The notes beneath the pieces are model-generated. The model had not been told where the DNA came from and did not search any database. It worked only from the letters and a program-made list of their open reading frames with translations. From assembly GCF_014672715.2 (NCBI RefSeq), contig NZ_CP058566.2:1178001-1242000 (forward strand): a stretch of DNA of 64,000 bases, written 5' to 3'. The stretch comes from Dehalogenimonas etheniformans (GTDB lineage: Bacteria; Chloroflexota; Dehalococcoidia; Dehalococcoidales; Dehalococcoidaceae). Within the stretch, counting starts at the first letter, position 1. Every line of letters starts with the position of its first letter. Below, in pieces: positions 1 to 64,000 of the stretch. The position numbers and the translations under genes are program-made.

Positions 1-1
1 A

Positions 2-1531
2 ATGTCTTCGTTTCATAGTACTGTATCGCGCCGCGAATTCATGAAAGGGCTCGGGATGGCCGGTACCGGCCTGGGTAGCGCTGCCTTTATCACACCGGTG
101 TTCCATGACCTGGACGAACTGATATCATCCGAGGACGCTGAATGGAATCGCCCATGGTGGGTGAAACAAAGAGAAATTGACAATCCCACATTGGAGTTTG
201 ATTGGAGCCAAATCGAGCGTGGCGACATGCGATCCACGTGTTTCCAACCTTATGTCTTGGCTTATTACTGGGGTGGGGTAAATGAATATAAGCGGGTTGC
301 TGCTATCGCCGCCACTAAGGCCGCGCAAGCATTGGGCACACAACCTGGCTTCTACCTGAAAGACAGTGCTCTTGGCAGTGGGAACTGGAATATCATGAAT
401 CCTGCTTATTTTCCCAGCCATGTCACGAATTATTACTTTACTGGCCCAAAGACTGCTCCGACTCCAGAGCAAATGGGATTACCTAAGTGGCAGGGGACTC
501 CCGAGGAAGCTGCTCGCATGTTGCGTCGAGCCGCCATTTTCTACGGTGCCCAGCAGGTTGGGTTTACCGAGCTTGGGGCAGGAGGTAGCAACGCACGGAA
601 ACTCATCTGGACTTACTTAATGGGTACGAACTATTTTTCAACCAAATATATAGATTCAGGTGTATGGCCGCCGCCCCCGGAGGAAGCAAAAAAAGTCAAT
701 ATGGAGGATGTTGATCCGGGATACGAGGATGAAAAGGTTGTTCATTTGCCCAATAAGTCCCTGTGGGATATCAGTTTTATGATCGGGATGTCTAGAGAAA
801 TGTGGCGTGCGGGTCAAGGAACTAAAATCCAAAATGCCGCCGCGGGTGCTCGCTATCGTCAAATGCAGGTTATCCAGGGCTGTATGCAAGAGTTCCTAAG
901 GGGGCTTGGTTATAACGGTTACGGTTATGCTCGAGATTTAGGTGGTTTGATGCCTGCCGGGGCTAGCGCCATACTGAGCGGTTTAACTGAACAAGCCCGC
1001 CACAGTGATTCCACCATAAGTCCTGAAATGGGTTCTATCGCCGGGTACTTCAGCTTGCTAACAGATCTGCCTCTTGCGCCAAACCACCCTATAGACGCCG
1101 GCATCTTCCGCTTCTGTCATACGTGTTACAAGTGTGCTGATGAATGTCCAACTCAAGCAATATCTCATGACACTCAACCCACTTGGGACTTACCGACACC
1201 GTATGGTAAGCCCAACATAAACAACACACCGGGCAAGAAAATGTTTTATACGGACTTGGCTAAATGTCGAACTTTTATGGAAGTGACCCCTTATGGCAGT
1301 TGCATGAATTGTAGGCCTTCTTGCACCTTTAATGTTAATACAGCATCTTCAATCCACAAGGTGGTCAAAATGACCACTTCAACCACTCCACTTTTCAACA
1401 GCTTTTTCTATAAAATGGGCAAGACCTTCGGTTATGGAATAAAGGAGCCAGAAGAATGGTGGGACATGTCCTTGCCCTCCTATGGTTTTGACACAACGGT
1501 TTTCGCTAGTAGTGGAGGGTACAACAAATAA
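2..1531 (+). CDS. rdhA: Reductive dehalogenase catalytic subunit RdhA (copy 1)
   Basis: Corrinoid/Fe-S enzyme that reductively removes halogen from organic substrates as the terminal step of organohalide respiration; expected outside the cytoplasmic membrane. The 509-residue protein begins with a Tat signal (SRREFMKGL, twin Arg 10-11) followed by a small-residue-rich hydrophobic stretch. Near the C-terminus are two 4Fe-4S motifs: CX2CX2CX3CP (Cys 372, 375, 378, 382) and a second set (Cys 422, 434, 437, 441). The ATG is at the very edge of the window, so its ribosome site is not visible, but the start matches the other four copies. No rdhB follows; rdhA2 lies 161 bases downstream with no clear terminator between. 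Substrate cannot be predicted. Confidence 0.96.
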   Translation: MSSFHSTVSRREFMKGLGMAGTGLGSAAFITPVFHDLDELISSEDAEWNRPWWVKQREIDNPTLEFDWSQIERGDMRSTCFQPYVLAYYWGGVNEYKRVAAIAATKAAQALGTQPGFYLKDSALGSGNWNIMNPAYFPSHVTNYYFTGPKTAPTPEQMGLPKWQGTPEEAARMLRRAAIFYGAQQVGFTELGAGGSNARKLIWTYLMGTNYFSTKYIDSGVWPPPPEEAKKVNMEDVDPGYEDEKVVHLPNKSLWDISFMIGMSREMWRAGQGTKIQNAAAGARYRQMQVIQGCMQEFLRGLGYNGYGYARDLGGLMPAGASAILSGLTEQARHSDSTISPEMGSIAGYFSLLTDLPLAPNHPIDAGIFRFCHTCYKCADECPTQAISHDTQPTWDLPTPYGKPNINNTPGKKMFYTDLAKCRTFMEVTPYGSCMNCRPSCTFNVNTASSIHKVVKMTTSTTPLFNSFFYKMGKTFGYGIKEPEEWWDMSLPSYGFDTTVFASSGGYNK

Positions 1532-1692
1532 AATGGGATCAAAAACGGGGGTATGAATTTCCCATTCCGAATATTTTTCCGAGGTGGCGAGCACACTATC
1601 GAGCCCAGGTTGGGCGGTTATGGGATGAACACGGCTTGAGAGTATTCGAGAAAAGACCATAGATCCAGAAAATAATTGATTAGGAGAATCGA

Positions 1693-3216
1693 ATGTCTAA
1701 GTTTCATAGCACAATGTCGCGACGTGACTTCATGAAGAGGCTCGGGATGGCCTCTGCCGGCATGGGCAGCTCTACCCTCTTTTCGCCAGTGTTTCATGAC
1801 TTGGACGAGTTAATATCATCCGAGGCAGCTGAATGGGAACGTCCGTGGTGGGTGAAACAAAGAGAAATTGACAACCCAACTATCGACTTTGACTGGAGCC
1901 GTATAGAGCGCGGCGACCAACGGTTGACTTTATTCTTTCCTTATGTCTTGGCTTATTACTGGGGTGGAGCAGATGAGTATAGGCGCGTAGCCGCCATTGC
2001 AGCTGATAAAGATATTCAGCCGAGAGGTAAAGAACCTGGCTTCTATCTGAAAGATTTATCTCTTGCCAATGCTTCCGCGTGGAATGTTTTCGCTCCCAAG
2101 TCCCTCATGGCATCTTTTTCCTTAGTCGGTCCACAGTCCGCCCCGACACCGGAGCAAATGGGGTTACCCAAGTGGCAGGGGACTCCTGAGGAAGCCGCGC
2201 GAATGTTACGCCGAGCCGCCATCTTCTTTGGTGCTCAGCAGGTCGGTTTTACCGAACTTGGTCCAGGTGGTAGCGATGCGAGGAAACTTATTTGGACTCA
2301 TACTATGGGAATAGCCTGGGCAAATCCAAAATATATAGATAATAGTACTTGGCCGCCGCCGCTCGAGGAGGCATGGAAAATAAACATGGAGGATATTGAC
2401 CCGGGATATGACGACGGCAAGGTTGTACATCTGCCCAACAAACCACTTTGGGACATCAGCGTCATGATTGGGATGTCTAGAGAAATGTGGCGTGCGGGTA
2501 ATGGCACAAAAATCCAACGTGCTGGTGCGGGTGCCCGTTACCGTCAAATGCAAGTTATCCAGGGTTGCATGCAGGAGTTCCTGAGAGGATTGGGTTATCA
2601 ATGCTATGGCTATGCCCGAGATTTGTCAGGGTTAATGCCCGCTGGAGCAAGCGCCATACTGAGCGGATTGACTGAACAAGGTCGTCACAGCGATTCTACT
2701 ATCAGTCCGGAAATGGGTTCTATCGCAGGTTACTTCAGCCTGCTCACCGACTTGGAAGTGGCACCGACTAATCCAATAGATGCCGGTATCTTTCGCTTCT
2801 GCCATACTTGTTACAAATGCGCCAACGAATGCCCGACTCAGGCAATATCTCACGATACTGAGCCTTCATGGGACTTACCGACTCCGTATGGCAAACCGAA
2901 CATAAACAACACCCCCGGCAAGAAGATGTTCTACACAGACTTGGCTAAGTGTCTAACTTATTGGGAAGTGACTCCATATGGCGTTTGTTTCAATTGTAGA
3001 GCCACTTGTACCTTCAACGTTAATACAGCATCTTCAATTCACAAGTTGGTTAAAATGACCACATCAACAACCCCTCTTTTCAACGGCTTTTTTTATCAAA
3101 TGGGTAAGACCTTCGGTTATGGAATAAAAGAGCCAGAAGAGTGGTGGGATATGTCTTTGCCATCTTATGGATTTGATACAACAGGTTTCGCCAGAAGTGG
3201 CGGGTACAATAGGTAA
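1693..3216 (+). CDS. rdhA: Reductive dehalogenase catalytic subunit RdhA (copy 2)
   Basis: Close paralogue of the gene just upstream: long identical stretches in the Tat region, the GTPEEAARMLRRAAIF block and the Fe-S region show a recent tandem duplication, while the segment around residues 75-145 and scattered pocket positions differ. Length is 507 residues. Tat motif SRRDFMK at residues 9-15; 4Fe-4S Cys at 370, 373, 376, 380 and 420, 432, 435, 439. The ATG is preceded by AGGAG with ideal spacing. No membrane-anchor gene rdhB is seen after it. An 11-bp perfect hairpin lies about 40 bases past the stop. The duplicated pair may cover different halogenated substrates; that is inference. Confidence 0.96.
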   Translation: MSKFHSTMSRRDFMKRLGMASAGMGSSTLFSPVFHDLDELISSEAAEWERPWWVKQREIDNPTIDFDWSRIERGDQRLTLFFPYVLAYYWGGADEYRRVAAIAADKDIQPRGKEPGFYLKDLSLANASAWNVFAPKSLMASFSLVGPQSAPTPEQMGLPKWQGTPEEAARMLRRAAIFFGAQQVGFTELGPGGSDARKLIWTHTMGIAWANPKYIDNSTWPPPLEEAWKINMEDIDPGYDDGKVVHLPNKPLWDISVMIGMSREMWRAGNGTKIQRAGAGARYRQMQVIQGCMQEFLRGLGYQCYGYARDLSGLMPAGASAILSGLTEQGRHSDSTISPEMGSIAGYFSLLTDLEVAPTNPIDAGIFRFCHTCYKCANECPTQAISHDTEPSWDLPTPYGKPNINNTPGKKMFYTDLAKCLTYWEVTPYGVCFNCRATCTFNVNTASSIHKLVKMTTSTTPLFNGFFYQMGKTFGYGIKEPEEWWDMSLPSYGFDTTGFARSGGYNR

Positions 3217-3255
3217 TACATGGATGAAGTGAAGACCTAGAGGAATCGATATATC

Positions 3256-3291
3256 AGCCAAGAGGCCAGTTGGGACTGAAGCCTCTTGGCT
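3256..3291 (+). terminator. Hairpin after rdhA2
   Basis: An 11-bp perfect inverted repeat (AGCCAAGAGGC / GCCTCTTGGCT) with a 14-base loop sits 40 bases after the rdhA2 stop. No T-run follows, so it may be a weak terminator or an mRNA-stabilising 3' hairpin. Confidence 0.5.
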
Positions 3292-3814
3292 GTCGAAAGC
3301 ATGCTACATTGTAACGGTTAAGTATCATAAGAGGCAGTCCATGGGTCAGGAAATCGCTTAAACTATTTGATGATACGATTATTTGCTTTAGGCGTATTCA
3401 AAGATCGTTTTGTACGGTGTCCAGCCGATTTAGAGAAAAAACGTATCCCACTCTTATACTATTTGTACACAACTAATCCATCAGGAAGTCCAAAGCACCA
3501 CCAAGTCTTGTGAATTTCAAAGGACTAATACTTTTGGACAATTGCATACCACGTAAGGATCTGTTATCCTATACGCCATTCTTATATGAATATCCTAAAG
3601 GATAACTATTCTGCGCAAACGCTAAGACTCCCTTTTCCTTTAATCGCCCCAAATCAGAGGGTAACTATTACAACAGATTACGACAATAACCGGTCATGGG
3701 TTAACCACCGATTGTAAACAAGCGAGGTAAGAGGCATGACATGACTTCCAGGAGAGACTAGGACTCGGTAATAGACGCTAGGTTTGTAAATCAAAATTTA
3801 TTGAGGAGATGAAC
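3292..3814. promoter_or_regulatory. Long rdhA2-rdhA3 intergenic region with paired AGGAT/ATCCT repeats
   Basis: About 520 bases with no convincing gene. It contains two inverted repeats built of the same half-site: AGGAT-N5-ATCCT at 3556-3570 and TATCCT-AA-AGGATA at 3591-3604. Their position upstream of rdhA3 suggests an operator, which is inference. The last bases (GAGGAG at 3803-3808) are the ribosome site of rdhA3. Confidence 0.4.
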
Positions 3815-5215
3815 ATGTCGGAGTTTCATTCAACGGTTTCCCGGAGAGACTTTATGAAAGGTCTTGGCTTAACCGGAGTTGGATTGGGAGCGGCAAGTCT
3901 AGCTGTTCCAGCATTCCATGATCTTGATGAAGTCTCGAGTAGCACCACTGCATCTTGGAACCGTCCTTGGTATGTTAAACAAATTGATGCACCCACGTTG
4001 GAAGTTAACTGGGAAGAGCTTAAGCGATTTGATACTAGGGATGGCAAGGCAATTGAACCTGACGAAGCAGCCAAGTTGACCTCCGAACAAATGGCAAGAT
4101 GGGATGAAGCGACGCGGGCTAATAAACCGGGATATCGGATGCGGGACCGATCTTTGAGTCAAGCAAGTTGGCTATATGCAGCAGGTCCTCTAACTTATGA
4201 TTCTTTCACCGGTCCAACAATGAACGCCATGTTTTTCAGGGAGTTCGAATCTGAGAAACGTTGGGCAACTTTGCCGAAATGGGAGTCTACACCAGTAGAA
4301 AACAGCAGAACTCTCCGAGCTGCTTTAAAGCATTTTGGTGCTTACCAAGTATCTTTCTTACCTCTCGATGACAATATGAAAAAGCTCATATATTCCTATA
4401 GCCTAGCGCCGGATAGGAGTCTTTCCAGACCAGTCGTATTTGAAGACGTTGAGAAGGCTTATCATTCGAATGATAAATATGTAATTCCTAATAAATGCAA
4501 ATGGATTATTAATTACACAGTTCTACAATCGAATGAGCTTTCGAAGCGAACGGTTGCCCCTATCGGAACTGCTAGTTTTGGGAAAGGATATTCAGATCTT
4601 GCCATTATGGAAGGGTTTACGCAGCAATTTTTGAAGGGTCTTGGTTATCAAGGGGTGGGAGGAAGTACATCAACCTCCATACCTGTTGCATTCGGCATAT
4701 GCAGTGGACTAGGAGAATCATCTAGGGCAAGCTTTTTGATATCGCCGGAATATGGAGCAACAGTACGACAAACAACGAATATCTTCACTGATTTGCCTTT
4801 GGAACCAACAAAACCCATAGATGCTGGCATCTTCCGGTTTTGTAGGACCTGCAAGAAATGTGCTGACTCCTGCCCGTCAAATTCAATTAACAAAGACTCA
4901 GAACCTTCGTGGGATTGCGTGACAGGTAAGTGGAACAATTCTGGCATTAGGGGATTCAAAAACAATTTTTCAAGTTGTTTAAAATATTGGTATCAAGGGG
5001 ACGAAATTGGCTGCGGGATCTGTCAAGGAAGCTGCGTTTATTCAAAAACCGAAGAAAATGCAATGATTCACGAAATCGTTAAGGGTACAATATCCCAGAC
5101 CTCTTTGTTTAACGGTTTCTTCCGCAATATGGACGATGTCTTCGGATATGGAATGAAACCCGATCTTGATGCATGGTGGAATGAAGATCGACCAGGTAAT
5201 CTTCGACGATTCTAA
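3815..5215 (+). CDS. rdhA: Reductive dehalogenase catalytic subunit RdhA (copy 3)
   Basis: Third RdhA, 466 residues and more divergent than copies 1 and 2. Tat motif SRRDFMKGL, then 4Fe-4S motifs at Cys 343, 346, 349, 353 (CRTCKKCADSCP) and Cys 388, 400, 403, 407. The GLGESSR and TDLPL blocks typical of the corrinoid-binding C-terminal half are present. Two in-frame ATGs exist, at 3809 and 3815; the GAGGAG ribosome site abuts 3809 but is 6 bases from 3815, and 3815 gives the MSxFHST start shared with the paralogues, so 3815 is chosen. No rdhB follows. A long structured intergenic region separates it from the ribonucleotide reductase gene. Confidence 0.95.
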   Translation: MSEFHSTVSRRDFMKGLGLTGVGLGAASLAVPAFHDLDEVSSSTTASWNRPWYVKQIDAPTLEVNWEELKRFDTRDGKAIEPDEAAKLTSEQMARWDEATRANKPGYRMRDRSLSQASWLYAAGPLTYDSFTGPTMNAMFFREFESEKRWATLPKWESTPVENSRTLRAALKHFGAYQVSFLPLDDNMKKLIYSYSLAPDRSLSRPVVFEDVEKAYHSNDKYVIPNKCKWIINYTVLQSNELSKRTVAPIGTASFGKGYSDLAIMEGFTQQFLKGLGYQGVGGSTSTSIPVAFGICSGLGESSRASFLISPEYGATVRQTTNIFTDLPLEPTKPIDAGIFRFCRTCKKCADSCPSNSINKDSEPSWDCVTGKWNNSGIRGFKNNFSSCLKYWYQGDEIGCGICQGSCVYSKTEENAMIHEIVKGTISQTSLFNGFFRNMDDVFGYGMKPDLDAWWNEDRPGNLRRF

Positions 5216-5242
5216 CCCTTCGAAGCGAAAGTTTTGTTTTTA

Positions 5243-5345
5243 CGAGTGCTCCGGGTGAAAACCGAGGTTTGAGAACGGTCGGTTCAGAATCTGGGAAACC
5301 TACCGTGGCTTATTCGGATGAATCGGGATTTACCTGGAGCACTCG
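5243..5345 (+). ncRNA. Candidate structured RNA element upstream of the ribonucleotide reductase gene
   Basis: A perfect 10-bp inverted repeat, CGAGTGCTCC (5243-5252) and GGAGCACTCG (5336-5345), extendable by three pairs past one mismatch, encloses about 80 bases. Inside is a second nested arm: ACGGT-c-GGTT ... AACC-t-ACCGT, plus smaller potential hairpins. This looks like a closed multi-branch RNA. It lies between the rdhA3 stop and the ribonucleotide reductase start, about 170 bases before that ATG, so it could be a leader element of the reductase transcript or a 3' element of rdhA3. The conserved cobalamin riboswitch core is not recognisable. Only primary-sequence complementarity was used. 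Confidence 0.45.
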
Positions 5346-5515
5346 CTCCGTTAGGTAATAGGCAGAATGTTTTTACGTCTGCTGAAAACCAGATCGAGGA
5401 AGAATCCTTGTATGGTATCAAATTGTAGATGTTAGATTTTTTTAACTTCCTCCGTTTTTCTACTGCACAAATTTTCCTAAACTAAGCGCAAGCAGGATCG
5501 AGTAAATAGACTAAA

Positions 5516-7300
5516 ATGATAATCCTCGAAGAACCCCAAAAATCTCTTTACGTTAACAATAGATTATTAGAGAAACGATATTTGCGCACCGATGTACTCG
5601 GGGAGACCAACGAGACTCCTGACGATATGTTTCGAAGAATCGCCAATATATTTTCTTCAGCCGAAGAGGGCCAGATTTCAAGGAATTCGCACGTCGTTAA
5701 CCATGACTCGTACTACAATCTTTTGGCTTCACTCGATTTTTTACCGAATTCCCCAACTTTGCTAAACGCAGGAACTGAAAATGGGCAGCTGGCTTCTTGT
5801 TATGTTTTGCCAATCGATGACAGCGTTAATGGGATTGGAGATGCCCTTAAACAGACTATGTTGATCCATAAAAGTGGTGGCTCAACCGGATTCAATCTTT
5901 CTAGTATTCGACCAGCGCAGGACAAGGTAGGAGGGAGGGATCGTGTTGCCGGAGGTCCCATAGGGTTACTAAACCTACTTTCGGTGACGGCAGACTATAT
6001 AAAACAAGGTGGGGTTAGAAGAGGGTGCAATACAGCATTGCTGAACCTTGATCACCCCGATATTGTCGAGTTTATCGGTGCCAAGCGCGATCCTGGGCGT
6101 CTTACGAATTTATACACAACCGTTTCTATCAAAGACAATTTCATGGATAGGGTGACAAGTGGCAGCGAACTCCCTTTAGTTAATCCGAGGAATGGTCAGA
6201 CAACAGCGACAGTTAGCGCTTGCGACATTTTCGATTTGATCGTCGATCAAGCTTGGCGAACCGGTGATCCGGGCTTAACCTTCATCGACACCGTTAACAA
6301 GAACAATCCAATTCCACATCTCGGTAAAATAGAGTATATGTCGGGCTGCGGTGAAGAGGCACTTTTGCCTTTTGAATCTTGTATTCTTGGCTCCATTAAT
6401 CTCGTGAACATGCTGAAAAAAGAATTAGATGGCACCTTTTCAATCGATTGGCAACACCTATCACAGACAATCCCTTTATCGGTCCGTTTTTTAGATACCG
6501 CCATTGACCTCAATCATTACCCAATACTCCAAAGCGAATTAATTAGTCGCCGAACACGAAAAATTGGACTTGGTGTCATGGGATTTGCGGATATGCTCAT
6601 CCGTTTGGGGGTCCCTTATAACTCGGATAAAGCACTCGGCATTGCCGAAGCAATCATGAGTTTTGTACAAGATATTGCCCATGAAACATCTCATAAGTTA
6701 GCGCTGGATCGTGGCCCGTTTCCTGCTTATCAAGGCAGTGTCTATGAATTTGAAGGCATCACAATGAGAAATGCATCAGTCACATCAATAGCTCCAACAG
6801 GTTCCATTTCGCTCATCGCTGGTGTCTCGAGTGGGATCGAACCGTTGTTTGGCACTGTTTTTGTTAGAAACATGTTGGACGGAGAAAAGTTGTTGGAAGT
6901 CAATCCGTTTTTCGAGAGAGTAGCGCGTGAACAAGGTTTCTTTAGCTTCGCACTTCTAGAACGCCTGGTGTCGAAAAATCGGCTTGATCAGATTGAAGGA
7001 GTACCTGATAGCGTAAAAAAAATCTTTGTTACCGCCCACGGGGTGTCCCCGGAGTGGCATGTGAAGATTCAAGCCGCTTTCCAGAAATATACTGATAATG
7101 CCGTAAGTAAAACTGTTAACTTCCCTCGTGAAGCGAGCCGAGACGATATCGCTAAGGTTTTCGCCCTTGCTTATCAACAGAGCTTGAAGGGAATCACTGT
7201 GTATAGGGATCAAAGCCGATCTGAGCAGCCTCTTTGTACAGGAGAAGAAGGTATTAGATTAGTGCATCAGAGATACGAGTATCGTCATGAATGTTTGTGA
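5516..7300 (+). CDS. nrdJ: B12-dependent (class II) ribonucleotide reductase, unusual variant
   Basis: Class II ribonucleotide reductases make deoxyribonucleotides using adenosylcobalamin to generate the active thiyl radical. Family blocks are clear: LPNSPTLLNAG, GGSTGFNLSSIRP, ESCILGSINL and APTGSISLIAGVSSGIEPLF. The candidate redox pair Cys95 and Cys289 and the thiyl Cys278 are kept. Two things are odd. The active-site motif normally read as NPCGE is SGCGE here (276-280), so the conserved Asn is Ser. The protein, 594 residues, ends shortly after the YRD block with isolated cysteines (LCTGEEG, ECL) and has no CxxC tail used for re-reduction. It may be a second, specialised or decaying copy. 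Its end overlaps a microprotein gene by 14 bases. Confidence 0.85.
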   Translation: MIILEEPQKSLYVNNRLLEKRYLRTDVLGETNETPDDMFRRIANIFSSAEEGQISRNSHVVNHDSYYNLLASLDFLPNSPTLLNAGTENGQLASCYVLPIDDSVNGIGDALKQTMLIHKSGGSTGFNLSSIRPAQDKVGGRDRVAGGPIGLLNLLSVTADYIKQGGVRRGCNTALLNLDHPDIVEFIGAKRDPGRLTNLYTTVSIKDNFMDRVTSGSELPLVNPRNGQTTATVSACDIFDLIVDQAWRTGDPGLTFIDTVNKNNPIPHLGKIEYMSGCGEEALLPFESCILGSINLVNMLKKELDGTFSIDWQHLSQTIPLSVRFLDTAIDLNHYPILQSELISRRTRKIGLGVMGFADMLIRLGVPYNSDKALGIAEAIMSFVQDIAHETSHKLALDRGPFPAYQGSVYEFEGITMRNASVTSIAPTGSISLIAGVSSGIEPLFGTVFVRNMLDGEKLLEVNPFFERVAREQGFFSFALLERLVSKNRLDQIEGVPDSVKKIFVTAHGVSPEWHVKIQAAFQKYTDNAVSKTVNFPREASRDDIAKVFALAYQQSLKGITVYRDQSRSEQPLCTGEEGIRLVHQRYEYRHECL

Positions 7301-7418
7301 TTTAGTTCTTGCCGTTATCATTATGATAATTTTAGCAGCCTGTTATTGGGCATCAAGGCTCATTGAAAGGTTCCCCCCCCAAAAAATAGGTCAAGACCGA
7401 CATGGATTTTTACAATAA
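7287..7418 (+). CDS. Putative 43-residue single-span membrane microprotein (CD-V/AC family, copy 1)
   Basis: Small open frame starting inside the end of the reductase gene. It encodes a 43-residue peptide beginning MNVCDLVLAVIIMII, with one hydrophobic span (residues 5-20), then AC, an aromatic pair, and a basic tail. A second frame at 23272 encodes a 27-residue peptide with the same layout (CD, V, I-rich span, AC, aromatic, basic end), which argues against chance. The ribosome site is weak, so translation may be coupled to the upstream gene. A C8A6 homopolymer run near its end could slip; loss of one C would stop it at PPKK. Function unknown. Confidence 0.45.
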   Translation: MNVCDLVLAVIIMIILAACYWASRLIERFPPQKIGQDRHGFLQ

Positions 7419-8190
7419 TACTTCTCCAATCGGAAAGCTCTCGGTTCTTTGCATTTATCACATCGTTTATGAACCTACGTTTAAATCGATCATCTTTCAC
7501 CATTGGACCGAATGCAACCTGAAATGCCTCGGCTGTTACTGCAAGGTTGAAAAGCTGGATTTCTCTCTATTGCCCGACTGGCAGATACGGGTCTCGACCA
7601 ATCCCCCGGAGAAAGCACCGGAGAGACTGCTGTCACTCGAAGAAGCATTGTCGATGACGAACGGCCTTGACATCGACCGGGCGATCTTCATCGGAGTCGA
7701 GCCCTCGCTTGATCCGGGGATGCCGGTCCTTGCCAGAGAAATGAAATCGAAGCATAAAACCTACAATATTCTTTTTACAAACGGCGTCACGCTACCTGAT
7801 CTTTCAAATATCGATGAGGTTATCTTCAGCCTGAAGGCGGTGACGCCTGAGTCGTACAAAAACTACACCGGCGGGGATAACCGTAAATCAATGGCCAACT
7901 TCCGCCGCGTGTACAATTCCGGCAAGAAACTACAGGCGGAAATCACGCTGATACCCGGAGTTATCGATGCGGATGAAATCGAAAAGGTGGCGCGGTTTAT
8001 CGCCTTGATCGACAATAAGATACCGCTACGGATCACCGGTTTCATCCAACTGTCCGGCCAGGCGTTTAGGGCGCCGACGGGGGTAGAAGTCGAATCGGCG
8101 GCAACTCTGGCCAAGCGACACCTTAAAACAGTCAATTACCTTTCAGGCGAAATGCCCCGGGTGGGCACACCGCCAATCAGATTGTTCTAG
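7402..8190 (+). CDS. Radical SAM domain protein (activase-like)
   Basis: A 262-residue radical SAM protein with the CX3CX2C cluster motif CNLKCLGC (Cys 38, 42, 45) binding a 4Fe-4S cluster that cleaves S-adenosylmethionine. The short core and the spacing resemble glycyl-radical-enzyme activases and related small radical SAM proteins, but no partner enzyme is nearby, so the substrate is unknown. It is first of three tightly spaced genes (9 and 16 bases apart) with the B12-binding radical SAM protein and the DUF71 ATPase, most likely one operon. Codon use from here to 10411 looks more GC-rich than in the flanking rdhA genes. The ATG at 7402 has only a weak AGGT ribosome site. Confidence 0.8.
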   Translation: MDFYNNTSPIGKLSVLCIYHIVYEPTFKSIIFHHWTECNLKCLGCYCKVEKLDFSLLPDWQIRVSTNPPEKAPERLLSLEEALSMTNGLDIDRAIFIGVEPSLDPGMPVLAREMKSKHKTYNILFTNGVTLPDLSNIDEVIFSLKAVTPESYKNYTGGDNRKSMANFRRVYNSGKKLQAEITLIPGVIDADEIEKVARFIALIDNKIPLRITGFIQLSGQAFRAPTGVEVESAATLAKRHLKTVNYLSGEMPRVGTPPIRLF

Positions 8191-8199
8191 GACATAATC

Positions 8200-9666
8200 A
8201 TGAGAATATTACTCGTTAACCCCGGTTCCGAAGTCAATCCCCGCTTCAAGACCTACGCCGTTTTCCCCAACGGGATTCTGTTCCTCGCGGCGGTTCTGGA
8301 ACGGGCTGGCCACCAGGTCAAGGTCTATGACAATGTCGTCGACCGCAGAAAGCCTGTCGACTTTGCCGACTTCAACCCGGAGCTTATCGGTTATTCCGTA
8401 CTCACCGGCCCGGACATCACCCAAGCTATCATCCAATCCAAAGAATTCAAGACCCTGTATCCCAAAGCCAAGATCGTCTGGGGCAATGTCCATCCCTCCT
8501 GCACCCCCGAGCAGACCATGGCGGAGGACTTCATCGATTACATCATCGTCGGCGCCGGGGAGATGCCAATTCTTGAACTCATCGATTACCTTGAGAAGGG
8601 TAGCCCCAAACTGGCTGAGATAGCCGGACTGTTCTACCGTGACGATGGCCGGATCAGGATCAATGAGCGGGCATGCGAGCTCAAAAACCTCGATGAACTG
8701 CCCGACCCTGCATGGCACCTTATCGATGTGCCTAAGTACTGGCAAGTATCTTTAAACACCTCTCGGGGCTGTCCCTTCCGCTGTACCTTCTGCTATAACT
8801 CTGCCTTCCACTCCGGTTACCGTGGCGATTTCTCCGCCGAGCGAATCATCTCCCAGGTGCAGCATCTACAAAAGACTTATGGAGTGAAATTCATCCGCTT
8901 CTTTGAAGACAACTTCACTTTCAACAGGAAACGCCTTCACCGCTTCTGCGAACTGGTCATCAAAAAGAAAATCAAGCTCAAATGGGATTGCGAGGCAAGG
9001 GCCGATCTGTCCGAAACAGATGTCGACCTCATGGCCAAGGCTGGCTGTGTCTCGGTTGGAATCGGCGTCGAAACCGGATCAAAGAGGCTGCTTGAGTTCA
9101 TGAAGAAGGACATCAACCAGGACGAGATGCTCAGAAGCTTCTGGAACTTGGTCAAACACCATATTCTGCCGCGCATCTACATCATGGAGGCGGTGCCGAC
9201 CGAAACACTCGAGGATTTCAAAGCGACCAAAGACTTGCTTCATACCATGGGCGACACGCCGTATTTTTATATGCGCTTTGTGCCTTATCCCGGGACGCCT
9301 ATTTATTATTACTGCATTGAACAGGGCTTGATCAAGGAACCATCGTCGCTGGCTGATTGGCCGCATTTTTCGTTCAACATGGCCACCAAGGGCAATTTAT
9401 CACAGGTGCCGACGGAGGTAGTGACCGAGGCTTTCGCCGAGTACGCCCGAACCTATGGTCCTCGTCGGGTTCGCTTCATGTGGCGTTATAACAAAGATTT
9501 CTTTCTCTCTTTAGTGAAGAATCCCCCGCAGTTCTTTGGGGCAGTCAAGGAACTTATCAAAAACACCCTGCCGGTGATGTTCAACAAGAACTCAAGTTCA
9601 CCCGATATCAAGGTCGAGGACATCCGCACCAAGAAACTGGCAGAGGCTCAAGCTGGAGACAATTAG
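8200..9666 (+). CDS. B12-binding domain radical SAM protein
   Basis: A 488-residue protein with an N-terminal cobalamin-binding-like Rossmann domain (MRILLVNPG start, VWGNVHPSCTPE and IIVGAGE segments, residues about 1-140) followed by a radical SAM domain with CX3CX2C (CPFRCTFC, Cys 191, 195, 198) and the EDNFTF and GVETGS blocks. Members of this class (BchE, HpnP and P-methylase relatives) are class B methyltransferases or cyclases acting on unactivated carbons or phosphinates. The particular substrate cannot be read from sequence. It sits in the middle of the three-gene operon, which makes it a partner of the neighbouring radical SAM and DUF71 proteins. Confidence 0.87.
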   Translation: MRILLVNPGSEVNPRFKTYAVFPNGILFLAAVLERAGHQVKVYDNVVDRRKPVDFADFNPELIGYSVLTGPDITQAIIQSKEFKTLYPKAKIVWGNVHPSCTPEQTMAEDFIDYIIVGAGEMPILELIDYLEKGSPKLAEIAGLFYRDDGRIRINERACELKNLDELPDPAWHLIDVPKYWQVSLNTSRGCPFRCTFCYNSAFHSGYRGDFSAERIISQVQHLQKTYGVKFIRFFEDNFTFNRKRLHRFCELVIKKKIKLKWDCEARADLSETDVDLMAKAGCVSVGIGVETGSKRLLEFMKKDINQDEMLRSFWNLVKHHILPRIYIMEAVPTETLEDFKATKDLLHTMGDTPYFYMRFVPYPGTPIYYYCIEQGLIKEPSSLADWPHFSFNMATKGNLSQVPTEVVTEAFAEYARTYGPRRVRFMWRYNKDFFLSLVKNPPQFFGAVKELIKNTLPVMFNKNSSSPDIKVEDIRTKKLAEAQAGDN

Positions 9667-9682
9667 TGCCGATGAGAGGATT

Positions 9683-10411
9683 ATGAACATAGCAAAAAGG
9701 GAAAAGGTTTTCGTGTCCTGGAGTGGCGGCAAAGATTCAAGCATGGCTTGCTATCGCGCCATGCAATCCGGTTTGGACGTCTGCTACCTGGCTTCAATGC
9801 TTACTGCGGATACAGGGCGCTTGTTTCCGCATTTTGTCACCGCTGAAGTGCTGCGTAGCCAAGCTGCAGCGATAGGGATCCCCCTTTTCGAGCAATGGAT
9901 CGAAATTCCCAAAGATATCTCACATGACGTCCGCTTGAACGAATATGACGTCAAGTATTCTGAAATGTTGTGCCAGTTGAAAACAAAAGGAATCACTGGC
10001 GGCGTTTTCGGTGATGTCAGTAGAGGCAACAAATTTGCCCAGATGCATTGGGACAGAGTTGAGGATTTCTGCCGTCCGGTTGGAATGAAACCCTACCGGC
10101 CTCTGTGGGACCAGGATCGTGAACAGATGATCAGGAGCACCCTCGACCTCGGTTTCAAGCCTATGATCATCGTCGCCGATTCAGACATGGGGCCATCGAT
10201 GTTGGGAAAGGTCTTAACACGTGAAATGCTTGACCAATTCAAAGACAGATATGAACACCTGCCCGATGAGAAGGCCAGAATTTACTATCACACATTTGTG
10301 GTAGACGGTCCTATTTTTAAGAAAGAATTAGTGATTACTGAAAGCGAAAAGTTTACATCCGGCAGAGTGTCTTATTTGGACATTAAAGGTGTTTGTTTGA
10401 ACCAGAAATAA
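9683..10411 (+). CDS. DUF71/COG2102 PP-loop ATP pyrophosphatase
   Basis: A 242-residue protein with the PP-loop SWSGGKDSS (SGGKDS at residues 14-19) that binds ATP and adenylates a substrate, and the GVFGDVS segment typical of the Dph6/DUF71 family. In eukaryotes and archaea Dph6 amidates diphthine; bacteria lack diphthamide, and a bacterial branch of this family has been predicted to act in B12 salvage from gene-neighbourhood evidence. Its position beside a B12-binding radical SAM protein and near a B12-type reductase and several corrinoid dehalogenases fits a cobamide-related role, which is inference. It starts 16 bases after the upstream stop. Confidence 0.82.
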   Translation: MNIAKREKVFVSWSGGKDSSMACYRAMQSGLDVCYLASMLTADTGRLFPHFVTAEVLRSQAAAIGIPLFEQWIEIPKDISHDVRLNEYDVKYSEMLCQLKTKGITGGVFGDVSRGNKFAQMHWDRVEDFCRPVGMKPYRPLWDQDREQMIRSTLDLGFKPMIIVADSDMGPSMLGKVLTREMLDQFKDRYEHLPDEKARIYYHTFVVDGPIFKKELVITESEKFTSGRVSYLDIKGVCLNQK

Positions 10412-10544
10412 GATTCTAAGTGACAATACAAGCTTTTGTATGATGTCCAGCGGAATTCCGTCATGACATCGTTGTTTTTCGTATTAAGTTGTGACTCTAG
10501 GGTTGAGAAATTATAATGACCCTGATTTTCACTTGGAATCTCAA

Positions 10545-12662
10545 ATGGATAACTCCATCAACAAGAGAATCGATGAATGTCTGGAATCCAGCAGATTCAC
10601 TGAAACCGCTGGGCTAATTAAGAGTGTCTCCAAATATCTATTAAATTGTGGGGATTATTCGTCCTTATTGCTTTGGAATTCAAAATTTCCGAATGATGTA
10701 CTGAAGGATGACTTTGAACTATCCATTATCTTCGCTCAAAGCTTGATTCATACCGGAGAAGTACATCAAGCTGGCAGAATATTGACGAGTTTCATTGAAA
10801 ATACCGTAAATGCCCCAGGTTCATTCGCATTTCTCATCAGTGCCTATATCTGGCGAAGTGCGGCACACCGTTTATCGGGCAACCTTGAAAACGCCATTTC
10901 CGATTCAACAAAAGCAATATCGCTTTTAGATAAAAGTGAAGGGCATAACGATTTAAAAGCCTCTGCTCACTTTAGATTGGGGAATTGCCTCATTGATACC
11001 GGTAATCTCGAGGATGCAATCCATCAATTAAAACTGGCATTGGATCTTTCGACGGATACTTTTGATCTTGATCTTATCGCCCGCATTCAAAATTCTCTTG
11101 GTGCAGCATACATGCGACTGGGCAATATCACCAAAGCTGCTATTCACCTGGAATATGCGCGCGAAGCTTGGGCAAAAACCAGCAATCTTGGCGCTTTAGC
11201 TTCAACTATGAACAATCTCGCGTATATCTTTCAAAGACTTGGTCAACTAGCACGAGCCTCCGACATTCTTCAAACATCTCTCGACTATGCAAGAAGCGCA
11301 CACGCAACCCGTCTCGAGGCAAGCATTCTCATTGCTTTAGGTGTGGTCCAGCGCGATCTCGGTGAATTGGAACAATCAACCGAAACACTCACTCTGGCTT
11401 TAGGCGTGTCCCGCCAAGCGATGGAAAAGAGTTTTGTCTCCTGGGCGAAAGCCGAATTAGGGGATACATACCGAAGGGCTAAGAAATATTCCCGGTCAGT
11501 CGGAATACTGAATGAAGCCATTACCCAGGCACAGGAACAGAACCAAGTGATGGAGATCGAAATCTTCAGGGTGTCTTTGGGCGCTTCACAATTCTTAGAA
11601 GGCGATCATGAGAAAGGACTTGATCTTTTAACGAGGACTTCTGAGAAGCTGGAATCCCTTGGAGATCAAGAGGCTTTGGCTCGCTGCTATTTTTTCTTGG
11701 CCTGTAGCAATTTCAGCATCAAGGAATTTGATAAAACGATCACCTGGTTAAATAAAACCTATCAGCTGGCCAAGAAAATTGGATACCACGAATATCTGGT
11801 AAACGATGGCCAAGATTTTCCTCTGGTGATTCAATTAGCCGCCTCAAAACAGATCGGGGGAAACTTTTTCGGCAAGATCCAGGAACGCATCAAGACGAGG
11901 AAGATAGAAAAGCGGAAAACAATTGCCGGTGTTGAAATACCTCTACCTTTTGAAATTGAAGTAGCTGCACTGGGCACCAGCAGCGTTCGTATATTTTCGA
12001 AGTCTGTGGGAGATGCTGAGTGGCGCAGCCAAAGAGCCAAGGAGTTGTTTATTTATCTATTTTGCCATCCGAATCAGACCGCCGAACAGATAATGGCTGC
12101 CCTTTGGCCCGATCAATCACCCTCAAAAGCCTTGAGTAATTTTCACACTTCTCTTTATAGGGCACGCCGAGCCACCTCACCCAGTATCATAGTTATGAAC
12201 GACGGGCACTATCTCATCAACAAAGACCTTAGAATCTATTTCGACGTGTCGGATTTTATTCAACTGATGGAACCCAAATTGCCTGATGAGGAAGATTCCA
12301 TATTTTATGAACGTCTCGGACAGGCAATTAACGTCTACCGCGGGGCGTTCCTGGAAGGACTACAAAGTGAATGGATCGAGACAGTTCGTCGAGAGTTGGA
12401 GGAGAAGTATCTTAGAACTCTTTCGATATTGGCTTGCTATTACAGGAAGCAAAAACAATTTCTCAAGGCTATACCTATTATCGAAAAAGCAACACGTGTT
12501 GATGAATTTCAAGATGATTTATACTGCGATCTAGTTGAGTGCCACATCGCCCTAGGTGATCGTCTTTCAGCACTGAGAGTTTACCAGAGGTATCATTCTA
12601 AGATACTCCGTGAGATCGGTTCCGAACCCTCTTCTAGGTTCCTGGAATTACTAAAACGTTAA
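10545..12662 (+). CDS. TPR-repeat transcriptional regulator with C-terminal BTAD domain
   Basis: About 705 residues. The first two thirds are tandem tetratricopeptide repeats (for example the SAHFRLGNCLIDTGNLEDAI and LARIQNSLGAAYMRLGNI type units). Then comes an OmpR/SARP-like winged helix (RAKELFIYLFCHPNQTAEQI, ALWPD) and a BTAD domain (FLEGLQSEWIETVRRELEEK to the end, ALRVYQRYHSKILREIG). Such proteins are DNA-binding activators whose TPR part senses a ligand or partner. A GTG at 10491 would add 18 residues; neither start has a strong ribosome site. A perfect terminator follows, then a gene for a tiny secreted-type peptide, an order resembling Rap-Phr and other RRNPP receptor-peptide pairs of Firmicutes. 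A peptide-sensing role is inference. Confidence 0.85.
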   Translation: MDNSINKRIDECLESSRFTETAGLIKSVSKYLLNCGDYSSLLLWNSKFPNDVLKDDFELSIIFAQSLIHTGEVHQAGRILTSFIENTVNAPGSFAFLISAYIWRSAAHRLSGNLENAISDSTKAISLLDKSEGHNDLKASAHFRLGNCLIDTGNLEDAIHQLKLALDLSTDTFDLDLIARIQNSLGAAYMRLGNITKAAIHLEYAREAWAKTSNLGALASTMNNLAYIFQRLGQLARASDILQTSLDYARSAHATRLEASILIALGVVQRDLGELEQSTETLTLALGVSRQAMEKSFVSWAKAELGDTYRRAKKYSRSVGILNEAITQAQEQNQVMEIEIFRVSLGASQFLEGDHEKGLDLLTRTSEKLESLGDQEALARCYFFLACSNFSIKEFDKTITWLNKTYQLAKKIGYHEYLVNDGQDFPLVIQLAASKQIGGNFFGKIQERIKTRKIEKRKTIAGVEIPLPFEIEVAALGTSSVRIFSKSVGDAEWRSQRAKELFIYLFCHPNQTAEQIMAALWPDQSPSKALSNFHTSLYRARRATSPSIIVMNDGHYLINKDLRIYFDVSDFIQLMEPKLPDEEDSIFYERLGQAINVYRGAFLEGLQSEWIETVRRELEEKYLRTLSILACYYRKQKQFLKAIPIIEKATRVDEFQDDLYCDLVECHIALGDRLSALRVYQRYHSKILREIGSEPSSRFLELLKR

Positions 12663-12690
12663 ACTAATAGAGTTAAGGTGCATCTGGATA

Positions 12691-12719
12691 AAGGAAGGCC
12701 AATTGGCCTTCCTTTTTTG
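12691..12719 (+). terminator. Rho-independent terminator after the TPR-BTAD gene
   Basis: Perfect palindrome AGGAAGGCCAATTGGCCTTCCT followed by a T-rich run ending TTTTTTG, 30 bases after the regulator stop codon. It implies that the downstream peptide gene needs its own promoter or read-through. Confidence 0.88.
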
Positions 12720-12786
12720 TTTTGTAAGAGATTGGTCAGAGAAGGCCGATATGATTGGAATAAAAGAGAAAAAGGTGGTGATATCT

Positions 12787-12894
12787 TTGAAGAAGCTGTC
12801 GATTCGGACATTAGTCATTTTGGCGATTAGCCTGATCGCATCCCTAGCCACAGCTACGGCTGTTGCTGCAGGCCCTTTCCCGACCATGCCATGA
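12787..12894 (+). CDS. Putative 35-residue secreted peptide precursor (signalling peptide candidate)
   Basis: A TTG-started frame of 35 residues. The start is set by an exceptionally good ribosome site, AAGGTGGTGAT, whose GGTGG core ends 8 bases before the TTG. The peptide begins MKKLSIRTLVILAIS, continues as a hydrophobic alanine-rich core, and ends AVAA-GPFPTMP: a textbook Sec signal peptide (basic n-region, hydrophobic core, A-x-A cleavage site) with only about seven residues left after cleavage. That size matches RRNPP-type pheromones. It lies directly after the TPR-BTAD regulator gene. An upstream in-frame ATG at 12751 gives 47 residues but has a poorer site. No homologue is recalled; function is inferred from layout only. 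Confidence 0.65.
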   Translation: MKKLSIRTLVILAISLIASLATATAVAAGPFPTMP

Positions 12895-12902
12895 AAACTA
12901 AA

Positions 12903-12937
12903 GGTGAGGGGCCGCGGTTAACGACCGAGGTCCCTCA
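12903..12937 (+). terminator. Hairpin after the peptide gene
   Basis: Seven-bp stem GTGAGGG / CCCTCAC with a long loop, 8 bases after the peptide stop codon. It is not followed by a T-run, so it may be a weak terminator or a 3' stabilising hairpin that makes the peptide gene a separate small transcript. Confidence 0.45.
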
Positions 12938-12959
12938 CAAATAACAGAAATAAAAAGAT

Positions 12960-13298
12960 ATGATTGAACCGAACAATGACGATTCAGTCCAACAATTCGA
13001 CATCTCAACGTTAATCGGCGTTGATCTCAACGATTTTTCCGATATCGAGATTCTCGAGATCTTTTTTGGTCTTCACACTAATATCAATGACGGTCAGGCT
13101 TTAGCGCGAATTTGTGAAAGACGATTCGGATCGTTAAACAATTTGGTGAAAGCGTCTCCGAAAGCTCTGGCTAGAATTGGAATGCCTTGGCAAGCCATCT
13201 TGGCAATAAAATTCATTAACCTCATACAACGTAGAGTCAATCTTCCGTCCGAACTAAATCGGGTTGATGTGAACGGGTTAATAAATAGCATTAATTGA
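12960..13298 (+). CDS. Orphan RadC/UPF0758 N-terminal (helix-hairpin-helix) domain protein
   Basis: The 112-residue product matches the N-terminal half of RadC (UPF0758): LNDFSDIEILEIFFG, the ARICERRFGSLNNLVKASPKAL block and a helix-hairpin-helix-like segment. The JAB/MPN metalloprotease half normally found after it is missing and the frame ends cleanly, so this is a stand-alone N-terminal domain rather than an obvious frameshift. RadC is associated with mobile elements and defence islands, with poorly defined biochemical role. It sits 22 bases before the next unknown gene and probably shares its transcript. Confidence 0.7.
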   Translation: MIEPNNDDSVQQFDISTLIGVDLNDFSDIEILEIFFGLHTNINDGQALARICERRFGSLNNLVKASPKALARIGMPWQAILAIKFINLIQRRVNLPSELNRVDVNGLINSIN

Positions 13299-13320
13299 AC
13301 TAGTCGACTGGAGTAATTGA

Positions 13321-14037
13321 ATGGTGAGTTTTACGGATCTCTCCTGGGCAGCGCTATTAAATTATTATAAGTCCAATGGTGACAAGCGCTACCTTAAGCT
13401 GATGTCAGATAAATCATTCGTTCATCGCCTCCGAACTGCGCCTCACGAGATTCTTCCGGAAGAACTTGAACAAAAGCTCATTTTGGATCACGTAAATATA
13501 ATAAATTTCGATTTATTGGTAGCTTGTCGTCTCGCTGAGCAGATTCTAAAAAAGATAGATAAAGTACAGCCGGAAATAAGGGCCATTCAAGATTTTTCAA
13601 TTGTCGATGTAGATCCATTCGATCCAAGGACAATCGACTGTATCCAAACAATCTATCGTGAACTGTCTCAAGTAAATGGGCTTTGGTTAACCGGAGTATC
13701 GAAAATAGCACATGTATTAAATGATCAATTGTTACCCATTATGGGGTTGGATGTCATCGATCGATTCCCACAGATCAGAGAGCAAGGCTTTGACGGAGTC
13801 AGTGCATGGCTTAAGCAAATCCACGTAGACGCCGCCACCATTACAGAGGACTATCGAAGGAAAGGATTTTCAGGCAATCCAGAAACATATCTATCTGATC
13901 ATTTGGGGTACACTGCCAAGGGAATTGGCAAGTCTTTGGTCAAATTCCTTGATGAATATTACTGGATATTCTATGGTGAAGAACTGCCTCTCCCGCCAAA
14001 ATGGATTCCCTGTGATAAAAAAGATATCGCGGTTTAA
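13321..14037 (+). CDS. Hypothetical protein, 238 residues
   Basis: I do not recognise this protein with certainty. It is soluble, with no signal peptide or membrane span. The block IYRELSQVNGLWLTGVSKIAHVLN followed by LLPIMGLDV resembles a module seen in uncharacterised proteins where a short conserved helix pair precedes an aspartate-containing loop. It directly follows the RadC-N gene (22-base gap) and precedes the TrlF-type gene, so membership of the defence island is likely but unproven. Confidence 0.75.
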   Translation: MVSFTDLSWAALLNYYKSNGDKRYLKLMSDKSFVHRLRTAPHEILPEELEQKLILDHVNIINFDLLVACRLAEQILKKIDKVQPEIRAIQDFSIVDVDPFDPRTIDCIQTIYRELSQVNGLWLTGVSKIAHVLNDQLLPIMGLDVIDRFPQIREQGFDGVSAWLKQIHVDAATITEDYRRKGFSGNPETYLSDHLGYTAKGIGKSLVKFLDEYYWIFYGEELPLPPKWIPCDKKDIAV

Positions 14038-14229
14038 GGTATGAACTAATCTGACTTTTGCGCAAAAAGGATACCTCTCTTTATCCATGTGTACCATATG
14101 AGAATGAATGCTCATTAAATCATTGGTGCCTTAGGTATGTGAAGATTTGACGAGTTGGATATAAGGGGAATATTTTCTAATAAGTTCAAAAAGAATATAT
14201 CTACGAAATCGAACGATTGGGAGGGAAAA

Positions 14230-17169
14230 ATGCCTGCCTCAGTATCGGACCTAAATATATTCTTGAATAACCCCGGTTGGGCTAGATTCATGAAAACTAA
14301 TTTACATCTTCACACCCCGGCAACATCATGGGATTGGGATGCAGTCGAAGGACAGACTAGGCAGGCTAGTAATATAAGCATCGCAGAATACTTCGAGTCG
14401 TTAAACAAGACTTCACTGGATTTAGTTGCAATTACGGATCACAATTGTGTTTCTTGGTGCGGACCCCTGATTGAACTTGCAACAGCAGCTCGCAAATCGG
14501 GCAAAAGTAAGATTCATATCCTGCCTGGGGTCGAAATAACGACATATGAAGGTCCACATATCGTTGGAATTTTTGATGAGTCTTCTGATTTAGAGAAGAT
14601 TGAGTTGATGTTGACTCGGCTTGGAATGTCCGGCAAAGGGGAAAAGGAAGATAAGGTTGGTAGGTTCCCGGGTGCCAAGTCGCCGCATACCATCCAAGAA
14701 GTATTCAAGGAGATAGATTCGTTGGGAGGGATCGTTGTCGGACCGCATGTTGATAACGCGGATGGTCTTTGGGGATTTAAGGATTTTAGATCACGTAATC
14801 AAGTATTAAATGACCAGCTTATTCGGATTTTAGCAGCACCATCTGGAACAATAAAGAAGGTGCGCGAAGCTGATGGGGCAGTGCGCTTATTGTTCAAGAA
14901 TATGGATACGAAGATTATTACCAACTCTTTTGGATTTCTGAACACATCAGACTCCCACCGCCTAGAAGACTTTGAAGAGAAGGTGACGTGGATAAAGATG
15001 ACCAGACCCGGCCTAGAAGGGGTTCGGCAATTGGTTTATGAGCCAGAATTACGTGTCAGTCATGAGATTCATGAAATCGAAGACAAAACAGGCAGGTTAG
15101 AATTTAGAGAAGGCTTCTTTTTTGTGGAACCCAGTCCGCTTCCTTACCCATATCCAAAAATTATTGGAATTTCCATCAATGGGGGGATGCTGGACGGATT
15201 GAAGGTAGCATTAAGCCCAAATCAAAACAGCATAATTGGGCGTAATTACGCTGGGAAATCAGCGTTATTAGATTGCATTAGGTTTGCATTGAATGTAATT
15301 CCTAGCGACCCGGATAAATTAGCCAAGTTCACGGATAGGATGAAGGCGTTTGTTGGAGATGGCGGAGATGTGACCTTATATCTCTCCGCCGAGGAAAAGA
15401 CCTACGCAGTTACAAGGATTCTCACCTCGACCAAAGTTGGGAAGGGACCAAAGGGGGTGCCGCAGATCACAGGCGCCCCTGATGTCTATTTGTTATGGAA
15501 TGGATCGGAATTCAAGCGCGAAAGTAGTAAGAACATCCACCAGGTGTTCCCAATCGAAGTCTATCCCCAAGGCGAGGTGACAAAGATAAAGGAAAATGCT
15601 GACCAGCAGATGCATATCGTTGATTCCCTGAACGGAATCAAATTATTAAAGGATGAAGTTGAATTGTTTGAATTGGGTGGTATTAAAACCATTCGGGGAG
15701 AACTTAAAGATAATCGCGAAAGCATCGTAAACAAATTGAAAAGAAAAGAAGAGTTGAATGAGGCAACATCAGGGATTGATCAGTTGCGGACCGAAATAGA
15801 AGATCTTGAATCGTTAAGCACATCGCCATCGGTAATCGAAAAAAAACTTTGGGCTGAACAAGAATTGAAGATTGAAAATCACACAAAGGAGTTACTGCGT
15901 TTCAAGCCCAAATGGAATTCAGCCAACTTGGTTCCGCAAACTCAAGATAATAAAATAGGGATAGAGCCGGGAGGAAAAGAGACTAGGGATATCGAATTCA
16001 AGCCTGAATCTGCACCACCAGCAGATTATTCTACGCAGGCGTCAAACATCTTCAAAACGACAATTAAAAAACTTGACGAAAGTATTTTGAACGGAAGTCA
16101 TGCAATCAGTGAAGGTATTGAAAATCTTTCAGTGCTAGAAAAATCTAGGAAATCTCGATCCGATGAACTAGATGAAAAGATTCTCAATTCAGCAATACCT
16201 GGGGATGCGCGAGCAATAGGCGATTCGCTAATCGACCACATTACGGAAAAGAGGAAAACACTTGCAGGGTTGCTCGATCAAAATAGGGAATTAGAGGGAG
16301 TGGAAAAAGAAATTGCAGAGCTAATTCGCATGCGAAAAGAACTTCTGCAAAGATACGGCGAAAAATGGAGCGATATAAAAAAGAAGCGACAAGAAGTAGT
16401 CCAGATGATTTCAAGAGGCTCGGCATCGAATATAAAAGCTGAGTTGATGATCGATGTGGATAAAACGCTCTATAAGGACAAACTAACTGATATCGTGGAT
16501 CGGTTTACGAGCGTGGCAGTGCGCATATCGCATAAAGAAGACCAATTGGCTCTTGTAACTGACGGTGCATCCCCAAATGAACTAGCTGATATAGTGAAAG
16601 GACACGTTAGTAAAGGAATTACGGATAAGTGCTCCGGAGTGACGCCGAACACGGAGAGCGTCCTGTTTTGCATGACAGATTCCGATGTCCTGGAGTTACA
16701 AGAATGTCCACTTGATGATAGATTTGTGATAAGTTATCAACGGGAAGGCGACACAGACTATACACCAGTAGATTCGGGTCTGTCTGGAGGAGAGCAGACT
16801 CTTGCATTAATATCCGTAGCCATGGTGCCGAAGGGGTTGCCTTTAATCATTGATCAACCCGAAGACGAATTAGGTCCTGGATTGATAACTCATGAACTTG
16901 TTGAACAAATACGTAAGGTCAAGTCAGAGAGGCAACTCATATTCGTGACACATGTTCCCAACATACCAGTGCTAGCAGATAGCGAGTTGGTACTTTGCGT
17001 TGAGCAGAAAATCGGAGCGAATGGGAAAAAATCAAAACTTAAGTGTTTTGGATCCCTTGAGGATGCCGATGTTGTTGGGCAATTATTGGAATTGGATGGT
17101 GGAAATATAGCTTTTGAGAAGCGGAGTCAAAGATACTCGCGTGCGACAAAGTCCAAATCAAAATTGTGA
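14230..17169 (+). CDS. TrlF-type protein: PHP domain plus SMC-like ABC ATPase
   Basis: About 979 residues. The N-terminal PHP phosphoesterase-like domain shows NLHLHTPATSWDWD, AITDHNCVSW and LPGVEITTYEG, giving His/Asp/Glu metal ligands. An SMC/Rad50-like ATPase follows: Walker A GRNYAGKS from residue 337, a long coiled coil in the middle, then the signature SGLSGGEQTLAL, Walker B LIIDQPEDE and the switch His in FVTHVPN. The architecture implies an ATP-driven DNA- or RNA-processing enzyme; the TrlF name is used for this family and defence roles are suspected. An upstream TTG at 14155 is possible, but the ATG at 14230 has GGGAGG five bases before it. Flanked by other accessory genes. Confidence 0.87.
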   Translation: MPASVSDLNIFLNNPGWARFMKTNLHLHTPATSWDWDAVEGQTRQASNISIAEYFESLNKTSLDLVAITDHNCVSWCGPLIELATAARKSGKSKIHILPGVEITTYEGPHIVGIFDESSDLEKIELMLTRLGMSGKGEKEDKVGRFPGAKSPHTIQEVFKEIDSLGGIVVGPHVDNADGLWGFKDFRSRNQVLNDQLIRILAAPSGTIKKVREADGAVRLLFKNMDTKIITNSFGFLNTSDSHRLEDFEEKVTWIKMTRPGLEGVRQLVYEPELRVSHEIHEIEDKTGRLEFREGFFFVEPSPLPYPYPKIIGISINGGMLDGLKVALSPNQNSIIGRNYAGKSALLDCIRFALNVIPSDPDKLAKFTDRMKAFVGDGGDVTLYLSAEEKTYAVTRILTSTKVGKGPKGVPQITGAPDVYLLWNGSEFKRESSKNIHQVFPIEVYPQGEVTKIKENADQQMHIVDSLNGIKLLKDEVELFELGGIKTIRGELKDNRESIVNKLKRKEELNEATSGIDQLRTEIEDLESLSTSPSVIEKKLWAEQELKIENHTKELLRFKPKWNSANLVPQTQDNKIGIEPGGKETRDIEFKPESAPPADYSTQASNIFKTTIKKLDESILNGSHAISEGIENLSVLEKSRKSRSDELDEKILNSAIPGDARAIGDSLIDHITEKRKTLAGLLDQNRELEGVEKEIAELIRMRKELLQRYGEKWSDIKKKRQEVVQMISRGSASNIKAELMIDVDKTLYKDKLTDIVDRFTSVAVRISHKEDQLALVTDGASPNELADIVKGHVSKGITDKCSGVTPNTESVLFCMTDSDVLELQECPLDDRFVISYQREGDTDYTPVDSGLSGGEQTLALISVAMVPKGLPLIIDQPEDELGPGLITHELVEQIRKVKSERQLIFVTHVPNIPVLADSELVLCVEQKIGANGKKSKLKCFGSLEDADVVGQLLELDGGNIAFEKRSQRYSRATKSKSKL

Positions 17170-17259
17170 GCTATTTCTGAAAGTACTACAGTCCCGGGGA
17201 CACAATTTGTTAGATGGTTACTGGACACGAGGTAATTCGTATTATAAATCGGAGCGGGT

Positions 17260-17505
17260 GTGACGACGAAGGAAATCAAATTTCGTAAATGGTTGATTGG
17301 AGTACTCAAAGAGAGAGGTGGGACTATACCTTTAGAAGACGCCAAGAACGCTGGTGCAGCATATTGTGACTGCTCCCAGATGACTATTGAACGCTATGTG
17401 AAGAAGTTCGCTCATTCCGGAGAAATTTTCTTCAGAGTGGCTGGCGAATACATGAATGGCAAATGGATTCAAGAGATAGTGCTTGGCAAACCAAAAATCG
17501 AATGA
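17260..17505 (+). CDS. Small winged-helix-like protein, 81 residues
   Basis: GTG start with GGAG five bases upstream. The short basic protein (KEIKFRKWLIGVLKERGG, then MTIERYVKKFAHSGEIF) reads as a three-helix winged-helix fold with a small C-terminal wing, as in accessory DNA-binding subunits. It lies 90 bases after the TrlF-type gene on the same strand and could be its partner or a regulator of the CBASS-like genes that follow. No family is confidently recognised. Confidence 0.6.
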   Translation: MTTKEIKFRKWLIGVLKERGGTIPLEDAKNAGAAYCDCSQMTIERYVKKFAHSGEIFFRVAGEYMNGKWIQEIVLGKPKIE

Positions 17506-17713
17506 TTACACTTTTTACTTAATTAATCCGCTGCTTTCCATTTGAATTCTTTTACGTAATTATCTCCTAGATATCAGTCAATGTTACAAAAGTCAGGATT
17601 GTATTGGTGTCAATGCCATTATATGGTGTTGTATAATATGTCAAATCCTGAAGCAATTTTCCAATTAGCCGTCGAGCGCGTATATTGAAAGCAGATTTAA
17701 ATTTGGAGCTGAA

Positions 17714-18595
17714 ATGGGATTAGCCGAATGGTTTTCGACTTATTGTTCTAATATCTGTGTTCAAAACGGGCCGACAATATCGACCCGGTATAAAATGATA
17801 ACACAACGTTTAAATTTAGATTTCTGGAGTATTTATTCCGAGATTTCCCACAGTTTGTACGTGGGGTCCTACGGAAGAAATACCGCAATAAATGGTGTCA
17901 GTGACATTGATATGGTATTCGAATTACCTGCTAATGTTTTCGAAAAGTACAATGCTTATATTAGTAATGGTCAATCAGCTCTATTACAAGCTGTCAGGTC
18001 ATCTTTACTAAAAACATACCCTAACTCTCGGGTGGGCGGCGATGGTCAAGTTGTGGCAATAGATTTTGCTGACGGAATTACATTTGAAATCGTTCCAGTA
18101 TTCACAAACGATGATGGAAGTTATATTTTCCCTGATTCAAATGACGGAGGAAAGTGGAGAACAACAAACCCCAGAGCCGAAATTCAAGCAATCAGGGAAA
18201 GAAACTCGAATTGTAACGAGAACCTTTATCGGCTTTGTAGGATGATGCGCTCCTGGAAGTCCCAGTGGGACGTCCCAATAGGAGGCTTATTGATCGACAC
18301 TTTTGCACATCAGTTTATTGGGAATTGGTCTAATCGCGACAAATCTTTTTATTACTATGATTTCATGTGCCGAGACTTTTTCAAATGGGTTTCAGAACAA
18401 AGTCCCGATCAGATGCTCTGGAGAGCCCCGGGGAGTAATCAATATGTTTTTGCAAAAGGGCCGTTCATAAAGAAAGCTTCAAAATGCCATGATATCGCTC
18501 TGGAAGCAATTGAACATGAAATGGCCACACCAAAGAGAGAATGGTCCGCAAAACAAAAATGGAGAGAGATTTTTGGAACAGAATTCCCCAGCTGA
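17714..18595 (+). CDS. CBASS-type CD-NTase (SMODS nucleotidyltransferase)
   Basis: A 293-residue cGAS/DncV-like nucleotidyltransferase. It carries the GS motif GSYGRNTA (residues 51-58), the DxD metal ligands DIDM (Asp64, Asp66) and a third acidic residue in FEIVPVF (Glu125), followed by the helical C-terminal domain. In CBASS such enzymes make cyclic di- or trinucleotides on phage infection, which activate an effector. The downstream gene encodes a SLATT two-span membrane protein, a known effector partner of SMODS enzymes. The active-site residues are intact, so activity is expected. The cyclic product cannot be read from sequence. The start at 17714 has GGAG six bases upstream. Confidence 0.87.
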   Translation: MGLAEWFSTYCSNICVQNGPTISTRYKMITQRLNLDFWSIYSEISHSLYVGSYGRNTAINGVSDIDMVFELPANVFEKYNAYISNGQSALLQAVRSSLLKTYPNSRVGGDGQVVAIDFADGITFEIVPVFTNDDGSYIFPDSNDGGKWRTTNPRAEIQAIRERNSNCNENLYRLCRMMRSWKSQWDVPIGGLLIDTFAHQFIGNWSNRDKSFYYYDFMCRDFFKWVSEQSPDQMLWRAPGSNQYVFAKGPFIKKASKCHDIALEAIEHEMATPKREWSAKQKWREIFGTEFPS

Positions 18596-19181
18596 CAGCA
18601 AATTAGAAGCTCAACGAATTTTGGAAGGCCAAATTAGAAACTGCTTTGGCCGGGTAGTGTATTCCCATAAAACTCATGAGAAATGCGGTGATATTCTCTT
18701 ATCCCAGCTTTCAACGATTAAAAAGTGGCAAATCATCTTATCTGCAATTACTGCCGTTGGATTTATAACGATCATTTTCGGAAGTGGGACCATCGGGGCT
18801 TCGATCGGTGCAACTGTAGCTGTCGTTCTTCTCGCCCTTAACACATATGTTAAAGATCATGACCTCGGCGAATTAGCGGGGAAACACAAAGCTGCCGGAA
18901 ATGAACTTTGGCTTATCAGGGAAAAATATTTATCTTTATTGACCGATTTGGCCATAGGGGAAAAAACCATGACGTCCCTCCAGCAAGAACGTGACACCTT
19001 AGCTTTTGAGCTCCATCAAGTTTATGCAGGTTCACCCAGCACCACCTATCGAGCATACCAAAAAGCTCAAGAATCGTTAAAACAATTGGAAGAAATGACA
19101 TTCTCTGAAAATGAAATTGATGCATTTTTGCCAGATGAATTGAGACGAGGAACATCAAAAGCCATAGCAATACCGGAATAG
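18573..19181 (+). CDS. SLATT-domain two-span membrane effector
   Basis: A protein of about 202 residues with two adjacent membrane spans (WQIILSAITAVGFITIIFG and ASIGATVAVVLLALNTYV) flanked by charged helices, the SLATT (SMODS and SLOG-associating 2TM) layout. Such proteins are thought to form membrane pores when their nucleotide signal is bound, causing abortive infection. The likely start is TTG at 18573, with GGAGAG six bases upstream, overlapping the CD-NTase end by 23 bases, so translation is probably coupled. An ATG at 18516 is possible but would lengthen the overlap. With the CD-NTase it forms a minimal two-gene system; no Cap2/Cap3 accessory genes are present. Confidence 0.82.
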   Translation: MEQNSPADSKLEAQRILEGQIRNCFGRVVYSHKTHEKCGDILLSQLSTIKKWQIILSAITAVGFITIIFGSGTIGASIGATVAVVLLALNTYVKDHDLGELAGKHKAAGNELWLIREKYLSLLTDLAIGEKTMTSLQQERDTLAFELHQVYAGSPSTTYRAYQKAQESLKQLEEMTFSENEIDAFLPDELRRGTSKAIAIPE

Positions 19182-19514
19182 GTTACAAGTCGTAGGTCCA
19201 ATTGTTTTCCTGCTCCATATCGTGGGTTAATAATCAACGTTATCTTAAATTGTCATGAAAACAATCCGTCAGTTTGTTAAACCTGCTCACCATCCGTTAA
19301 TCGAACATGCACCACGTCAACCGGATTTCCGCCTGACATAGCCTTCATCCTGGCTAGCCTGGTAAGTGCTGACACCCGGGGTTTAAATCATCACCATTCG
19401 ATTGCACTTCCGAATGTTCAAAGCGTATCATTGAGCGAAAAATGACATCTTCCACAACACTGCTGCACGAACTCCCTGAGCGAATCAGGAATTGCACCAC
19501 GAGGTAAAGTAGCG
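19182..19514. other. Intergenic region between converging SLATT and response regulator genes
   Basis: About 330 bases without a credible gene between two genes that point toward each other. I see no hairpin with a T-run and no repeat that stands out. It marks the right edge of the defence-like island. Confidence 0.6.
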
Positions 19515-20195
19515 TTAATCAAAGCCAAGAAAATAACCTTGGCCGACCTTTGTGCATAATATTTTTGGTTCTCGTGGATCTGCTTCAATTTTGTTTCGTA
19601 ATCTGCAGATAAACACCCTGAGTGTCTCTAAGGCGTTCGGGTAGTTTGAACCCCAAAGGGCATTAATTAATGCAGCATTCGTTACTGTCCTACCGTTTCC
19701 AACCATCATTTGTTTTAAAATGATGTTCTCATTGTGTGTCAATGTGTAGACCTTGTTACCAACAAATAGTATTCGTTTGTGGCTATCTAACCTATATTGT
19801 TTCCGAGTCAGATCGATTTCCGAAGAGTTCAGTTCTCGCCTACGTACAACTGCCTTGACACGGGAAAGCAAGTCCCACTGTTTATAGGGTTTAGTTATAT
19901 AATCGTCAGCTCCCAACTCTAGTGCAGTGATTATATCGTTATCTTCCCGATGTACACTAAGGACAACAACGGCTGAATTTGAATAATTTCGAATTTCTTT
20001 CAACACGTCAAATCCATTCATGTCGGGCAATCCCAAGTCAAGAATAACTAAGTCAGGACTTTGTTCTTTAACGGCATTTATGCCATCTTTTCCAATGTAT
20101 GTTTTCTCAATATCTGCTTCTGGCCAACGTATTAGTAAGGTCAAACTTATAGTATCGGCGATGTTCTTGTCGTCCTCAATGATTAGTATATTCAA
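19515..20195 (-). CDS. OmpR-family response regulator
   Basis: A 226-residue two-component regulator. The receiver domain has Asp8-Asp9, the phospho-acceptor Asp53 (VILDLG) and Lys102 (TKPY). The C-terminal winged helix ends in the LRVFICRLRNKIE and GQGYFLGF segments of OmpR/PhoB DNA-binding domains. It is co-transcribed with the histidine kinase upstream, overlapping it by 20 bases. The pair diverges from rdhA4, and in Dehalococcoides and relatives such pairs commonly sit beside and control rdhA genes; control of rdhA4 is therefore likely, though inferred. Candidate direct-repeat binding sites lie in the divergent intergenic region. Confidence 0.92.
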   Translation of the reverse strand: MNILIIEDDKNIADTISLTLLIRWPEADIEKTYIGKDGINAVKEQSPDLVILDLGLPDMNGFDVLKEIRNYSNSAVVVLSVHREDNDIITALELGADDYITKPYKQWDLLSRVKAVVRRRELNSSEIDLTRKQYRLDSHKRILFVGNKVYTLTHNENIILKQMMVGNGRTVTNAALINALWGSNYPNALETLRVFICRLRNKIEADPREPKILCTKVGQGYFLGFD

Positions 20196-21333
20196 TTCTA
20201 TCCTCCGTAGTTGTTAAGTTTTCCATCTTCTTCGGGAGTGTGAAACTGAATTTACTACCCTTGCCGAACGTGCTCTCAACCCATATATTTCCACCATGTA
20301 ATTCAATGAATGTCTTGCTTAAGAATAAACCGAGTCCGAGTCCACTATAGCTTGGGACTTTGCGTTGGACTCTTGCGTACGGATCAAATATATTCTCAAT
20401 TTCTGAAGGCTTAATACCTATTCCTTCATCGATAACTTCGAATAAGAGGTCGTTATTATTTGTTATGATATTCATTTTTACGGATGTATTTTTTCCGCTA
20501 AATTTACTTGCGTTAGACAACAAATTCGTCAACACTGCGGCTACCCATTCTGCATCCGCAACTATAGAAGGCAAATTTGGTTCAATATCTGTAATAAATG
20601 TTTGCGATTTTGCTCGAAATATCGGCATTTGTTCCTTGACAACTTGATCGATGAGCGTGCTTGTGTCGATTGCTGACCGCCGAATACGAAGTAAATCCAT
20701 TTCAGTTTTAGTCAAATATACAAGATCGTCTATCCTCTTATTCAACGCAGAAACGCTACTATATAAATTATCCAAGTTAATTTTGGAGCCACGTTTAACA
20801 TTATAGTCTATTAATTCTATTGATCCCATAAGTGCTGTAATTGGTGTCTTTAATTCGTGAACAATCAATCTAATGTAGTTGGTTCTCTCAACCGATCTAG
20901 CTTCAATTATTTTCCTTAAATTAGCTTCTTTTACCAACTGCTCTTTTATCTGTGTTTCCAATTCACTGTTGCGTGTAATGTCGCGATGAACGCCAAATCC
21001 AATGTTATATTTATTTGTTTTTTTACTATAGATTTTGCTTTCAACTTCTATACATTTTCCTTCTTTTGTAATCCATTTCCATTTAAAAATGGAATGCGAA
21101 ATCGTCCCTTCTCGGTGCCCACGCATATGTGCTCTAGCTGAATCCGCACTATCTGGATGTACAAAAAAGCCAGCGTCACGAGCCATAACTTCTTCTTTGG
21201 TGTATCCAATCATATCGCAAAATTGTTGGTTCACATTTAAATGTCTCCTACTTGAAGGAGAAAAATCCACTACCGTAAACCCATCATAAGCATTATCAAA
21301 AAATGTTTTATATTGTTTATATAAATTATTCAT
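20176..21333 (-). CDS. Soluble PAS-domain sensor histidine kinase
   Basis: A 385-residue kinase with an N-terminal PAS domain (residues about 8-120, FTVVDFSP and NQQFCDMIGYTKEEV, with the GVHRDIT exit motif), a dimerisation/phospho-acceptor helix with His159 (VHELKTPITAL) and a HATPase domain (N-box LSNASKFS, DEGIGIKPSEIENIF, GLGLGLFLSK). No membrane span is seen, so it senses something in the cytoplasm, which fits a redox or halogenated-substrate cue reaching the cell interior. It overlaps the response regulator by 20 bases and diverges from rdhA4 with a 318-base shared control region. Confidence 0.92.
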   Translation of the reverse strand: MNNLYKQYKTFFDNAYDGFTVVDFSPSSRRHLNVNQQFCDMIGYTKEEVMARDAGFFVHPDSADSARAHMRGHREGTISHSIFKWKWITKEGKCIEVESKIYSKKTNKYNIGFGVHRDITRNSELETQIKEQLVKEANLRKIIEARSVERTNYIRLIVHELKTPITALMGSIELIDYNVKRGSKINLDNLYSSVSALNKRIDDLVYLTKTEMDLLRIRRSAIDTSTLIDQVVKEQMPIFRAKSQTFITDIEPNLPSIVADAEWVAAVLTNLLSNASKFSGKNTSVKMNIITNNNDLLFEVIDEGIGIKPSEIENIFDPYARVQRKVPSYSGLGLGLFLSKTFIELHGGNIWVESTFGKGSKFSFTLPKKMENLTTTEDRIEYTNH

Positions 21334-21448
21334 ATTTCCCTCTATAACCTAGAAGTCTACGAACGAGTTTCATTGTACTCCAGCCAATGCAACCGAGCAA
21401 AGGTTCACCTCTTCAAACATTCGTATGAATATATGTGCCTTACATACT

Positions 21449-21561
21449 GTAATACTATTAGTACTTATACTAATCTCGCATATATTTATGTAATATGTTC
21501 AGTAATATATTTGGTTTAACATTATACGCATCAAGAACCGAGGAGGATTCAATTTTGAATC
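21449..21561. promoter_or_regulatory. Divergent control region between kinase gene and rdhA4
   Basis: Within the 318-base gap are an inverted repeat ATTAGTA-CTTA-TACTAAT (21457-21474), two direct repeats GTAATAT starting at 21490 and 21502 (12 bases apart) with a related GTAATAC at 21449, and a palindrome GATTCAA-TT-TTGAATC (21546-21561). OmpR-type regulators bind paired direct repeats, so the GTAATA(T/C) units are candidate response-regulator sites; this is inference. Confidence 0.4.
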
Positions 21562-21651
21562 GAATTTGTAATTAAAACCGTCCTAGTTTCTGATCATCGC
21601 ATGGCATCCGGTTAAATTATACCAACTGTTTTAATTGATAAGGAGGACCTA

Positions 21652-23139
21652 GTGAGTAAATTTCATAGCACGATAAATCGCAGAGATTTCATGAAAGCCT
21701 TGGGTATTACTAGCGCAAGTCTCGGAGCCATGGGAATGGCTTCCCCCGTATTTCATGATTTGGATGAGATGTCTCAAAGCGGAATTGGATCAAAACGTCC
21801 TTGGTATGTAAAAGAAAATGAACCTGGAAAACTCACTGTTGACTACGACTGGGCTTTGATGAAAAACCCGGATCAAATGAAAACGATGCATGGTGGCGGT
21901 TTTCTAGGGGTATTGGAAGGAAGGAATGGGTTTTGTCAAGACCCCAACAGCACGTTCCGGCAAACGTACGGAATACAGAGATCTCAAGAAATCATCGACA
22001 AGGCGGTCCAAATATTGCATGACGGGGCTGCAACCAATCGACCAGGATATCAGGTGCGAGATTTAGCTCTAAACGCAGGAGCAGTTACAGTTGAATCGTT
22101 ACCATATTATAAAGCCGCTGCGGGTGATGCTGGTAGACGAAACAATCCTAAATGGCAAGGCACTCCTGAGGAAGCTGCCAAAATGGTATGGACGGCAGGC
22201 CGATTCTACGGAGCCTCTGATATAAGAACGGGAGAGATAACAGACCAGGAAAAAGTACTCTTCTTCACCCGTGATCTTCATAACGTGCCAATAGTGTTCG
22301 AGGACTCGGAAATAGGGTATTCCAACTCTACTAAAAGAGTGATCCCAAATAAGAAATATTACTCTATCTCGGTAGCTATCCATATGAGCAAGGAACTCTT
22401 TCGTTATGGATACTCGCCTATGCGATATGCTGCTAACCTGAGTCGTTATCGCCAGTGGAGGCCTATTCAAATGGCACTAATGAATTTCATATCCACGCTT
22501 GGATATGACACATTAGGGTATTACGAGTTAATGTATGGCGTAATACCCGCAGAAGCAAGCGCGCTTTTGTTTGGGCACTCGGAAATCTCAAGAAATGATA
22601 ATTTCCTCATAAGCCCGGACTGGGGGAGCGTACAAGGATACTTCACATTACTTACAACCCTACCTCTCGCTCAGTCAAAACCTATTGATGCAGGAATATC
22701 CAGATTTTGTAATACCTGTAAGAAGTGTGCTGAATCGTGTCCCCAGCAGTGTATCTCCTATGACAATGAGCCCTCTTGGGATATTCCCAATTCAAAAGCG
22801 GTTCCGAGTGCGCCAACCAGTTATACCACACCGGGTAAAAAGACCTTTCACACGGATGCAATCGCCTGTATGTCACAGTGGGTTGGTACTGCGATGGGTT
22901 GCGGATTCTGTATGGGCAACTGCGTTTTCAATGTGAATTCAAAGTCGATGATTCATCAATTGGTTAAACCAACGGTGAGCGCGCTGCCCATACTTAACCA
23001 TACTTTGAGACAGGCTGATGTTCTCTTTGGATACGGATTAACCCCTGAAGGTGATTTCGAAAAATGGTGGGATATGAACTTACCGGTATACGGGACAGAT
23101 TCAACGTTCAATTCTACTATGGGTGGCTACAACAAGTAA
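21652..23139 (+). CDS. rdhA: Reductive dehalogenase catalytic subunit RdhA (copy 4)
   Basis: A 495-residue RdhA starting with GTG, five bases after a perfect AGGAGG. Tat motif NRRDFMKAL, 4Fe-4S Cys 353, 356, 359, 363 (CNTCKKCAESCP) and Cys 406, 417, 420, 424; the spacing of the second motif is one residue shorter than in copies 1-3. It resembles copy 5 most closely (GHSEISRNDN, WGSVQGYF blocks). The PAS kinase/response regulator pair reads away from it and probably controls it. A strong terminator follows at 23195, then a microprotein gene. No rdhB is present. Confidence 0.95.
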   Translation: MSKFHSTINRRDFMKALGITSASLGAMGMASPVFHDLDEMSQSGIGSKRPWYVKENEPGKLTVDYDWALMKNPDQMKTMHGGGFLGVLEGRNGFCQDPNSTFRQTYGIQRSQEIIDKAVQILHDGAATNRPGYQVRDLALNAGAVTVESLPYYKAAAGDAGRRNNPKWQGTPEEAAKMVWTAGRFYGASDIRTGEITDQEKVLFFTRDLHNVPIVFEDSEIGYSNSTKRVIPNKKYYSISVAIHMSKELFRYGYSPMRYAANLSRYRQWRPIQMALMNFISTLGYDTLGYYELMYGVIPAEASALLFGHSEISRNDNFLISPDWGSVQGYFTLLTTLPLAQSKPIDAGISRFCNTCKKCAESCPQQCISYDNEPSWDIPNSKAVPSAPTSYTTPGKKTFHTDAIACMSQWVGTAMGCGFCMGNCVFNVNSKSMIHQLVKPTVSALPILNHTLRQADVLFGYGLTPEGDFEKWWDMNLPVYGTDSTFNSTMGGYNK

Positions 23140-23194
23140 CGTTCCATGCAAGGTGAAGTAAGAATTAAAGATTCTTTCAGTTACATAACTACGT

Positions 23195-23234
23195 ACGCCA
23201 GGGGGAATATTATTTTTCCCCTTGGCGTTTTAAG
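23195..23234 (+). terminator. Rho-independent terminator after rdhA4
   Basis: Hairpin ACGCCA-GGGG ... CCCC-TTGGCGT with an AT-rich loop followed by TTTT, 55 bases after the rdhA4 stop. It separates rdhA4 from the following microprotein gene. Confidence 0.82.
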
Positions 23235-23271
23235 TTAGTTCATCAACATATCAAAAGGTGAGATTGTTTTA

Positions 23272-23355
23272 ATGATATGCGATATTGTTTTCTTAACAAT
23301 TACCTTGGTAATTGTGATAGCTTGTTGTTTCGGGAAAAAGCTACTTCAAAAATAG
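23272..23355 (+). CDS. Putative 27-residue single-span membrane microprotein (CD-V/AC family, copy 2)
   Basis: A 27-residue frame with a good ribosome site (AAAGGTGAG, about 8 bases before the ATG). The peptide starts MICDIVFLTI, runs through an isoleucine/valine-rich span to ACC-F, and ends in KK-LLQK. It shares its layout and several identities with the peptide at 7287 (CD then V, span, AC, aromatic, basic end). It lies between the rdhA4 terminator and rdhA5. It is far too short to be RdhB, which has about 90 residues and three spans. Function unknown; a small membrane partner or leader peptide are both possible. Confidence 0.5.
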   Translation: MICDIVFLTITLVIVIACCFGKKLLQK

Positions 23356-23537
23356 CTGGGATCGACTCTTCTTCGGTACTTCAATCTAAAGACGAACGAA
23401 GACTTGATTTAGCCTGCCAGTTAAAGTCTGACTAAACATGGGAGATTTGAGTACATCTACTGTGGATTAACAAATAAGTTAGTTTTGGCCGTTAATATAA
23501 GTAGATTTTGTCCTCCTGGGAGGCTGATTGCAATACA

Positions 23538-23561
23538 AACTCGCTTTATCCAAAGTGAGTT
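23538..23561 (+). promoter_or_regulatory. Hairpin in the rdhA5 leader
   Basis: Ten-pair stem AACTCGCTTT / AAAGTGAGTT (one G-T pair) with loop ATCC, 90 bases before rdhA5. A smaller CCTCC-TG-GGAGG palindrome precedes it near 23512. Possible regulatory leader structure; no known riboswitch is recognised. Confidence 0.4.
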
Positions 23562-23650
23562 CAAAGATCGAGAAAGGAGGGTTAAAAGAAAAGCTCTCGC
23601 GGAACTTAAATGATTTATTATCCAGGCAATAATTTAAAAGGAGTAAGGAA

Positions 23651-25138
23651 ATGTCAAAGTTTCATTCGACAATAAGTAGAAGAAATTTTATGAAAGGACT
23701 CGGTCTTGCTGGCGCCGGAATAGGGGCTGCAGCAATGAGCGCCCCGGTTTTCCATGATCTTGACGAGGTTACATCCGCACCAAACGGTAAATTGAAAAGG
23801 CCCTGGTATGTAAAAGAAAGAGAAATCAATAACCCAACTTGTGAGATTGATTTCAAGATCATGAGTCGAATGAATGACAATAATTGTCTTCACGGTGATA
23901 TTTATGCCATTTATTCTGACGTAAGCCAATATCGAATGGCGAAAATATTTGGAACTAACGTGGTAGCCAATATGATGAATAAAGGATCTGAGAGAGTTAA
24001 TGAAGGGATTCAGAACAATATTCCGGGATGGAATCTCAGAGATGCAGCATTGAATCATGCTAGTTGTTATATGGCTCCAATCAGTTTTGTGAATACGGGG
24101 AATAATTTTGCGGGGTCTTTAAACACTCCGTCAACTTATGGAGTTACAAAATGGACGGGAACCCCAGAAGAAAATAGTCAAATGTTGAGATCAGCTGCTA
24201 AATTCTTGGGAGCATCTGAGGTTCAATTTGGTGAACTCGATTCAAATACTAAGAAATTGGTGTTCAATAATTTTATTATCGGTGCTAAACCAATTGTGTT
24301 CGAAAATGTTGATGTTGGCTATGAGACTGATTCTAAATTTGTTTTTCCAGATCGACAATTGTATGTCATTTCGGTTGCGATTCAAATGTCGAAGGAATTG
24401 TTCAGACACGGACAGAGTCAGCTTCGATGGGCTGCCAATATGTCTAGATACAGACAGTGGTGCGTATTACAAAACGAACTACAAGGATTTTTAACTGGCT
24501 TGGGTTACCAGGCATTCGGATATCCGGTTACTTATTATGGTCTTATGCCTGCCCTAGCAGATGCCGTTCTGACCGGACATGCAGAGATATCCCGAAACGA
24601 TAATGTTTGCATTAGTCCCGAATTTGGCACAGTGACTGGATATTATTCTCTGATCACAGATTTACCGCTGGCACCATCAAAACCAATTGACGCAGGTATT
24701 TTCAGGTTTTGCCATACCTGTCGCAAGTGCGCCGACGCTTGCCCTAAGCAAGCAATACGGCATGATAAGGAACCATCCTGGGATTTGTCGCCCTCAGCTC
24801 TAGACCCGAAAAAGGAAAACGTATGGTCTACTCCAGGGAAGAAAACATTCCATACTGACGCAGGTTTATGTATGTCGATGTGGTGGGAAACCAGCGTGGG
24901 TTGCGCCATATGTATGGGTACTTGCACATTCAATACCAATTCTGCTTCGGTACATCAATTGGTTCGATCAACTCTTTCTACGACGCCGGTCTTCAACAGG
25001 TTTCTTTGGCAAGCAGATAAAACATTCGGTTACGGGATCACGGCTGACGAAGACAAGGAAAAGTGGTGGGATTATTCGCTCCCAACGCTCGGATACGACA
25101 CCACTGTCACTTCGTTTGATGGGGGCTATTCAAAATAA
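23651..25138 (+). CDS. rdhA: Reductive dehalogenase catalytic subunit RdhA (copy 5)
   Basis: A 495-residue RdhA with Tat motif SRRNFMKGL (Asn in place of the usual Asp/Glu after the twin Arg), 4Fe-4S Cys 354, 357, 360, 364 (CHTCRKCADACP) and Cys 407, 418, 421, 425. ATG with AAGGAGTAAGG just upstream. Most similar to copy 4, with which it shares second-cluster spacing; together they form a second subfamily distinct from copies 1-2. The long leader contains a hairpin at 23538. No rdhB follows; the next clear gene is on the other strand 620 bases away. Confidence 0.95.
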   Translation: MSKFHSTISRRNFMKGLGLAGAGIGAAAMSAPVFHDLDEVTSAPNGKLKRPWYVKEREINNPTCEIDFKIMSRMNDNNCLHGDIYAIYSDVSQYRMAKIFGTNVVANMMNKGSERVNEGIQNNIPGWNLRDAALNHASCYMAPISFVNTGNNFAGSLNTPSTYGVTKWTGTPEENSQMLRSAAKFLGASEVQFGELDSNTKKLVFNNFIIGAKPIVFENVDVGYETDSKFVFPDRQLYVISVAIQMSKELFRHGQSQLRWAANMSRYRQWCVLQNELQGFLTGLGYQAFGYPVTYYGLMPALADAVLTGHAEISRNDNVCISPEFGTVTGYYSLITDLPLAPSKPIDAGIFRFCHTCRKCADACPKQAIRHDKEPSWDLSPSALDPKKENVWSTPGKKTFHTDAGLCMSMWWETSVGCAICMGTCTFNTNSASVHQLVRSTLSTTPVFNRFLWQADKTFGYGITADEDKEKWWDYSLPTLGYDTTVTSFDGGYSK

Positions 25139-25205
25139 TTCTGAGATCCGAGACATATCCTTAGAATAATGATAAAACGAAAAATCTGTCTTAAATAGGC
25201 ATAAT

Positions 25206-25245
25206 CCTCCTACGGGATCGATTAGATAATACATCCCGTAGGAGG
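25206..25245. terminator. Strong hairpin after rdhA5
   Basis: Twelve-bp perfect inverted repeat CCTCCTACGGGA / TCCCGTAGGAGG with a 16-base AT-rich loop, 67 bases after the rdhA5 stop. No T-run follows on the plus strand, so termination efficiency is uncertain. Confidence 0.55.
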
Positions 25246-25761
25246 GCTCCAAAATAATGAATGGAATTAGAATCGATGTGTAACATTACGACGCCACCAG
25301 ATTGGTTGTTTATGACTCAACCTTTTGAAACAAGAACTATGACAAACGTAGAACACCGTGTAAACACAACGAACGTCCGAGAAGAAACAAAAATCATACG
25401 ACTGCCCTTGATTTACACCGCGATGGACGAAGTGTGTTTGCTGCAATGCGAGCGCCTTTTAGAGTAAACAAGAATTCTTTTGTTGATCGAAAAGCATAAC
25501 AGTGTGTTCTCAGAATTTGCAGTCTATGAGAGACTTTGGACTCTCGAATGAAGTCACCGACTGTCAATAGGTTGCGCTGTGTGTTTGTCAAGCCACCCCA
25601 CAACCGCAGCCATATACGGCAGAGTCCGGGTGATTTTACCGTTCTGTCCGATACTTAACAAAATCTTCAATTGTGCAGCTCATCGTTGATAAAGGGCTGG
25701 GAATTTTGTCCTGCGAATTGTTTGAGAATGAATTCGTGTAGTTAGGACTCCTGCTATCCAT
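25246..25761. other. Region without a convincing gene after rdhA5
   Basis: About 500 bases. A 68-codon plus-strand frame (25261-25467) has no ribosome site and an unconvincing composition, so it is not called. Nothing else stands out. Confidence 0.5.
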
Positions 25762-26937
25762 CTAGGTAGCATCGGGTGACTTTCTTAAAGTTATCCCGGG
25801 ATTCTTTTTAAGATAGGTCAACAATTGCACAGCCGCAATATTACCCGGGTACCGAAAGAGTGCATCAAATACAGAGTTTCGGACGGATCCCTCAACGCGA
25901 TCGTCTTCTAGCACAGAGATCATCGGCTCGATCGCTTCATTATCAACAATATCCCCTAAAGCCATAGCTGCAGATATCCTAATTCGTAACTCCTGAGTTT
26001 TATCCAACAACAGTTGCAACAATGGTCCTGTGGCCTGCTTGTCGGCAAATCTGCCTAAGGCAAGAATAACATAGCACTGCAACGCATTATCTTTATCGGC
26101 TAGGGACGGGTGTTGGTCCAAAGTTTTAAGCAAGAAGGGAACGGCAGAAGGATCCTTTAATTCGCATAAAGCCTCAAGAATCTTCTCCGCAAGATCGGGG
26201 TTGGTCGAGACGAACTTTTTAAAAACTTCTACCAATGGAATCGTTGCCTGGATGTCCCCGACCTTCCCGAGTATTGCTCCAACGCTTGAAATGACTTCGG
26301 GATCGATGTCAGATTCGAATGTGGCTATCAGTTTAGCCACTTGGTCTTTACAGACCAAAACATCCGGCATCATTTCTACCAGAACATGAGCCGCTTTCGA
26401 ACGCAGTTCGCATTTTTGATCGCTGGTAACAGCGGATATCAACAGCCCAACAGCAGCTTGTCCAGCTTTGAGAAGTGCACCAATCGCCTTTTCCTGCATC
26501 AACATGTCCACGTGCGGGTTGGTGGCGATATTGACAAGACATTCGACAGAAAGTGGATGGTCAATTTCACCGAGCGCCTCGACCGCAGCGTGCCCGGGGT
26601 GCGGGCCCTTAGAGGTGAGGTAAATCAGGAAATCTACTGCTGATTCCTTTTCGATCAGAGCGAATGCACGAATTGCCGCCTCGCGTGCTGCAATCCCATG
26701 TTCTCCAAACAATGCCTCATTGAAAAGAGCACTCGTTGATTTGGGATCACTAAGCTTCTGAAGAGCATAAATTGCGGCTTTAGCTTCGCTCTTGGACTTG
26801 GTTGTCTCTAGTAGTTCAATCAAGCCCAAAACATCTTTTTGCTCTTCAAGAACCCACACGTCGGATAGTGCCGGACTGGCGTCCGCAAGTGAAGGAGATT
26901 GCTTTTCCTCTTTCGAACCGCTTTCATCCATTTCCAA
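25762..26937 (-). CDS. HEAT-repeat protein
   Basis: A 391-residue protein made almost wholly of HEAT/PBS-lyase-like helical repeats, with recurring units such as AAIRAFALIEKESAVDFL, HAAVEALGEIDHPLSVECL and AAMALGDIVDNEAIEPMI. Such scaffolds mediate protein-protein contacts; no catalytic residues are visible. The first 30 residues are polar and probably disordered; there is no signal peptide. It is divergently transcribed from the small XRE regulator gene 90 bases away, which may control it. Partners are unknown. Confidence 0.85.
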   Translation of the reverse strand: MEMDESGSKEEKQSPSLADASPALSDVWVLEEQKDVLGLIELLETTKSKSEAKAAIYALQKLSDPKSTSALFNEALFGEHGIAAREAAIRAFALIEKESAVDFLIYLTSKGPHPGHAAVEALGEIDHPLSVECLVNIATNPHVDMLMQEKAIGALLKAGQAAVGLLISAVTSDQKCELRSKAAHVLVEMMPDVLVCKDQVAKLIATFESDIDPEVISSVGAILGKVGDIQATIPLVEVFKKFVSTNPDLAEKILEALCELKDPSAVPFLLKTLDQHPSLADKDNALQCYVILALGRFADKQATGPLLQLLLDKTQELRIRISAAMALGDIVDNEAIEPMISVLEDDRVEGSVRNSVFDALFRYPGNIAAVQLLTYLKKNPGITLRKSPDAT

Positions 26938-27026
26938 CCCCTCGATAAGACGGGAAAGAACTTGGGCTGATTATACTACAAAATATTCTCCTACAGAATA
27001 TTATCCAGCGACATATTTCCTATCAT

Positions 27027-27308
27027 TTGGGGGTGAGACGCAAAAACTTGATAGGGAATCGTATCCGGGAAGCCCGGGAGACAGCCAAACCACCGTTGAC
27101 TCAACTCGATCTGGTGGCTCGACTTGAGTTACAAGAGTTAAGAATGGACCAGTCGACCCTCTCGAAAATTGAAAACCAGCAAAGGCCGGTTACTGATGTC
27201 GAATTGATCGGTTTCTCAAGGGCACTGAAGGTATCCGCAGCTTGGCTATTGGGTGAGGATAATTCTTCAAAAGATTCGTCTACGAAAACCAGTAAATCTA
27301 CTACCTAG
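27027..27308 (+). CDS. XRE-family helix-turn-helix regulator
   Basis: A 93-residue protein with a Cro/CI-type helix-turn-helix over most of its length (NRIREARETA at the start, DQSTLSKIENQQRPV as recognition helix region, LKVSAAWLLGE at the end) and a Ser/Thr/Lys-rich tail. It could begin at TTG 27027 or GTG 27033; neither has a clear ribosome site. It diverges from the HEAT-repeat gene and is probably an autoregulated repressor of that short intergenic region, an inference from layout. Confidence 0.82.
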   Translation: MGVRRKNLIGNRIREARETAKPPLTQLDLVARLELQELRMDQSTLSKIENQQRPVTDVELIGFSRALKVSAAWLLGEDNSSKDSSTKTSKSTT

Positions 27309-27441
27309 GTTGATAAATCCTAATTAGATCGCTCTCTGTTTCGAGCCCAATCCCGGTTATTTAGAAATATGTATGACCTTTGCAGTTTTAGTAACCCTGG
27401 CTGTATCTATGTAATTTGAATAAACCAAGAAATATGGGTCT

Positions 27442-27459
27442 CCCCAAGCCCGCTTGGGG
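27442..27459. terminator. Hairpin between converging genes
   Basis: Eight-bp perfect stem CCCCAAGC-CC-GCTTGGGG with a two-base loop, placed between the ends of the XRE gene and the minus-strand gene at 27487. It may serve as a two-way terminator although no T-run flanks it. Confidence 0.4.
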
Positions 27460-27486
27460 AAGTCTCTAATACACGCAGTCTGGGTG

Positions 27487-27963
27487 TTACCCGGTTTGTT
27501 GCGGTTTATCGATCTGGACCGCGATTGGAATGATCTTGACAACAGCCGGTCCAAGAATCGTTTTAATTAGGCGTTTTCGGATATTAAGCTCAAGTCCGAA
27601 CTCACCTTTTTCGATGCTGGTCTTTACAACATGTAGAGCCTGCTTTACAAGCCAGATAGGCTTGTTTACGTAGCCCTGCTGCCTTAATTTCTCGATCTCG
27701 AATTCGAAAAACCATGTGTTGTAGACAATGTCCGGCGGTTCTAGCCTCAACCAGACTTGAACATGGCCAGGATAAACGGCTTCACTCATCTGTCTGGAAA
27801 GTCCATCATCAATATTCTTAAGTTGGCGACGATGATCTTCCTTTACTGACTCTCGCACTTCTTCAACGAATAAAGTGCCGAGGGAATCTGCGGTACTAGC
27901 CAGATTGTGCACAACGACCGCTATGGATTGTATTTCTTCGCATATGTTTCCTGACTCTCCCAT
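27487..27963 (-). CDS. Hypothetical protein, 158 residues
   Basis: Not recognised. A soluble protein, mostly helical, with a conserved-looking segment VWLRLEPPDIVYNTWFFEFEIEK split into two halves by a hinge and a basic helix near the end (LNIRKRLIKTI). The start has a strong AAGGAGG ribosome site and overlaps the end of the upstream 499-residue gene by 43 bases, so the two products are probably made together and may interact. Confidence 0.75.
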   Translation of the reverse strand: MGESGNICEEIQSIAVVVHNLASTADSLGTLFVEEVRESVKEDHRRQLKNIDDGLSRQMSEAVYPGHVQVWLRLEPPDIVYNTWFFEFEIEKLRQQGYVNKPIWLVKQALHVVKTSIEKGEFGLELNIRKRLIKTILGPAVVKIIPIAVQIDKPQQTG

Positions 27964-29420
27964 AACTCAAGCCTCCTTTTCAATAAATTCGCGATCTCAC
28001 AGACATCTTTCACGTCCTTGGTGTTATATGTAGCCAGGCTGAACAAAAGAGGCCTGAATATTGTCAACATGAGAATTCGGAGCTTATCTTCCGGTAAGGC
28101 GTTTCCTTGAAGAAGAGAAACCAGATCATTCATCCAGGTTGTAGAGGTGATTTGAGCTCTAATAGCGCCGAAGTCTTTGCCAACCTCAAAAGCCTTAACC
28201 TCAACCTTGTCCATGTTAGCCAGACATCCGTCAATTCCTGTTTTAAATTGAACAAATGCCTCGACTGAAGCAGCAAGGGCGTTATTCAAGCCGGCTTTAA
28301 ATCCGTCCAAACCTTTATCGAAGTTTGCCAGGCTTTTAGCTATGCCCGCATTGATACTCGTTACGAGCTTTGTCTCGGCTGACTGAGCCGCAGTGTTCAT
28401 CGTAAACATCATCTTATTCAATAGCTCTTTGGCTGATTTTATCTCCAAAAGCCACTGATTGTACTGAGTTTCAAGCTTTTGGTTGGCGCCTTTCCATCCG
28501 TTGTAGGTTGCCTTGGCTTTTAGGATATCTTGCTTTGTTTTTTGGAGATCGTCCAAAAGCGCATTCTTCTCTTTCTCAATATCCAGCCAACAATCGAATT
28601 TGGTCAAGACGTCGATCATTTTCGAAAAAAGCTCGGTAGGTTTAATTCCATGTTTCAAAGCCACTTCTCTGGTTTTCGACCGAATAATAGTCAGTTCTTC
28701 AATTGAAATACCGATGTTGGCTAGCTGGGCCAAGTCTTCGTGGATGCTATTGTATTTCTCCATAGCTGAGTCGGCGCGATCTTCGAGCTCAGTTTCTGAA
28801 TTCTGCAACTGGACCAGCACTAGCTTTCGTTCTTTGATTTTCGCTTTAAGCGTTTCGAACTCCTGGTGAAGCGCACTCTTTTCTGACTTCAGGTGAGCAG
28901 TTTCATTCTCAATTGATTCCAGCTTATCCTGCTTTTCCGATAGCTCTTCAGCAATGGGACCTAATTCCACTATCTCGTGTTTTAATTCTTCAATATAAGC
29001 CATCAAATCCGACAGCGATTGTCCTTGCTCTTTTTCGAGTTTGACTACATTCTCCGATGCCTTGAGCAGGAGAGGGGTGTCGACGCCGGGTTCGACGAAT
29101 GCCTTGACGGCTGAGTGGAAATCAATCAAATCTTTGGGTAAAAGATTGAGCTCGGCAAGTTTCCCATTTACGATAACGCCGACAAGGGCTGCCGCAGGGG
29201 TGGCTTGTAAGTGTTTGCAGGCGATACTAAGCTCTCTCAGGACATCAATCTCGTCGACGACATCGTTAGTTTCCGGGTACTTGCCGGCTCGGACATCGGT
29301 GCAGATGGCGCTCACCTTGCCAAGAGAAACACCAGTCTTGATGCTGATCTCCTCATAACTGCAGCCCTGGAAAAATAGCCGGATGACCTTGTACTGAACC
29401 GACAAAGAAATCTCCTTCAT
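27921..29420 (-). CDS. Helix-turn-helix plus coiled-coil protein
   Basis: About 499 residues. The N-terminus has a resolvase-like helix-turn-helix (LFFQGCSYEEISIKTGVSLGKVSAI), then a domain of about 100 residues, then a long heptad-rich coiled coil (roughly residues 140-260, e.g. EELSEKQDKLESIENETAHL) and a helical C-terminal part. The start at 29420 is chosen over an upstream ATG because AAGGAGG lies six bases before it. It resembles DNA-bound structural or segregation-type proteins in layout only; no enzyme motif is seen. It pairs with the overlapping 158-residue gene and lies in the recombinase island. Confidence 0.75.
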   Translation of the reverse strand: MKEISLSVQYKVIRLFFQGCSYEEISIKTGVSLGKVSAICTDVRAGKYPETNDVVDEIDVLRELSIACKHLQATPAAALVGVIVNGKLAELNLLPKDLIDFHSAVKAFVEPGVDTPLLLKASENVVKLEKEQGQSLSDLMAYIEELKHEIVELGPIAEELSEKQDKLESIENETAHLKSEKSALHQEFETLKAKIKERKLVLVQLQNSETELEDRADSAMEKYNSIHEDLAQLANIGISIEELTIIRSKTREVALKHGIKPTELFSKMIDVLTKFDCWLDIEKEKNALLDDLQKTKQDILKAKATYNGWKGANQKLETQYNQWLLEIKSAKELLNKMMFTMNTAAQSAETKLVTSINAGIAKSLANFDKGLDGFKAGLNNALAASVEAFVQFKTGIDGCLANMDKVEVKAFEVGKDFGAIRAQITSTTWMNDLVSLLQGNALPEDKLRILMLTIFRPLLFSLATYNTKDVKDVCEIANLLKRRLELWESQETYAKKYNP

Positions 29421-29790
29421 CAAACCCTCCTTATATACCCTGATGCGGGTACCATTTTTTGAAGGACTTAAACACCGTATTGAAAGTGCACCGAAATCGA
29501 TTTGAAATTGAAAAAACGCCCAATTGAAGGGCATTTGAAGGCCATTCGAAACAAAGTTGGACAGTATCGTTAAAGCACATGACGGAAATTCTAGTCCCGA
29601 TTTCGCTGAAATTTAGGGTCAGGCGCCGATACCGAGCGGACCAATGGAGAAGCCATTGTTTTTAGACGGCGTCTCACGATAAGCCGAGCCAAGATATGCA
29701 AAGCTTGGTTTTTGGCGTTTGAGTCTTGAATGGTTTCCATACTTTAATTCTAAGGGGGGTCATACAAACACCGTTAAAAATGATTTAGCC
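29421..29790. other. Divergent intergenic region
   Basis: About 370 bases between divergently read genes with no credible coding frame. The left end carries the AAGGAGG ribosome site of the minus-strand gene; a consensus plus-strand promoter begins at its right end. No copy of the tRNA-Val 3' sequence is seen here. Confidence 0.6.
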
Positions 29791-29819
29791 TTGACTAATG
29801 CATATTTATGCGTTATAGT
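29791..29819 (+). promoter_or_regulatory. Promoter of the recombinase operon with an internal dyad
   Basis: TTGACT (29791-29796), 17-base spacer, TATAGT (29814-29819): near-consensus housekeeping promoter. The spacer holds a palindrome GCATA-TT-TATGC (29800-29811), well placed for a repressor that would block RNA polymerase. The GGAGG ribosome site and ATG follow within 36 bases. Confidence 0.72.
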
Positions 29820-29849
29820 ACGTGAAAGTCGAACTTCGGAGGTTCCAAA

Positions 29850-30770
29850 ATGCCACGTAAAAGTGCACCGTCCCCAAAAGAAATGAGGGAGTGGCTGAAT
29901 TGGCGAGAGGAAGGCCTGTCTGAGGTAGCCATACGGGACAAAGCGACGCGAGATTTACGCACCGTGAGAAAAGGCATTGCCTGGGCGGTCGAGGATCGCC
30001 GTTCGAACCTGGCGCTACTTGATCTATTAAAAGACGCATTGAGAGACCACCAGAATCAACTCAAGGGGGCGATTAACGAAATATTGGCGGGGACTGAACC
30101 GGTGAAGCGGGACACTTTTGTTGAGTGGCACAAAGAGCCTCAGGACACAGAAAGTGCAGAACCAGAGTTTGAATCGCCGTTGACTCCACGAGACCTACTA
30201 AGAGAACATCTGCCAAAAGATCCGGTCTGGAACCGACTCGAGGAGTTCGAAGAATTGAAGTACGACTACCTGGATAGCCTGGCCTCTTTCAAAAAAGCAG
30301 CCGCAGACAAGTTAGTTACTGCGACTGGAGGTGTTTTCGTTGATGGCAACTTCAGGATGAACGATCCAAAGAAAATTGTTCCGGAGAAGCTGATTAAACT
30401 GGTTGAACCCAACCTCCTGGAACGGGCTTACCAAATCACGATCAAAAAAGTCTTTGAGCCAGGCAGTGAAAGCGTGGACTTCGAGGAACGGCTTAAGTTA
30501 TTTAAAGATCAAGGCGAAGTGCGCTGGGGAGAGGCGAGCGTTGTTGCCGTCTGCCGGGGCGGGGAGGAATCTTGCCGCAGCAGAATTTTGTCCGTACTTT
30601 CGAAATTACCGTCTATGGCTGAAGCTAAAAAACTGCCGGGTAAATTCAACAGTCTCATGACTTCTAGAAGCAAAGTGGTCAATGCATTAAGTGAGATCAA
30701 GCTTGGGCTATTTATTAGCGGCGAATGCCGAGTTTGTAGAAGACTAAAGGGTTCTGGAGGCCGACCATGA
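29850..30770 (+). CDS. Recombinase-associated helix-turn-helix protein
   Basis: A 306-residue protein of unrecognised family. The N-terminal segment PSPKEMREWLNWREEGLSEVAIRDKATRDLRTV reads as a helix-turn-helix; a second half carries a Cys-bearing tail (CRGGEESC, CRVCRR). It overlaps the serine recombinase gene by four bases (ATGA), so the pair is translationally coupled. A role as recombination accessory or directionality factor, or as the repressor acting on the dyad in its own promoter, is plausible but inferred. Confidence 0.78.
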   Translation: MPRKSAPSPKEMREWLNWREEGLSEVAIRDKATRDLRTVRKGIAWAVEDRRSNLALLDLLKDALRDHQNQLKGAINEILAGTEPVKRDTFVEWHKEPQDTESAEPEFESPLTPRDLLREHLPKDPVWNRLEEFEELKYDYLDSLASFKKAAADKLVTATGGVFVDGNFRMNDPKKIVPEKLIKLVEPNLLERAYQITIKKVFEPGSESVDFEERLKLFKDQGEVRWGEASVVAVCRGGEESCRSRILSVLSKLPSMAEAKKLPGKFNSLMTSRSKVVNALSEIKLGLFISGECRVCRRLKGSGGRP

Positions 30771-32299
30771 GAGTTGTGCTTTATGCTAGAGTTTCGTCCG
30801 AAAAACAGGATACCGACTTATCCTTGACAGCACAGTTAAAAGCTCTGAGAGCCTTCGCCGCTACCCGAGGCTATGAGGTAGTACGTGAATATGTCGATGA
30901 AGCAGAGAGCGGACGAAGCAGTTCGCGGCCGGCGTTTAAGGAAATGATCGCAGCCGCAAGACGGCAAAATAAACCATTTGAGGGCGTCCTGATTTGGAAA
31001 TATTCCAGGTTTGCTCGATCTAGAGAGGATTCAATCGTCTTCAAAACTTTACTCCGGAAAAATGGCGTTCAGGTCATATCAATGAATGAGCCATCCGAAG
31101 ACACTCCCGTTGGTCACCTCATGGAAGGCATCATCGAAAGCTTGGATGAGTTCTACTCCGAAAATTTGGGTGAAGAAGTCACTCGCGGCATGCGAGAAAG
31201 CGCCTCGAGGGGCTTCTACCAGTCTTTCCGGCCGCCTTACGGCTACAACAAGATAAAAGTGGCTGACGGCACCAAAATGAGGACAAAACTTGAACTTAAC
31301 ACCGCTCAGGCAAAAATCGTCGAAACTATCTTCAAGTCAGTCCTATCCGGGATGGGTACAATCGAAATCGTTCGTGACCTCAACTCGAGGGCGATTCCAA
31401 GTTCTAAGGGAAAGACTTGGACCAAGGGAACTATTTACTCTATGTTGACCAACGAAATCTACACCGGGAACTTGATCTGGGGTAAAAAGTGTAAACGCAA
31501 TTTGGAACCGATCAAAGTCGAGGGCGCTTGTCCAACAATCATCGACGAAGAATCGTTCAAAACAGTTCAACAAATGCTGGAGCAGCGAGCACCAACTCGG
31601 ATCCATCCAAGGGTTGTTTCTAGCAAGTTCCTTCTGAGCGGTCTTGCCAGATGCGGATATTGCGGCAAAGCCCTCACTGGCACCGACGCGAAGAGTGGGA
31701 AATTTTCCTACTATGTCTGCGGCAGCCTTTCGAAGAAAGGCGCTGGTTCATGCCAGTTCAAATACCTGAACGCCAAGAAATTTGAAAGCGCCGTGGTCAA
31801 TGAAATAAAGAAGTCAATCCTGACAAATGACAATCTGATAGAACTTGCGAAGATAGCGAGTGAAGAATGGAATGACACTCTTTCTGGTCTCAGAGAGGAT
31901 ATTGACACGATTGATAATAGTCTCAAGGATATGGGGTGTCGGTTAGTCAATCTTTATGACGCCATCGAAACGGGCAAATTCGATCTACCTGACCTGGCTC
32001 TTCGGATAAAGGAACTAAGGATGCGCCAGGATCAACTGCTTGAAAGAAAACGGAACATCGAACTTCAGTATGCCGAACATCGTTACGAAATCCTTGATCC
32101 CAAAGAGATGGCACTCTATGTTGAAGATTTACAATCGCTACTCGACGAGAGTGAGATATGCGAACGCAAGGCTTTTATCAAGGGATTCGTTCAAGAGATC
32201 AAGGTAAAGGGTGATGAAGTTACTATCGAATACACGCCCCCACTGCCGCAGGACAAGAGGGAAACAGTTCTATCTATTGGAGGAAATGGTGGGCGGTAG
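30767..32299 (+). CDS. Large serine recombinase (integrase)
   Basis: A 510-residue large serine recombinase: resolvase catalytic domain (YARVSSEKQ with nucleophile Ser10, plus YSRFARSREDS), recombinase domain with helix-turn-helix, a zinc ribbon (CGYCGKAL ... YVCGSLSKKGAGSC) and a coiled-coil motif. Such enzymes integrate and excise mobile elements at short att sites. The last codons and stop (32297-32299) lie within the 3' half of the minus-strand tRNA-Val gene, the typical att location, so this gene most likely marks the right end of an island that includes the rdhA genes to the left. Catalytic residues are intact. Confidence 0.95.
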   Translation: MRVVLYARVSSEKQDTDLSLTAQLKALRAFAATRGYEVVREYVDEAESGRSSSRPAFKEMIAAARRQNKPFEGVLIWKYSRFARSREDSIVFKTLLRKNGVQVISMNEPSEDTPVGHLMEGIIESLDEFYSENLGEEVTRGMRESASRGFYQSFRPPYGYNKIKVADGTKMRTKLELNTAQAKIVETIFKSVLSGMGTIEIVRDLNSRAIPSSKGKTWTKGTIYSMLTNEIYTGNLIWGKKCKRNLEPIKVEGACPTIIDEESFKTVQQMLEQRAPTRIHPRVVSSKFLLSGLARCGYCGKALTGTDAKSGKFSYYVCGSLSKKGAGSCQFKYLNAKKFESAVVNEIKKSILTNDNLIELAKIASEEWNDTLSGLREDIDTIDNSLKDMGCRLVNLYDAIETGKFDLPDLALRIKELRMRQDQLLERKRNIELQYAEHRYEILDPKEMALYVEDLQSLLDESEICERKAFIKGFVQEIKVKGDEVTIEYTPPLPQDKRETVLSIGGNGGR

Positions 32300-32363
32300 T
32301 GGTCTCGAACCACTGACCTCTGCGATGTCAACGCAGTGCTCTAACCAACTGAGCTAACCGCCC
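32287..32363 (-). tRNA. tRNA-Val (GAC), probable attachment site
   Basis: Clear cloverleaf on the minus strand: acceptor stem GGGCGG pairing with CCGCCC, D-arm TAGCTCAGTTGGTTAGA, anticodon stem CTGCG/CGCAG around loop TTGACAT (anticodon GAC), T-loop GTTCGAGAC, discriminator A and encoded CCA. The 3' end overlaps the last 13 bases of the serine recombinase gene. It is the boundary between the accessory region and the core genome. Confidence 0.95.
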
Positions 32364-32411
32364 GAAAAACTTAAAGATTTTAGCCGAAGTCAGAACGGAT
32401 GGCAAGCGGGG

Positions 32412-33032
32412 CTAACCGTCAGAGGACCCGTCGCGGTAATCGGTTTGAGGGGTGATGATTTTGGCTACCGCCGCCGCGCCCATCGTTTTGATGATGTCGC
32501 CGGCGACAAACGGTGCAACCCCCATGGCGATAACCGATGTAAAGGTTACTGCTTTGCCTGCCATCCCCAGCCATATGGCGAGCCAGATGGTGCCCGGGAC
32601 ATAGGTAAGTAATAGTCCGGCAGCCGCCATAATCCCGAACATCGGGGTAAAGCCGCGGGACCTGATAAAATTATCGACCATATATCCGACGAACATGGCA
32701 GCCAGTACAAAACCGACGAGGTAACCGAAGGTTGCGCCAAATCCTGAAGCCCCGTTTGCGAGCCAGGGTACACCCAGAATCCCCAACCCACCGTAAGCTG
32801 CCATCGAGATCCCACCCCACCAACGTCCAAGGGCAACACCAGCCAGGAGAACGGCGAAGGTCTGGAGAGTGATCGGGATCGGCGTGAAGGGCAGATAGAT
32901 CTTCACCTGAGCAAGAAGACCAGTCAAGGCGGCAAATGACAAAGCCAAAACGATCTTGGACGGGACGGACAAAGCTACCCTGCGGCGAAATACATCTGTT
33001 TTCACGCGATCAAATCGAGCGATGAGTTCCAT
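32412..33032 (-). CDS. bioY: Biotin transporter BioY
   Basis: A 206-residue integral membrane protein with about six spans and the BioY family blocks (QVKIYLPFTPIPITLQTFAVLLAG, AAYGGLGILGVPWLANG, GYLVGFVLAA). BioY is the substrate-binding subunit of an ECF biotin transporter and can work alone at low capacity. Biotin is needed by the PycB biotinyl domain encoded 15 kb away, so uptake is meaningful for this organism. No biotin repressor site is evident upstream. Confidence 0.93.
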   Translation of the reverse strand: MELIARFDRVKTDVFRRRVALSVPSKIVLALSFAALTGLLAQVKIYLPFTPIPITLQTFAVLLAGVALGRWWGGISMAAYGGLGILGVPWLANGASGFGATFGYLVGFVLAAMFVGYMVDNFIRSRGFTPMFGIMAAAGLLLTYVPGTIWLAIWLGMAGKAVTFTSVIAMGVAPFVAGDIIKTMGAAAVAKIITPQTDYRDGSSDG

Positions 33033-33047
33033 GACGTTCTCCAGAAT

Positions 33048-33284
33048 CTACTTTCGGATGCTTGGTTTTTCGCTGGCCAACAAGGTGTAGGTGCTGGTCT
33101 TTCCGCAGCCGGAGCAGGTAACAGAAATGGTGATCGGTTGGTTCATGACCCGTTCGGCAACGTTGGTCACGATAGAGTCTATGTTATCGAGGCGTTCATC
33201 CATCATTGCCAATTGCTGGGCCAGGTTTTCCAAGGTCAGTTCGGTCAATTGACCGTGAAAATGCAGTTTTGGTTTGTCTGCCAA
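33048..33284 (-). CDS. Small hypothetical protein with C-terminal CxxC
   Basis: Probably 78 residues, starting at TTG 33284 with TCGGAG six bases upstream; a longer frame reaches 33374 but has no ribosome site. Residues form a helical repeat-like segment (LTENLAQQ-like, AMMDERLDNID) and a short C-terminal tail with CSGCG, two cysteines one turn apart as in half a zinc ribbon. It precedes bioY by 15 bases and might share its message. Not recognised. Confidence 0.6.
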   Translation of the reverse strand: MADKPKLHFHGQLTELTLENLAQQLAMMDERLDNIDSIVTNVAERVMNQPITISVTCSGCGKTSTYTLLASEKPSIRK

Positions 33285-33412
33285 GATCGTCTCCGAAGGG
33301 AATGAGGATGCCGTATTATAGGTATTAGGACCGAATGGTGTCAAAACTCCTGGCCTTGAAAACAAGTAACCCAAACCGTGGACGCCCCGTTGAGCTTAAG
33401 GACTGACCCGAA

Positions 33413-33877
33413 TCAGGCGAGCGTTTTGACTAGGTTGGCCATTTCAATGGCTTGAACGGCAGCGTCAAATCCCTTGTTGCCCATTTTGGAACCTGCGCGT
33501 TCGATAGCTTGTTCAAGTGTCTCAGCGGTGATGACACCAAAGATAATGGGAACTCCGGTATCGAGATTTACGGCGGCGATTCCCTTGGCGACTTCATTGG
33601 CGATATATTCGAAGTGCGGCGTGCTGCCCTTGATAACGGCGCCTAAACAAACGACCGCGTTGTATTTCCCGCTCTTGGCCAATTTTTTGGCTACCAGGGG
33701 AATCTCAAAAGCCCCGGGCACCCAGGCAAAATCCACATCAGTTTCAGCGACTCCGTGGCGGAGAAAAGCATCCTTCGCGCCGGAAACGAGTTTTCCGGTC
33801 ATGAATTCGTTAAACCTGGAAACAACCACCGCAAACTTGAGTCCCTGTCCAATCAGTGAACCTTCGTAATTAGCCAT
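33413..33877 (-). CDS. ribH: 6,7-dimethyl-8-ribityllumazine synthase
   Basis: Condenses 5-amino-6-ribitylaminouracil with 3,4-dihydroxy-2-butanone 4-phosphate to make the riboflavin precursor lumazine. About 154 residues, with the family signatures [36 protein letters not shown] and [24 protein letters not shown]. The start at 33877 is preferred over an upstream ATG because AAGGAGCG precedes it; it overlaps the ribBA end by eight bases. Last gene of a ribD-ribE-ribBA-ribH operon. Confidence 0.96.
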
Positions 33878-35111
33878 TTTTCGCTCCTTCAGCGTGTTTT
33901 CCATTTGGACTCAGCATATGCCCCATTTTTTGCCGCTTGGTTTCCAGATATTTAACGTTGTGCGGATTGGGCTCAATCTGTATTGGTACAGTTTCTACCA
34001 CTTTCAGCCCGTACCCTTCAAGCCCGACCACTTTCTTGGGATTATTAGTCAAGAGTTTGATCTGTTTCAAACCAAGGTCAGCCAGGATCTGAGCGCCGAT
34101 TCCATAGTCGCGGAGGTCAGCATCAAAGCCGAGCCTTTCGTTCGCCTCCACGGTATCCAGCCCCTGATCCTGCAGAGCATACGCGCAAATCTTGTTATGG
34201 AAACCGATGCCCCGGCCTTCCTGACGCATATATAGAAGCACCCCGGTTCCGGCAGCAGCAATCTGTTTCAGGGCAAAATCAAGTTGCTCGCCGCAATCAC
34301 AGCGGAGGCTTCCTAAAACATCTCCCGTGAGACACTCAGAATGAACTCTAGTCAATACCGGTTGATCAGTCACCAGATCCACTGGTGCGCCATAAACCAA
34401 CGCTAGATGTTCTCCCGGATCCACCGAACTCTTATAACCTATCGCCGTAAACTCGCCGTAACGGGTCGGCAGCCTGGCTTCGGCGACGCGATCCACAAGT
34501 TTTTCTGTTCGACGTCGGTAGGCGATGAGGTTGGCGACGCTGCCGATTTTGAGTCCCCACTCCTCGGCCAACTTCTCCAGCTTGGGCAGCCGGGCCATAG
34601 TGCCGTCTTCATCCATGATCTCACAAATCACGCCCGCCGGATAAAGTCCAGCCATGCGGGACAAATCGACGGAAGCCTCGGTATGTCCGGCGCGCACCAG
34701 GACGCCGCCATCCCGGGCTCTCAGTGGAAAAGTATGCCCGGGCTTCAAAAGATCCTCCGGCCGCGTCCGTGGATCTATTAAGGTTTTCACCGTTTCAGCC
34801 CTGTCGGCTGCTGAAATACCCGTGCTGACCCGGTGACGCGCCTCCACGGAAACGGTAAATGCGGTGCAATGCTTGGAAGAATTTTCTTGAACCATCAATG
34901 GGATGTTCAACGCATCGAGACGTTCGCCGGTCAACGAGACACAAATCAAGCCGCGGGCGTTTTTAGCCATAAAGTTTATCGCTTCGGGCGAGATTTTTTC
35001 TGCGGCTATGAAGAGGTCACCCTCGTTTTCCCGATCGTCGTCATCCACGAGGATGACGAACTTGCCATTTTTGATATCTTCAATGAGTTCGGAAATGGAC
35101 GCCATCGTCAT
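33870..35111 (-). CDS. ribBA: Bifunctional DHBP synthase / GTP cyclohydrolase II
   Basis: Supplies both riboflavin precursors: the N-terminal domain ([22 protein letters not shown]) makes 3,4-dihydroxybutanone phosphate from ribulose 5-phosphate; the C-terminal domain ([20 protein letters not shown] zinc-binding, [15 protein letters not shown]) opens GTP. The chosen ATG at 35111 has AAGGAGA at good spacing; six bases upstream is a TTG alternative. It overlaps ribE by four bases and ribH by eight, showing translational coupling in the operon. Confidence 0.96.
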
Positions 35112-35749
35112 GAGCAACTCTCCTTGGTGGTAAAGCCATGTTCAGCAAGGAAACCTTCGGTAAGACTTGATTCTCTTCTCACCATAAAATTCTCCACGTA
35201 TTTGGCTATTATGTCTGCTTCGAGATTAACCTTATCGCCGACCTTTTTCCGTCCCATGGTCGTGCACATTCTGGTGAATGAAACCAGGGACACCTTGAAA
35301 TTCGTCTCGGTTCGCCCTGTAACGGTCAGACTGAGGCCATCGACGGCAATAAAACCTTTTTCAACCACGTAACGCATCACTCCGGGCGGTGAGGCGATAG
35401 TCACCAATTCGCTATCCCCTTCAAATTCAATTCGCTCGATCACGCCTGTATCATCGATATGGCCTTCGACCAGATGACCGCCCAGTCTCCCCGATAGCGT
35501 CAATGCACGCTCAAGGTTTACCGAATCCCCGGTCCGCAGTTTTCCAAGAGTTGATCGTTTTAGGGTCTCGGGCATAACATCAACATTAAAGGTTTTGTTC
35601 TTGATCTCCGTTACCGTAAGACAGACTCCGTTAACAGCAACAGAATCGCCGAGTTTTAGTTCAGCAAATATGATACTGGCTGAGATTGAAAGGGATGAAG
35701 CGGAAACAGAACTAATAGTACCTGTCTCCTCGATAATGCCGCTAAACAC
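35108..35749 (-). CDS. ribE: Riboflavin synthase alpha chain
   Basis: Dismutates two lumazine molecules to riboflavin. The 213-residue protein begins MFSGIIEETG and has the tandem barrel repeat (VNGVCLTV in the first, AVDGLSLTV in the second, with GGHLVEGHID between), the usual trimeric enzyme form. It lies six bases after ribD and overlaps ribBA by four. Confidence 0.96.
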   Translation of the reverse strand: MFSGIIEETGTISSVSASSLSISASIIFAELKLGDSVAVNGVCLTVTEIKNKTFNVDVMPETLKRSTLGKLRTGDSVNLERALTLSGRLGGHLVEGHIDDTGVIERIEFEGDSELVTIASPPGVMRYVVEKGFIAVDGLSLTVTGRTETNFKVSLVSFTRMCTTMGRKKVGDKVNLEADIIAKYVENFMVRRESSLTEGFLAEHGFTTKESCS

Positions 35750-35754
35750 GGCTA

Positions 35755-36852
35755 TTACTCCTTAACCACGTATCCGGAAATAACCGTGTCATCACCAAAC
35801 TGTGTGATACGGACATTCTCCAGTTGAAGCGCCTGTGAGATTTTTTCAACACCGATACCGGCAACCGGGGTTTTGGCCCCTGAACCGCCGATTATCATCG
35901 GTGCAATGATCGCAACGACCTTATCAACCAGACCTTCATCAAACAAGCTGCCGAAAAGGGTGCCGCCACCTTCGACAAGGATGCTGGTCACTTGCCGTTC
36001 GCCCAGAAATTTAAGAAGAGATTGGAGGCTGACGCGATTATCCCTGCCGGGAAGCTGCACGACCTCAGCGCCCATTTTCCGGTAGCCTTCCAAACGTCCT
36101 TCGGGTACCGTATTGCCAAGCGCCATCAAAGTCTTACCCGGTTCGGCGAAAATACAAGCATCCAACGGCGTCCTGCCATTAGAATCGACTATTACGCGCA
36201 TCGGTTGCTTGTGAGAAGTACCGCCTCGACCGGCGCAACCCCTGGCGGTCAATCTCGGATTATCAGCGAGAATGGTGCCCACACCAGCCATGATGGCATC
36301 GGAGGCATGACGAAGAGTGTGCGAAAACGAACGTGAATCTTCATTGGAAATCCATTTTGAATCTAGGGTTCGAGTAGCAATTTTACCGTCAATGCTCATC
36401 GAGTACTTAGCTGTCACAAAAGGCATACCGGTGTTTATATATTTGAAGTAGGCTTCGTTGAGTTCACGGGCTTCATCGCGGTGCTCGCCGATATGAACCT
36501 CTATACCGGAGTCTTCTAGTTCTCCCTTGCCGCACCCGAATACTCTCGGATTATCGTCAAGGGTAGCTATGTGGACTGCCCGGATTCCAGCGGCAATGAT
36601 AGCCTTGGTGCATGGAGGGGTGCGCCCAAAATGGCAACAAGGTTCCAGCGTCACGTACATCGTTGATCCGCGGCTTTTTTCTCCGGCTTGCTTGAGAGCT
36701 ACGATCTCTGCGTGGTCTTCGCCCGGCGGTTGGGTGAAACCCTCGCCGACAATATCTTCCCCGCAAACGATCAACGCTCCAACTGCTGGATTCGGTGAAA
36801 CCTCACCCAAAGCCAGCCGGGCTAATTTCAAGGCCTGTTCCATGTAATCCAT
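35755..36852 (-). CDS. ribD: Bifunctional riboflavin deaminase/reductase
   Basis: Deaminates and then reduces the pyrimidine intermediate of riboflavin synthesis. N-terminal cytidine-deaminase-like domain with zinc ligands in DHAEIVAL and TLEPCCHFGRTPPC; C-terminal reductase with KYSMSIDGKIAT and the VEGGGTLFGS segment. The start MDYMEQALKLA at 36852 is set by family alignment (a longer frame exists); no strong ribosome site is seen. First gene of the rib operon; no FMN riboswitch is visible upstream. Confidence 0.95.
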   Translation of the reverse strand: MDYMEQALKLARLALGEVSPNPAVGALIVCGEDIVGEGFTQPPGEDHAEIVALKQAGEKSRGSTMYVTLEPCCHFGRTPPCTKAIIAAGIRAVHIATLDDNPRVFGCGKGELEDSGIEVHIGEHRDEARELNEAYFKYINTGMPFVTAKYSMSIDGKIATRTLDSKWISNEDSRSFSHTLRHASDAIMAGVGTILADNPRLTARGCAGRGGTSHKQPMRVIVDSNGRTPLDACIFAEPGKTLMALGNTVPEGRLEGYRKMGAEVVQLPGRDNRVSLQSLLKFLGERQVTSILVEGGGTLFGSLFDEGLVDKVVAIIAPMIIGGSGAKTPVAGIGVEKISQALQLENVRITQFGDDTVISGYVVKE

Positions 36853-37004
36853 TGTGAAAGCTATTCTAACACTCGTCATCGAACGGGCGCAAACGAGAAA
36901 CGGCGTCAGAAACATACAAATGGTCTTGTACCTTACACTCATACTTTTACCGCTTCAAAACAGTGTGTTATCATTACCTAAATTAGCGAGGCCTGCGACA
37001 AGAT

Positions 37005-37328
37005 ATGAGAATTGGACCCAGCGAACTCCTCATCGTAGCGATAATCATCATAATCATGGTGCTTATCTCGCGGTCCAAGAAATCGGCGGAGGAGGCTAAA
37101 TCGAGGGCGGAAGCTGAACGGTTAGCAAAAGCGAAAGCCCCGCAAGGAAATCAACCGATCAAATACCCCCAATTGCAATTATTGGGAATCCTTGTGATGC
37201 TCGCCGGCGCTACGATGGCTGTTCTCGCCTATCTGAATGAGCAGCAAATCCTGGGGACGCTCTCCCTGGCCGGCATCGGCGTTCTGATTGTAGGTATCGC
37301 GTTCGTCATCCTTGCCCGCCGTCGTTAA
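37005..37328 (+). CDS. Small membrane protein with three spans
   Basis: A 107-residue protein with a TatA-like start, MRIGPSELLIVAIIIIIMVL, a charged helix (KSAEEAKSRAEAERL) and two further membrane spans. The first half superficially resembles a TatA/TatB protein, which would fit the need for Tat export of RdhA, but the F-G hinge that defines TatA is missing and the extra spans argue against it. Precedes nadK on the same strand. Function unknown. Confidence 0.65.
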   Translation: MRIGPSELLIVAIIIIIMVLISRSKKSAEEAKSRAEAERLAKAKAPQGNQPIKYPQLQLLGILVMLAGATMAVLAYLNEQQILGTLSLAGIGVLIVGIAFVILARRR

Positions 37329-37359
37329 AAACGGTTTAATACTTCCGCAGGCCATCCTC

Positions 37360-38202
37360 ATGATATATAAACGCATCGGCATCATCTATCATCCGCTTAA
37401 TCAGGCTGCTCACGATTTGGGCATCGAGATATCTTCGTACCTCGATAACTTGGGTTGTGAAAACTGGCTGGTTTCGGCTTGGGACAGCGAGGCATTAAAA
37501 AAACAGATCGAAGGTAGCAATCTGGTCATCACCACAGGCGGCGATGGGACCATTCTACGCGCCGCCCAGGTGGTTCTGCCCTTGGAGATCCCTATTGTAA
37601 GCGTCAACCTCGGCAAGTTGGGGTTCATGACCGAGATACCGGTAAATGAAGCAATGTCCCAGCTTCCAAGGATATTGGAAGGGGAAGGTTGGATTGATGC
37701 CAGGACGGTTCTCGATATCGAATTGACCGGTTGCAATCGTGAATCCTCTTCCAATTTCCTCGCTGTGAACGATGTGGTGGCAGCCCGCGGTAGTATCGCG
37801 CGGATTATCTCGGTCGAATGTCACCTTGACAGCTCCCATTTTGCCACTTATAAAGGTGATGGGGTTCTGGTTTCGACCGCCACGGGCTCGACTGGTTACA
37901 ATTTCGCCGCCGGCGGGCCGGTTCTTCATCCGGATTCCCCGGATATGCTAGTGACTCCTATTCTGCCTCATTTGGGGCGCAGTTATAGCCTTGTTGTTCC
38001 GGACAGCAAAAAAATCATTCTAAAGGTAAGCACTTTTCACGAAGCGACCCTATGTATTGACGGCCATATCAACCTAGATCTACGCACGGGCGATATTATT
38101 CGGGTCAGTATAAGCCACCGAAAATTGCGTTTCCTACGGCTTCGCCCACCGGAATCCTTTTACGCTAACCTCGATAATAAATTGAAGGGCAACCCAAATT
38201 GA
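37360..38202 (+). CDS. nadK: NAD kinase
   Basis: Phosphorylates NAD to NADP using ATP or polyphosphate. About 280 residues with the GGDGTILRAA motif, the VNLGKLGFMTEI loop, NDVVAARG and the TATGSTGYNFAAGGPVLHP block. The start at 37360 fits the family; an in-frame upstream ATG would overlap the preceding gene. Its stop overlaps the start of the next gene (TGATG), so the two are coupled. Confidence 0.95.
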   Translation: MIYKRIGIIYHPLNQAAHDLGIEISSYLDNLGCENWLVSAWDSEALKKQIEGSNLVITTGGDGTILRAAQVVLPLEIPIVSVNLGKLGFMTEIPVNEAMSQLPRILEGEGWIDARTVLDIELTGCNRESSSNFLAVNDVVAARGSIARIISVECHLDSSHFATYKGDGVLVSTATGSTGYNFAAGGPVLHPDSPDMLVTPILPHLGRSYSLVVPDSKKIILKVSTFHEATLCIDGHINLDLRTGDIIRVSISHRKLRFLRLRPPESFYANLDNKLKGNPN

Positions 38203-38672
38203 TGAAAGTTGAAAAAGCCACTATCAAAGATGCTCCCCATATACAAAAGTTGGTGAATTCATTTGCGGAACGCGGTCAGATGCTGGCGCGGCCTTTGTCT
38301 GAAGTATACGAAAATATCCGTGACTTCTTTGTCGTTCGCAAGGACGGCAATGTTATCGCCTGCGCCGCACTGCATATCAGTTGGGCTGACCTGGCTGAAG
38401 TCAAATCTTTAGCGGTCGAGGCATCGCACCACCGCCGCGGAATCGGCGATGCCCTGGTATCGGCCTGCACCGCCGAAGCTGCGAAACTGGGCATATCCAC
38501 CGTCTTTTGTCTAACTTATCAACCAGTGTTCTTTGGCAAATGCGGCTTTAAAGAAGTTGAAAAAAAGGAACTGCCCCACAAGGTATGGGGTGAATGTTAC
38601 CGCTGCCCGAAATTTCCGGATTGCGACGAATCCGCGATGACTTTTACAATCGGAGCGACAGCCGGTGTCTAA
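38202..38672 (+). CDS. ArgA-type GNAT acetyltransferase
   Basis: A 156-residue N-acetyltransferase with the GNAT acetyl-CoA loop (EVKSLAVEASHHRRGIGDAL) and a C-terminal CYRCPKFPDCDE cysteine cluster as in bacterial short-form N-acetylglutamate synthases. It could start arginine synthesis by acetylating glutamate. Start ATG overlaps the nadK stop (TGATG). Specific substrate is inferred from the Cys-rich tail. Confidence 0.82.
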   Translation: MKVEKATIKDAPHIQKLVNSFAERGQMLARPLSEVYENIRDFFVVRKDGNVIACAALHISWADLAEVKSLAVEASHHRRGIGDALVSACTAEAAKLGISTVFCLTYQPVFFGKCGFKEVEKKELPHKVWGECYRCPKFPDCDESAMTFTIGATAGV

Positions 38673-39210
38673 CCGCAATGTGACCAGCGAAATCCTTTCC
38701 GACGGCCATTTCCAGGTGCGCCGGGATACTTTCACCGCGTCATCCGGTGTAGTGAAAACCCGGGATGTCGTCGAATACCCCGAAGCGGTGGCGATGGTCG
38801 CCATCGATCCCGACGGCAAGCTCATACTGGAGAAACAATACCGTCATGCGGCGGGACGAGAGTTATTAGAGATCCCTGCCGGAGGGATAGAACCGGGAGA
38901 AGCGCCAGAAGCCGCTGTCTGCCGCGAGATGCAAGAGGAGACGGGCTACCTTCCTCAAACCGTACAACACCTTACAAGTTTTTATTCCGCGCCGGGGTAT
39001 TCGACGGAAATCCTACATGTGTATCTAGTCAAGGACCTCGTTGAAAACCCGCTGACCGCTGAAGACTCCGATGAAATCACCTTGTTACGGGTATCAAGAG
39101 AGGAAGCGCTGGAATTGATTACCAACGGTACCATCCGGGATGGGAAGAGTATCGCCGGATTGCTTTTTTATTTCAACTCTTACAAGCCAGCCAAGCCTAG
39201 AGCCCAATAG
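38665..39210 (+). CDS. NUDIX hydrolase, ADP-ribose pyrophosphatase-like
   Basis: A 181-residue hydrolase with the Nudix box GGIEPGEAPEAAVCREMQEE followed by TGY, and the QYRHAAGRELLEIPAG segment typical of ADP-ribose and nucleoside-diphosphate-sugar pyrophosphatases. It starts with GTG overlapping the preceding gene by eight bases and ends 31 bases inside the oppositely read azlD gene. Substrate likely ADP-ribose, by family. Confidence 0.9.
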   Translation: MSNRNVTSEILSDGHFQVRRDTFTASSGVVKTRDVVEYPEAVAMVAIDPDGKLILEKQYRHAAGRELLEIPAGGIEPGEAPEAAVCREMQEETGYLPQTVQHLTSFYSAPGYSTEILHVYLVKDLVENPLTAEDSDEITLLRVSREEALELITNGTIRDGKSIAGLLFYFNSYKPAKPRAQ

Positions 39211-39500
39211 GCCATCATCCCCAGCATCACCGATCCGAACAGATTTCTTGCTTTCCAGGCAAAGACGAGAACGATCGCCGCCGATATTAGCAGCCTTGCA
39301 TCCATGCCAACCCCTCCGCCGTCGACCGCGAACACTGCAGGAATGACCAGTGCCGATAATACTGCAACCGGTACATACTCGAGGAATGACTTGATCCCAT
39401 CTGGGATAACGATTCGGCTGACTAGGGCCATCGGCAGAAAGCGCGGTAAAAAAGTCACCGCCGTCATCCCTACAAAAATCAAAATCATCTCCGGGCGCAT
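39180..39500 (-). CDS. azlD: Branched-chain amino acid exporter small subunit AzlD
   Basis: A 106-residue membrane protein with three to four spans and the AzlD start FVGMTAVTFLPRFLPM. It forms with AzlC a branched-chain amino acid (or related compound) exporter. Shares a base with the azlC end and overlaps the converging Nudix gene by 31 bases. Confidence 0.9.
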   Translation of the reverse strand: MRPEMILIFVGMTAVTFLPRFLPMALVSRIVIPDGIKSFLEYVPVAVLSALVIPAVFAVDGGGVGMDARLLISAAIVLVFAWKARNLFGSVMLGMMAYWALGLAGL

Positions 39501-40210
39501 CAGTTTTCCACTTCCAGTTCGGCTGGTGAAACGGGGATTGCCCGCTTTTGAGTCAGCAGCAGGCCAAAAATAGGAGCGATGATCGCGGCGGCAACGATGA
39601 AGAGGTTGTTGGGCAGGACGCCTTTTAGTGAAAGAGCGAGGATTCCAGACGCGACTGCTACAAGCAGGTGGATTCTACTCCTGAGTTGAATAACGAGGAG
39701 GCAAATAAACAGAGCAGTCATGGCGAACGGGATTCCGAATGAGGCGCTATCAATAACAGAACCGAAGAGAGCTCCAACCAGGGAACCCGTAAACCAGGCA
39801 AGCCAGGCAGTCATCTGAAGTCCAATCTGGTAATTGGGGCGTCCGGCGATTTTCGAGGTATCAGCCATCGCCATCGCAAATGATTCATCGGTTAACTGCG
39901 ATGCCAGCACCACGACCTTCTTGAGCGATAATCCTTTAAAGAAAGGAGCAATAGCCGAACTCATCAGGAGGTGCCGGGAATTGACCGCCAGCGTGGTTAA
40001 TATGATCGGGATGGCGGCAATGCCCGATGAGAGCATTCCCACCGCTATGAACTGTGAAGCTCCGGCGAAGACGATAAGGCTCATGGCCCCCGTCTCAAAC
40101 GTCGACAGTCCCGCAGCTCTGGCGAGTACTCCGTAAGCCATGCCTACAGGGAGATAGCCAAGAACGATCGGCAGAGCCGCCTTGATGCCCTGGCGGAAAT
40201 CACTTGCCAA
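39500..40210 (-). CDS. azlC: Branched-chain amino acid exporter large subunit AzlC
   Basis: A 236-residue integral membrane protein with the AzlC signatures LGYLPVGMAYGVLARAAG, FAGASQF, LAVNSRHLLMS and TDESFAMA. Works with AzlD, encoded immediately downstream. It overlaps the end of an upstream acetyltransferase gene by 11 bases, so it is probably part of a longer transcript. Confidence 0.92.
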   Translation of the reverse strand: MASDFRQGIKAALPIVLGYLPVGMAYGVLARAAGLSTFETGAMSLIVFAGASQFIAVGMLSSGIAAIPIILTTLAVNSRHLLMSSAIAPFFKGLSLKKVVVLASQLTDESFAMAMADTSKIAGRPNYQIGLQMTAWLAWFTGSLVGALFGSVIDSASFGIPFAMTALFICLLVIQLRSRIHLLVAVASGILALSLKGVLPNNLFIVAAAIIAPIFGLLLTQKRAIPVSPAELEVEN

Positions 40211-40706
40211 GCATCAGCTCCATGGTGACGCCGTGGAAAGGCAAACCCGAAACGAAATCAGAAGTCAAGTTGAAGCCAAGGTCTTCATAGAGGTGACCTG
40301 CGGCGTCAAGCCCTTCCATTGTCCAAAGCCAAACAATGTCGAACCCGGCATTACGGCAGAAGTTTACTGCGCGAAGCAATAACTCCCGCCCAATGCCACG
40401 GTTTTGATAGGCTGAATCCACATGGAACCAACGCAGCCTGGCTCCGGTGCGTTCTTCTTGCGAACCAACGACAGCGATATTTCCAACCATCAAACCATCG
40501 ACGTGGGCTGTCAGCAGCAGGTCCCGCCCGGGGAGGTAGGAGTCGTGAAAATCACACATCTGGCGCGCCATCATAACCTCGAAGGAAACACCTGGTTTTG
40601 CCCAGACTACGTCGTAGTACTCACCCTGCATTTGGATCATGCGGCCGAGATAACCCGGCCGGAAGCCCTCTTCGTAACTTACTTCGGAAGGGACCAATTT
40701 AGCCAA
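40200..40706 (-). CDS. GNAT-family N-acetyltransferase
   Basis: About 169 residues with a GNAT fold: GNIAVVGSQEE, the acetyl-CoA loop VDSAYQNRGIGRELLLRA, and the C-terminal HLYEDLGFNLTSDF strand. Start is uncertain; the frame runs upstream through the HIT gene, so a TTG near 40706 or 40697, just after GGGGAG, is most plausible. Substrate unknown. It lies between hit and azlC on one strand. Confidence 0.75.
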   Translation of the reverse strand: MAKLVPSEVSYEEGFRPGYLGRMIQMQGEYYDVVWAKPGVSFEVMMARQMCDFHDSYLPGRDLLLTAHVDGLMVGNIAVVGSQEERTGARLRWFHVDSAYQNRGIGRELLLRAVNFCRNAGFDIVWLWTMEGLDAAGHLYEDLGFNLTSDFVSGLPFHGVTMELMLGK

Positions 40707-41040
40707 GCTCCCCGGATAACTGACGCCCGCCAAGCAGATGGAAGTGCAGGTGCTGAACCACCTGCCCGCCCTCTTTACCCGAATTAACGGCGATTCGATA
40801 TCCACTTTCGGCGATGCCTTCTTTGCGGGCAAGGTCGTTAGCAACTTCGAATATGTGCGCCACGACGTCGTAATCAATTCCCTTCAGTTCGGTCAGATTG
40901 GTGAAGTGTTTCACCGGAATGATCACTATGTGCACAGGGGCTTGCGGATGGATATCCCTGAAAGCTACAGCACTTTCATCTTTATGTAATATAGCGGAAG
41001 GGATAGCACCCGAGGCGATCTGACAAAAGATGCAGTTCAT
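40699..41040 (-). CDS. HIT-family nucleotide hydrolase
   Basis: A 113-residue protein starting MNCIFCQIASG with the histidine triad HLHFHLLGG. Members hydrolyse AMP-lysine, AMP-amidates or dinucleoside polyphosphates. N-terminal CxxC may bind zinc as in PKCI/HinT relatives. Downstream of the fumarase genes on the same strand. Confidence 0.93.
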   Translation of the reverse strand: MNCIFCQIASGAIPSAILHKDESAVAFRDIHPQAPVHIVIIPVKHFTNLTELKGIDYDVVAHIFEVANDLARKEGIAESGYRIAVNSGKEGGQVVQHLHFHLLGGRQLSGELG

Positions 41041-41070
41041 TTTGAATCCCCCTATTTATTTGCGGGGCGC

Positions 41071-41098
41071 TGAGATTCTTCGCTCCGCTCAGAAAGAC
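41071..41098 (-). repeat. Interspersed repeat copy (TCTGAGCGGAGCGAAGAATC type)
   Basis: On the minus strand this reads GTCTTTCTGAGCGGAGCG followed by AAGAATCTC, matching the arm of the larger element at 63256 (GTCATTCTGA ... GAAGAATCC). Such units are dispersed repeats in intergenic gaps; this one lies between the fumarase and HIT genes. Confidence 0.6.
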
Positions 41099-41101
41099 AA
41101 A

Positions 41102-41659
41102 TCAGCTGGTCCGATATTGAGAAGGTCCGATTTTGCAGAAATCGTTGCCCTGCGAATCGACAGCCACTATTGCCGGGAAATTCTCGACCTCCATTTTGAG
41201 GACTGCCTCAGTGCCGAGATCTGGATAAGCTACGATTTCGGACGATTTCACTTTAAGAGACAACAATGCGCCTGCGCCTCCAATGGTGATGAGATAAACG
41301 CCCCGGTATTTTTTGATGGCCTCGACGACTTGCAGCGACCGGTCGCCCTTGCCCATCATCACACGCAATCCTTCGGTGAGCAGCCGAGGCGTATATTTGT
41401 CCATCCGGGCTGAGGTGGTGGGTCCGCAGGCACCGACGATATCCCCGGGTCGCGTGGGTGAAGGCCCCATATAGTAGATTACGGATTTCGAGAGATCGAT
41501 AGGCAGTTTTTCCCCCCGGTCGAGGGCTTCCACAAACCGCTTGTGCGCCGCGTCACGGGCGGCATAGATTGTGCCGGACAAAAGCAGTTTGTCTCCCGCC
41601 CGCAGCTCCGCCACTGTCTTGGCAGTCATCGGCAACTGAATCTTCCGCCAATCGCTCAC
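41102..41659 (-). CDS. Fumarate hydratase, C-terminal (beta) subunit
   Basis: Interconverts fumarate and malate with the alpha subunit, using a 4Fe-4S cluster. 185 residues with the class I beta-domain blocks LSGTIYAARDAAHKR, YYMGPSP, PGDIVGACGPTTSARMD and TIGGAGALL. Overlaps the alpha gene by four bases (class I two-subunit form). Part of a central-carbon gene group. Confidence 0.94.
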   Translation of the reverse strand: MSDWRKIQLPMTAKTVAELRAGDKLLLSGTIYAARDAAHKRFVEALDRGEKLPIDLSKSVIYYMGPSPTRPGDIVGACGPTTSARMDKYTPRLLTEGLRVMMGKGDRSLQVVEAIKKYRGVYLITIGGAGALLSLKVKSSEIVAYPDLGTEAVLKMEVENFPAIVAVDSQGNDFCKIGPSQYRTS

Positions 41660-42501
41660 AACACTACCTCTTTATGCCGAGCACTGTGGCATTGGAGATT
41701 AATCGCCACCGGCAGGCTGGCTATGTGGCATGGCATGCTTTCGATGTGTACTGCAAGGGCGGTTACCGTGCCGCCCAACCCGAGAGGCCCAATACCAAGA
41801 TTATTCACTTTTTCGAGGATTTCAACCTCAAGCGCGGCGGCGTCCGGGTCTGAGCTGGGCTGTCCCACCTTGCGCAACAGCGAACGCTTAGCCACGAGCA
41901 TCGATTCCTCGGCGGTGCCGCCGATGCCAATACCGAGGATAACCGGGGGACAAGGCTTGCCCCCGGCGTCTTCAACGGCTCGAACTGCCGATTCGATAAC
42001 CCCGCCTCGGCCCTCGGCCGGCTTGAGCATGAAAAGGCGGCTCATGTTTTCTGCCCCTGAACCCTTGGCCATCAGGCTGATCTTAAGCTTATCGCCGGGA
42101 ACGATGCGGTAGTGAATTATCGGCGGGGTGTTGTCACAAGTGTTCTTACGCTCAGTGAAGGGGCAGGCGACCATTGAATTGCGAAGATATCCTTCACCAT
42201 ACCCCCGGCGCACACCCTCCGTAACAGCCTCGTCAAGGTCACCGCCTACGACATGGATATCCTGACCGATATCGAGAAAAACCACCGCCACCCCACAGTC
42301 CTGACAAAGGGGCTTTTTTATCTTCGGTGCCTGTCGGGCGTTCTCAACAAGGAACTCAAGTATCTCGCGCCCAAGAGTCGATTTCTCTGTTTCCTTTGCT
42401 CCTAGAAGCGCCGCCAGCACGTCTTGTGCCATCTCGTAATTAGCTTCTTCGGCTAAACAGGCAATCGAAGTAGAAATAATAGAAGCATGGATTTCACGCA
42501 T
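41656..42501 (-). CDS. Fumarate hydratase, N-terminal (alpha) subunit
   Basis: Catalytic Fe-S subunit of class I fumarase, about 281 residues, with cluster Cys in PLCQDCGVAVVF and the GSGAENMSRL and GIGIGGTAEESMLVAKRSLLR blocks. A longer in-frame start exists; MREIHASIIS at 42501 fits the family. Starts about 100 bases after mdh and overlaps the beta subunit by four bases. Confidence 0.94.
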   Translation of the reverse strand: MREIHASIISTSIACLAEEANYEMAQDVLAALLGAKETEKSTLGREILEFLVENARQAPKIKKPLCQDCGVAVVFLDIGQDIHVVGGDLDEAVTEGVRRGYGEGYLRNSMVACPFTERKNTCDNTPPIIHYRIVPGDKLKISLMAKGSGAENMSRLFMLKPAEGRGGVIESAVRAVEDAGGKPCPPVILGIGIGGTAEESMLVAKRSLLRKVGQPSSDPDAAALEVEILEKVNNLGIGPLGLGGTVTALAVHIESMPCHIASLPVAINLQCHSARHKEVVL

Positions 42502-42597
42502 GTCGATATTATATGGCAGGCGCACTGGAGCTGTCATTGCGAGATGGTTCAACACCGACAAGCCCACTGTTTGAAGCTTGGAATACTTGCGAATTCT

Positions 42598-43518
42598 TTA
42601 TTTGGGTAATGCAGATATGGTTTTTCGAACAGCCTCGGCTGAAACCTTCAATGCCGCCAATTCTTCTGCATTAAGAGGGAGTTCTACGATTTTTTTGATG
42701 CCGCCGCGGCCAAGTTCCACGGGAACTCCGATCACAACATCGGATAGCCCATATTCTCCATCAAGCAGGGCTGCGCAGTTCATTATCATCCCAGAATCAG
42801 TGGCGACCGCGCTTACCATATGAGCGACAGAAGCCGAAGGGGCATAGAAAGCCGAACTGGTTTTCATGATGGACACAATCTCGGCGCCGCCGTTAACCGT
42901 TCGCTCAGCAAGAGTCTTTTGTTTAGAATCGTCAACGAGTTCCGAGAGCGGTTTGCCATTAACAATTGTAAAACGAGGATACACCACCATACTGCCGCCG
43001 TGTTCGCCCATGACGCATGGCGTCACGTCGGAGGCGTTGACGTTTAATTCTTCTGCAACGAAAGCTGCCAATCTGCCTCCGTCCAAGACTCCTGACAGGC
43101 CGAATACCCGATCTCGTGGCAGGTTGCTGACTTTCAGCGCCAGGTATGTCATGGTGTCTACCGGATTGGTGACGATGATAAACATTGCGTGAGGTGATAG
43201 AGCCAGTGACTTTTCGATGACCTCGCGAACTATCTTGGCGTTGATGCCGACCAGTTCGTCCCGGGACATACCGGGTTTACGGGCGATACCTGCAGTGATG
43301 ACCACGATATCGGATCCGGAAGTAACGTCGTAAGAATTCGAACCGACTATCTTGTGAGTAAATCCGATCATATTGGCTGACTGCCTCATATCGAGGGTCT
43401 TACCTTGCGGGATTCCCTCAATGACATCAACAAGCGCGACATCGGCGAAATTTTTCTCAATAAGGCGCTGTGCCAGGGTGGCGCCGACATTGCCGGCGCC
43501 GACAACGGTGATTTTCAT
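42598..43518 (-). CDS. mdh: Malate dehydrogenase
   Basis: Oxidises malate to oxaloacetate with NAD. About 306 residues: dinucleotide fold GAGNVGATLAQRL, ITAGIARKPGMSRDEL with the substrate Arg, NPVDTMTYLALK, the catalytic GEHGGSMV His and the PSASVAHMV segment. The ATG at 43518 (AAAGGAAG upstream) matches the family. It follows hicA by four bases, an unusual neighbour. Sits in a central-carbon group with fumarase and IDH. Confidence 0.95.
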   Translation of the reverse strand: MKITVVGAGNVGATLAQRLIEKNFADVALVDVIEGIPQGKTLDMRQSANMIGFTHKIVGSNSYDVTSGSDIVVITAGIARKPGMSRDELVGINAKIVREVIEKSLALSPHAMFIIVTNPVDTMTYLALKVSNLPRDRVFGLSGVLDGGRLAAFVAEELNVNASDVTPCVMGEHGGSMVVYPRFTIVNGKPLSELVDDSKQKTLAERTVNGGAEIVSIMKTSSAFYAPSASVAHMVSAVATDSGMIMNCAALLDGEYGLSDVVIGVPVELGRGGIKKIVELPLNAEELAALKVSAEAVRKTISALPK

Positions 43519-43522
43519 GCTT

Positions 43523-43756
43523 TTACTTCCTTTGAAGTAATTTCTTGAATTCTTCGTCGGAAATGCAGGCGTCATCGAGTAAGGCGTCCACAGTTCCCGA
43601 GTCGAGTGTTTGATTATCCGGGATTATCAGGGTGGTAAAAGGCTCCTTCCGCTGTAGGGCGATATGATGGCCTTTCTTGTAACTCACATTGAAACCGGCT
43701 TTTTGCATGAGCCGGGACATTGCGTTGCCGGTGAGTCCTCTGGCATTCAAGGTCAC
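43523..43756 (-). CDS. hicA: HicA-family mRNA interferase toxin
   Basis: A 77-residue protein with the HicA double-stranded RNA-binding-like fold: MSRLMQKAGFNVSYKKGHHIALQ carries the conserved His; the usual GSH motif is GHH here, so the Ser is replaced. It would cut translated mRNAs when freed from HicB. Overlaps hicB by four bases (ATGA) and ends four bases before mdh, so the toxin-antitoxin pair is lodged inside the central-carbon gene group. Confidence 0.82.
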   Translation of the reverse strand: MTLNARGLTGNAMSRLMQKAGFNVSYKKGHHIALQRKEPFTTLIIPDNQTLDSGTVDALLDDACISDEEFKKLLQRK

Positions 43757-43974
43757 TTGGCGGTGACCTCTATTTGGAGGTAGTCACGGCCGACTTCAAT
43801 CGGAATCGTAAATCCCCCTTCGATCAGGGACTCGATGTAAGCCTCCGCTGCCTCTTTGACGTTCTTCATAGCGTCAATCCTGGTTTTACCTTGTGAAACA
43901 CACCCCTTGAGTGCCGGCACTTTGGCAATAAAGCCCGCTTCTCGGCCTTTTTCAATAATAACGGTGTATTTCAT
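43753..43974 (-). CDS. hicB: HicB-family antitoxin
   Basis: A 73-residue partial-RNase-H-like protein (YTVIIEKGREAGFIAKVPALKGCVSQGKT, DAMKNVKEAAEAYIESL), the fold of HicB antitoxins, which neutralise HicA. No clear C-terminal DNA-binding domain is present, so autoregulation by this protein is doubtful. Upstream of and coupled to hicA. Confidence 0.85.
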   Translation of the reverse strand: MKYTVIIEKGREAGFIAKVPALKGCVSQGKTRIDAMKNVKEAAEAYIESLIEGGFTIPIEVGRDYLQIEVTAK

Positions 43975-44013
43975 TTTTGCCCCAAATCTGCCCGATTTCC
44001 GGGGGATGCCGTC

Positions 44014-45090
44014 TTACAATCGGGCTATTATAGCATCTGCCACCTGCGACGTCCCGACTGCCAAGCACTGTTTTTCCGGCGGTAAAAGATCATAGGTGAC
44101 GCTCGCACCATCGGCTATTACCGAGGCGATGGCTTTCTCCAACCGATCGGCAGCTGTAGGCTCATTCAGGTGACGCAACATCAGCACACCTGAGAGCATC
44201 ATGGCCATAGGGTTGACCTTGTTCATGCCTTTGTATTTGGGTGCGCTGCCATGGGTTGGCTCAAAGACAGCATATTGGTCGCCGATATTGCCGCCCGGCG
44301 CAACACCCAGACCGCCCACAAGCCCGGCGCAAAGATCAGACAAAATATCGCCGTAGAGGTTGGGACAGACAAGAACATCGAATTGCTGTGGGTTCTTGAC
44401 CAGTTGCATAGTCATGTTGTCCACGATGCGATCTTCGAACTCGATTTCTGGGTAAGAGGTAGCCACATCGCGGGCGACTGCCAGAAACAGGCCGTCGGAG
44501 AATTTCAAAATATTGGCCTTATGTACCGCCGTGACTTTCTTCCGTCCGTAACGCCGGGCATATTCGAAGGCGTACTTCACAATGCGGCGGGTGCCGGTTT
44601 CCGAAATCATCTTGATGGAAAAACCGGCATCCTCACGGATCAGTTTCTCTCCTTTGTCCTTGAGCATCTGCTTCAGCTTTTCAGCCCATTCGGTGCCGCG
44701 TTCGAATTCGATTCCAGCGTAAAGATCTTCCATATTTTCGCGGACAATGACTAAATCGACTTTATCATAGCGGGATGGGATCCCCTCGTAGCTCTTGCAC
44801 GGCCGTAAACAAGTGTAAAGATCAAGAGCCTTTCGAATGGCGACATTGACGCTGCGAAAACCGCTACCGACGGGGGTGGTGATGGGCCCTTTGATGGCCA
44901 CCTTGTTCTTTCTGATCGATTCAAGAACATTGTCAGGTAGGGGAGTCCCGTACTGAGCGATGACGTCGCTACCGGCGTGAACCACTTCCCAATGGAACTT
45001 GATTCCGGTGGCTTCCAGGACGCGCCGGGTGGCATCAGAGATTTCAGGACCGATGCCATCACCGGGAATTAGAGTTACATTATGAACCAT
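44014..45090 (-). CDS. NAD-type isocitrate (isopropylmalate-family) dehydrogenase
   Basis: A 358-residue beta-decarboxylating dehydrogenase: IPGDGIGPEI, VRENMEDLYAGIEF, catalytic VHKANILKFSDGLFL, YGDILSDLCAGLVGGLGVAPGGNIG and FEPTHGSAPKYKG with the NAD-specific pocket. Family membership also includes homoisocitrate and isopropylmalate dehydrogenase. Next to an aconitase-like two-subunit dehydratase and to mdh and fumarase, it is most likely isocitrate dehydrogenase for making 2-oxoglutarate. Substrate identity is inferred from neighbours. Confidence 0.87.
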   Translation of the reverse strand: MVHNVTLIPGDGIGPEISDATRRVLEATGIKFHWEVVHAGSDVIAQYGTPLPDNVLESIRKNKVAIKGPITTPVGSGFRSVNVAIRKALDLYTCLRPCKSYEGIPSRYDKVDLVIVRENMEDLYAGIEFERGTEWAEKLKQMLKDKGEKLIREDAGFSIKMISETGTRRIVKYAFEYARRYGRKKVTAVHKANILKFSDGLFLAVARDVATSYPEIEFEDRIVDNMTMQLVKNPQQFDVLVCPNLYGDILSDLCAGLVGGLGVAPGGNIGDQYAVFEPTHGSAPKYKGMNKVNPMAMMLSGVLMLRHLNEPTAADRLEKAIASVIADGASVTYDLLPPEKQCLAVGTSQVADAIIARL

Positions 45091-45152
45091 TGTGCTCCTT
45101 CAATTACTGCCGAAAATCGAGATTCTTGCCTGCTCTAATAATGACAGTTTGT

Positions 45153-45647
45153 TTAAATCTTAAAATCGCCGTGTTTTTTGATATAAGGCATCAAGCCGCC
45201 TTCGTTAAGGATGGATAACATGGCGTCCGGAATTTTACCGAATGTCAGCGTTTCCCCGTTTGTCCGGTCATGGATAGTGCCGCTGGTGAGATCTACATCG
45301 AGTTCGTCGCCATCGTTTATTCGATCGGTGTCGCAGATCAAAATCGGCAATCCGACGTTGATCGAATTGCGGAAAAAGATACGGGCAACCGACTTGGCGA
45401 GAACGGCAGAAACTCCTGCCATTTTAAGAATCACCGGTGCGTGTTCGCGACTTGAACCAAGACCGAAATTGCTGCCGCCAACAACGAAATCACCTGGCTT
45501 CACTCTCGCCGAAAAAGTTGGATCGGCATCCTCCATGACGTGCTTGGCGAGTTCCGGCAGATTGCTCCGCAGATGCACCAGGCGCCCGGGGGCGATTAAG
45601 TCAGTGGAAATATCATCGCCGAATTTGAAGGCTTTGCCCGTGAGCAT
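45153..45647 (-). CDS. Aconitase/isopropylmalate isomerase family, small subunit
   Basis: A 164-residue swivel-domain protein (MLTGKAFKFGDDISTDLI, GGSNFGLGSSREHAPVILK, IFFRNSINVGLPIL), the LeuD/homoaconitase small subunit fold. Works with the large subunit, encoded immediately upstream (start one base after its stop). Because the next gene is an isocitrate dehydrogenase and not leuB in a leucine operon, it more likely acts in citrate/isocitrate conversion; this is inference. Confidence 0.88.
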   Translation of the reverse strand: MLTGKAFKFGDDISTDLIAPGRLVHLRSNLPELAKHVMEDADPTFSARVKPGDFVVGGSNFGLGSSREHAPVILKMAGVSAVLAKSVARIFFRNSINVGLPILICDTDRINDGDELDVDLTSGTIHDRTNGETLTFGKIPDAMLSILNEGGLMPYIKKHGDFKI

Positions 45648-45648
45648 G

Positions 45649-46902
45649 TTATGCTACCTCCCGAGGATCGGTGATAACGCCGGTAATGGCGGAAGCGGCG
45701 GCTGTCGGTGTGCTTGAAAGGAAAATCAATCCTTCCGGATTGCCCATGCGCCCGAGAAAGTTGCGATTGGCGGTGGAAAGGCAGGTCTCTCCATCCCCGA
45801 GGACGCCCTGGTGGACGCCGAGACAACCCGCACAACCAGGCGGCAATATAAGGGCGCCTGCCTCTACCAGGTCCTGGATATATCCCATACGCATGCCTGC
45901 CAACATGATTTGGGGGGAAGCCGGGGCGACGAGAAGGCGGGTCGCCGGGTTGCGTCGTTTGCCGCGGAGGATGTCGGCTGCAAGTTTCAAGTCTTCCAGA
46001 CGGCCATTGGTGCACGTGCCTATGAAAACTTGATCCACCTTCGTCCCCTTAACCTCATCGATAATGGCTGTGTTGTCCACAGTGTGAGGTTTGGCAACCG
46101 TTGGTTCAAGTTTGGAGAGGTCTATTTCTATTAACCGCTCGTATGCCGCATCAGCATCGGCAAAAAGGAAGCGGTGATCTGCTTTGCGACCTTGTTGATT
46201 GAGATATTCGAGGGTGGCGTCATCCGATGGGAAAATGCCTACCTTAGCGCCAGCTTCGACGGCCATATTGGCGATAGTCAAACGGTCAGATACAGGTAGA
46301 GTACGCAAGCCTTCCCCACCGAACTCAAGAGCTTGATAGGTAGCACCGTCTGCACCGATACTGCCGATAAGATGGAGGATGACATCCTTGGCGGTCACGT
46401 ATTTTTGGAGCTTACCAGTAAGGCGGATGTAGAATGTTTCCGGAACGCGGAACCAGGTCTTTCCCAGGCCAAAAGCCGCGGCTACATCTGAAGATCCCAT
46501 GCCCGTAGCGAAAGCGCCAAGCCCGCCTGCGGTCACTGTGTGGGAGTCCGCGCCGACAATGACGTCACCCGGCCGTGCATACTTCTCTGCCATTATCTGG
46601 TGGCAGACACCCTCGCCAACATCAGACAACACTGCGCCGTAATCTTTGGCGAATTTGCGAAGAAAAGTATGGTCGCACGAAAGCTGTTTCTGCGGTGAGG
46701 GCGCGGCGTGATCGATGAACATTATGGTATGCGATGGATTGGCTAGCTTTGGTAGTCCTAGTCCGAGGAATTCGCGTACAGTAAGGGGGCCGGTCGTATC
46801 TTGCACCAACGCCCAATCTACCGGTGAGACGACGATGTCACCTGGTTTAACATCCTGTTTGGTTTTTTCGGAGAGTATTTTTTCTGCGAGTGTCTTACTC
46901 AT
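45649..46902 (-). CDS. Aconitase/isopropylmalate isomerase family, large subunit
   Basis: A 417-residue LeuC-type dehydratase with 4Fe-4S Cys in GTCTNGRLEDL and PGCAGCLG, and the substrate blocks GADSHTVTAGGLGAFATGMGS. In Dehalococcoidia this two-subunit family is used as aconitase; the adjacent IDH gene supports this here. Leucine synthesis (LeuCD) remains an alternative. ATG is 8 bases after an AGTATT stretch without a strong ribosome site. Confidence 0.88.
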   Translation of the reverse strand: MSKTLAEKILSEKTKQDVKPGDIVVSPVDWALVQDTTGPLTVREFLGLGLPKLANPSHTIMFIDHAAPSPQKQLSCDHTFLRKFAKDYGAVLSDVGEGVCHQIMAEKYARPGDVIVGADSHTVTAGGLGAFATGMGSSDVAAAFGLGKTWFRVPETFYIRLTGKLQKYVTAKDVILHLIGSIGADGATYQALEFGGEGLRTLPVSDRLTIANMAVEAGAKVGIFPSDDATLEYLNQQGRKADHRFLFADADAAYERLIEIDLSKLEPTVAKPHTVDNTAIIDEVKGTKVDQVFIGTCTNGRLEDLKLAADILRGKRRNPATRLLVAPASPQIMLAGMRMGYIQDLVEAGALILPPGCAGCLGVHQGVLGDGETCLSTANRNFLGRMGNPEGLIFLSSTPTAAASAITGVITDPREVA

Positions 46903-47021
46903 AAAACCTCAAATTCTAATATCGAAGCACGAAATCCGAAAATAATTTTAAAATTAAAGCACCAAGCTCAAAATGTCGCACTCTCTTAATTCCCGTCTCA
47001 TCGAGGGGTAGAAAACAGAAG

Positions 47022-49043
47022 TTAAGGAGCAATTATCGCAAGCACATCGTCGCGGGAGACACGATCACCGACGCCGAACTTGATCGCGGCAACGGTGCCG
47101 TCGGTCGTCGAAGGCAGATCAATGGCCATTTTCATCGCTTCAAGGACCACTACGGTGTCACCTGACTTAACCTTGTCCCCGACTTTGACTTCGTATCGGA
47201 GAATGACTCCGGGCATAGGGGCAAGCACATCTTCGCCGCAGGGTTCGGACCCAGCGGGAGGTAACTTTGCCTCGGTCTTGGCAATCGGTGCCTCGACCGG
47301 CCTGGGAGCTTCCGCAGGTTTGGCCTGTTCGATCGCCTTGGCGGCGACGGGTTTGATTTCAACTGGAGCAGGAGACAACGGCTTTGAGTCAAGTTGAGCA
47401 GCTGGTGTCGCGACAGAGGGCGGTGCGATATACGTAGCGGCCGGAGCAACAGAGGCGGTCGGTTCGACGCCAACGCAATAGACTTTACCATCCAGATGGA
47501 CATTGAAATGGCGAAGTCCACCTACGGGGGCAATTAGCGTGGCGGTCGGGACCGGGTTAACTTTTTCTGCTGACTTTTCCACCAACTTGCCAGACTTGGC
47601 TTTGGTAACAAGATCGTCTTCTCGTTTTACATCCTCGAGAGTTCTGGGTTTGGTATCGGCGGGTGGATTCTCCAGGCCGTATTTCCATTTGAGGAAACGG
47701 AGACCAACCTGCGGGTACAATGCATAGGTTAAAACGTCACCGATATCCCTGGCGATGCCTTTTGTGGCTTCCTTGGCAGCTTCGAGTTCAGGTTTGAGGA
47801 CATCGGCGGGACGAACGGTAATTGGCACCTCGCCGCGTTCGTAGCCTTTTAACGCCAATTTCTGGATCTCCGGTTCGACCGGCATCGGCGGCCGCCCGTA
47901 CAGGCCGTAAAAGTAGTCCTTGACCTGGGCGGAGATAACTTTGTATCGTCCGAAGAGAACGTTCTGCACCGCCTGGATTCCCACGATCTGGGACGTTGGA
48001 GTGACAAGCGGCGGGAAACCCATCTCCCTGCGAACGCGAGGTATTTCGTCATAGACCTCGTCGATGCGGTTGAGAGCTCCTGCTTCGCGGAGCTGGGAAA
48101 CAAGGTTAGAGATCATGCCGCCGGGTACCTGGTGTTCCAGCACCGCGGTGTCGATAACCGCCATTTTGGTTGTGTCCATAAAGTCACGATACTTCGGTGA
48201 GATAGTTTCGAAATAATCACCGATCTTGAGTAATTGATGAAGATCAAGACCGGTATCACGAGGAGTACCGGTCAAAGACACCACCATCGGCTCAACGGCG
48301 GGATGTGAGGTGCGTAACGCCCAGGGAGCAAGACAGGTATCCACGATATCAGCACCAGCTTCTACCGCTTTCAGCATGCTCATCGAGGCCATACCGGAGG
48401 TGTAGTGTGAATGGAACTGAATGGGAATCTTAATGGCTTTCTTCAAGGCTTTGACCAAGGTGTAGGCATCGTTTGGCGCGATGATACCCGCCATATCCTT
48501 GATGCAGAACGAGTCTGCGCCCATGTCCTCGAAGGTTTTGGCTTTTTCGACGTAGTATTCGAGGTTATAGACAGGACCACCCATAACCCGCTCGGTCAGC
48601 GAGTAGCTGATGGCGAGCTGCGCGTGCTTGCCTTTGGATTTGATCGCTTTAAGGGCCGTCTCGAAGTTTCTTTCATCATTTACAGCGTCAAAGACGCGAA
48701 AGATGTCGACGCCACAATCCGCGGCATGCCCTACAAAGGCTGTGACGACATCGTCGGCGTAATTGCGGTAGCCAACCAGGTTTTGCCCTCGGAGTAACAT
48801 CTGGAGGGGAGTTCTGGTTGCACGCTTTTTCATCTCGCGCAGGCGGTCCCAGGGGTCTTCATTCAGGAAACGGATCGGCACGTCAAAGGTGGCGCCGCCC
48901 CAAACTTCCATGGAATGAAAACCGACCTGATCCATGTCGCCGATGATTCCCAGAATGTCATCGGTTCGCATTCGGGTGGCGAGGAGTGACTGGTGGCCGT
49001 CGCGAAGAGTAAGATCAGTGATTTTCAGTGGCTGGACCGGCAT
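47022..49043 (-). CDS. pycB: Pyruvate carboxylase subunit B / oxaloacetate decarboxylase alpha family
   Basis: A 673-residue biotin-dependent carboxyltransferase. N-terminal HMG-CoA lyase-like barrel (ITDLTLRDGHQSLLATRMRT, FHSHYTSGMA), a PYC/OADA domain to about residue 460, a long Pro/Ala linker, and a C-terminal biotinyl domain with the biotin Lys638 in VVLEAMKMA. With a biotin carboxylase subunit encoded elsewhere it makes oxaloacetate from pyruvate, feeding mdh and the aconitase/IDH genes nearby. Start has GGGGGAG five bases upstream. A 53-residue gene ends 11 bases before it. Confidence 0.93.
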   Translation of the reverse strand: MPVQPLKITDLTLRDGHQSLLATRMRTDDILGIIGDMDQVGFHSMEVWGGATFDVPIRFLNEDPWDRLREMKKRATRTPLQMLLRGQNLVGYRNYADDVVTAFVGHAADCGVDIFRVFDAVNDERNFETALKAIKSKGKHAQLAISYSLTERVMGGPVYNLEYYVEKAKTFEDMGADSFCIKDMAGIIAPNDAYTLVKALKKAIKIPIQFHSHYTSGMASMSMLKAVEAGADIVDTCLAPWALRTSHPAVEPMVVSLTGTPRDTGLDLHQLLKIGDYFETISPKYRDFMDTTKMAVIDTAVLEHQVPGGMISNLVSQLREAGALNRIDEVYDEIPRVRREMGFPPLVTPTSQIVGIQAVQNVLFGRYKVISAQVKDYFYGLYGRPPMPVEPEIQKLALKGYERGEVPITVRPADVLKPELEAAKEATKGIARDIGDVLTYALYPQVGLRFLKWKYGLENPPADTKPRTLEDVKREDDLVTKAKSGKLVEKSAEKVNPVPTATLIAPVGGLRHFNVHLDGKVYCVGVEPTASVAPAATYIAPPSVATPAAQLDSKPLSPAPVEIKPVAAKAIEQAKPAEAPRPVEAPIAKTEAKLPPAGSEPCGEDVLAPMPGVILRYEVKVGDKVKSGDTVVVLEAMKMAIDLPSTTDGTVAAIKFGVGDRVSRDDVLAIIAP

Positions 49044-49054
49044 TTTCTCCCCCT

Positions 49055-49216
49055 TTAGACTGAAACCGTCGATTCAGTTTCAAGATACGAGGCAAGGGCG
49101 ACTGTAATGATCGCCCTGAGCCTGGTTTCGTCAAGAGTTGCTACGTTCATGCCTTCGGATTCCAGATAGGCAAGAACGGCAGCGCTTATTATAGCGATTT
49201 CGGAGTGATTCATCAT
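49055..49216 (-). CDS. Small 53-residue carboxylase-operon protein with internal repeat
   Basis: A short frame just upstream of pycB. Its two halves repeat each other: EIAIISAAVLAYLESEG and LRAIITVALASYLETES. Alanine-rich helices of this type recall the small epsilon or delta/gamma subunits of Na-linked methylmalonyl-CoA and oxaloacetate decarboxylases, which pair a carboxyltransferase with a biotin protein. Its position between the carboxyltransferase and pycB genes supports a small structural subunit. No strong ribosome site; ATG ATG doublet at the start. Confidence 0.6.
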   Translation of the reverse strand: MMNHSEIAIISAAVLAYLESEGMNVATLDETRLRAIITVALASYLETESTVSV

Positions 49217-49379
49217 CTTAATGTCAGAAAACACATACCCATGTTATTCTAGCTGAAAAGGGTATCGCGATTAAAGCACGAATGAAACGTTTTATGTCAG
49301 AATTCAAAAAGCCATCGATGGCTCGACGAGCTCACCCCGAGCGGCCTAAACACAACAGCTTCCTTAGATTTAGCCGGAA

Positions 49380-50927
49380 TTACAGGGGAATATTCCCGTG
49401 TTTTTTGGCCGGGTTCCTACCCCGCTTTCCGGCGAGGACCTTGAGCGCTTGGATCAAGCGCGGACGCGTCTCGGCTGGGACGATGACATCGTCTACGTAG
49501 CCGAGAGCCGCTGCCTGATAGGGGTTATCAAATTTCTCCCGGTACTTGGAGACGCAGCGCTGGCGTTCGGCTTCCGGTTCGGCGGACTCGGCGATCTTTT
49601 TACGGTGGATAACAGCCACGGCTCCCTCGGCACCCATGACGGCGATTTCGGCGCAAGGCCATGCCAGGTTGATATCGCCTCGTAAGTGACGTGAACTCAT
49701 GACGATATAAGCTCCGCCGTAGGCTTTCCGGGTGATGACAGTGATCTTGGGTACTGTCGCCTCGGCGTAAGCGAATATAAGCTTTGCGCCGTGGCGGATA
49801 ATGCCGCCGTGCTCCTGGTCAACGCCGGGCATGAAGCCGGGTACGTCGACAAAACTGACAAGCGGAATGTTGAATGCATCGCAAAAACGGACGAAACGAG
49901 CCGCTTTGACGGAGGCGTTAATATCAATGACGCCCGCCAGATAGTTCGGCTGTTGGGCGACGATGCCTACACTCTGACCGTCAACACGCGCAAAACCGAC
50001 GATCATATTGGGGGCAAAGGCAGCGTGCACTTCCATAAAATCGCCATTGTCGATGACTGCGGTGATGACCTTTTTCATGTCGTAGGCTTTTTTAGGATCA
50101 TCCGGCACGATGGTGTTTAGTGTCTCATCGTTCTGCGGGCCGTGAGTTTTCTTTGTCGCCACCCGGGGCGGGGCTTCTTTGAAGCTCGACGGGATAAAGG
50201 ATAACAGCCTCCGGACAGCTTCGTAGCAATCTACCTCGGAATTAAAAGTGAAATGGGAGACCCCGCTCTTCCGGGCATGGACATCTGCACCACCAAGAGC
50301 TTCATGGGTAACTTCTTCGCCGGTGACCGCTTTAACCACATCCGGACCGGTGATATACATCTGCCCCATGCCTTTAACCATAAAGACAAAATCGGTCAAA
50401 GCGGGGCCGTAAACGGCGCCGCCCGCCGATGGACCCACAATGATCGAGATCTGGGGTATCGACCCTGATGCTAACGCATTCAGGAGCAGAATATCGCCGA
50501 CGCCGCACAATGAGGCCACGCCTTCCTGAATCCGGGCACCGCCTGAATCATTAATCGCTATCAAAGGAGCGCCTTGATCGATGGCCATGTCAACAATCTG
50601 GCGGACCTTCTGGCCAACGACTTCGGAAATGGATCCGCCGAGTACCGTAAAATCCTGAGAATACAGGAAAACCTTCCGTCCGCCGATTGTGCCTGAACCG
50701 GTAACGACGGCATCTCCCGAATGGACAGTATCAGCTAATCCAAAATCCGTAGATCGATGCGAGCAAAACGCTGATAACTCGGTGAAGGAACCGGGATCGA
50801 GTAATTTTTCGATACGCTCACGCGCCGTCAACTTGCCGCGGGCGTGCTGCGCTTTTACCCTCGCCTCGCCACCACCCTCGGCAATTTCTTTCTTTTTAGC
50901 TTCGAGTTCGGTCAATTTATCATTCAT
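49380..50927 (-). CDS. Acyl-CoA carboxylase carboxyltransferase subunit (PccB/MmdA family)
   Basis: About 515 residues of the crotonase-like carboxyltransferase family: HARGKLTARERIEKLLDPGSF, GGARIQEGVASLCG, GPSAGGAVYGPALTDF, ITRKAYGGAYIVMSSR and the acyl-CoA/biotin pocket in VPGFMPGVDQEHGGIIRHGAK. It moves a carboxyl group between biotin and propionyl- or acetyl-CoA. With pycB and the 53-residue gene it forms a group resembling transcarboxylase or a decarboxylase complex. Start MNDKLTEL at 50927; upstream in-frame ATG also possible. Confidence 0.9.
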   Translation of the reverse strand: MNDKLTELEAKKKEIAEGGGEARVKAQHARGKLTARERIEKLLDPGSFTELSAFCSHRSTDFGLADTVHSGDAVVTGSGTIGGRKVFLYSQDFTVLGGSISEVVGQKVRQIVDMAIDQGAPLIAINDSGGARIQEGVASLCGVGDILLLNALASGSIPQISIIVGPSAGGAVYGPALTDFVFMVKGMGQMYITGPDVVKAVTGEEVTHEALGGADVHARKSGVSHFTFNSEVDCYEAVRRLLSFIPSSFKEAPPRVATKKTHGPQNDETLNTIVPDDPKKAYDMKKVITAVIDNGDFMEVHAAFAPNMIVGFARVDGQSVGIVAQQPNYLAGVIDINASVKAARFVRFCDAFNIPLVSFVDVPGFMPGVDQEHGGIIRHGAKLIFAYAEATVPKITVITRKAYGGAYIVMSSRHLRGDINLAWPCAEIAVMGAEGAVAVIHRKKIAESAEPEAERQRCVSKYREKFDNPYQAAALGYVDDVIVPAETRPRLIQALKVLAGKRGRNPAKKHGNIPL

Positions 50928-50987
50928 TGAACAACCATTCACCCAAACCAGAATGTCGCTATCTTAGCACAAGGGTTGGGGATGGGC

Positions 50988-51018
50988 AAACAAAAAACGA
51001 CCGCGATCGCGGTCGTTT
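50988..51018 (-). terminator. Rho-independent terminator for the Cys-rich gene
   Basis: A 24-base perfect palindrome AAACGACCGCGA / TCGCGGTCGTTT followed on the minus strand by a T-run (TTTTTTGTTTG). It lies 60 bases after the stop of the 60-residue Cys-rich gene and before the carboxyltransferase promoter region. Confidence 0.9.
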
Positions 51019-51077
51019 GGCGACTTGTTCAAGTTCAGGTTTGGAAGAGGTATTTTACTTCGGCGAAGTTCCTGTCA

Positions 51078-51260
51078 TCAGGCAGCAACAGTGGGCACGT
51101 GCTCTTGCTCCAGTACCAGTTTCCCCGTTTGCTTGATCTCTTTCACACTCTGGATATAAGGACAGTAACCGTCATCGAAAAAGGTGCAACGATTGGAGTA
51201 ACCGGAATAATGGCAGAGACCGCAGTGCTGGGTGGCGACATTGAAATTAGATTGCTTCAT
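51078..51260 (-). CDS. Small Cys-rich protein, 60 residues, under a repeated operator
   Basis: A short protein with four cysteines in CGLC, C25 and C33 (QHCGLCHYSGYSNRCTFF, then YCPYIQ), spaced like a metal- or Fe-S-binding knuckle. The CGGAGG ribosome site lies 9 bases before the ATG and the gene is framed by a consensus promoter with three operator copies upstream and a perfect terminator downstream, so it is a self-contained, tightly regulated unit. Not recognised; metal, redox or stress sensing are possible roles. Confidence 0.75.
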   Translation of the reverse strand: MKQSNFNVATQHCGLCHYSGYSNRCTFFDDGYCPYIQSVKEIKQTGKLVLEQEHVPTVAA

Positions 51261-51323
51261 CTGACCGTGCCTCCGATTTCTTTCCCCCTCCAGCCACGGT
51301 ACAATCTGGTATTGTACTGTAGG

Positions 51324-51396
51324 ACTAGTACCAGTCTGAGGAAGTGAGCTGATTATATAGTCCTGAACTAGTACCTGTCAATAGGTACTAGTACCT
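51324..51396 (-). promoter_or_regulatory. Consensus promoter with three ACTAGTACC operator copies
   Basis: Minus-strand TTGACA (51381-51376), 18-base spacer, TATAAT (51357-51352). ACTAGTACC occurs at 51324, 51367 and 51387 (the last two exactly 20 bases apart), and the copy at 51383-51396 is a full 14-base palindrome AGGTACTAGTACCT. One copy lies in the spacer, one overlaps the -35 edge and one lies downstream of the start point: a classic repressor layout. The regulator is not known. Confidence 0.75.
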
Positions 51397-51507
51397 ACTA
51401 ATGAATATTTTTGGTACTCGTTTTGAAATAAGGGATTACAATAATTCAAAGAGTGAATTCCCATCTGATTGGGAAAAGAAGATAAACTTTATCAGAATGC
51501 CTGTCGG

Positions 51508-52854
51508 CTACTCGCGGATTTTTTCTTCGCGCTCCGGGAACCAGTTCTTAAGCCTGGCTGCGATGATCTTCTCCTGCCCGATATCCGTCGGAAAGTAAAA
51601 GCGTTTGTTTTTGAGCGAATCCGGCAGGTTCTGCTGCTTCACAAAGCCGCCGGGGAAGTCATGGGCATACTTGTAGCCCTTACCGTAACCCAGGTCCTTC
51701 ATCAGTCCCGTTGGAGCGTTGCGAAGGTGGAGAGGCACCGGTTCGATGGGATTTTTGGATATGGTTTCTTGCACTCGCTTATAAGCGGTGTAAAGCGAGT
51801 TACTCTTGGGAGCCGTGGCCAGGTATACTACACACTGCGCAAGCGCCACGTTACACTCCGGCATACCTACAAAATGAACCGCCTGCTGAGCTGCAATCGC
51901 AATCACCAATGCTTGCGGATCGGCCATCCCTATGTCCTCTGAAGCAAATCGGATCAAACGGCGAACGACGAACAGCGGGTCTTCGCCAGCCTCCAGCATC
52001 CGGCCCAACCAATAAAGAGAGGCATCCGGATCGGAGCCGCGAAGTGATTTATGTAAAGCCGAGATAATATCGTAATGCTGCTCCCCTGCCCGATCATACA
52101 GGAGTGTCTTGGCTTGGGCGGCGTCCTCGACGGCTTCGACAGAGACGTTGCGCTTGCCGGCTTTGTCCGGCGGCGTGGTGCGGGCGGCGAGTTCCAAAAT
52201 ATTGAGGGCAATGCGAGCGTCACCGCTGGCGAGGTTAACGATCTGGGCGGCCGCCTCATCTGACAAAATGACGTTGGATGTGCCTATGCCGCGTTCTGTG
52301 TCAGAAATCGCACGATCGAGGATCGTCCGCATCTGTTCGCCGGTCAAACCCTTAAGGACATAGGTACGCGCTCTCGACAATAACGGAGAGATGACCTCAA
52401 ACGATGGATTCTCCGTCGTCGCGCCGATGAGAGTCACAGTGCCGTCTTCAACATAGGGCAAAATGGTATCTTGTTGACCCTTATTAAAGCGGTGGATCTC
52501 ATCAATAAAGAGAATGGTTTTTTGGTTCTGCCCCAGCCGCCTCTGCTTTGCTTCCTCTATTATCTTGCGTAAGTCAGCGACGCCTGCCGAAACTGCGCTC
52601 ACCTGGGCAAAATAGGCCTGGTTTGCCTTGGCCATGAGGTGCGCCAGGGTCGTCTTGCCGGAACCCGGCGGACCCCAAAGTATGATCGATGGCAGTTCCC
52701 CGGCGTCGATCGCCCGTCGCAAGGCACGGCCCTCCCCAACGAGATGCTCTTGCCCAACGTAATCAGCCAGGGTCTGCGGACGCATCCGGGCTGCCAGCGG
52801 CGCCGTTACGTCTCTCAGTTTTTCAAAATGTGCTTCGAACATGTCCTGGGGCAT
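51508..52854 (-). CDS. rarA: Replication-associated recombination protein RarA (MgsA)
   Basis: AAA+ ATPase acting at stalled replication forks. 448 residues: MRPQTLADYVGQEHLVG, Walker A WGPPGSGKTTLA, Walker B ILFIDEIHRFNKGQQD, sensor GATTENPSFEV and the C-terminal tetramer domain (SLYTAYKRVQETI, PVPLHLRNAPT). ATG at 52854 or 52842. The gene ends close to the operator region of the Cys-rich gene, not overlapping it. Confidence 0.95.
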   Translation of the reverse strand: MPQDMFEAHFEKLRDVTAPLAARMRPQTLADYVGQEHLVGEGRALRRAIDAGELPSIILWGPPGSGKTTLAHLMAKANQAYFAQVSAVSAGVADLRKIIEEAKQRRLGQNQKTILFIDEIHRFNKGQQDTILPYVEDGTVTLIGATTENPSFEVISPLLSRARTYVLKGLTGEQMRTILDRAISDTERGIGTSNVILSDEAAAQIVNLASGDARIALNILELAARTTPPDKAGKRNVSVEAVEDAAQAKTLLYDRAGEQHYDIISALHKSLRGSDPDASLYWLGRMLEAGEDPLFVVRRLIRFASEDIGMADPQALVIAIAAQQAVHFVGMPECNVALAQCVVYLATAPKSNSLYTAYKRVQETISKNPIEPVPLHLRNAPTGLMKDLGYGKGYKYAHDFPGGFVKQQNLPDSLKNKRFYFPTDIGQEKIIAARLKNWFPEREEKIRE

Positions 52855-53089
52855 TTTTCAGCCTCTCGTGGAGAATCTCTATCACCGTATCGGGATGGTA
52901 GGTTGAAAAAATGGTAATGCCCGTGGCGTCTGTTTTCCAACTTAAGATTAATCTCACCTTTGCCAACCATCGTACTGTGCGACGACCGGTATTACCCTTA
53001 AAGATTCCATCAATTCGTTCAAGGTAAACGGAATATAGGAGGGCCGCCGAATCCGCCAGGCCACTGACGATCCCAGTCGATTTTGACAA
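52823..53089 (-). pseudogene. Possible partial PH-like paralogue
   Basis: The frame between the 206-residue gene and rarA has coding character at its end (VRLILSWKTDATGITIF, HPDTVIEILHERLKNA), which matches the closing segment of the 206-residue gene (HLDELMNLIKERSRN). No usable start is seen (a TTG at 53089 has a ribosome site placed too close). It is probably a 5'-truncated duplicate, but a real short gene cannot be excluded. Confidence 0.35.
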
Positions 53090-53639
53090 GCTCCTCTTCA
53101 GGTTGTACCGTCCTGTCAGCGCTGATCTCTGGTGTGTTCCTCGATCTTTCCTTAATCAGGTTCATCAACTCATCCAGGTGACGAGTAGGAAAGATCAACC
53201 GACGCAGGTTGTTAAGTCGCAACTGCACTTCCACCCTGGGCAGACTGCCGATGGCATAAACCATCACACGCTCGCCATCTTGTGCTGTCGGCACCGCGGT
53301 CAGAGGATTTCCAGGTGAGCGGCGGCTGAAATCTTCCCCGAAGGATTCGATCTCGGCCCAGTAGATAGAATTGCTGTTCATCCCTGCAATGATGTTCAAC
53401 CGATCGGAAGTAGCAATTACCGTGAATTTACCGAAAGATATCACGAAAGTAGCCAGGATGAGGAAGAGAGCCGCCGGGATGAAAAATTCCCCGGCTCCAT
53501 CGCCGCGCCCACCGGCCGCAAATGGATCGGTAAAGGCAAGTACGACAAAAACAATCGCCAGGAACGCCATCGCCCCTGCCGCCAACTTCATCACTGGCTG
53601 CCTGATATCTTCCCGGTAGAGCACTTCAGGTGTCGTCAC
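53019..53639 (-). CDS. PH-like membrane protein, 206 residues
   Basis: Two N-terminal membrane spans (LAAGAMAFLAIVFVVLAF and FFIPAALFLILATFVISFG) followed by a beta-rich cytoplasmic part (FTVIATSDRLNIIAG, IYWAEIESFGED) and a helix (HLDELMNLIKERSRN), the layout of bacterial PH-domain-like membrane proteins. Function unknown. Starts with GTG overlapping the upstream gene (GTGA), so coupled to it. Confidence 0.75.
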   Translation of the reverse strand: MTTPEVLYREDIRQPVMKLAAGAMAFLAIVFVVLAFTDPFAAGGRGDGAGEFFIPAALFLILATFVISFGKFTVIATSDRLNIIAGMNSNSIYWAEIESFGEDFSRRSPGNPLTAVPTAQDGERVMVYAIGSLPRVEVQLRLNNLRRLIFPTRHLDELMNLIKERSRNTPEISADRTVQPEEELVKIDWDRQWPGGFGGPPIFRLP

Positions 53640-53914
53640 GATGGAACCCAGATTTGCTTCGCATTGACGATCTCGGCATCGCCTGGGAGGTCAAGCGGTT
53701 GTGATGATTGGGCGTAGAAAGCTAACCCTTTATAGCTTGTGAGGTAGCTGAACTTATTCCCTCGCCACCCGGCTTTAGAGGCCACGATTAACGGATTCCT
53801 GGCTTTACTAGCAATCAGGACAAATTCCGATGGTTCCAGTCTAACGATTACCCCGGAGGTCTTGACTGCCTGAACCACTGCGGCGTGTGCCGCGGCGGCG
53901 CCACCGTAAGCCAT
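53636..53914 (-). CDS. Small hypothetical protein, 92 residues
   Basis: Soluble protein with an AGGAGG ribosome site at good spacing. It begins with an alanine-rich helix (GGAAAAHAAVVQAVK) and continues as a beta-rich domain (SGVIVRLEPSEFVLIASK, FSYLTSYKGLAFYA) as in PH-like folds. It overlaps the 206-residue membrane protein gene by four bases (GTGA), suggesting a functional pair. Family not recognised. Confidence 0.75.
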   Translation of the reverse strand: MAYGGAAAAHAAVVQAVKTSGVIVRLEPSEFVLIASKARNPLIVASKAGWRGNKFSYLTSYKGLAFYAQSSQPLDLPGDAEIVNAKQIWVPS

Positions 53915-53957
53915 GACTGCCTCCTGAAACGAGGTTTACAAACGTATTATAAACCTA

Positions 53958-55280
53958 TTAATGATAGCGCTTCACCTGAAATTTTGAGAGCTTTATCGGC
54001 TCGTTTGGAGAGATGCCAGCCTTCTGACAGCATATGCTCACCTGGTCTTTGGCGGTATCGACGCCCTCAAGGTCGGGTAACAACAAGCCTCGACGATAAC
54101 CGCACTCAGCGATAACACCGTACTTCCTGGGATCGAGTTCGTTGAATTCGGCGGGTTCGGGTTTGGTAAGGACGTCCACGCTAATCGACAGCCGATCGAG
54201 TTCCTGCGGTGTAATTGGCAAAAACCGGGGGTCGCGAGTGGCGGCGGACACAGCGTTGGCGATGATCTCCTCGGCGACGTTTGCACGCGTCGGTTCAAAA
54301 GTTCCGATGCAGCCTCTTAGTTGCCCATCCTTCTTAATGGATACAAAGACGCCGGCCTGCTCTTTCATTTCGGGCGTAAGTTCCACCGGTGGCTTCGGTA
54401 TTCTTCGTTCTTTAACATACGCCTCGACGGTTTCCTTTGCCAGTTTTACCAAAGGCGACATTTCGTATCTGCGGACGATGACCCCTGCGTAACCGACAAC
54501 AGCAGAATAATCTCCGGATGCGTCGCCGGAAGTCTGGTAGCGAACAAGTTCGGCGGTTTTCGCTCCTAAAATCTTGGCCGCTGTGAGCATGGTCACAACC
54601 GACGCGTACCCGCACATGGATATGCGTTCTTTGACAACTCTGTTAAGAAGCCCTTCTTCATCGAGCTTCAGGATTTCCTCGATAGCCCTGTGATCTTTGG
54701 CGGAGGCTGCCTCCTGCGATTCGTAGTGCGTCATGTCCGATGATGCAACGATGAGGATACTCTTCCCATCAGTTTCTTTGATCGCCTGCGCGATAGCGGC
54801 GCCGATCTCGTGGTAAATTTCCAGGGTCGCCACCGAAAGGATGATCGGTACGATTTTAAGGTCGGGTTTGAAATATTGGATGATGGGTAGCTGCACTTCG
54901 ATTGAATGCTCGTTCTGATGTGCCGTCCGGTCCTCTTGAAGGTTTTTGGATTTCGCCAGAATACTTTGAGCCAACGTTGAATCGATCGGGACTTCACCAA
55001 GAGGCGTCTTCCATGAACCGACAGTCATGATCGAGAATGGCTTACCCATCCCAGTATGGTTCGGCCCGATGATGATATAGGTGTCCGCTGGTTCGACTCG
55101 CGAGAATACTGCAGTCGCGACCGAACCGGAGTAAATGTAGCCGGCGTGTGGAGCTACCACTCCGATTGCATCGACTTTGTCCTCATTGCCCTGCGTAAAA
55201 GAATCGATGAGGGCTTTTATCTGTTCCGCGTTCCCCGGATAAAACCTGCCGGAGGCAATAGGCTGTCGGGTCATAACCAT
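53958..55280 (-). CDS. AmmeMemoRadiSam protein: MEMO1 domain fused to AMMECR1 domain
   Basis: About 440 residues. N-terminal MEMO/AmrB domain ([46 protein letters not shown] with metal-binding His) and C-terminal AMMECR1/AmrA domain ([32 protein letters not shown]). The two are usually separate genes; here they are one protein. Together with the radical SAM gene nearby they form the AmmeMemoRadiSam set, whose biological function is not established. Start ATG at 55280 has GAGGTG six bases before it. Confidence 0.93.
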
Positions 55281-55421
55281 AGGTTTCACCTCATCTTATT
55301 GATCAATAGTTACCTGTAACCTGGCAAGTTCCCCGCTCCCAAACTCCTAAGAATATTTGCGCTTTCGGATTTTAGTAGTTGGGATCTGTTTGGTTATTGT
55401 ATCTTGTGTCTTGGTCATTCA

Positions 55422-56438
55422 TTAAACTCTGAAATTCAGATCGGTTCCACAGTTGGCGCATTTTGATCCGTCCAGGCCGACGACGCGTGAAGAAAAACCG
55501 GTTCTTATAACAGCCCGGTTGCTGCAGTAAGGGCATATGGTATCATTGTGCTCGTTGCCGGGCACGTTGCCCAGGTACACGAAGTCCAATCCTGCCGCCT
55601 TGCCATGTTCGTAGGCGTGTTCGAGTGTTTCGATCGGCGTTGCCGGGTAATCCCGCATCAGCCGGTGAGGATGAAAACGGGTGATATGCCACGGGGTATC
55701 TTTGCCTAGCCTGCGGGCAATCCAGTCTGCGATGCCCATGATTTGAGCATCGTCATCGTTGACCCCAGGGGTGACGTTTGTCACCACCTCCACGTGCATT
55801 CCCCATTTCGATTTTGCCCGTTCGGCGGTGGAGAGTATGCCCTCGAAATGCGGCACCTTGCCGATCTTTTTGTACGTTTCATCGTTGAATCCTTTGATGT
55901 CCACTCTCCAGGCATCGAGGTACGGACCGATGGTATCCAGATGTTCTATCGAAGCGTAACCGTTGGTGACGTAAACGGTGTAGAGACCCTTTTGCTTTGC
56001 CAGTTTGGCGCATTCAAGTGTGTATTCGAGCCAGACTGAAGGCTCATTATAGGTCCAGGCGATCCCGGCACTACCCGAGTTTTGGGCCATCGCTATGGCC
56101 TGCGCAGGCAGGATCTCTCGGGATTGGTGCAAGCCCTCGTCAGTTTCCGGACAAGCGATCTCCCAATTCTGGCACCCTTTACAATGGAAATTACAGCCCC
56201 AGGATCCCAGTGAAAACACATCGGTCCCCGGATAGAAATGATAAAGTGGTTTCTTCTCAATTGGATCTACAGCCACCGACGACACTTTTGCGTAATTGAG
56301 GTTGTAAAGTTCCCCACCCTGGTTCCGGTACATCCGGCAGACTCCAAGTTTGCCTTCATTGATTTCGCAGTACCATTGGCAGGTTCGGCATTTAACCCTT
56401 TTTTCCGCTAGTTTTTCCCAAAGCAAGGCTGGGTACAT
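55422..56438 (-). CDS. amrS: AmmeMemoRadiSam radical SAM enzyme
   Basis: A 338-residue radical SAM protein with N-terminal Cys motif (CRTCQWYC), the SAM cluster CNFHCKGC, the SVWLEYTLECAK and THWHITRFHPH-type blocks, and a C-terminal zinc-ribbon-like tail (CPYCSNRAVI, CANCG). It belongs to the AmrS family, close to pyruvate formate-lyase activases. It lies 130 bases from the fused AmrB-AmrA gene on the same strand and is its expected partner. Confidence 0.92.
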   Translation of the reverse strand: MYPALLWEKLAEKRVKCRTCQWYCEINEGKLGVCRMYRNQGGELYNLNYAKVSSVAVDPIEKKPLYHFYPGTDVFSLGSWGCNFHCKGCQNWEIACPETDEGLHQSREILPAQAIAMAQNSGSAGIAWTYNEPSVWLEYTLECAKLAKQKGLYTVYVTNGYASIEHLDTIGPYLDAWRVDIKGFNDETYKKIGKVPHFEGILSTAERAKSKWGMHVEVVTNVTPGVNDDDAQIMGIADWIARRLGKDTPWHITRFHPHRLMRDYPATPIETLEHAYEHGKAAGLDFVYLGNVPGNEHNDTICPYCSNRAVIRTGFSSRVVGLDGSKCANCGTDLNFRV

Positions 56439-56580
56439 CTATTCGACTTCCTCGACACCGATTATATCACTCCGCATGGGATTCCTATGAGGTCTGAGAC
56501 ATCGAAAAAATAATTAAATAAATCCTAAACAAACGGTCAGAACCGTGCTATTCTTGAATATCAAGTCAAGGAGGGCGGCA

Positions 56581-57471
56581 ATGATCCTTATAACCGGAGC
56601 CAGCGGCTTTGTGGCCAGTCACTTGATCCCACAACTCAGGAAAACCGGGGAGCCTTTACGTTGCCTTGTTGCCAACGAGACAGAAGGGGCAAGAATAAAT
56701 GCTCCTGGAGCCGAGCTTGCCTTCGGGAATGTCACTGATCCCGGCGCTTTACAAACGGCCTGTAAAGGTGTTGATACCGTGATCCATCTCGTGGCGGTCA
56801 TCCGGGAACCTCGGAATGCTACTTTCGAACAGATCAACGTCGCCGGCACCCGCAACATGGTAGAGGCGGCCAGGGATTGCGGTGTCAAACGCTTCATTCA
56901 CATGGGAGCACTTGGTGCCACTCCGGACCCAGGATACAAGTACCTTAATTCCAAATGGCTTGGCATGGAAGAGGTTAAAAACAGCGGGCTGGATTTCTCG
57001 ATCCTCCAGCCGTCTGTGATGTTCGGCGAGGGCGCCGGTTTCGTGGCCTCACTGGTGAGGTCCGTTCACCTCGCGCCTTTTATCGTCCCGATAGCGGGGG
57101 ACGGGAAAAGCCGATTGCAGCCAATCTGGGTCGGCGATGTGGTTAGTTGCGTTATGAAGCTGGTGAATGGTGAAAAAAGCGGTAGGAGCATCGAAATCGG
57201 CGGTCCTGAGATCATGACCTACGAGAAGGTGATAGATGAAGTCCTGAAAGCGCTTGGTGAGAAGCGGACGAAGGTCCACGTCCCTCGATGGCTGATGCGG
57301 CCGGGCGTAGCTGTCATGGATGCCCTGTTGAGGAACCCGCCGATAACCATAGTCGAATTCAAATCAATGGAGATCCCCAACATCACCGCCCCTGATTCGG
57401 TTGAGAAAGAGTTCGGGTTTAAACCCATGCCCTTGAGAGAAGGCTTGGGTTACCTTAAACTCAAACGTTGA
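56581..57471 (+). CDS. NAD(P)-binding SDR protein, NDUFA9-like
   Basis: About 296 residues with the Rossmann glycine motif TGASGFVASHL, an Asn/Asp-rich NAD pocket and NmrA/complex I NDUFA9-type blocks (INVAGTRNMVEAARDCGVKRFI, LQPSVMFGEGAGF). The catalytic YxxxK triad of true SDR enzymes is not evident, suggesting a nucleotide-binding regulatory or structural role. GGAGGG lies six bases before the ATG at 56581. It ends 11 bases inside the converging coaE gene. Confidence 0.86.
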   Translation: MILITGASGFVASHLIPQLRKTGEPLRCLVANETEGARINAPGAELAFGNVTDPGALQTACKGVDTVIHLVAVIREPRNATFEQINVAGTRNMVEAARDCGVKRFIHMGALGATPDPGYKYLNSKWLGMEEVKNSGLDFSILQPSVMFGEGAGFVASLVRSVHLAPFIVPIAGDGKSRLQPIWVGDVVSCVMKLVNGEKSGRSIEIGGPEIMTYEKVIDEVLKALGEKRTKVHVPRWLMRPGVAVMDALLRNPPITIVEFKSMEIPNITAPDSVEKEFGFKPMPLREGLGYLKLKR

Positions 57472-58054
57472 GTTCTTGCCACAAGGTCTTGACCCTGGCT
57501 CTCAATTCTTCGATTGAAGTATTGGTATCGATCACCGCCGTGGCGTGACGCTTCCGTTCGTCGTTTGACACCTGGCAGGCGATCCGGGCACGTGCGTCAG
57601 CTTCGGAATAACCCATTTTCTCAACTAGTCTGCGAAGGATAACAGCCGGGGGAGCAACGGTGAGCCAAATTACATCGGCTTGCTCTGCCCAACCGGCCTC
57701 CACCAGCAGCGCCGCCTCGACCACAACCGCTCTGAATTTTTGAGACCTGAATTCGGCTACTTCCTCTGAAACCGCCTGGCTGATGGCGGGATGGGTGATG
57801 GCATTGAGCCGGGAAAGGGCCGACGGGTCACAAAAAACTATCCCCGCTAATTTTTTCCGGTCGATTGTATCGTTTTCATCTAGGATTCGTTCACCGAACG
57901 CGGAGACGATTGCCCATTTAATATCGTGGTCTTCCCGGAGCAACCGGTGGCCGACTTTATCGGCGTCGATAAACGCCGCGCCGAGCTCTTTCAGCATCGC
58001 ACCGACCGTACTCTTCCCGCTGCCGATACCGCCGGTGAGACCGATAACAATCAT
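57461..58054 (-). CDS. coaE: Dephospho-CoA kinase
   Basis: Last step of coenzyme A synthesis. 197 residues with the P-loop GLTGGIGSGKSTV, the DADKVGHRLL base and the R-rich lid (EARARIACQVSNDERKRHA). It overlaps the converging SDR gene by 11 bases. Divergent from the CPBP gene. Confidence 0.95.
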   Translation of the reverse strand: MIVIGLTGGIGSGKSTVGAMLKELGAAFIDADKVGHRLLREDHDIKWAIVSAFGERILDENDTIDRKKLAGIVFCDPSALSRLNAITHPAISQAVSEEVAEFRSQKFRAVVVEAALLVEAGWAEQADVIWLTVAPPAVILRRLVEKMGYSEADARARIACQVSNDERKRHATAVIDTNTSIEELRARVKTLWQELNV

Positions 58055-58153
58055 AATAAGGTATGAGTCTAATCAGGAAAAATTCTAAAGTCAAGGAATC
58101 TGAAGTACTTTCAACCGATTGACACGCTTGGCTCTGCAGGATATTCTGAATCG

Positions 58154-58954
58154 ATGTTCGAACAAAATGGACCTTTGGAACCTCTGAAAATAGCCACATC
58201 CCCAATGGACCGAACTTCGGCCCCGTCACCCGCAATGGTTCGCTTCTGGGGATTTTGGCCGACTCTAGGTTTCAGCGCCATAGTCGGGGTGGTTAACGGG
58301 ATCGCAGGGCTCCTGGCTGTCCTGGCGGTCGTTGATTTCAACCTTATCTCAAACCCGAATTTCAATTGGACCGAATATGTTTTCAACAGTATCGGTACGC
58401 AGTTCAACGCGGTTATTGTGACCTCCGTTATCGTTTCGGACGCGGTGTCGCTCGCCGTGATCGGAGGGTTGGTTCTTGCGAGGCACGGCGCGAGCATAAA
58501 GGAATACTTGGCATTAAACCCGATTCCTGTAAAAACCGTCGTCAAACTTGTTTTCTTGACGCTGGGTTTGGTTGCCGTCAGTATTTTTATCGATTCTTTT
58601 CGCAATTTGCCGAATAACCCGCAACCCGGTCCGATCTATGAGGGCGTTTGGCCGGTATTTGCCTGGTTTGCGGTGGTACTCGTGGCACCGTTATTTGAAG
58701 AGGTCATGTTCCGCGGTTTTATGTTCCAGGGTTTTTTACGTACACGTTTGGGGCCCGCCCTGGCCATAATCCTGCCGGCAATCTGGTGGGGGCTATTGCA
58801 CGCGCAGTATGGGGTGTTTGATCGTGGAGTAATAATCGTGTTGGGCATCGTCCTGGCTACCGTCCGGCTTAAGACCGGTTCTTTATATGCCCCGTTGGCA
58901 ATGCATGCGACATGGAACCTTATTTCGATGATACGGTTGAGTTTTTTGACCTAG
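58154..58954 (+). CDS. CPBP-family intramembrane metalloprotease
   Basis: A 266-residue membrane protein with about seven spans and the CAAX-protease motifs FEEVMFRGFM, HAQYGVF and HATWNLIS. In bacteria such enzymes process or mature membrane and peptide substrates, including bacteriocin and sporulation factors; here the substrate is unknown. Divergent from coaE. Confidence 0.9.
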   Translation: MFEQNGPLEPLKIATSPMDRTSAPSPAMVRFWGFWPTLGFSAIVGVVNGIAGLLAVLAVVDFNLISNPNFNWTEYVFNSIGTQFNAVIVTSVIVSDAVSLAVIGGLVLARHGASIKEYLALNPIPVKTVVKLVFLTLGLVAVSIFIDSFRNLPNNPQPGPIYEGVWPVFAWFAVVLVAPLFEEVMFRGFMFQGFLRTRLGPALAIILPAIWWGLLHAQYGVFDRGVIIVLGIVLATVRLKTGSLYAPLAMHATWNLISMIRLSFLT

Positions 58955-59027
58955 CCAATTGACTAACTTCCAAGCTCGACCTAACATATTCTAGTTTCAT
59001 AAGATTGACATCAGGGAGGGATTTGAA

Positions 59028-59510
59028 ATGGGAAACAAATCGCAACCCGCAGGAATATTGACCATTATAACCGGGGGTGTTGGGGTGTTGGGTTCGTTGG
59101 CATTATTGGCTTTTATCCCCTTGATACATACGGCGATGACGGACCCGGACTTGCAAACAAATACCAATCTTACACCGGCCGAAATCAAAGCGGCGGCCGA
59201 TTTTGTGACCGGGGTGTTCTCATTCTTGGCCGTCATGGGAATATTGCTGGCCATATTTGTTATCATCGCCGGAGTATACGCCTTGAAACGCCGGGCATGG
59301 GGCTTGGGCTTGGCGGGTTCGATTGTCGGTTTGTTCCTCTTCCCCTTGACCGCCATACCGGCGCTCGTTTTCATGGCTTTGGCGAAATCGGAGTTCGAAC
59401 CAAGGGCGGTAACGAACCTTACAGCGCAGGAAAAGCAGATTACTCAAACGACCTCACCCGAACCACCCGGGAACGTTCCCCCTCCGTCGCCGCAAAGCCC
59501 ACAGGCTTGA
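59028..59510 (+). CDS. Four-span membrane protein, DUF4064-like
   Basis: A 160-residue protein with about four membrane spans (ILTIITGGVGVLGSLALLAF, FSFLAVMGILLAIFVIIAG and others), a periplasmic loop and a polar Pro-rich tail. Starts 13 bases after AGGGAGG. Upstream of rpsB on the same strand but separated by a promoter. Function unknown. Confidence 0.75.
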   Translation: MGNKSQPAGILTIITGGVGVLGSLALLAFIPLIHTAMTDPDLQTNTNLTPAEIKAAADFVTGVFSFLAVMGILLAIFVIIAGVYALKRRAWGLGLAGSIVGLFLFPLTAIPALVFMALAKSEFEPRAVTNLTAQEKQITQTTSPEPPGNVPPPSPQSPQA

Positions 59511-59550
59511 CTTGACGGCACGGTTCGAGGCCGGGACAGCTTGCACTCCG

Positions 59551-59579
59551 TTGCCCGGCTTATAGCGTTATGATATACT
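59551..59579 (+). promoter_or_regulatory. Promoter of the rpsB-tsf-pyrH-frr operon
   Basis: TTGCCC (59551-59556), 17-base spacer, TATACT (59574-59579), 58 bases before the rpsB start. Good match to a housekeeping promoter. Confidence 0.65.
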
Positions 59580-59637
59580 GCTGTGTTATACTTACCACTT
59601 GGCTAAATACGCGTGCCTAAATTTAGGAGGAGATCAC

Positions 59638-60414
59638 TTGCCGACCACAACCACAATTAAGGAATTACTGGAGTCCGGGGCGCATTTCGGTCATCAGACC
59701 AGCCGATGGCACCCCAAGATGAAGAAATACATCTTCACCAAGCGCAATGATATTCATATCATCGATCTCGAAAAGACCGTCGTGATGCTGGACAAGGCGC
59801 TTGAGTTCATTGATAAAGTCGTTTCCGAGGGCGGCAAAATCCTTGTCGTCGGCACCAAAAAGCAGGCTCAGGAAATCGTCGCCGAAGAGGCTAAACGGGG
59901 CGGCTTGTACTATATCAATCAGCGATGGATCGGCGGTATCCTGACCAACTTCGCTGCCATCCAGAACCGGATTGATTACCTGGTCAGGCTTGAAGATCAG
60001 CAAACCCGCGGCGAGTTGGCCCGTCTACCCAAAAAGGAGCAGCAGACTCTTACCGATGAAATGGCTCGCCTGAACAAGATGATGGGTGGTTTCAAGGAAA
60101 TGACTGCCCTGCCGGACGTCATTTTCATTGTTGACCCGACCAAAGAAAAGATCGCATTGGCCGAAGCCCAGCGTATGGGCATCCCGATCGTGGCCATGGT
60201 CGACACCAACTGCAGTCCCGAAGGCATCGATTACCCGATCCCCTCGAATGATGATGCCATGCGTGCCATCAAGCTCGTCGTCGGTAAGGTTGCCGACGTC
60301 GCCATCGCCGCGCGGGAAGGCCTTTCCAAGGTCGAGGTTGAGCAGGTAACCGCCGCTCCAGCGGAAGCCGAGCTGGCTGAGAAACAGGCCGCTGACGCCG
60401 AAATGGACGTCTAA
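59638..60414 (+). CDS. rpsB: 30S ribosomal protein S2
   Basis: A 258-residue S2 protein ([32 protein letters not shown]-type and [28 protein letters not shown]). The TTG start at 59638 is chosen over an upstream in-frame start because AGGAGG lies seven bases before it and it restores the family start. First gene of the translation operon. Confidence 0.97.
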
Positions 60415-60438
60415 CGGAATTATTTAGAGGTTAGAAAA

Positions 60439-60942
60439 TTGCAGATATCAGCTGAACAAGTCAAAGAACTGCGCGAAAAATGCGGCGCAGGCGTCATGGA
60501 ATGCCGCAATGCCCTGGTTGAATCCCAGGGTGATGTAGACAAGGCATTCGAGGCGCTTCAGGCTAAGGGCTATTTGAAAGCCGCCAAAAAAGCAGAGAGA
60601 GTTACCGGCCAGGGGTTGGTCGAAGGTTACGTTCACACTGGCGGACGCGTGGGGTCGTTAATCGAACTCAACTGTGAAACCGACTTTGTGGCGCGGACTG
60701 ATGAGTTCAAGAAGCTGGCTCATGATGTTGCCATGCAAGTCGCGGCGATGTGCCCGATCTACGTCAACGAAGCCGATCGGCCCGAGGGTTGCGAGGTTGA
60801 AGCTAACAGCGCATGCCTGATGCTGCAACCCTTCATCAAGGACCCATCTAAAACCATAAAAGATTTGATCACCGAGGGCATCGCCCGCACCGGTGAAAAC
60901 ATCCGCCTGAAGAGGTTTGTCCGGTTCGAATTGGGGGGTTAA
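60439..60942 (+). CDS. tsf: Elongation factor Ts
   Basis: A 167-residue short-form EF-Ts, which recycles EF-Tu by exchanging GDP for GTP: VKELREKCGAGVMECRNAL, NCETDFVARTDEFK, EGIARTGENIRLKRF. TTG start with AGAGG nine bases upstream. Only the N-terminal and core region of longer EF-Ts proteins is present, as in other bacteria of this group. Confidence 0.96.
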   Translation: MQISAEQVKELREKCGAGVMECRNALVESQGDVDKAFEALQAKGYLKAAKKAERVTGQGLVEGYVHTGGRVGSLIELNCETDFVARTDEFKKLAHDVAMQVAAMCPIYVNEADRPEGCEVEANSACLMLQPFIKDPSKTIKDLITEGIARTGENIRLKRFVRFELGG

Positions 60943-61010
60943 TTTCTTGATATCTCTCGCGGCGCGCGTGTCCATTTGGGATGACGGCGCCGCGATTGTT
61001 AAGGTAATAG

Positions 61011-62344
<1,334 letters not shown>

Positions 62345-62367
62345 TGTGTATCAACATCTAAAGGTAA

Positions 62368-62393
62368 GGGGAGCCGATTGGCTCCCCTTTTTT
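62368..62393 (+). terminator. Terminator after frr
   Basis: Hairpin GGGGAGCC-GATT-GGCTCCCC followed by TTTTTTATT. End of the rpsB operon; it also lies within the last bases of the converging CDGSH gene. Confidence 0.93.
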
Positions 62394-63105
62394 ATTCGCT
62401 TGATTTGAACTTTATCTCGAGATGGCTTCCATCGCAAAAAGGTTTATTTTTGGAATGGCCGCAGCGGCATAGGGTCACCCTGTTGCGTTGTTCATATTCA
62501 AAACCGTCTGCAGATTCGGTCGGAATGCCGCCTCGCACCCAGATAGGGCCGGAAAATCCTGCGGGCTCGTCCTCGACAAGGCCGATCGACGGCGGCAATT
62601 CGGGTTCAATGATATTGCCGTTCTTATCTTTCAAAACGATCCTGCCTGAAGGACACTCTCCTGCTTCTTCGATGGCGATCCTCCGGCATTCCTGGTCGTC
62701 TGACCTTTTTACCAGGGACCAGGTATCTCCAGCCCTCTGGCAGAAACGCGCCTCGGCGCATAGAACCGGCACTTCAGATAAAGTCAACCCCGGACCTACG
62801 ACCTCGACTGATTGCGCGGAAAAAGTCGCGCGGTTGGCGGTTTCGGTACCGTCGAAATCCGAGCGGAAGTGAGAACCATCGCAGAAAGGCTTATTCTTTG
62901 ACTTGCCGCACCGGCACAGGGTGTATGTGTTGGGGACATCGAATACCTTTCCCTCGCGCCATCCGTGGCTATGGCCCTCCGAATCCTGGCATATTATCTG
63001 TTCGGACAGCGGCACCCCACCCGTTACGATATAAGGTCCGTTGCGGGTTATCTTGATTCTATATTCTTTTTCGTCCGATCCTTGTCCGGCAATCACGTTA
63101 TCCAT
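62392..63105 (-). CDS. Double CDGSH iron-sulfur protein
   Basis: About 237 residues with two CDGSH motifs (CRCGKSKNKPFCDGSH near the middle of the N-terminal half and CRCGHSKNKPFCDGSH at the C-terminus), each binding a redox-active 2Fe-2S cluster via three Cys and one His. Between them is a domain with scattered Cys (ECRRIAIEEAGECPSGRIV) that may bind another cluster. MitoNEET-type cluster or electron transfer is the general role. The start is set at 63105 or at a GTG three codons on; a longer frame exists without support. Confidence 0.85.
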   Translation of the reverse strand: MDNVIAGQGSDEKEYRIKITRNGPYIVTGGVPLSEQIICQDSEGHSHGWREGKVFDVPNTYTLCRCGKSKNKPFCDGSHFRSDFDGTETANRATFSAQSVEVVGPGLTLSEVPVLCAEARFCQRAGDTWSLVKRSDDQECRRIAIEEAGECPSGRIVLKDKNGNIIEPELPPSIGLVEDEPAGFSGPIWVRGGIPTESADGFEYEQRNRVTLCRCGHSKNKPFCDGSHLEIKFKSSE

Positions 63106-63193
63106 CCTTTTAAAAAACACATTATAACACGGCTCTGGATCCAGTCTTCGGTATTTTGTCGTAAAATATTCCATCAAAAACGACACGAAACGC

Positions 63194-63225
63194 TTGACAA
63201 CCCTATCGAACCTCTGTGCTATAAT
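63194..63225 (+). promoter_or_regulatory. Possible promoter upstream of pdxS
   Basis: TTGACA (63194-63199) and an extended -10, TGCTATAAT (TATAAT at 63220-63225), but the spacer is 20 bases, longer than the usual 17. The extended -10 could compensate. If real, it gives a leader of about 650 bases before pdxS. Confidence 0.45.
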
Positions 63226-63255
63226 AGCAGTCTCTTCGCCCGCATCAACTTCATT

Positions 63256-63375
63256 GTCATTCTGACCCTCGAACGAAGCGAAGGGGAAGAATCCCGGTTT
63301 TGCCTGAAATGATGCATTCACTGGGAGATCTGCACCAGGATTCTTCATCCCGATTGAATCGGGATTCAGAGAGAC
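63256..63375. repeat. Inverted-repeat element (MITE-like)
   Basis: Two arms of about 41 bases in opposite orientation, GTCATTCTGA ... GAAGAATCCCGG (63256-63297) and CCAGGATTCTTC ... CAGAGAGAC (63335-63375), enclose a short loop. The arm matches the smaller repeat at 41071. No gene is inside. It lies in the long pdxS leader. Confidence 0.65.
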
Positions 63376-63405
63376 CCGGAGGAGGACTGCAGATGACGCG
63401 GTAGC

Positions 63406-63423
63406 GGCGAGCGGCCGCTCGCC
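63406..63423. repeat. 18-base perfect palindrome
   Basis: GGCGAGCGGCCGCTCGCC, self-complementary over its whole length, just after the MITE-like element and a short AGGAGG-ATG ACG CGG TAG mini-frame. Too GC-rich and lacking a T-run to be a normal terminator. Confidence 0.45.
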
Positions 63424-63539
63424 AGCCCCTATCACTATTGTGAACTGTTAACTGTAAACTTTGAACTCATATTTGAACGAATTGAAAGAATTGAATGAAT
63501 TGACCGAGCCAAACGACGCCACGATTGACGCCCCAAAAC

Positions 63540-63774
63540 CCAATCGTAAAATTCGCCGTCGTTTCCCCAAATCGCATTTTTGGCGCTCAAACAATTCACC
63601 CCCGGCTGCCATCGGGGGTGGTGAATATTGAATATTGGTAGTTATTTGATATTGGTATTATTGGTATTATTTCCTCGGGTTTGTTCATAAATCTCACGAA
63701 ACAACTACTCCCCGATTGTACCTCGGTGATCCAATCGTAAAAAGGGTAGTCGTTTCCGGAAAATGCATCATTTT
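63540..63774 (-). repeat. Degenerate gene-fragment repeat pair
   Basis: Two blocks about 190 bases apart (63540-63581 and 63731-63774) share CCAATCGTAAAA, then GTCGTTTCC at the same spacing. Read on the minus strand they give similar peptides (WGNDGEFYDW and [10 protein letters not shown]), so conservation is at the protein level. They are probably fragments of a once-duplicated gene; no intact frame remains. Confidence 0.45.
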
Positions 63775-63882
63775 CAAGAAAACAAAACAAATCGCCTACC
63801 GTACAAACGTTTCGATTGCTATCCCAGGCACCGAGGTTGTAAAATTAAAGTTCATCGTCTGATAAAGGGGTCTACCGAATCT

Positions 63883-64000
63883 ATGGAACAGGAAGTCATC
63901 GTAGGAACGTTTAAAGTCAAAAGCGGCCTGGCCCAGATGCTCAAGGGTGGAGTGATCATGGACGTCACAACGCCCGACCAAGCTAGGATCGCCGAGGACG
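63883..64000 (+). CDS. pdxS: Pyridoxal 5'-phosphate synthase subunit PdxS (5' part)
   Basis: Truncated by the window end. The visible 39 residues include [20 protein letters not shown], the start of PdxS, which makes pyridoxal phosphate from ribose 5-phosphate, glyceraldehyde 3-phosphate and ammonia delivered by PdxT. ATG at 63883. Confidence 0.93.

Follow-up and report, generated by a model that had tools for sequence, protein, structure and literature searches.

A candidate peptide-signalling cassette with a SARP-type regulator in Dehalogenimonas and other Chloroflexota

The window analysed here, a stretch of 64,000 nucleotides from the complete 2.07-Mb genome of Dehalogenimonas etheniformans (G000), carries a regulator gene followed by a short gene for a secreted pro-peptide, and a predicted SARP-type operator is located between both genes. 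Judged from the comparison of related loci, the regulator very probably activates the adjacent peptide gene. With less certainty, we lean towards the reading that the two genes form a complete autoinducer loop, i.e. a two-gene autoregulatory peptide-signalling cassette.

The regulator, the peptide and their neighbourhood

The regulator gene occupies positions 10545–12662 on the forward strand, where all cassette features described below are located, and encodes 705 amino acids counted from the ATG codon. This start was favoured over the GTG at 10491 because a promoter-like site of the gene, TTGTGA-17-TATAAT (consensus match only), is found at 10489–10517. The protein consists of a TPR superhelix (residues ~1–460), a winged helix (466–574) and a BTAD domain (575–705). 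Pfam matches were obtained for TPR_12 (7e-33) and BTAD (1.3e-15), and an alignment profile of residues 460–701 matched the SARP domain of AfsR in the PDB (8jke/8k60) with an E-value of 1e-42. Pfam and profile matching revealed no LuxR-type HTH, the wHTH-BTAD module being present instead, and no Pfam domain corresponding to an N-terminal HTH or a Rap 3-helix bundle.

The AlphaFold model of the regulator (mean pLDDT 90.6) showed a long TPR superhelix with domain III of MalT as its best structural neighbour (Z 32.1, 361 residues, 3.1 Å). The Z values were 30–32 for Rap-pheromone complexes, 26–28 for NprR and 24 for AimR; as TPR superhelices resemble each other and this model is matched by eukaryotic TPR proteins as well, these values indicate a suitable fold and not binding. 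Homologues of the regulator are mostly 1045–1100 amino acids long, and in most of them a MalT-like STAND ATPase (match to the MalT model, 1e-47) precedes the TPRs. The proteins of the window and of another Dehalogenimonas genome, G007 (705–717 amino acids), do not contain this ATPase.

The regulator gene is followed by an intrinsic terminator (12690–12725) composed of an 11-bp stem (12690–12715) and a T tract. Further downstream, the ribosome-binding site AAGGTGGTGAT (12772–12782) precedes a TTG-started frame (12787–12894) encoding a pro-peptide of 35 amino acids, MKKLSIRTLVILAISLIASLATATAVAAGPFPTMP. Terminator, ribosome site and frame are present as described in the first-pass annotation, but the frame, placed there 90-odd bases downstream, actually starts 124 nt past the regulator stop and ~70 nt past the terminator stem. 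The predicted signal peptide would be cut after AVA or VAA, as judged by eye, to release AGPFPTMP or GPFPTMP. Neither Pfam nor NCBIfam contained a match for the peptide. A hairpin without T tract was recognised by eye 3′ of the peptide gene (12904–12938), and a similar hairpin is present in G007.

Two genes follow, which encode a 112-aa protein with weak RadC N-terminal/HhH similarity (12960–13298) and a 238-aa protein of unknown family (13321–14037) that gave neither a family match nor a PDB match. Both are found in the same place in G007, where the block of regulator, peptide, HhH protein and 238-aa protein is conserved with 54, 51, 46 and 71% identity, respectively. The 238-aa protein is better conserved between the window and G007 than the regulator, and it is possibly the output gene of the cassette. 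As G007 keeps this block without the rdhA, TrlF and cyclase genes, we regard the cassette and not the surrounding island as the unit; the earlier suggestion that the pair could report the state of the element is thus unsupported.

In the window, the region 14155–19181 contains a TrlF-family ATPase (NCBIfam 2.8e-109) and an oligonucleotide cyclase (PADLOC 1.5e-134) overlapping a 2TM effector (9.5e-77), the latter two forming a CBASS-like pair. Five ORFs with Tat-type starts (2–5215 and 21652–25138) were read by eye from their translations as rdhA, and two of these (2–1531 and 1693–3216) are adjacent and very similar. The end of a gene of the serine-recombinase type, recognised by its sequence (30767–32363), overlaps a tRNA-Val gene on the opposite strand (32287–32363), which makes this region the likely integration site of the island.

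Recurrence of the regulator-peptide pair

The peptide gene is located directly 3′ of the regulator gene in all three other genomes of the genus which carry the regulator (G007, G005 and G006), with the tails GPIATLP, WPVATGP and WPVGTCP, respectively; the four same-genus genomes without regulator are also without peptide. It likewise follows the regulator in G011, G024 and G049, which belong to other families. Plain-similarity matches of the peptide in distant genomes (E 0.1–4) were left out unless they were located at a regulator locus. Of 393 genomes searched class-wide at E 1e-40, 83 carried the regulator, and a search by named organism yielded further carriers, including Tepidiforma flava and Anaerolineae. 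In total, 107 distinct regulators were collected.

The automatic criterion demanded a ribosome site, a length of 20–60 amino acids, a positive N-terminus, a hydrophobic stretch and a start not more than 300 nt from the stop. It found a downstream peptide gene for 54 of 89 distinct regulators but, among 389 other genes from these loci, for 3; the corresponding Fisher p of ~1e-43 overstates the enrichment because the loci are related by descent. At the strictest setting two background matches were left (L034 and L053), both of which resemble the same peptide family. Wider inspection assigned a peptide gene to 68 of the 89 regulators. For one regulator clade within L116–L130 (L116, L117, L118, L120, L121, L128 and L130), no peptide was found up to 3 kb on either side.

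On this comparative evidence, the 35-residue signal-peptide frame downstream of the regulator is not a product of chance, since regulator and peptide are present or absent together within the genus and the frame is enriched at regulator loci. By the same comparison the pair is spread over Dehalococcoidia and Anaerolineae and is not peculiar to Dehalogenimonas. The pN/pS ratio was 0.21–0.59 in every close group of peptide genes and ~0.37 between the window and G007; by this measure, the peptide codons are under purifying selection. The idea of a TPR-BTAD regulator that possesses its own secreted peptide gene and is built on a SARP module is borne out. The first-pass annotation had stated that homologues lacking the frame, or an unconserved frame, would argue for chance; instead, the frame recurs, its tails are conserved, pN/pS stays below 1 and 11-bp operators accompany it. 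A chance frame, or one that serves as leader peptide of the genes behind it, might be suspected from the TTG start and the missing annotated family, but such a reading is rendered extremely improbable by recurrence, operator and purifying selection and by downstream genes which differ between clades.

The tails are characteristic of clades and include GAAP(Y/F/I)QSW, AAQSPLF, AGQSAFI, AEVIWDL, GPxxTxP, FGP and others. At multi-copy loci (L133, L045 and L079) the leader differs between the copies and the tail is the same or nearly so, as in the paralogous copies of L133 ending in AAQSPLI and AAQSPFF. Near the peptide loci no modification genes were found to recur.

Of 63 peptide loci that extend far enough, 41 encode the predicted membrane protein DUF5317 after the peptide, compared to none of 20 peptide-less loci, and in at least one of the Anaerolineae genomes read its start overlaps the peptide stop. 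Such close linkage would suit an uncleaved peptide acting as a small membrane subunit, e.g. of DUF5317 or of an envelope-stress sensor. We consider this improbable, as Dehalogenimonas, including the window, has the peptide without DUF5317, and as the recurring features are AxA-type cleavage sites and conserved tails, the hydrophobic stretch being variable. The model of DUF5317 (pLDDT 73) gave no significant fold match, from which a new fold does not follow. Among the best 30 DUF5317 loci (L214–L243), e.g. L215, L216, L223 and L226, at least 13 from Anaerolineae show the triad of BTAD regulator, peptide ending with GAP-x-(D/G)GG.. and DUF5317, with a 12-bp repeat as operator. DUF5317 also occurs within open frames of ~600–850 amino acids.

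The peptide promoter and its co-variation with the regulator

Between the regulator terminator and the peptide gene we identified, beyond what the first-pass annotation describes, a predicted SARP-type operator, the 11-bp direct repeat TTTTGTAAGAG (12720–12730) and ATTGGTCAGAG (12731–12741), and a −10 box, TATGAT (12750–12755), located 8 nt past the second repeat at a distance which is near-fixed throughout the family. When 8-mers recurring with at least 7/8 identity were scored and periods of 6–40 were compared, repeats with an 11-bp period were detected in 43 of 57 non-redundant peptide upstream regions (1.2 expected from shuffles); no other period in this range exceeded 4 of the 57 regions. 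TAnnnT was found at exactly +13 from the AG of the second repeat in 28 of 41 promoters (0.44 expected). The operators of Anaerolineae have a 12-bp period, and the repeat sequence differs by clade (GGTAAGA, GGCGAGA, TCGCGAGA and TTCGTCACA). In known SARP operators, direct repeats are 11 or 22 bp apart and the 3′ repeat lies 8 bp from the −10 box (PMC10936776). Because of their 11-bp repeats and the fixed distance to the −10 box, the peptide promoters show the layout used by SARP activators such as AfsR.

All seven regulator-bearing genomes showed the Dehalogenimonas-type operator pattern, compared to none of five relatives without regulator. Genomes of the Tepidiforma type and most of Anaerolineae nearly always have one operator site, at the peptide, and in many genomes, including G000, the peptide gene's own operator is the sole detectable one. 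Additional G000 sites with two mismatches were discarded, as they were no more numerous than in the reversed control. Upstream of the regulator genes themselves the repeat was found in 1 of 52 cases (0.7 expected), which gives no sign of direct autoregulation of the regulator.

Extra operators exist in G005, G006, G024 and G049. Copies at L185 (G005) and L183 (G006) are followed by GlmS-like (glutamine-fructose-6-phosphate transaminase) genes, and others precede a GHMP-kinase-like sequence and secreted, zinc-ribbon and sensor-like proteins, all named by eye. The GlmS-like, GHMP-kinase-like, secreted and sensor-like genes hint at an output related to the envelope or to polysaccharides. For more distantly related BTAD regulators from Anaerolineae and Chloroflexus (L096, L099–L101 and L103), short direct repeats such as GTAAGCACTTCTGTAAGCACC were recognised by eye soon after the stop codon, where they stand before other genes. 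Given these downstream repeats, an activator adjoining its own operator may be an older theme among BTAD regulators.

With overall divergence controlled, differences between operators tracked only residues 476–574 of the regulator, with a peak at 525–554 which contains the modelled helix 526–543 of the winged helix. Rank regression with jackknife errors assigned the operator divergence to the winged helix (0.55 ± 0.18) and values of ~0 to all other domains. For tail divergence the highest value was obtained for TPR residues 201–411 (0.37 ± 0.09), followed by the winged helix (0.23) and BTAD (0.18); the sliding-window tail signal was diffuse, and the domain regression was used instead. As sequence pairs are not independent, we rate the operator result as strong and the tail result as suggestive. 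Co-variation of the operator sequence is confined to the DNA-binding domain, and that of the peptide tail seems strongest in the central part of the TPR domain. The co-variation of receptor groove and peptide tail proposed in the first-pass annotation is met with here in suggestive form, accompanied by weaker signals of winged helix and BTAD. Its claim that the pair works together gains from the operator and the winged-helix co-variation as far as the step from regulator to peptide is concerned; that the peptide in turn binds the regulator is no more than plausible, given the fold match and the co-variation of tail and TPR domain.

Proposed mechanism, related systems and significance

In the mechanism we propose, the TPR-wHTH-BTAD protein, as the sequence data support, is a SARP-type activator: it recognises the 11-bp direct repeats, which replace a −35 box, and turns on the adjacent peptide gene as well as, in some genomes, a few other promoters. 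The peptide would be exported via Sec and cut by signal peptidase, leaving a predicted tail of ~4–12 residues which may come back to the TPR domain of the regulator as autoinducer. The output would comprise the secondary operators and the operon after the peptide, which in most loci encodes DUF5317, elsewhere a response regulator or an HDOD protein and in the window the HhH/238-aa pair. G000 contains SBP_bac_5 importer genes, as do relatives without the regulator-peptide system.

The main rival to the autoinducer loop is a relay as in AfsR-AfsS of Streptomyces: the regulator would sense ATP, a metabolite or phosphorylation, and the secreted peptide would be its output, i.e. an effector or a signal to other cells, and not its ligand. 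An OmpR-like winged helix with BTAD, and 11-bp repeats at a fixed distance to the −10 box, place the regulator among the SARPs. The likeness to the large SARP AfsR comprises the wHTH-BTAD domain matched by the PDB profile, the TPRs, the nucleotide-binding domain in most homologues and the small target gene with an 11-bp direct-repeat operator at a set distance from the −10 box. AfsS is cytoplasmic, and the afsS gene adjoins afsR. In contrast, the target here is a secreted peptide consisting of little but its signal peptide, and the domain order SARP-NOD-TPR of AfsR is replaced by [STAND]-TPR-wHTH-BTAD, with STAND absent in the window protein. A relay would agree with the peptide gene often being the sole operator-bearing target, with the activation of the small gene afsS by AfsR via 11-bp repeats, with the control of AfsR by its own NOD/TPR part and ATP (PMC10936776), and with the MalT-like STAND ATPase of most homologues. 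However, tail divergence follows the TPR domain best, the tails fall short of the length of a usual bacteriocin and are not accompanied by recurrent modification genes, and the window regulator has lost the ATPase with the peptide retained; we therefore hold the relay to be unlikely, though a serious competitor of the autoinducer loop.

The autoinducer loop, which we favour, resembles RRNPP/RRNPPA systems (Rap-Phr, NprR-NprX, PlcR-PapR, Rgg-SHP and AimR-AimP) in the Rap/NprR-like TPR superhelix of the regulator, the neighbouring gene for a short secreted pro-peptide and the short C-terminal tail. It differs from them in the STAND ATPase of most homologues, the DUF5317 partner and its occurrence in Chloroflexota and not Bacillota. 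As RRNPP regulators are defined, among others, by an N-terminal HTH (PMC9765709) and the DNA-binding module here is a C-terminal SARP domain, the pair resembles RRNPP in its way of working but is not a member of it. MalT-type STAND regulators share the N-terminal ATPase of the homologues and the TPR fold of MalT domain III (Z 32), but MalT/LAL regulators have a LuxR-type HTH in place of BTAD/winged helix, and the window protein lacks the ATPase. We see an even chance that the cassette represents a distinct peptide quorum sensing of Chloroflexota outside RRNPP, with a STAND-TPR-SARP protein as both receptor and activator, a pro-peptide under an 11-bp operator and DUF5317 as dedicated partner, which would then serve as membrane partner for export, processing or immunity.

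Surveys place cytoplasmic peptide-pheromone receptors in Bacillota (PMC10075063, PMC9765709). In the literature covered, which excludes most subscription journals, we found no report of peptide signalling for Chloroflexota and no description of the regulator-peptide pair or of DUF5317; owing to this incomplete coverage, novelty is likely but not proven. The cassette is a good candidate for a so far undescribed form of peptide-based signalling in Chloroflexota, a phylum which includes the organohalide-respiring Dehalogenimonas. It is directly testable, even in vitro, because it names the peptide (GPFPTMP/AGPFPTMP), a 36-bp promoter and a candidate receptor, and it suggests a function for DUF5317. 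For AfsR, the TPR domain is presented as no more than a tentative sensor (PMC10936776); the cassette suggests what type of ligand SARP proteins with TPRs, AfsR among them, might bind.
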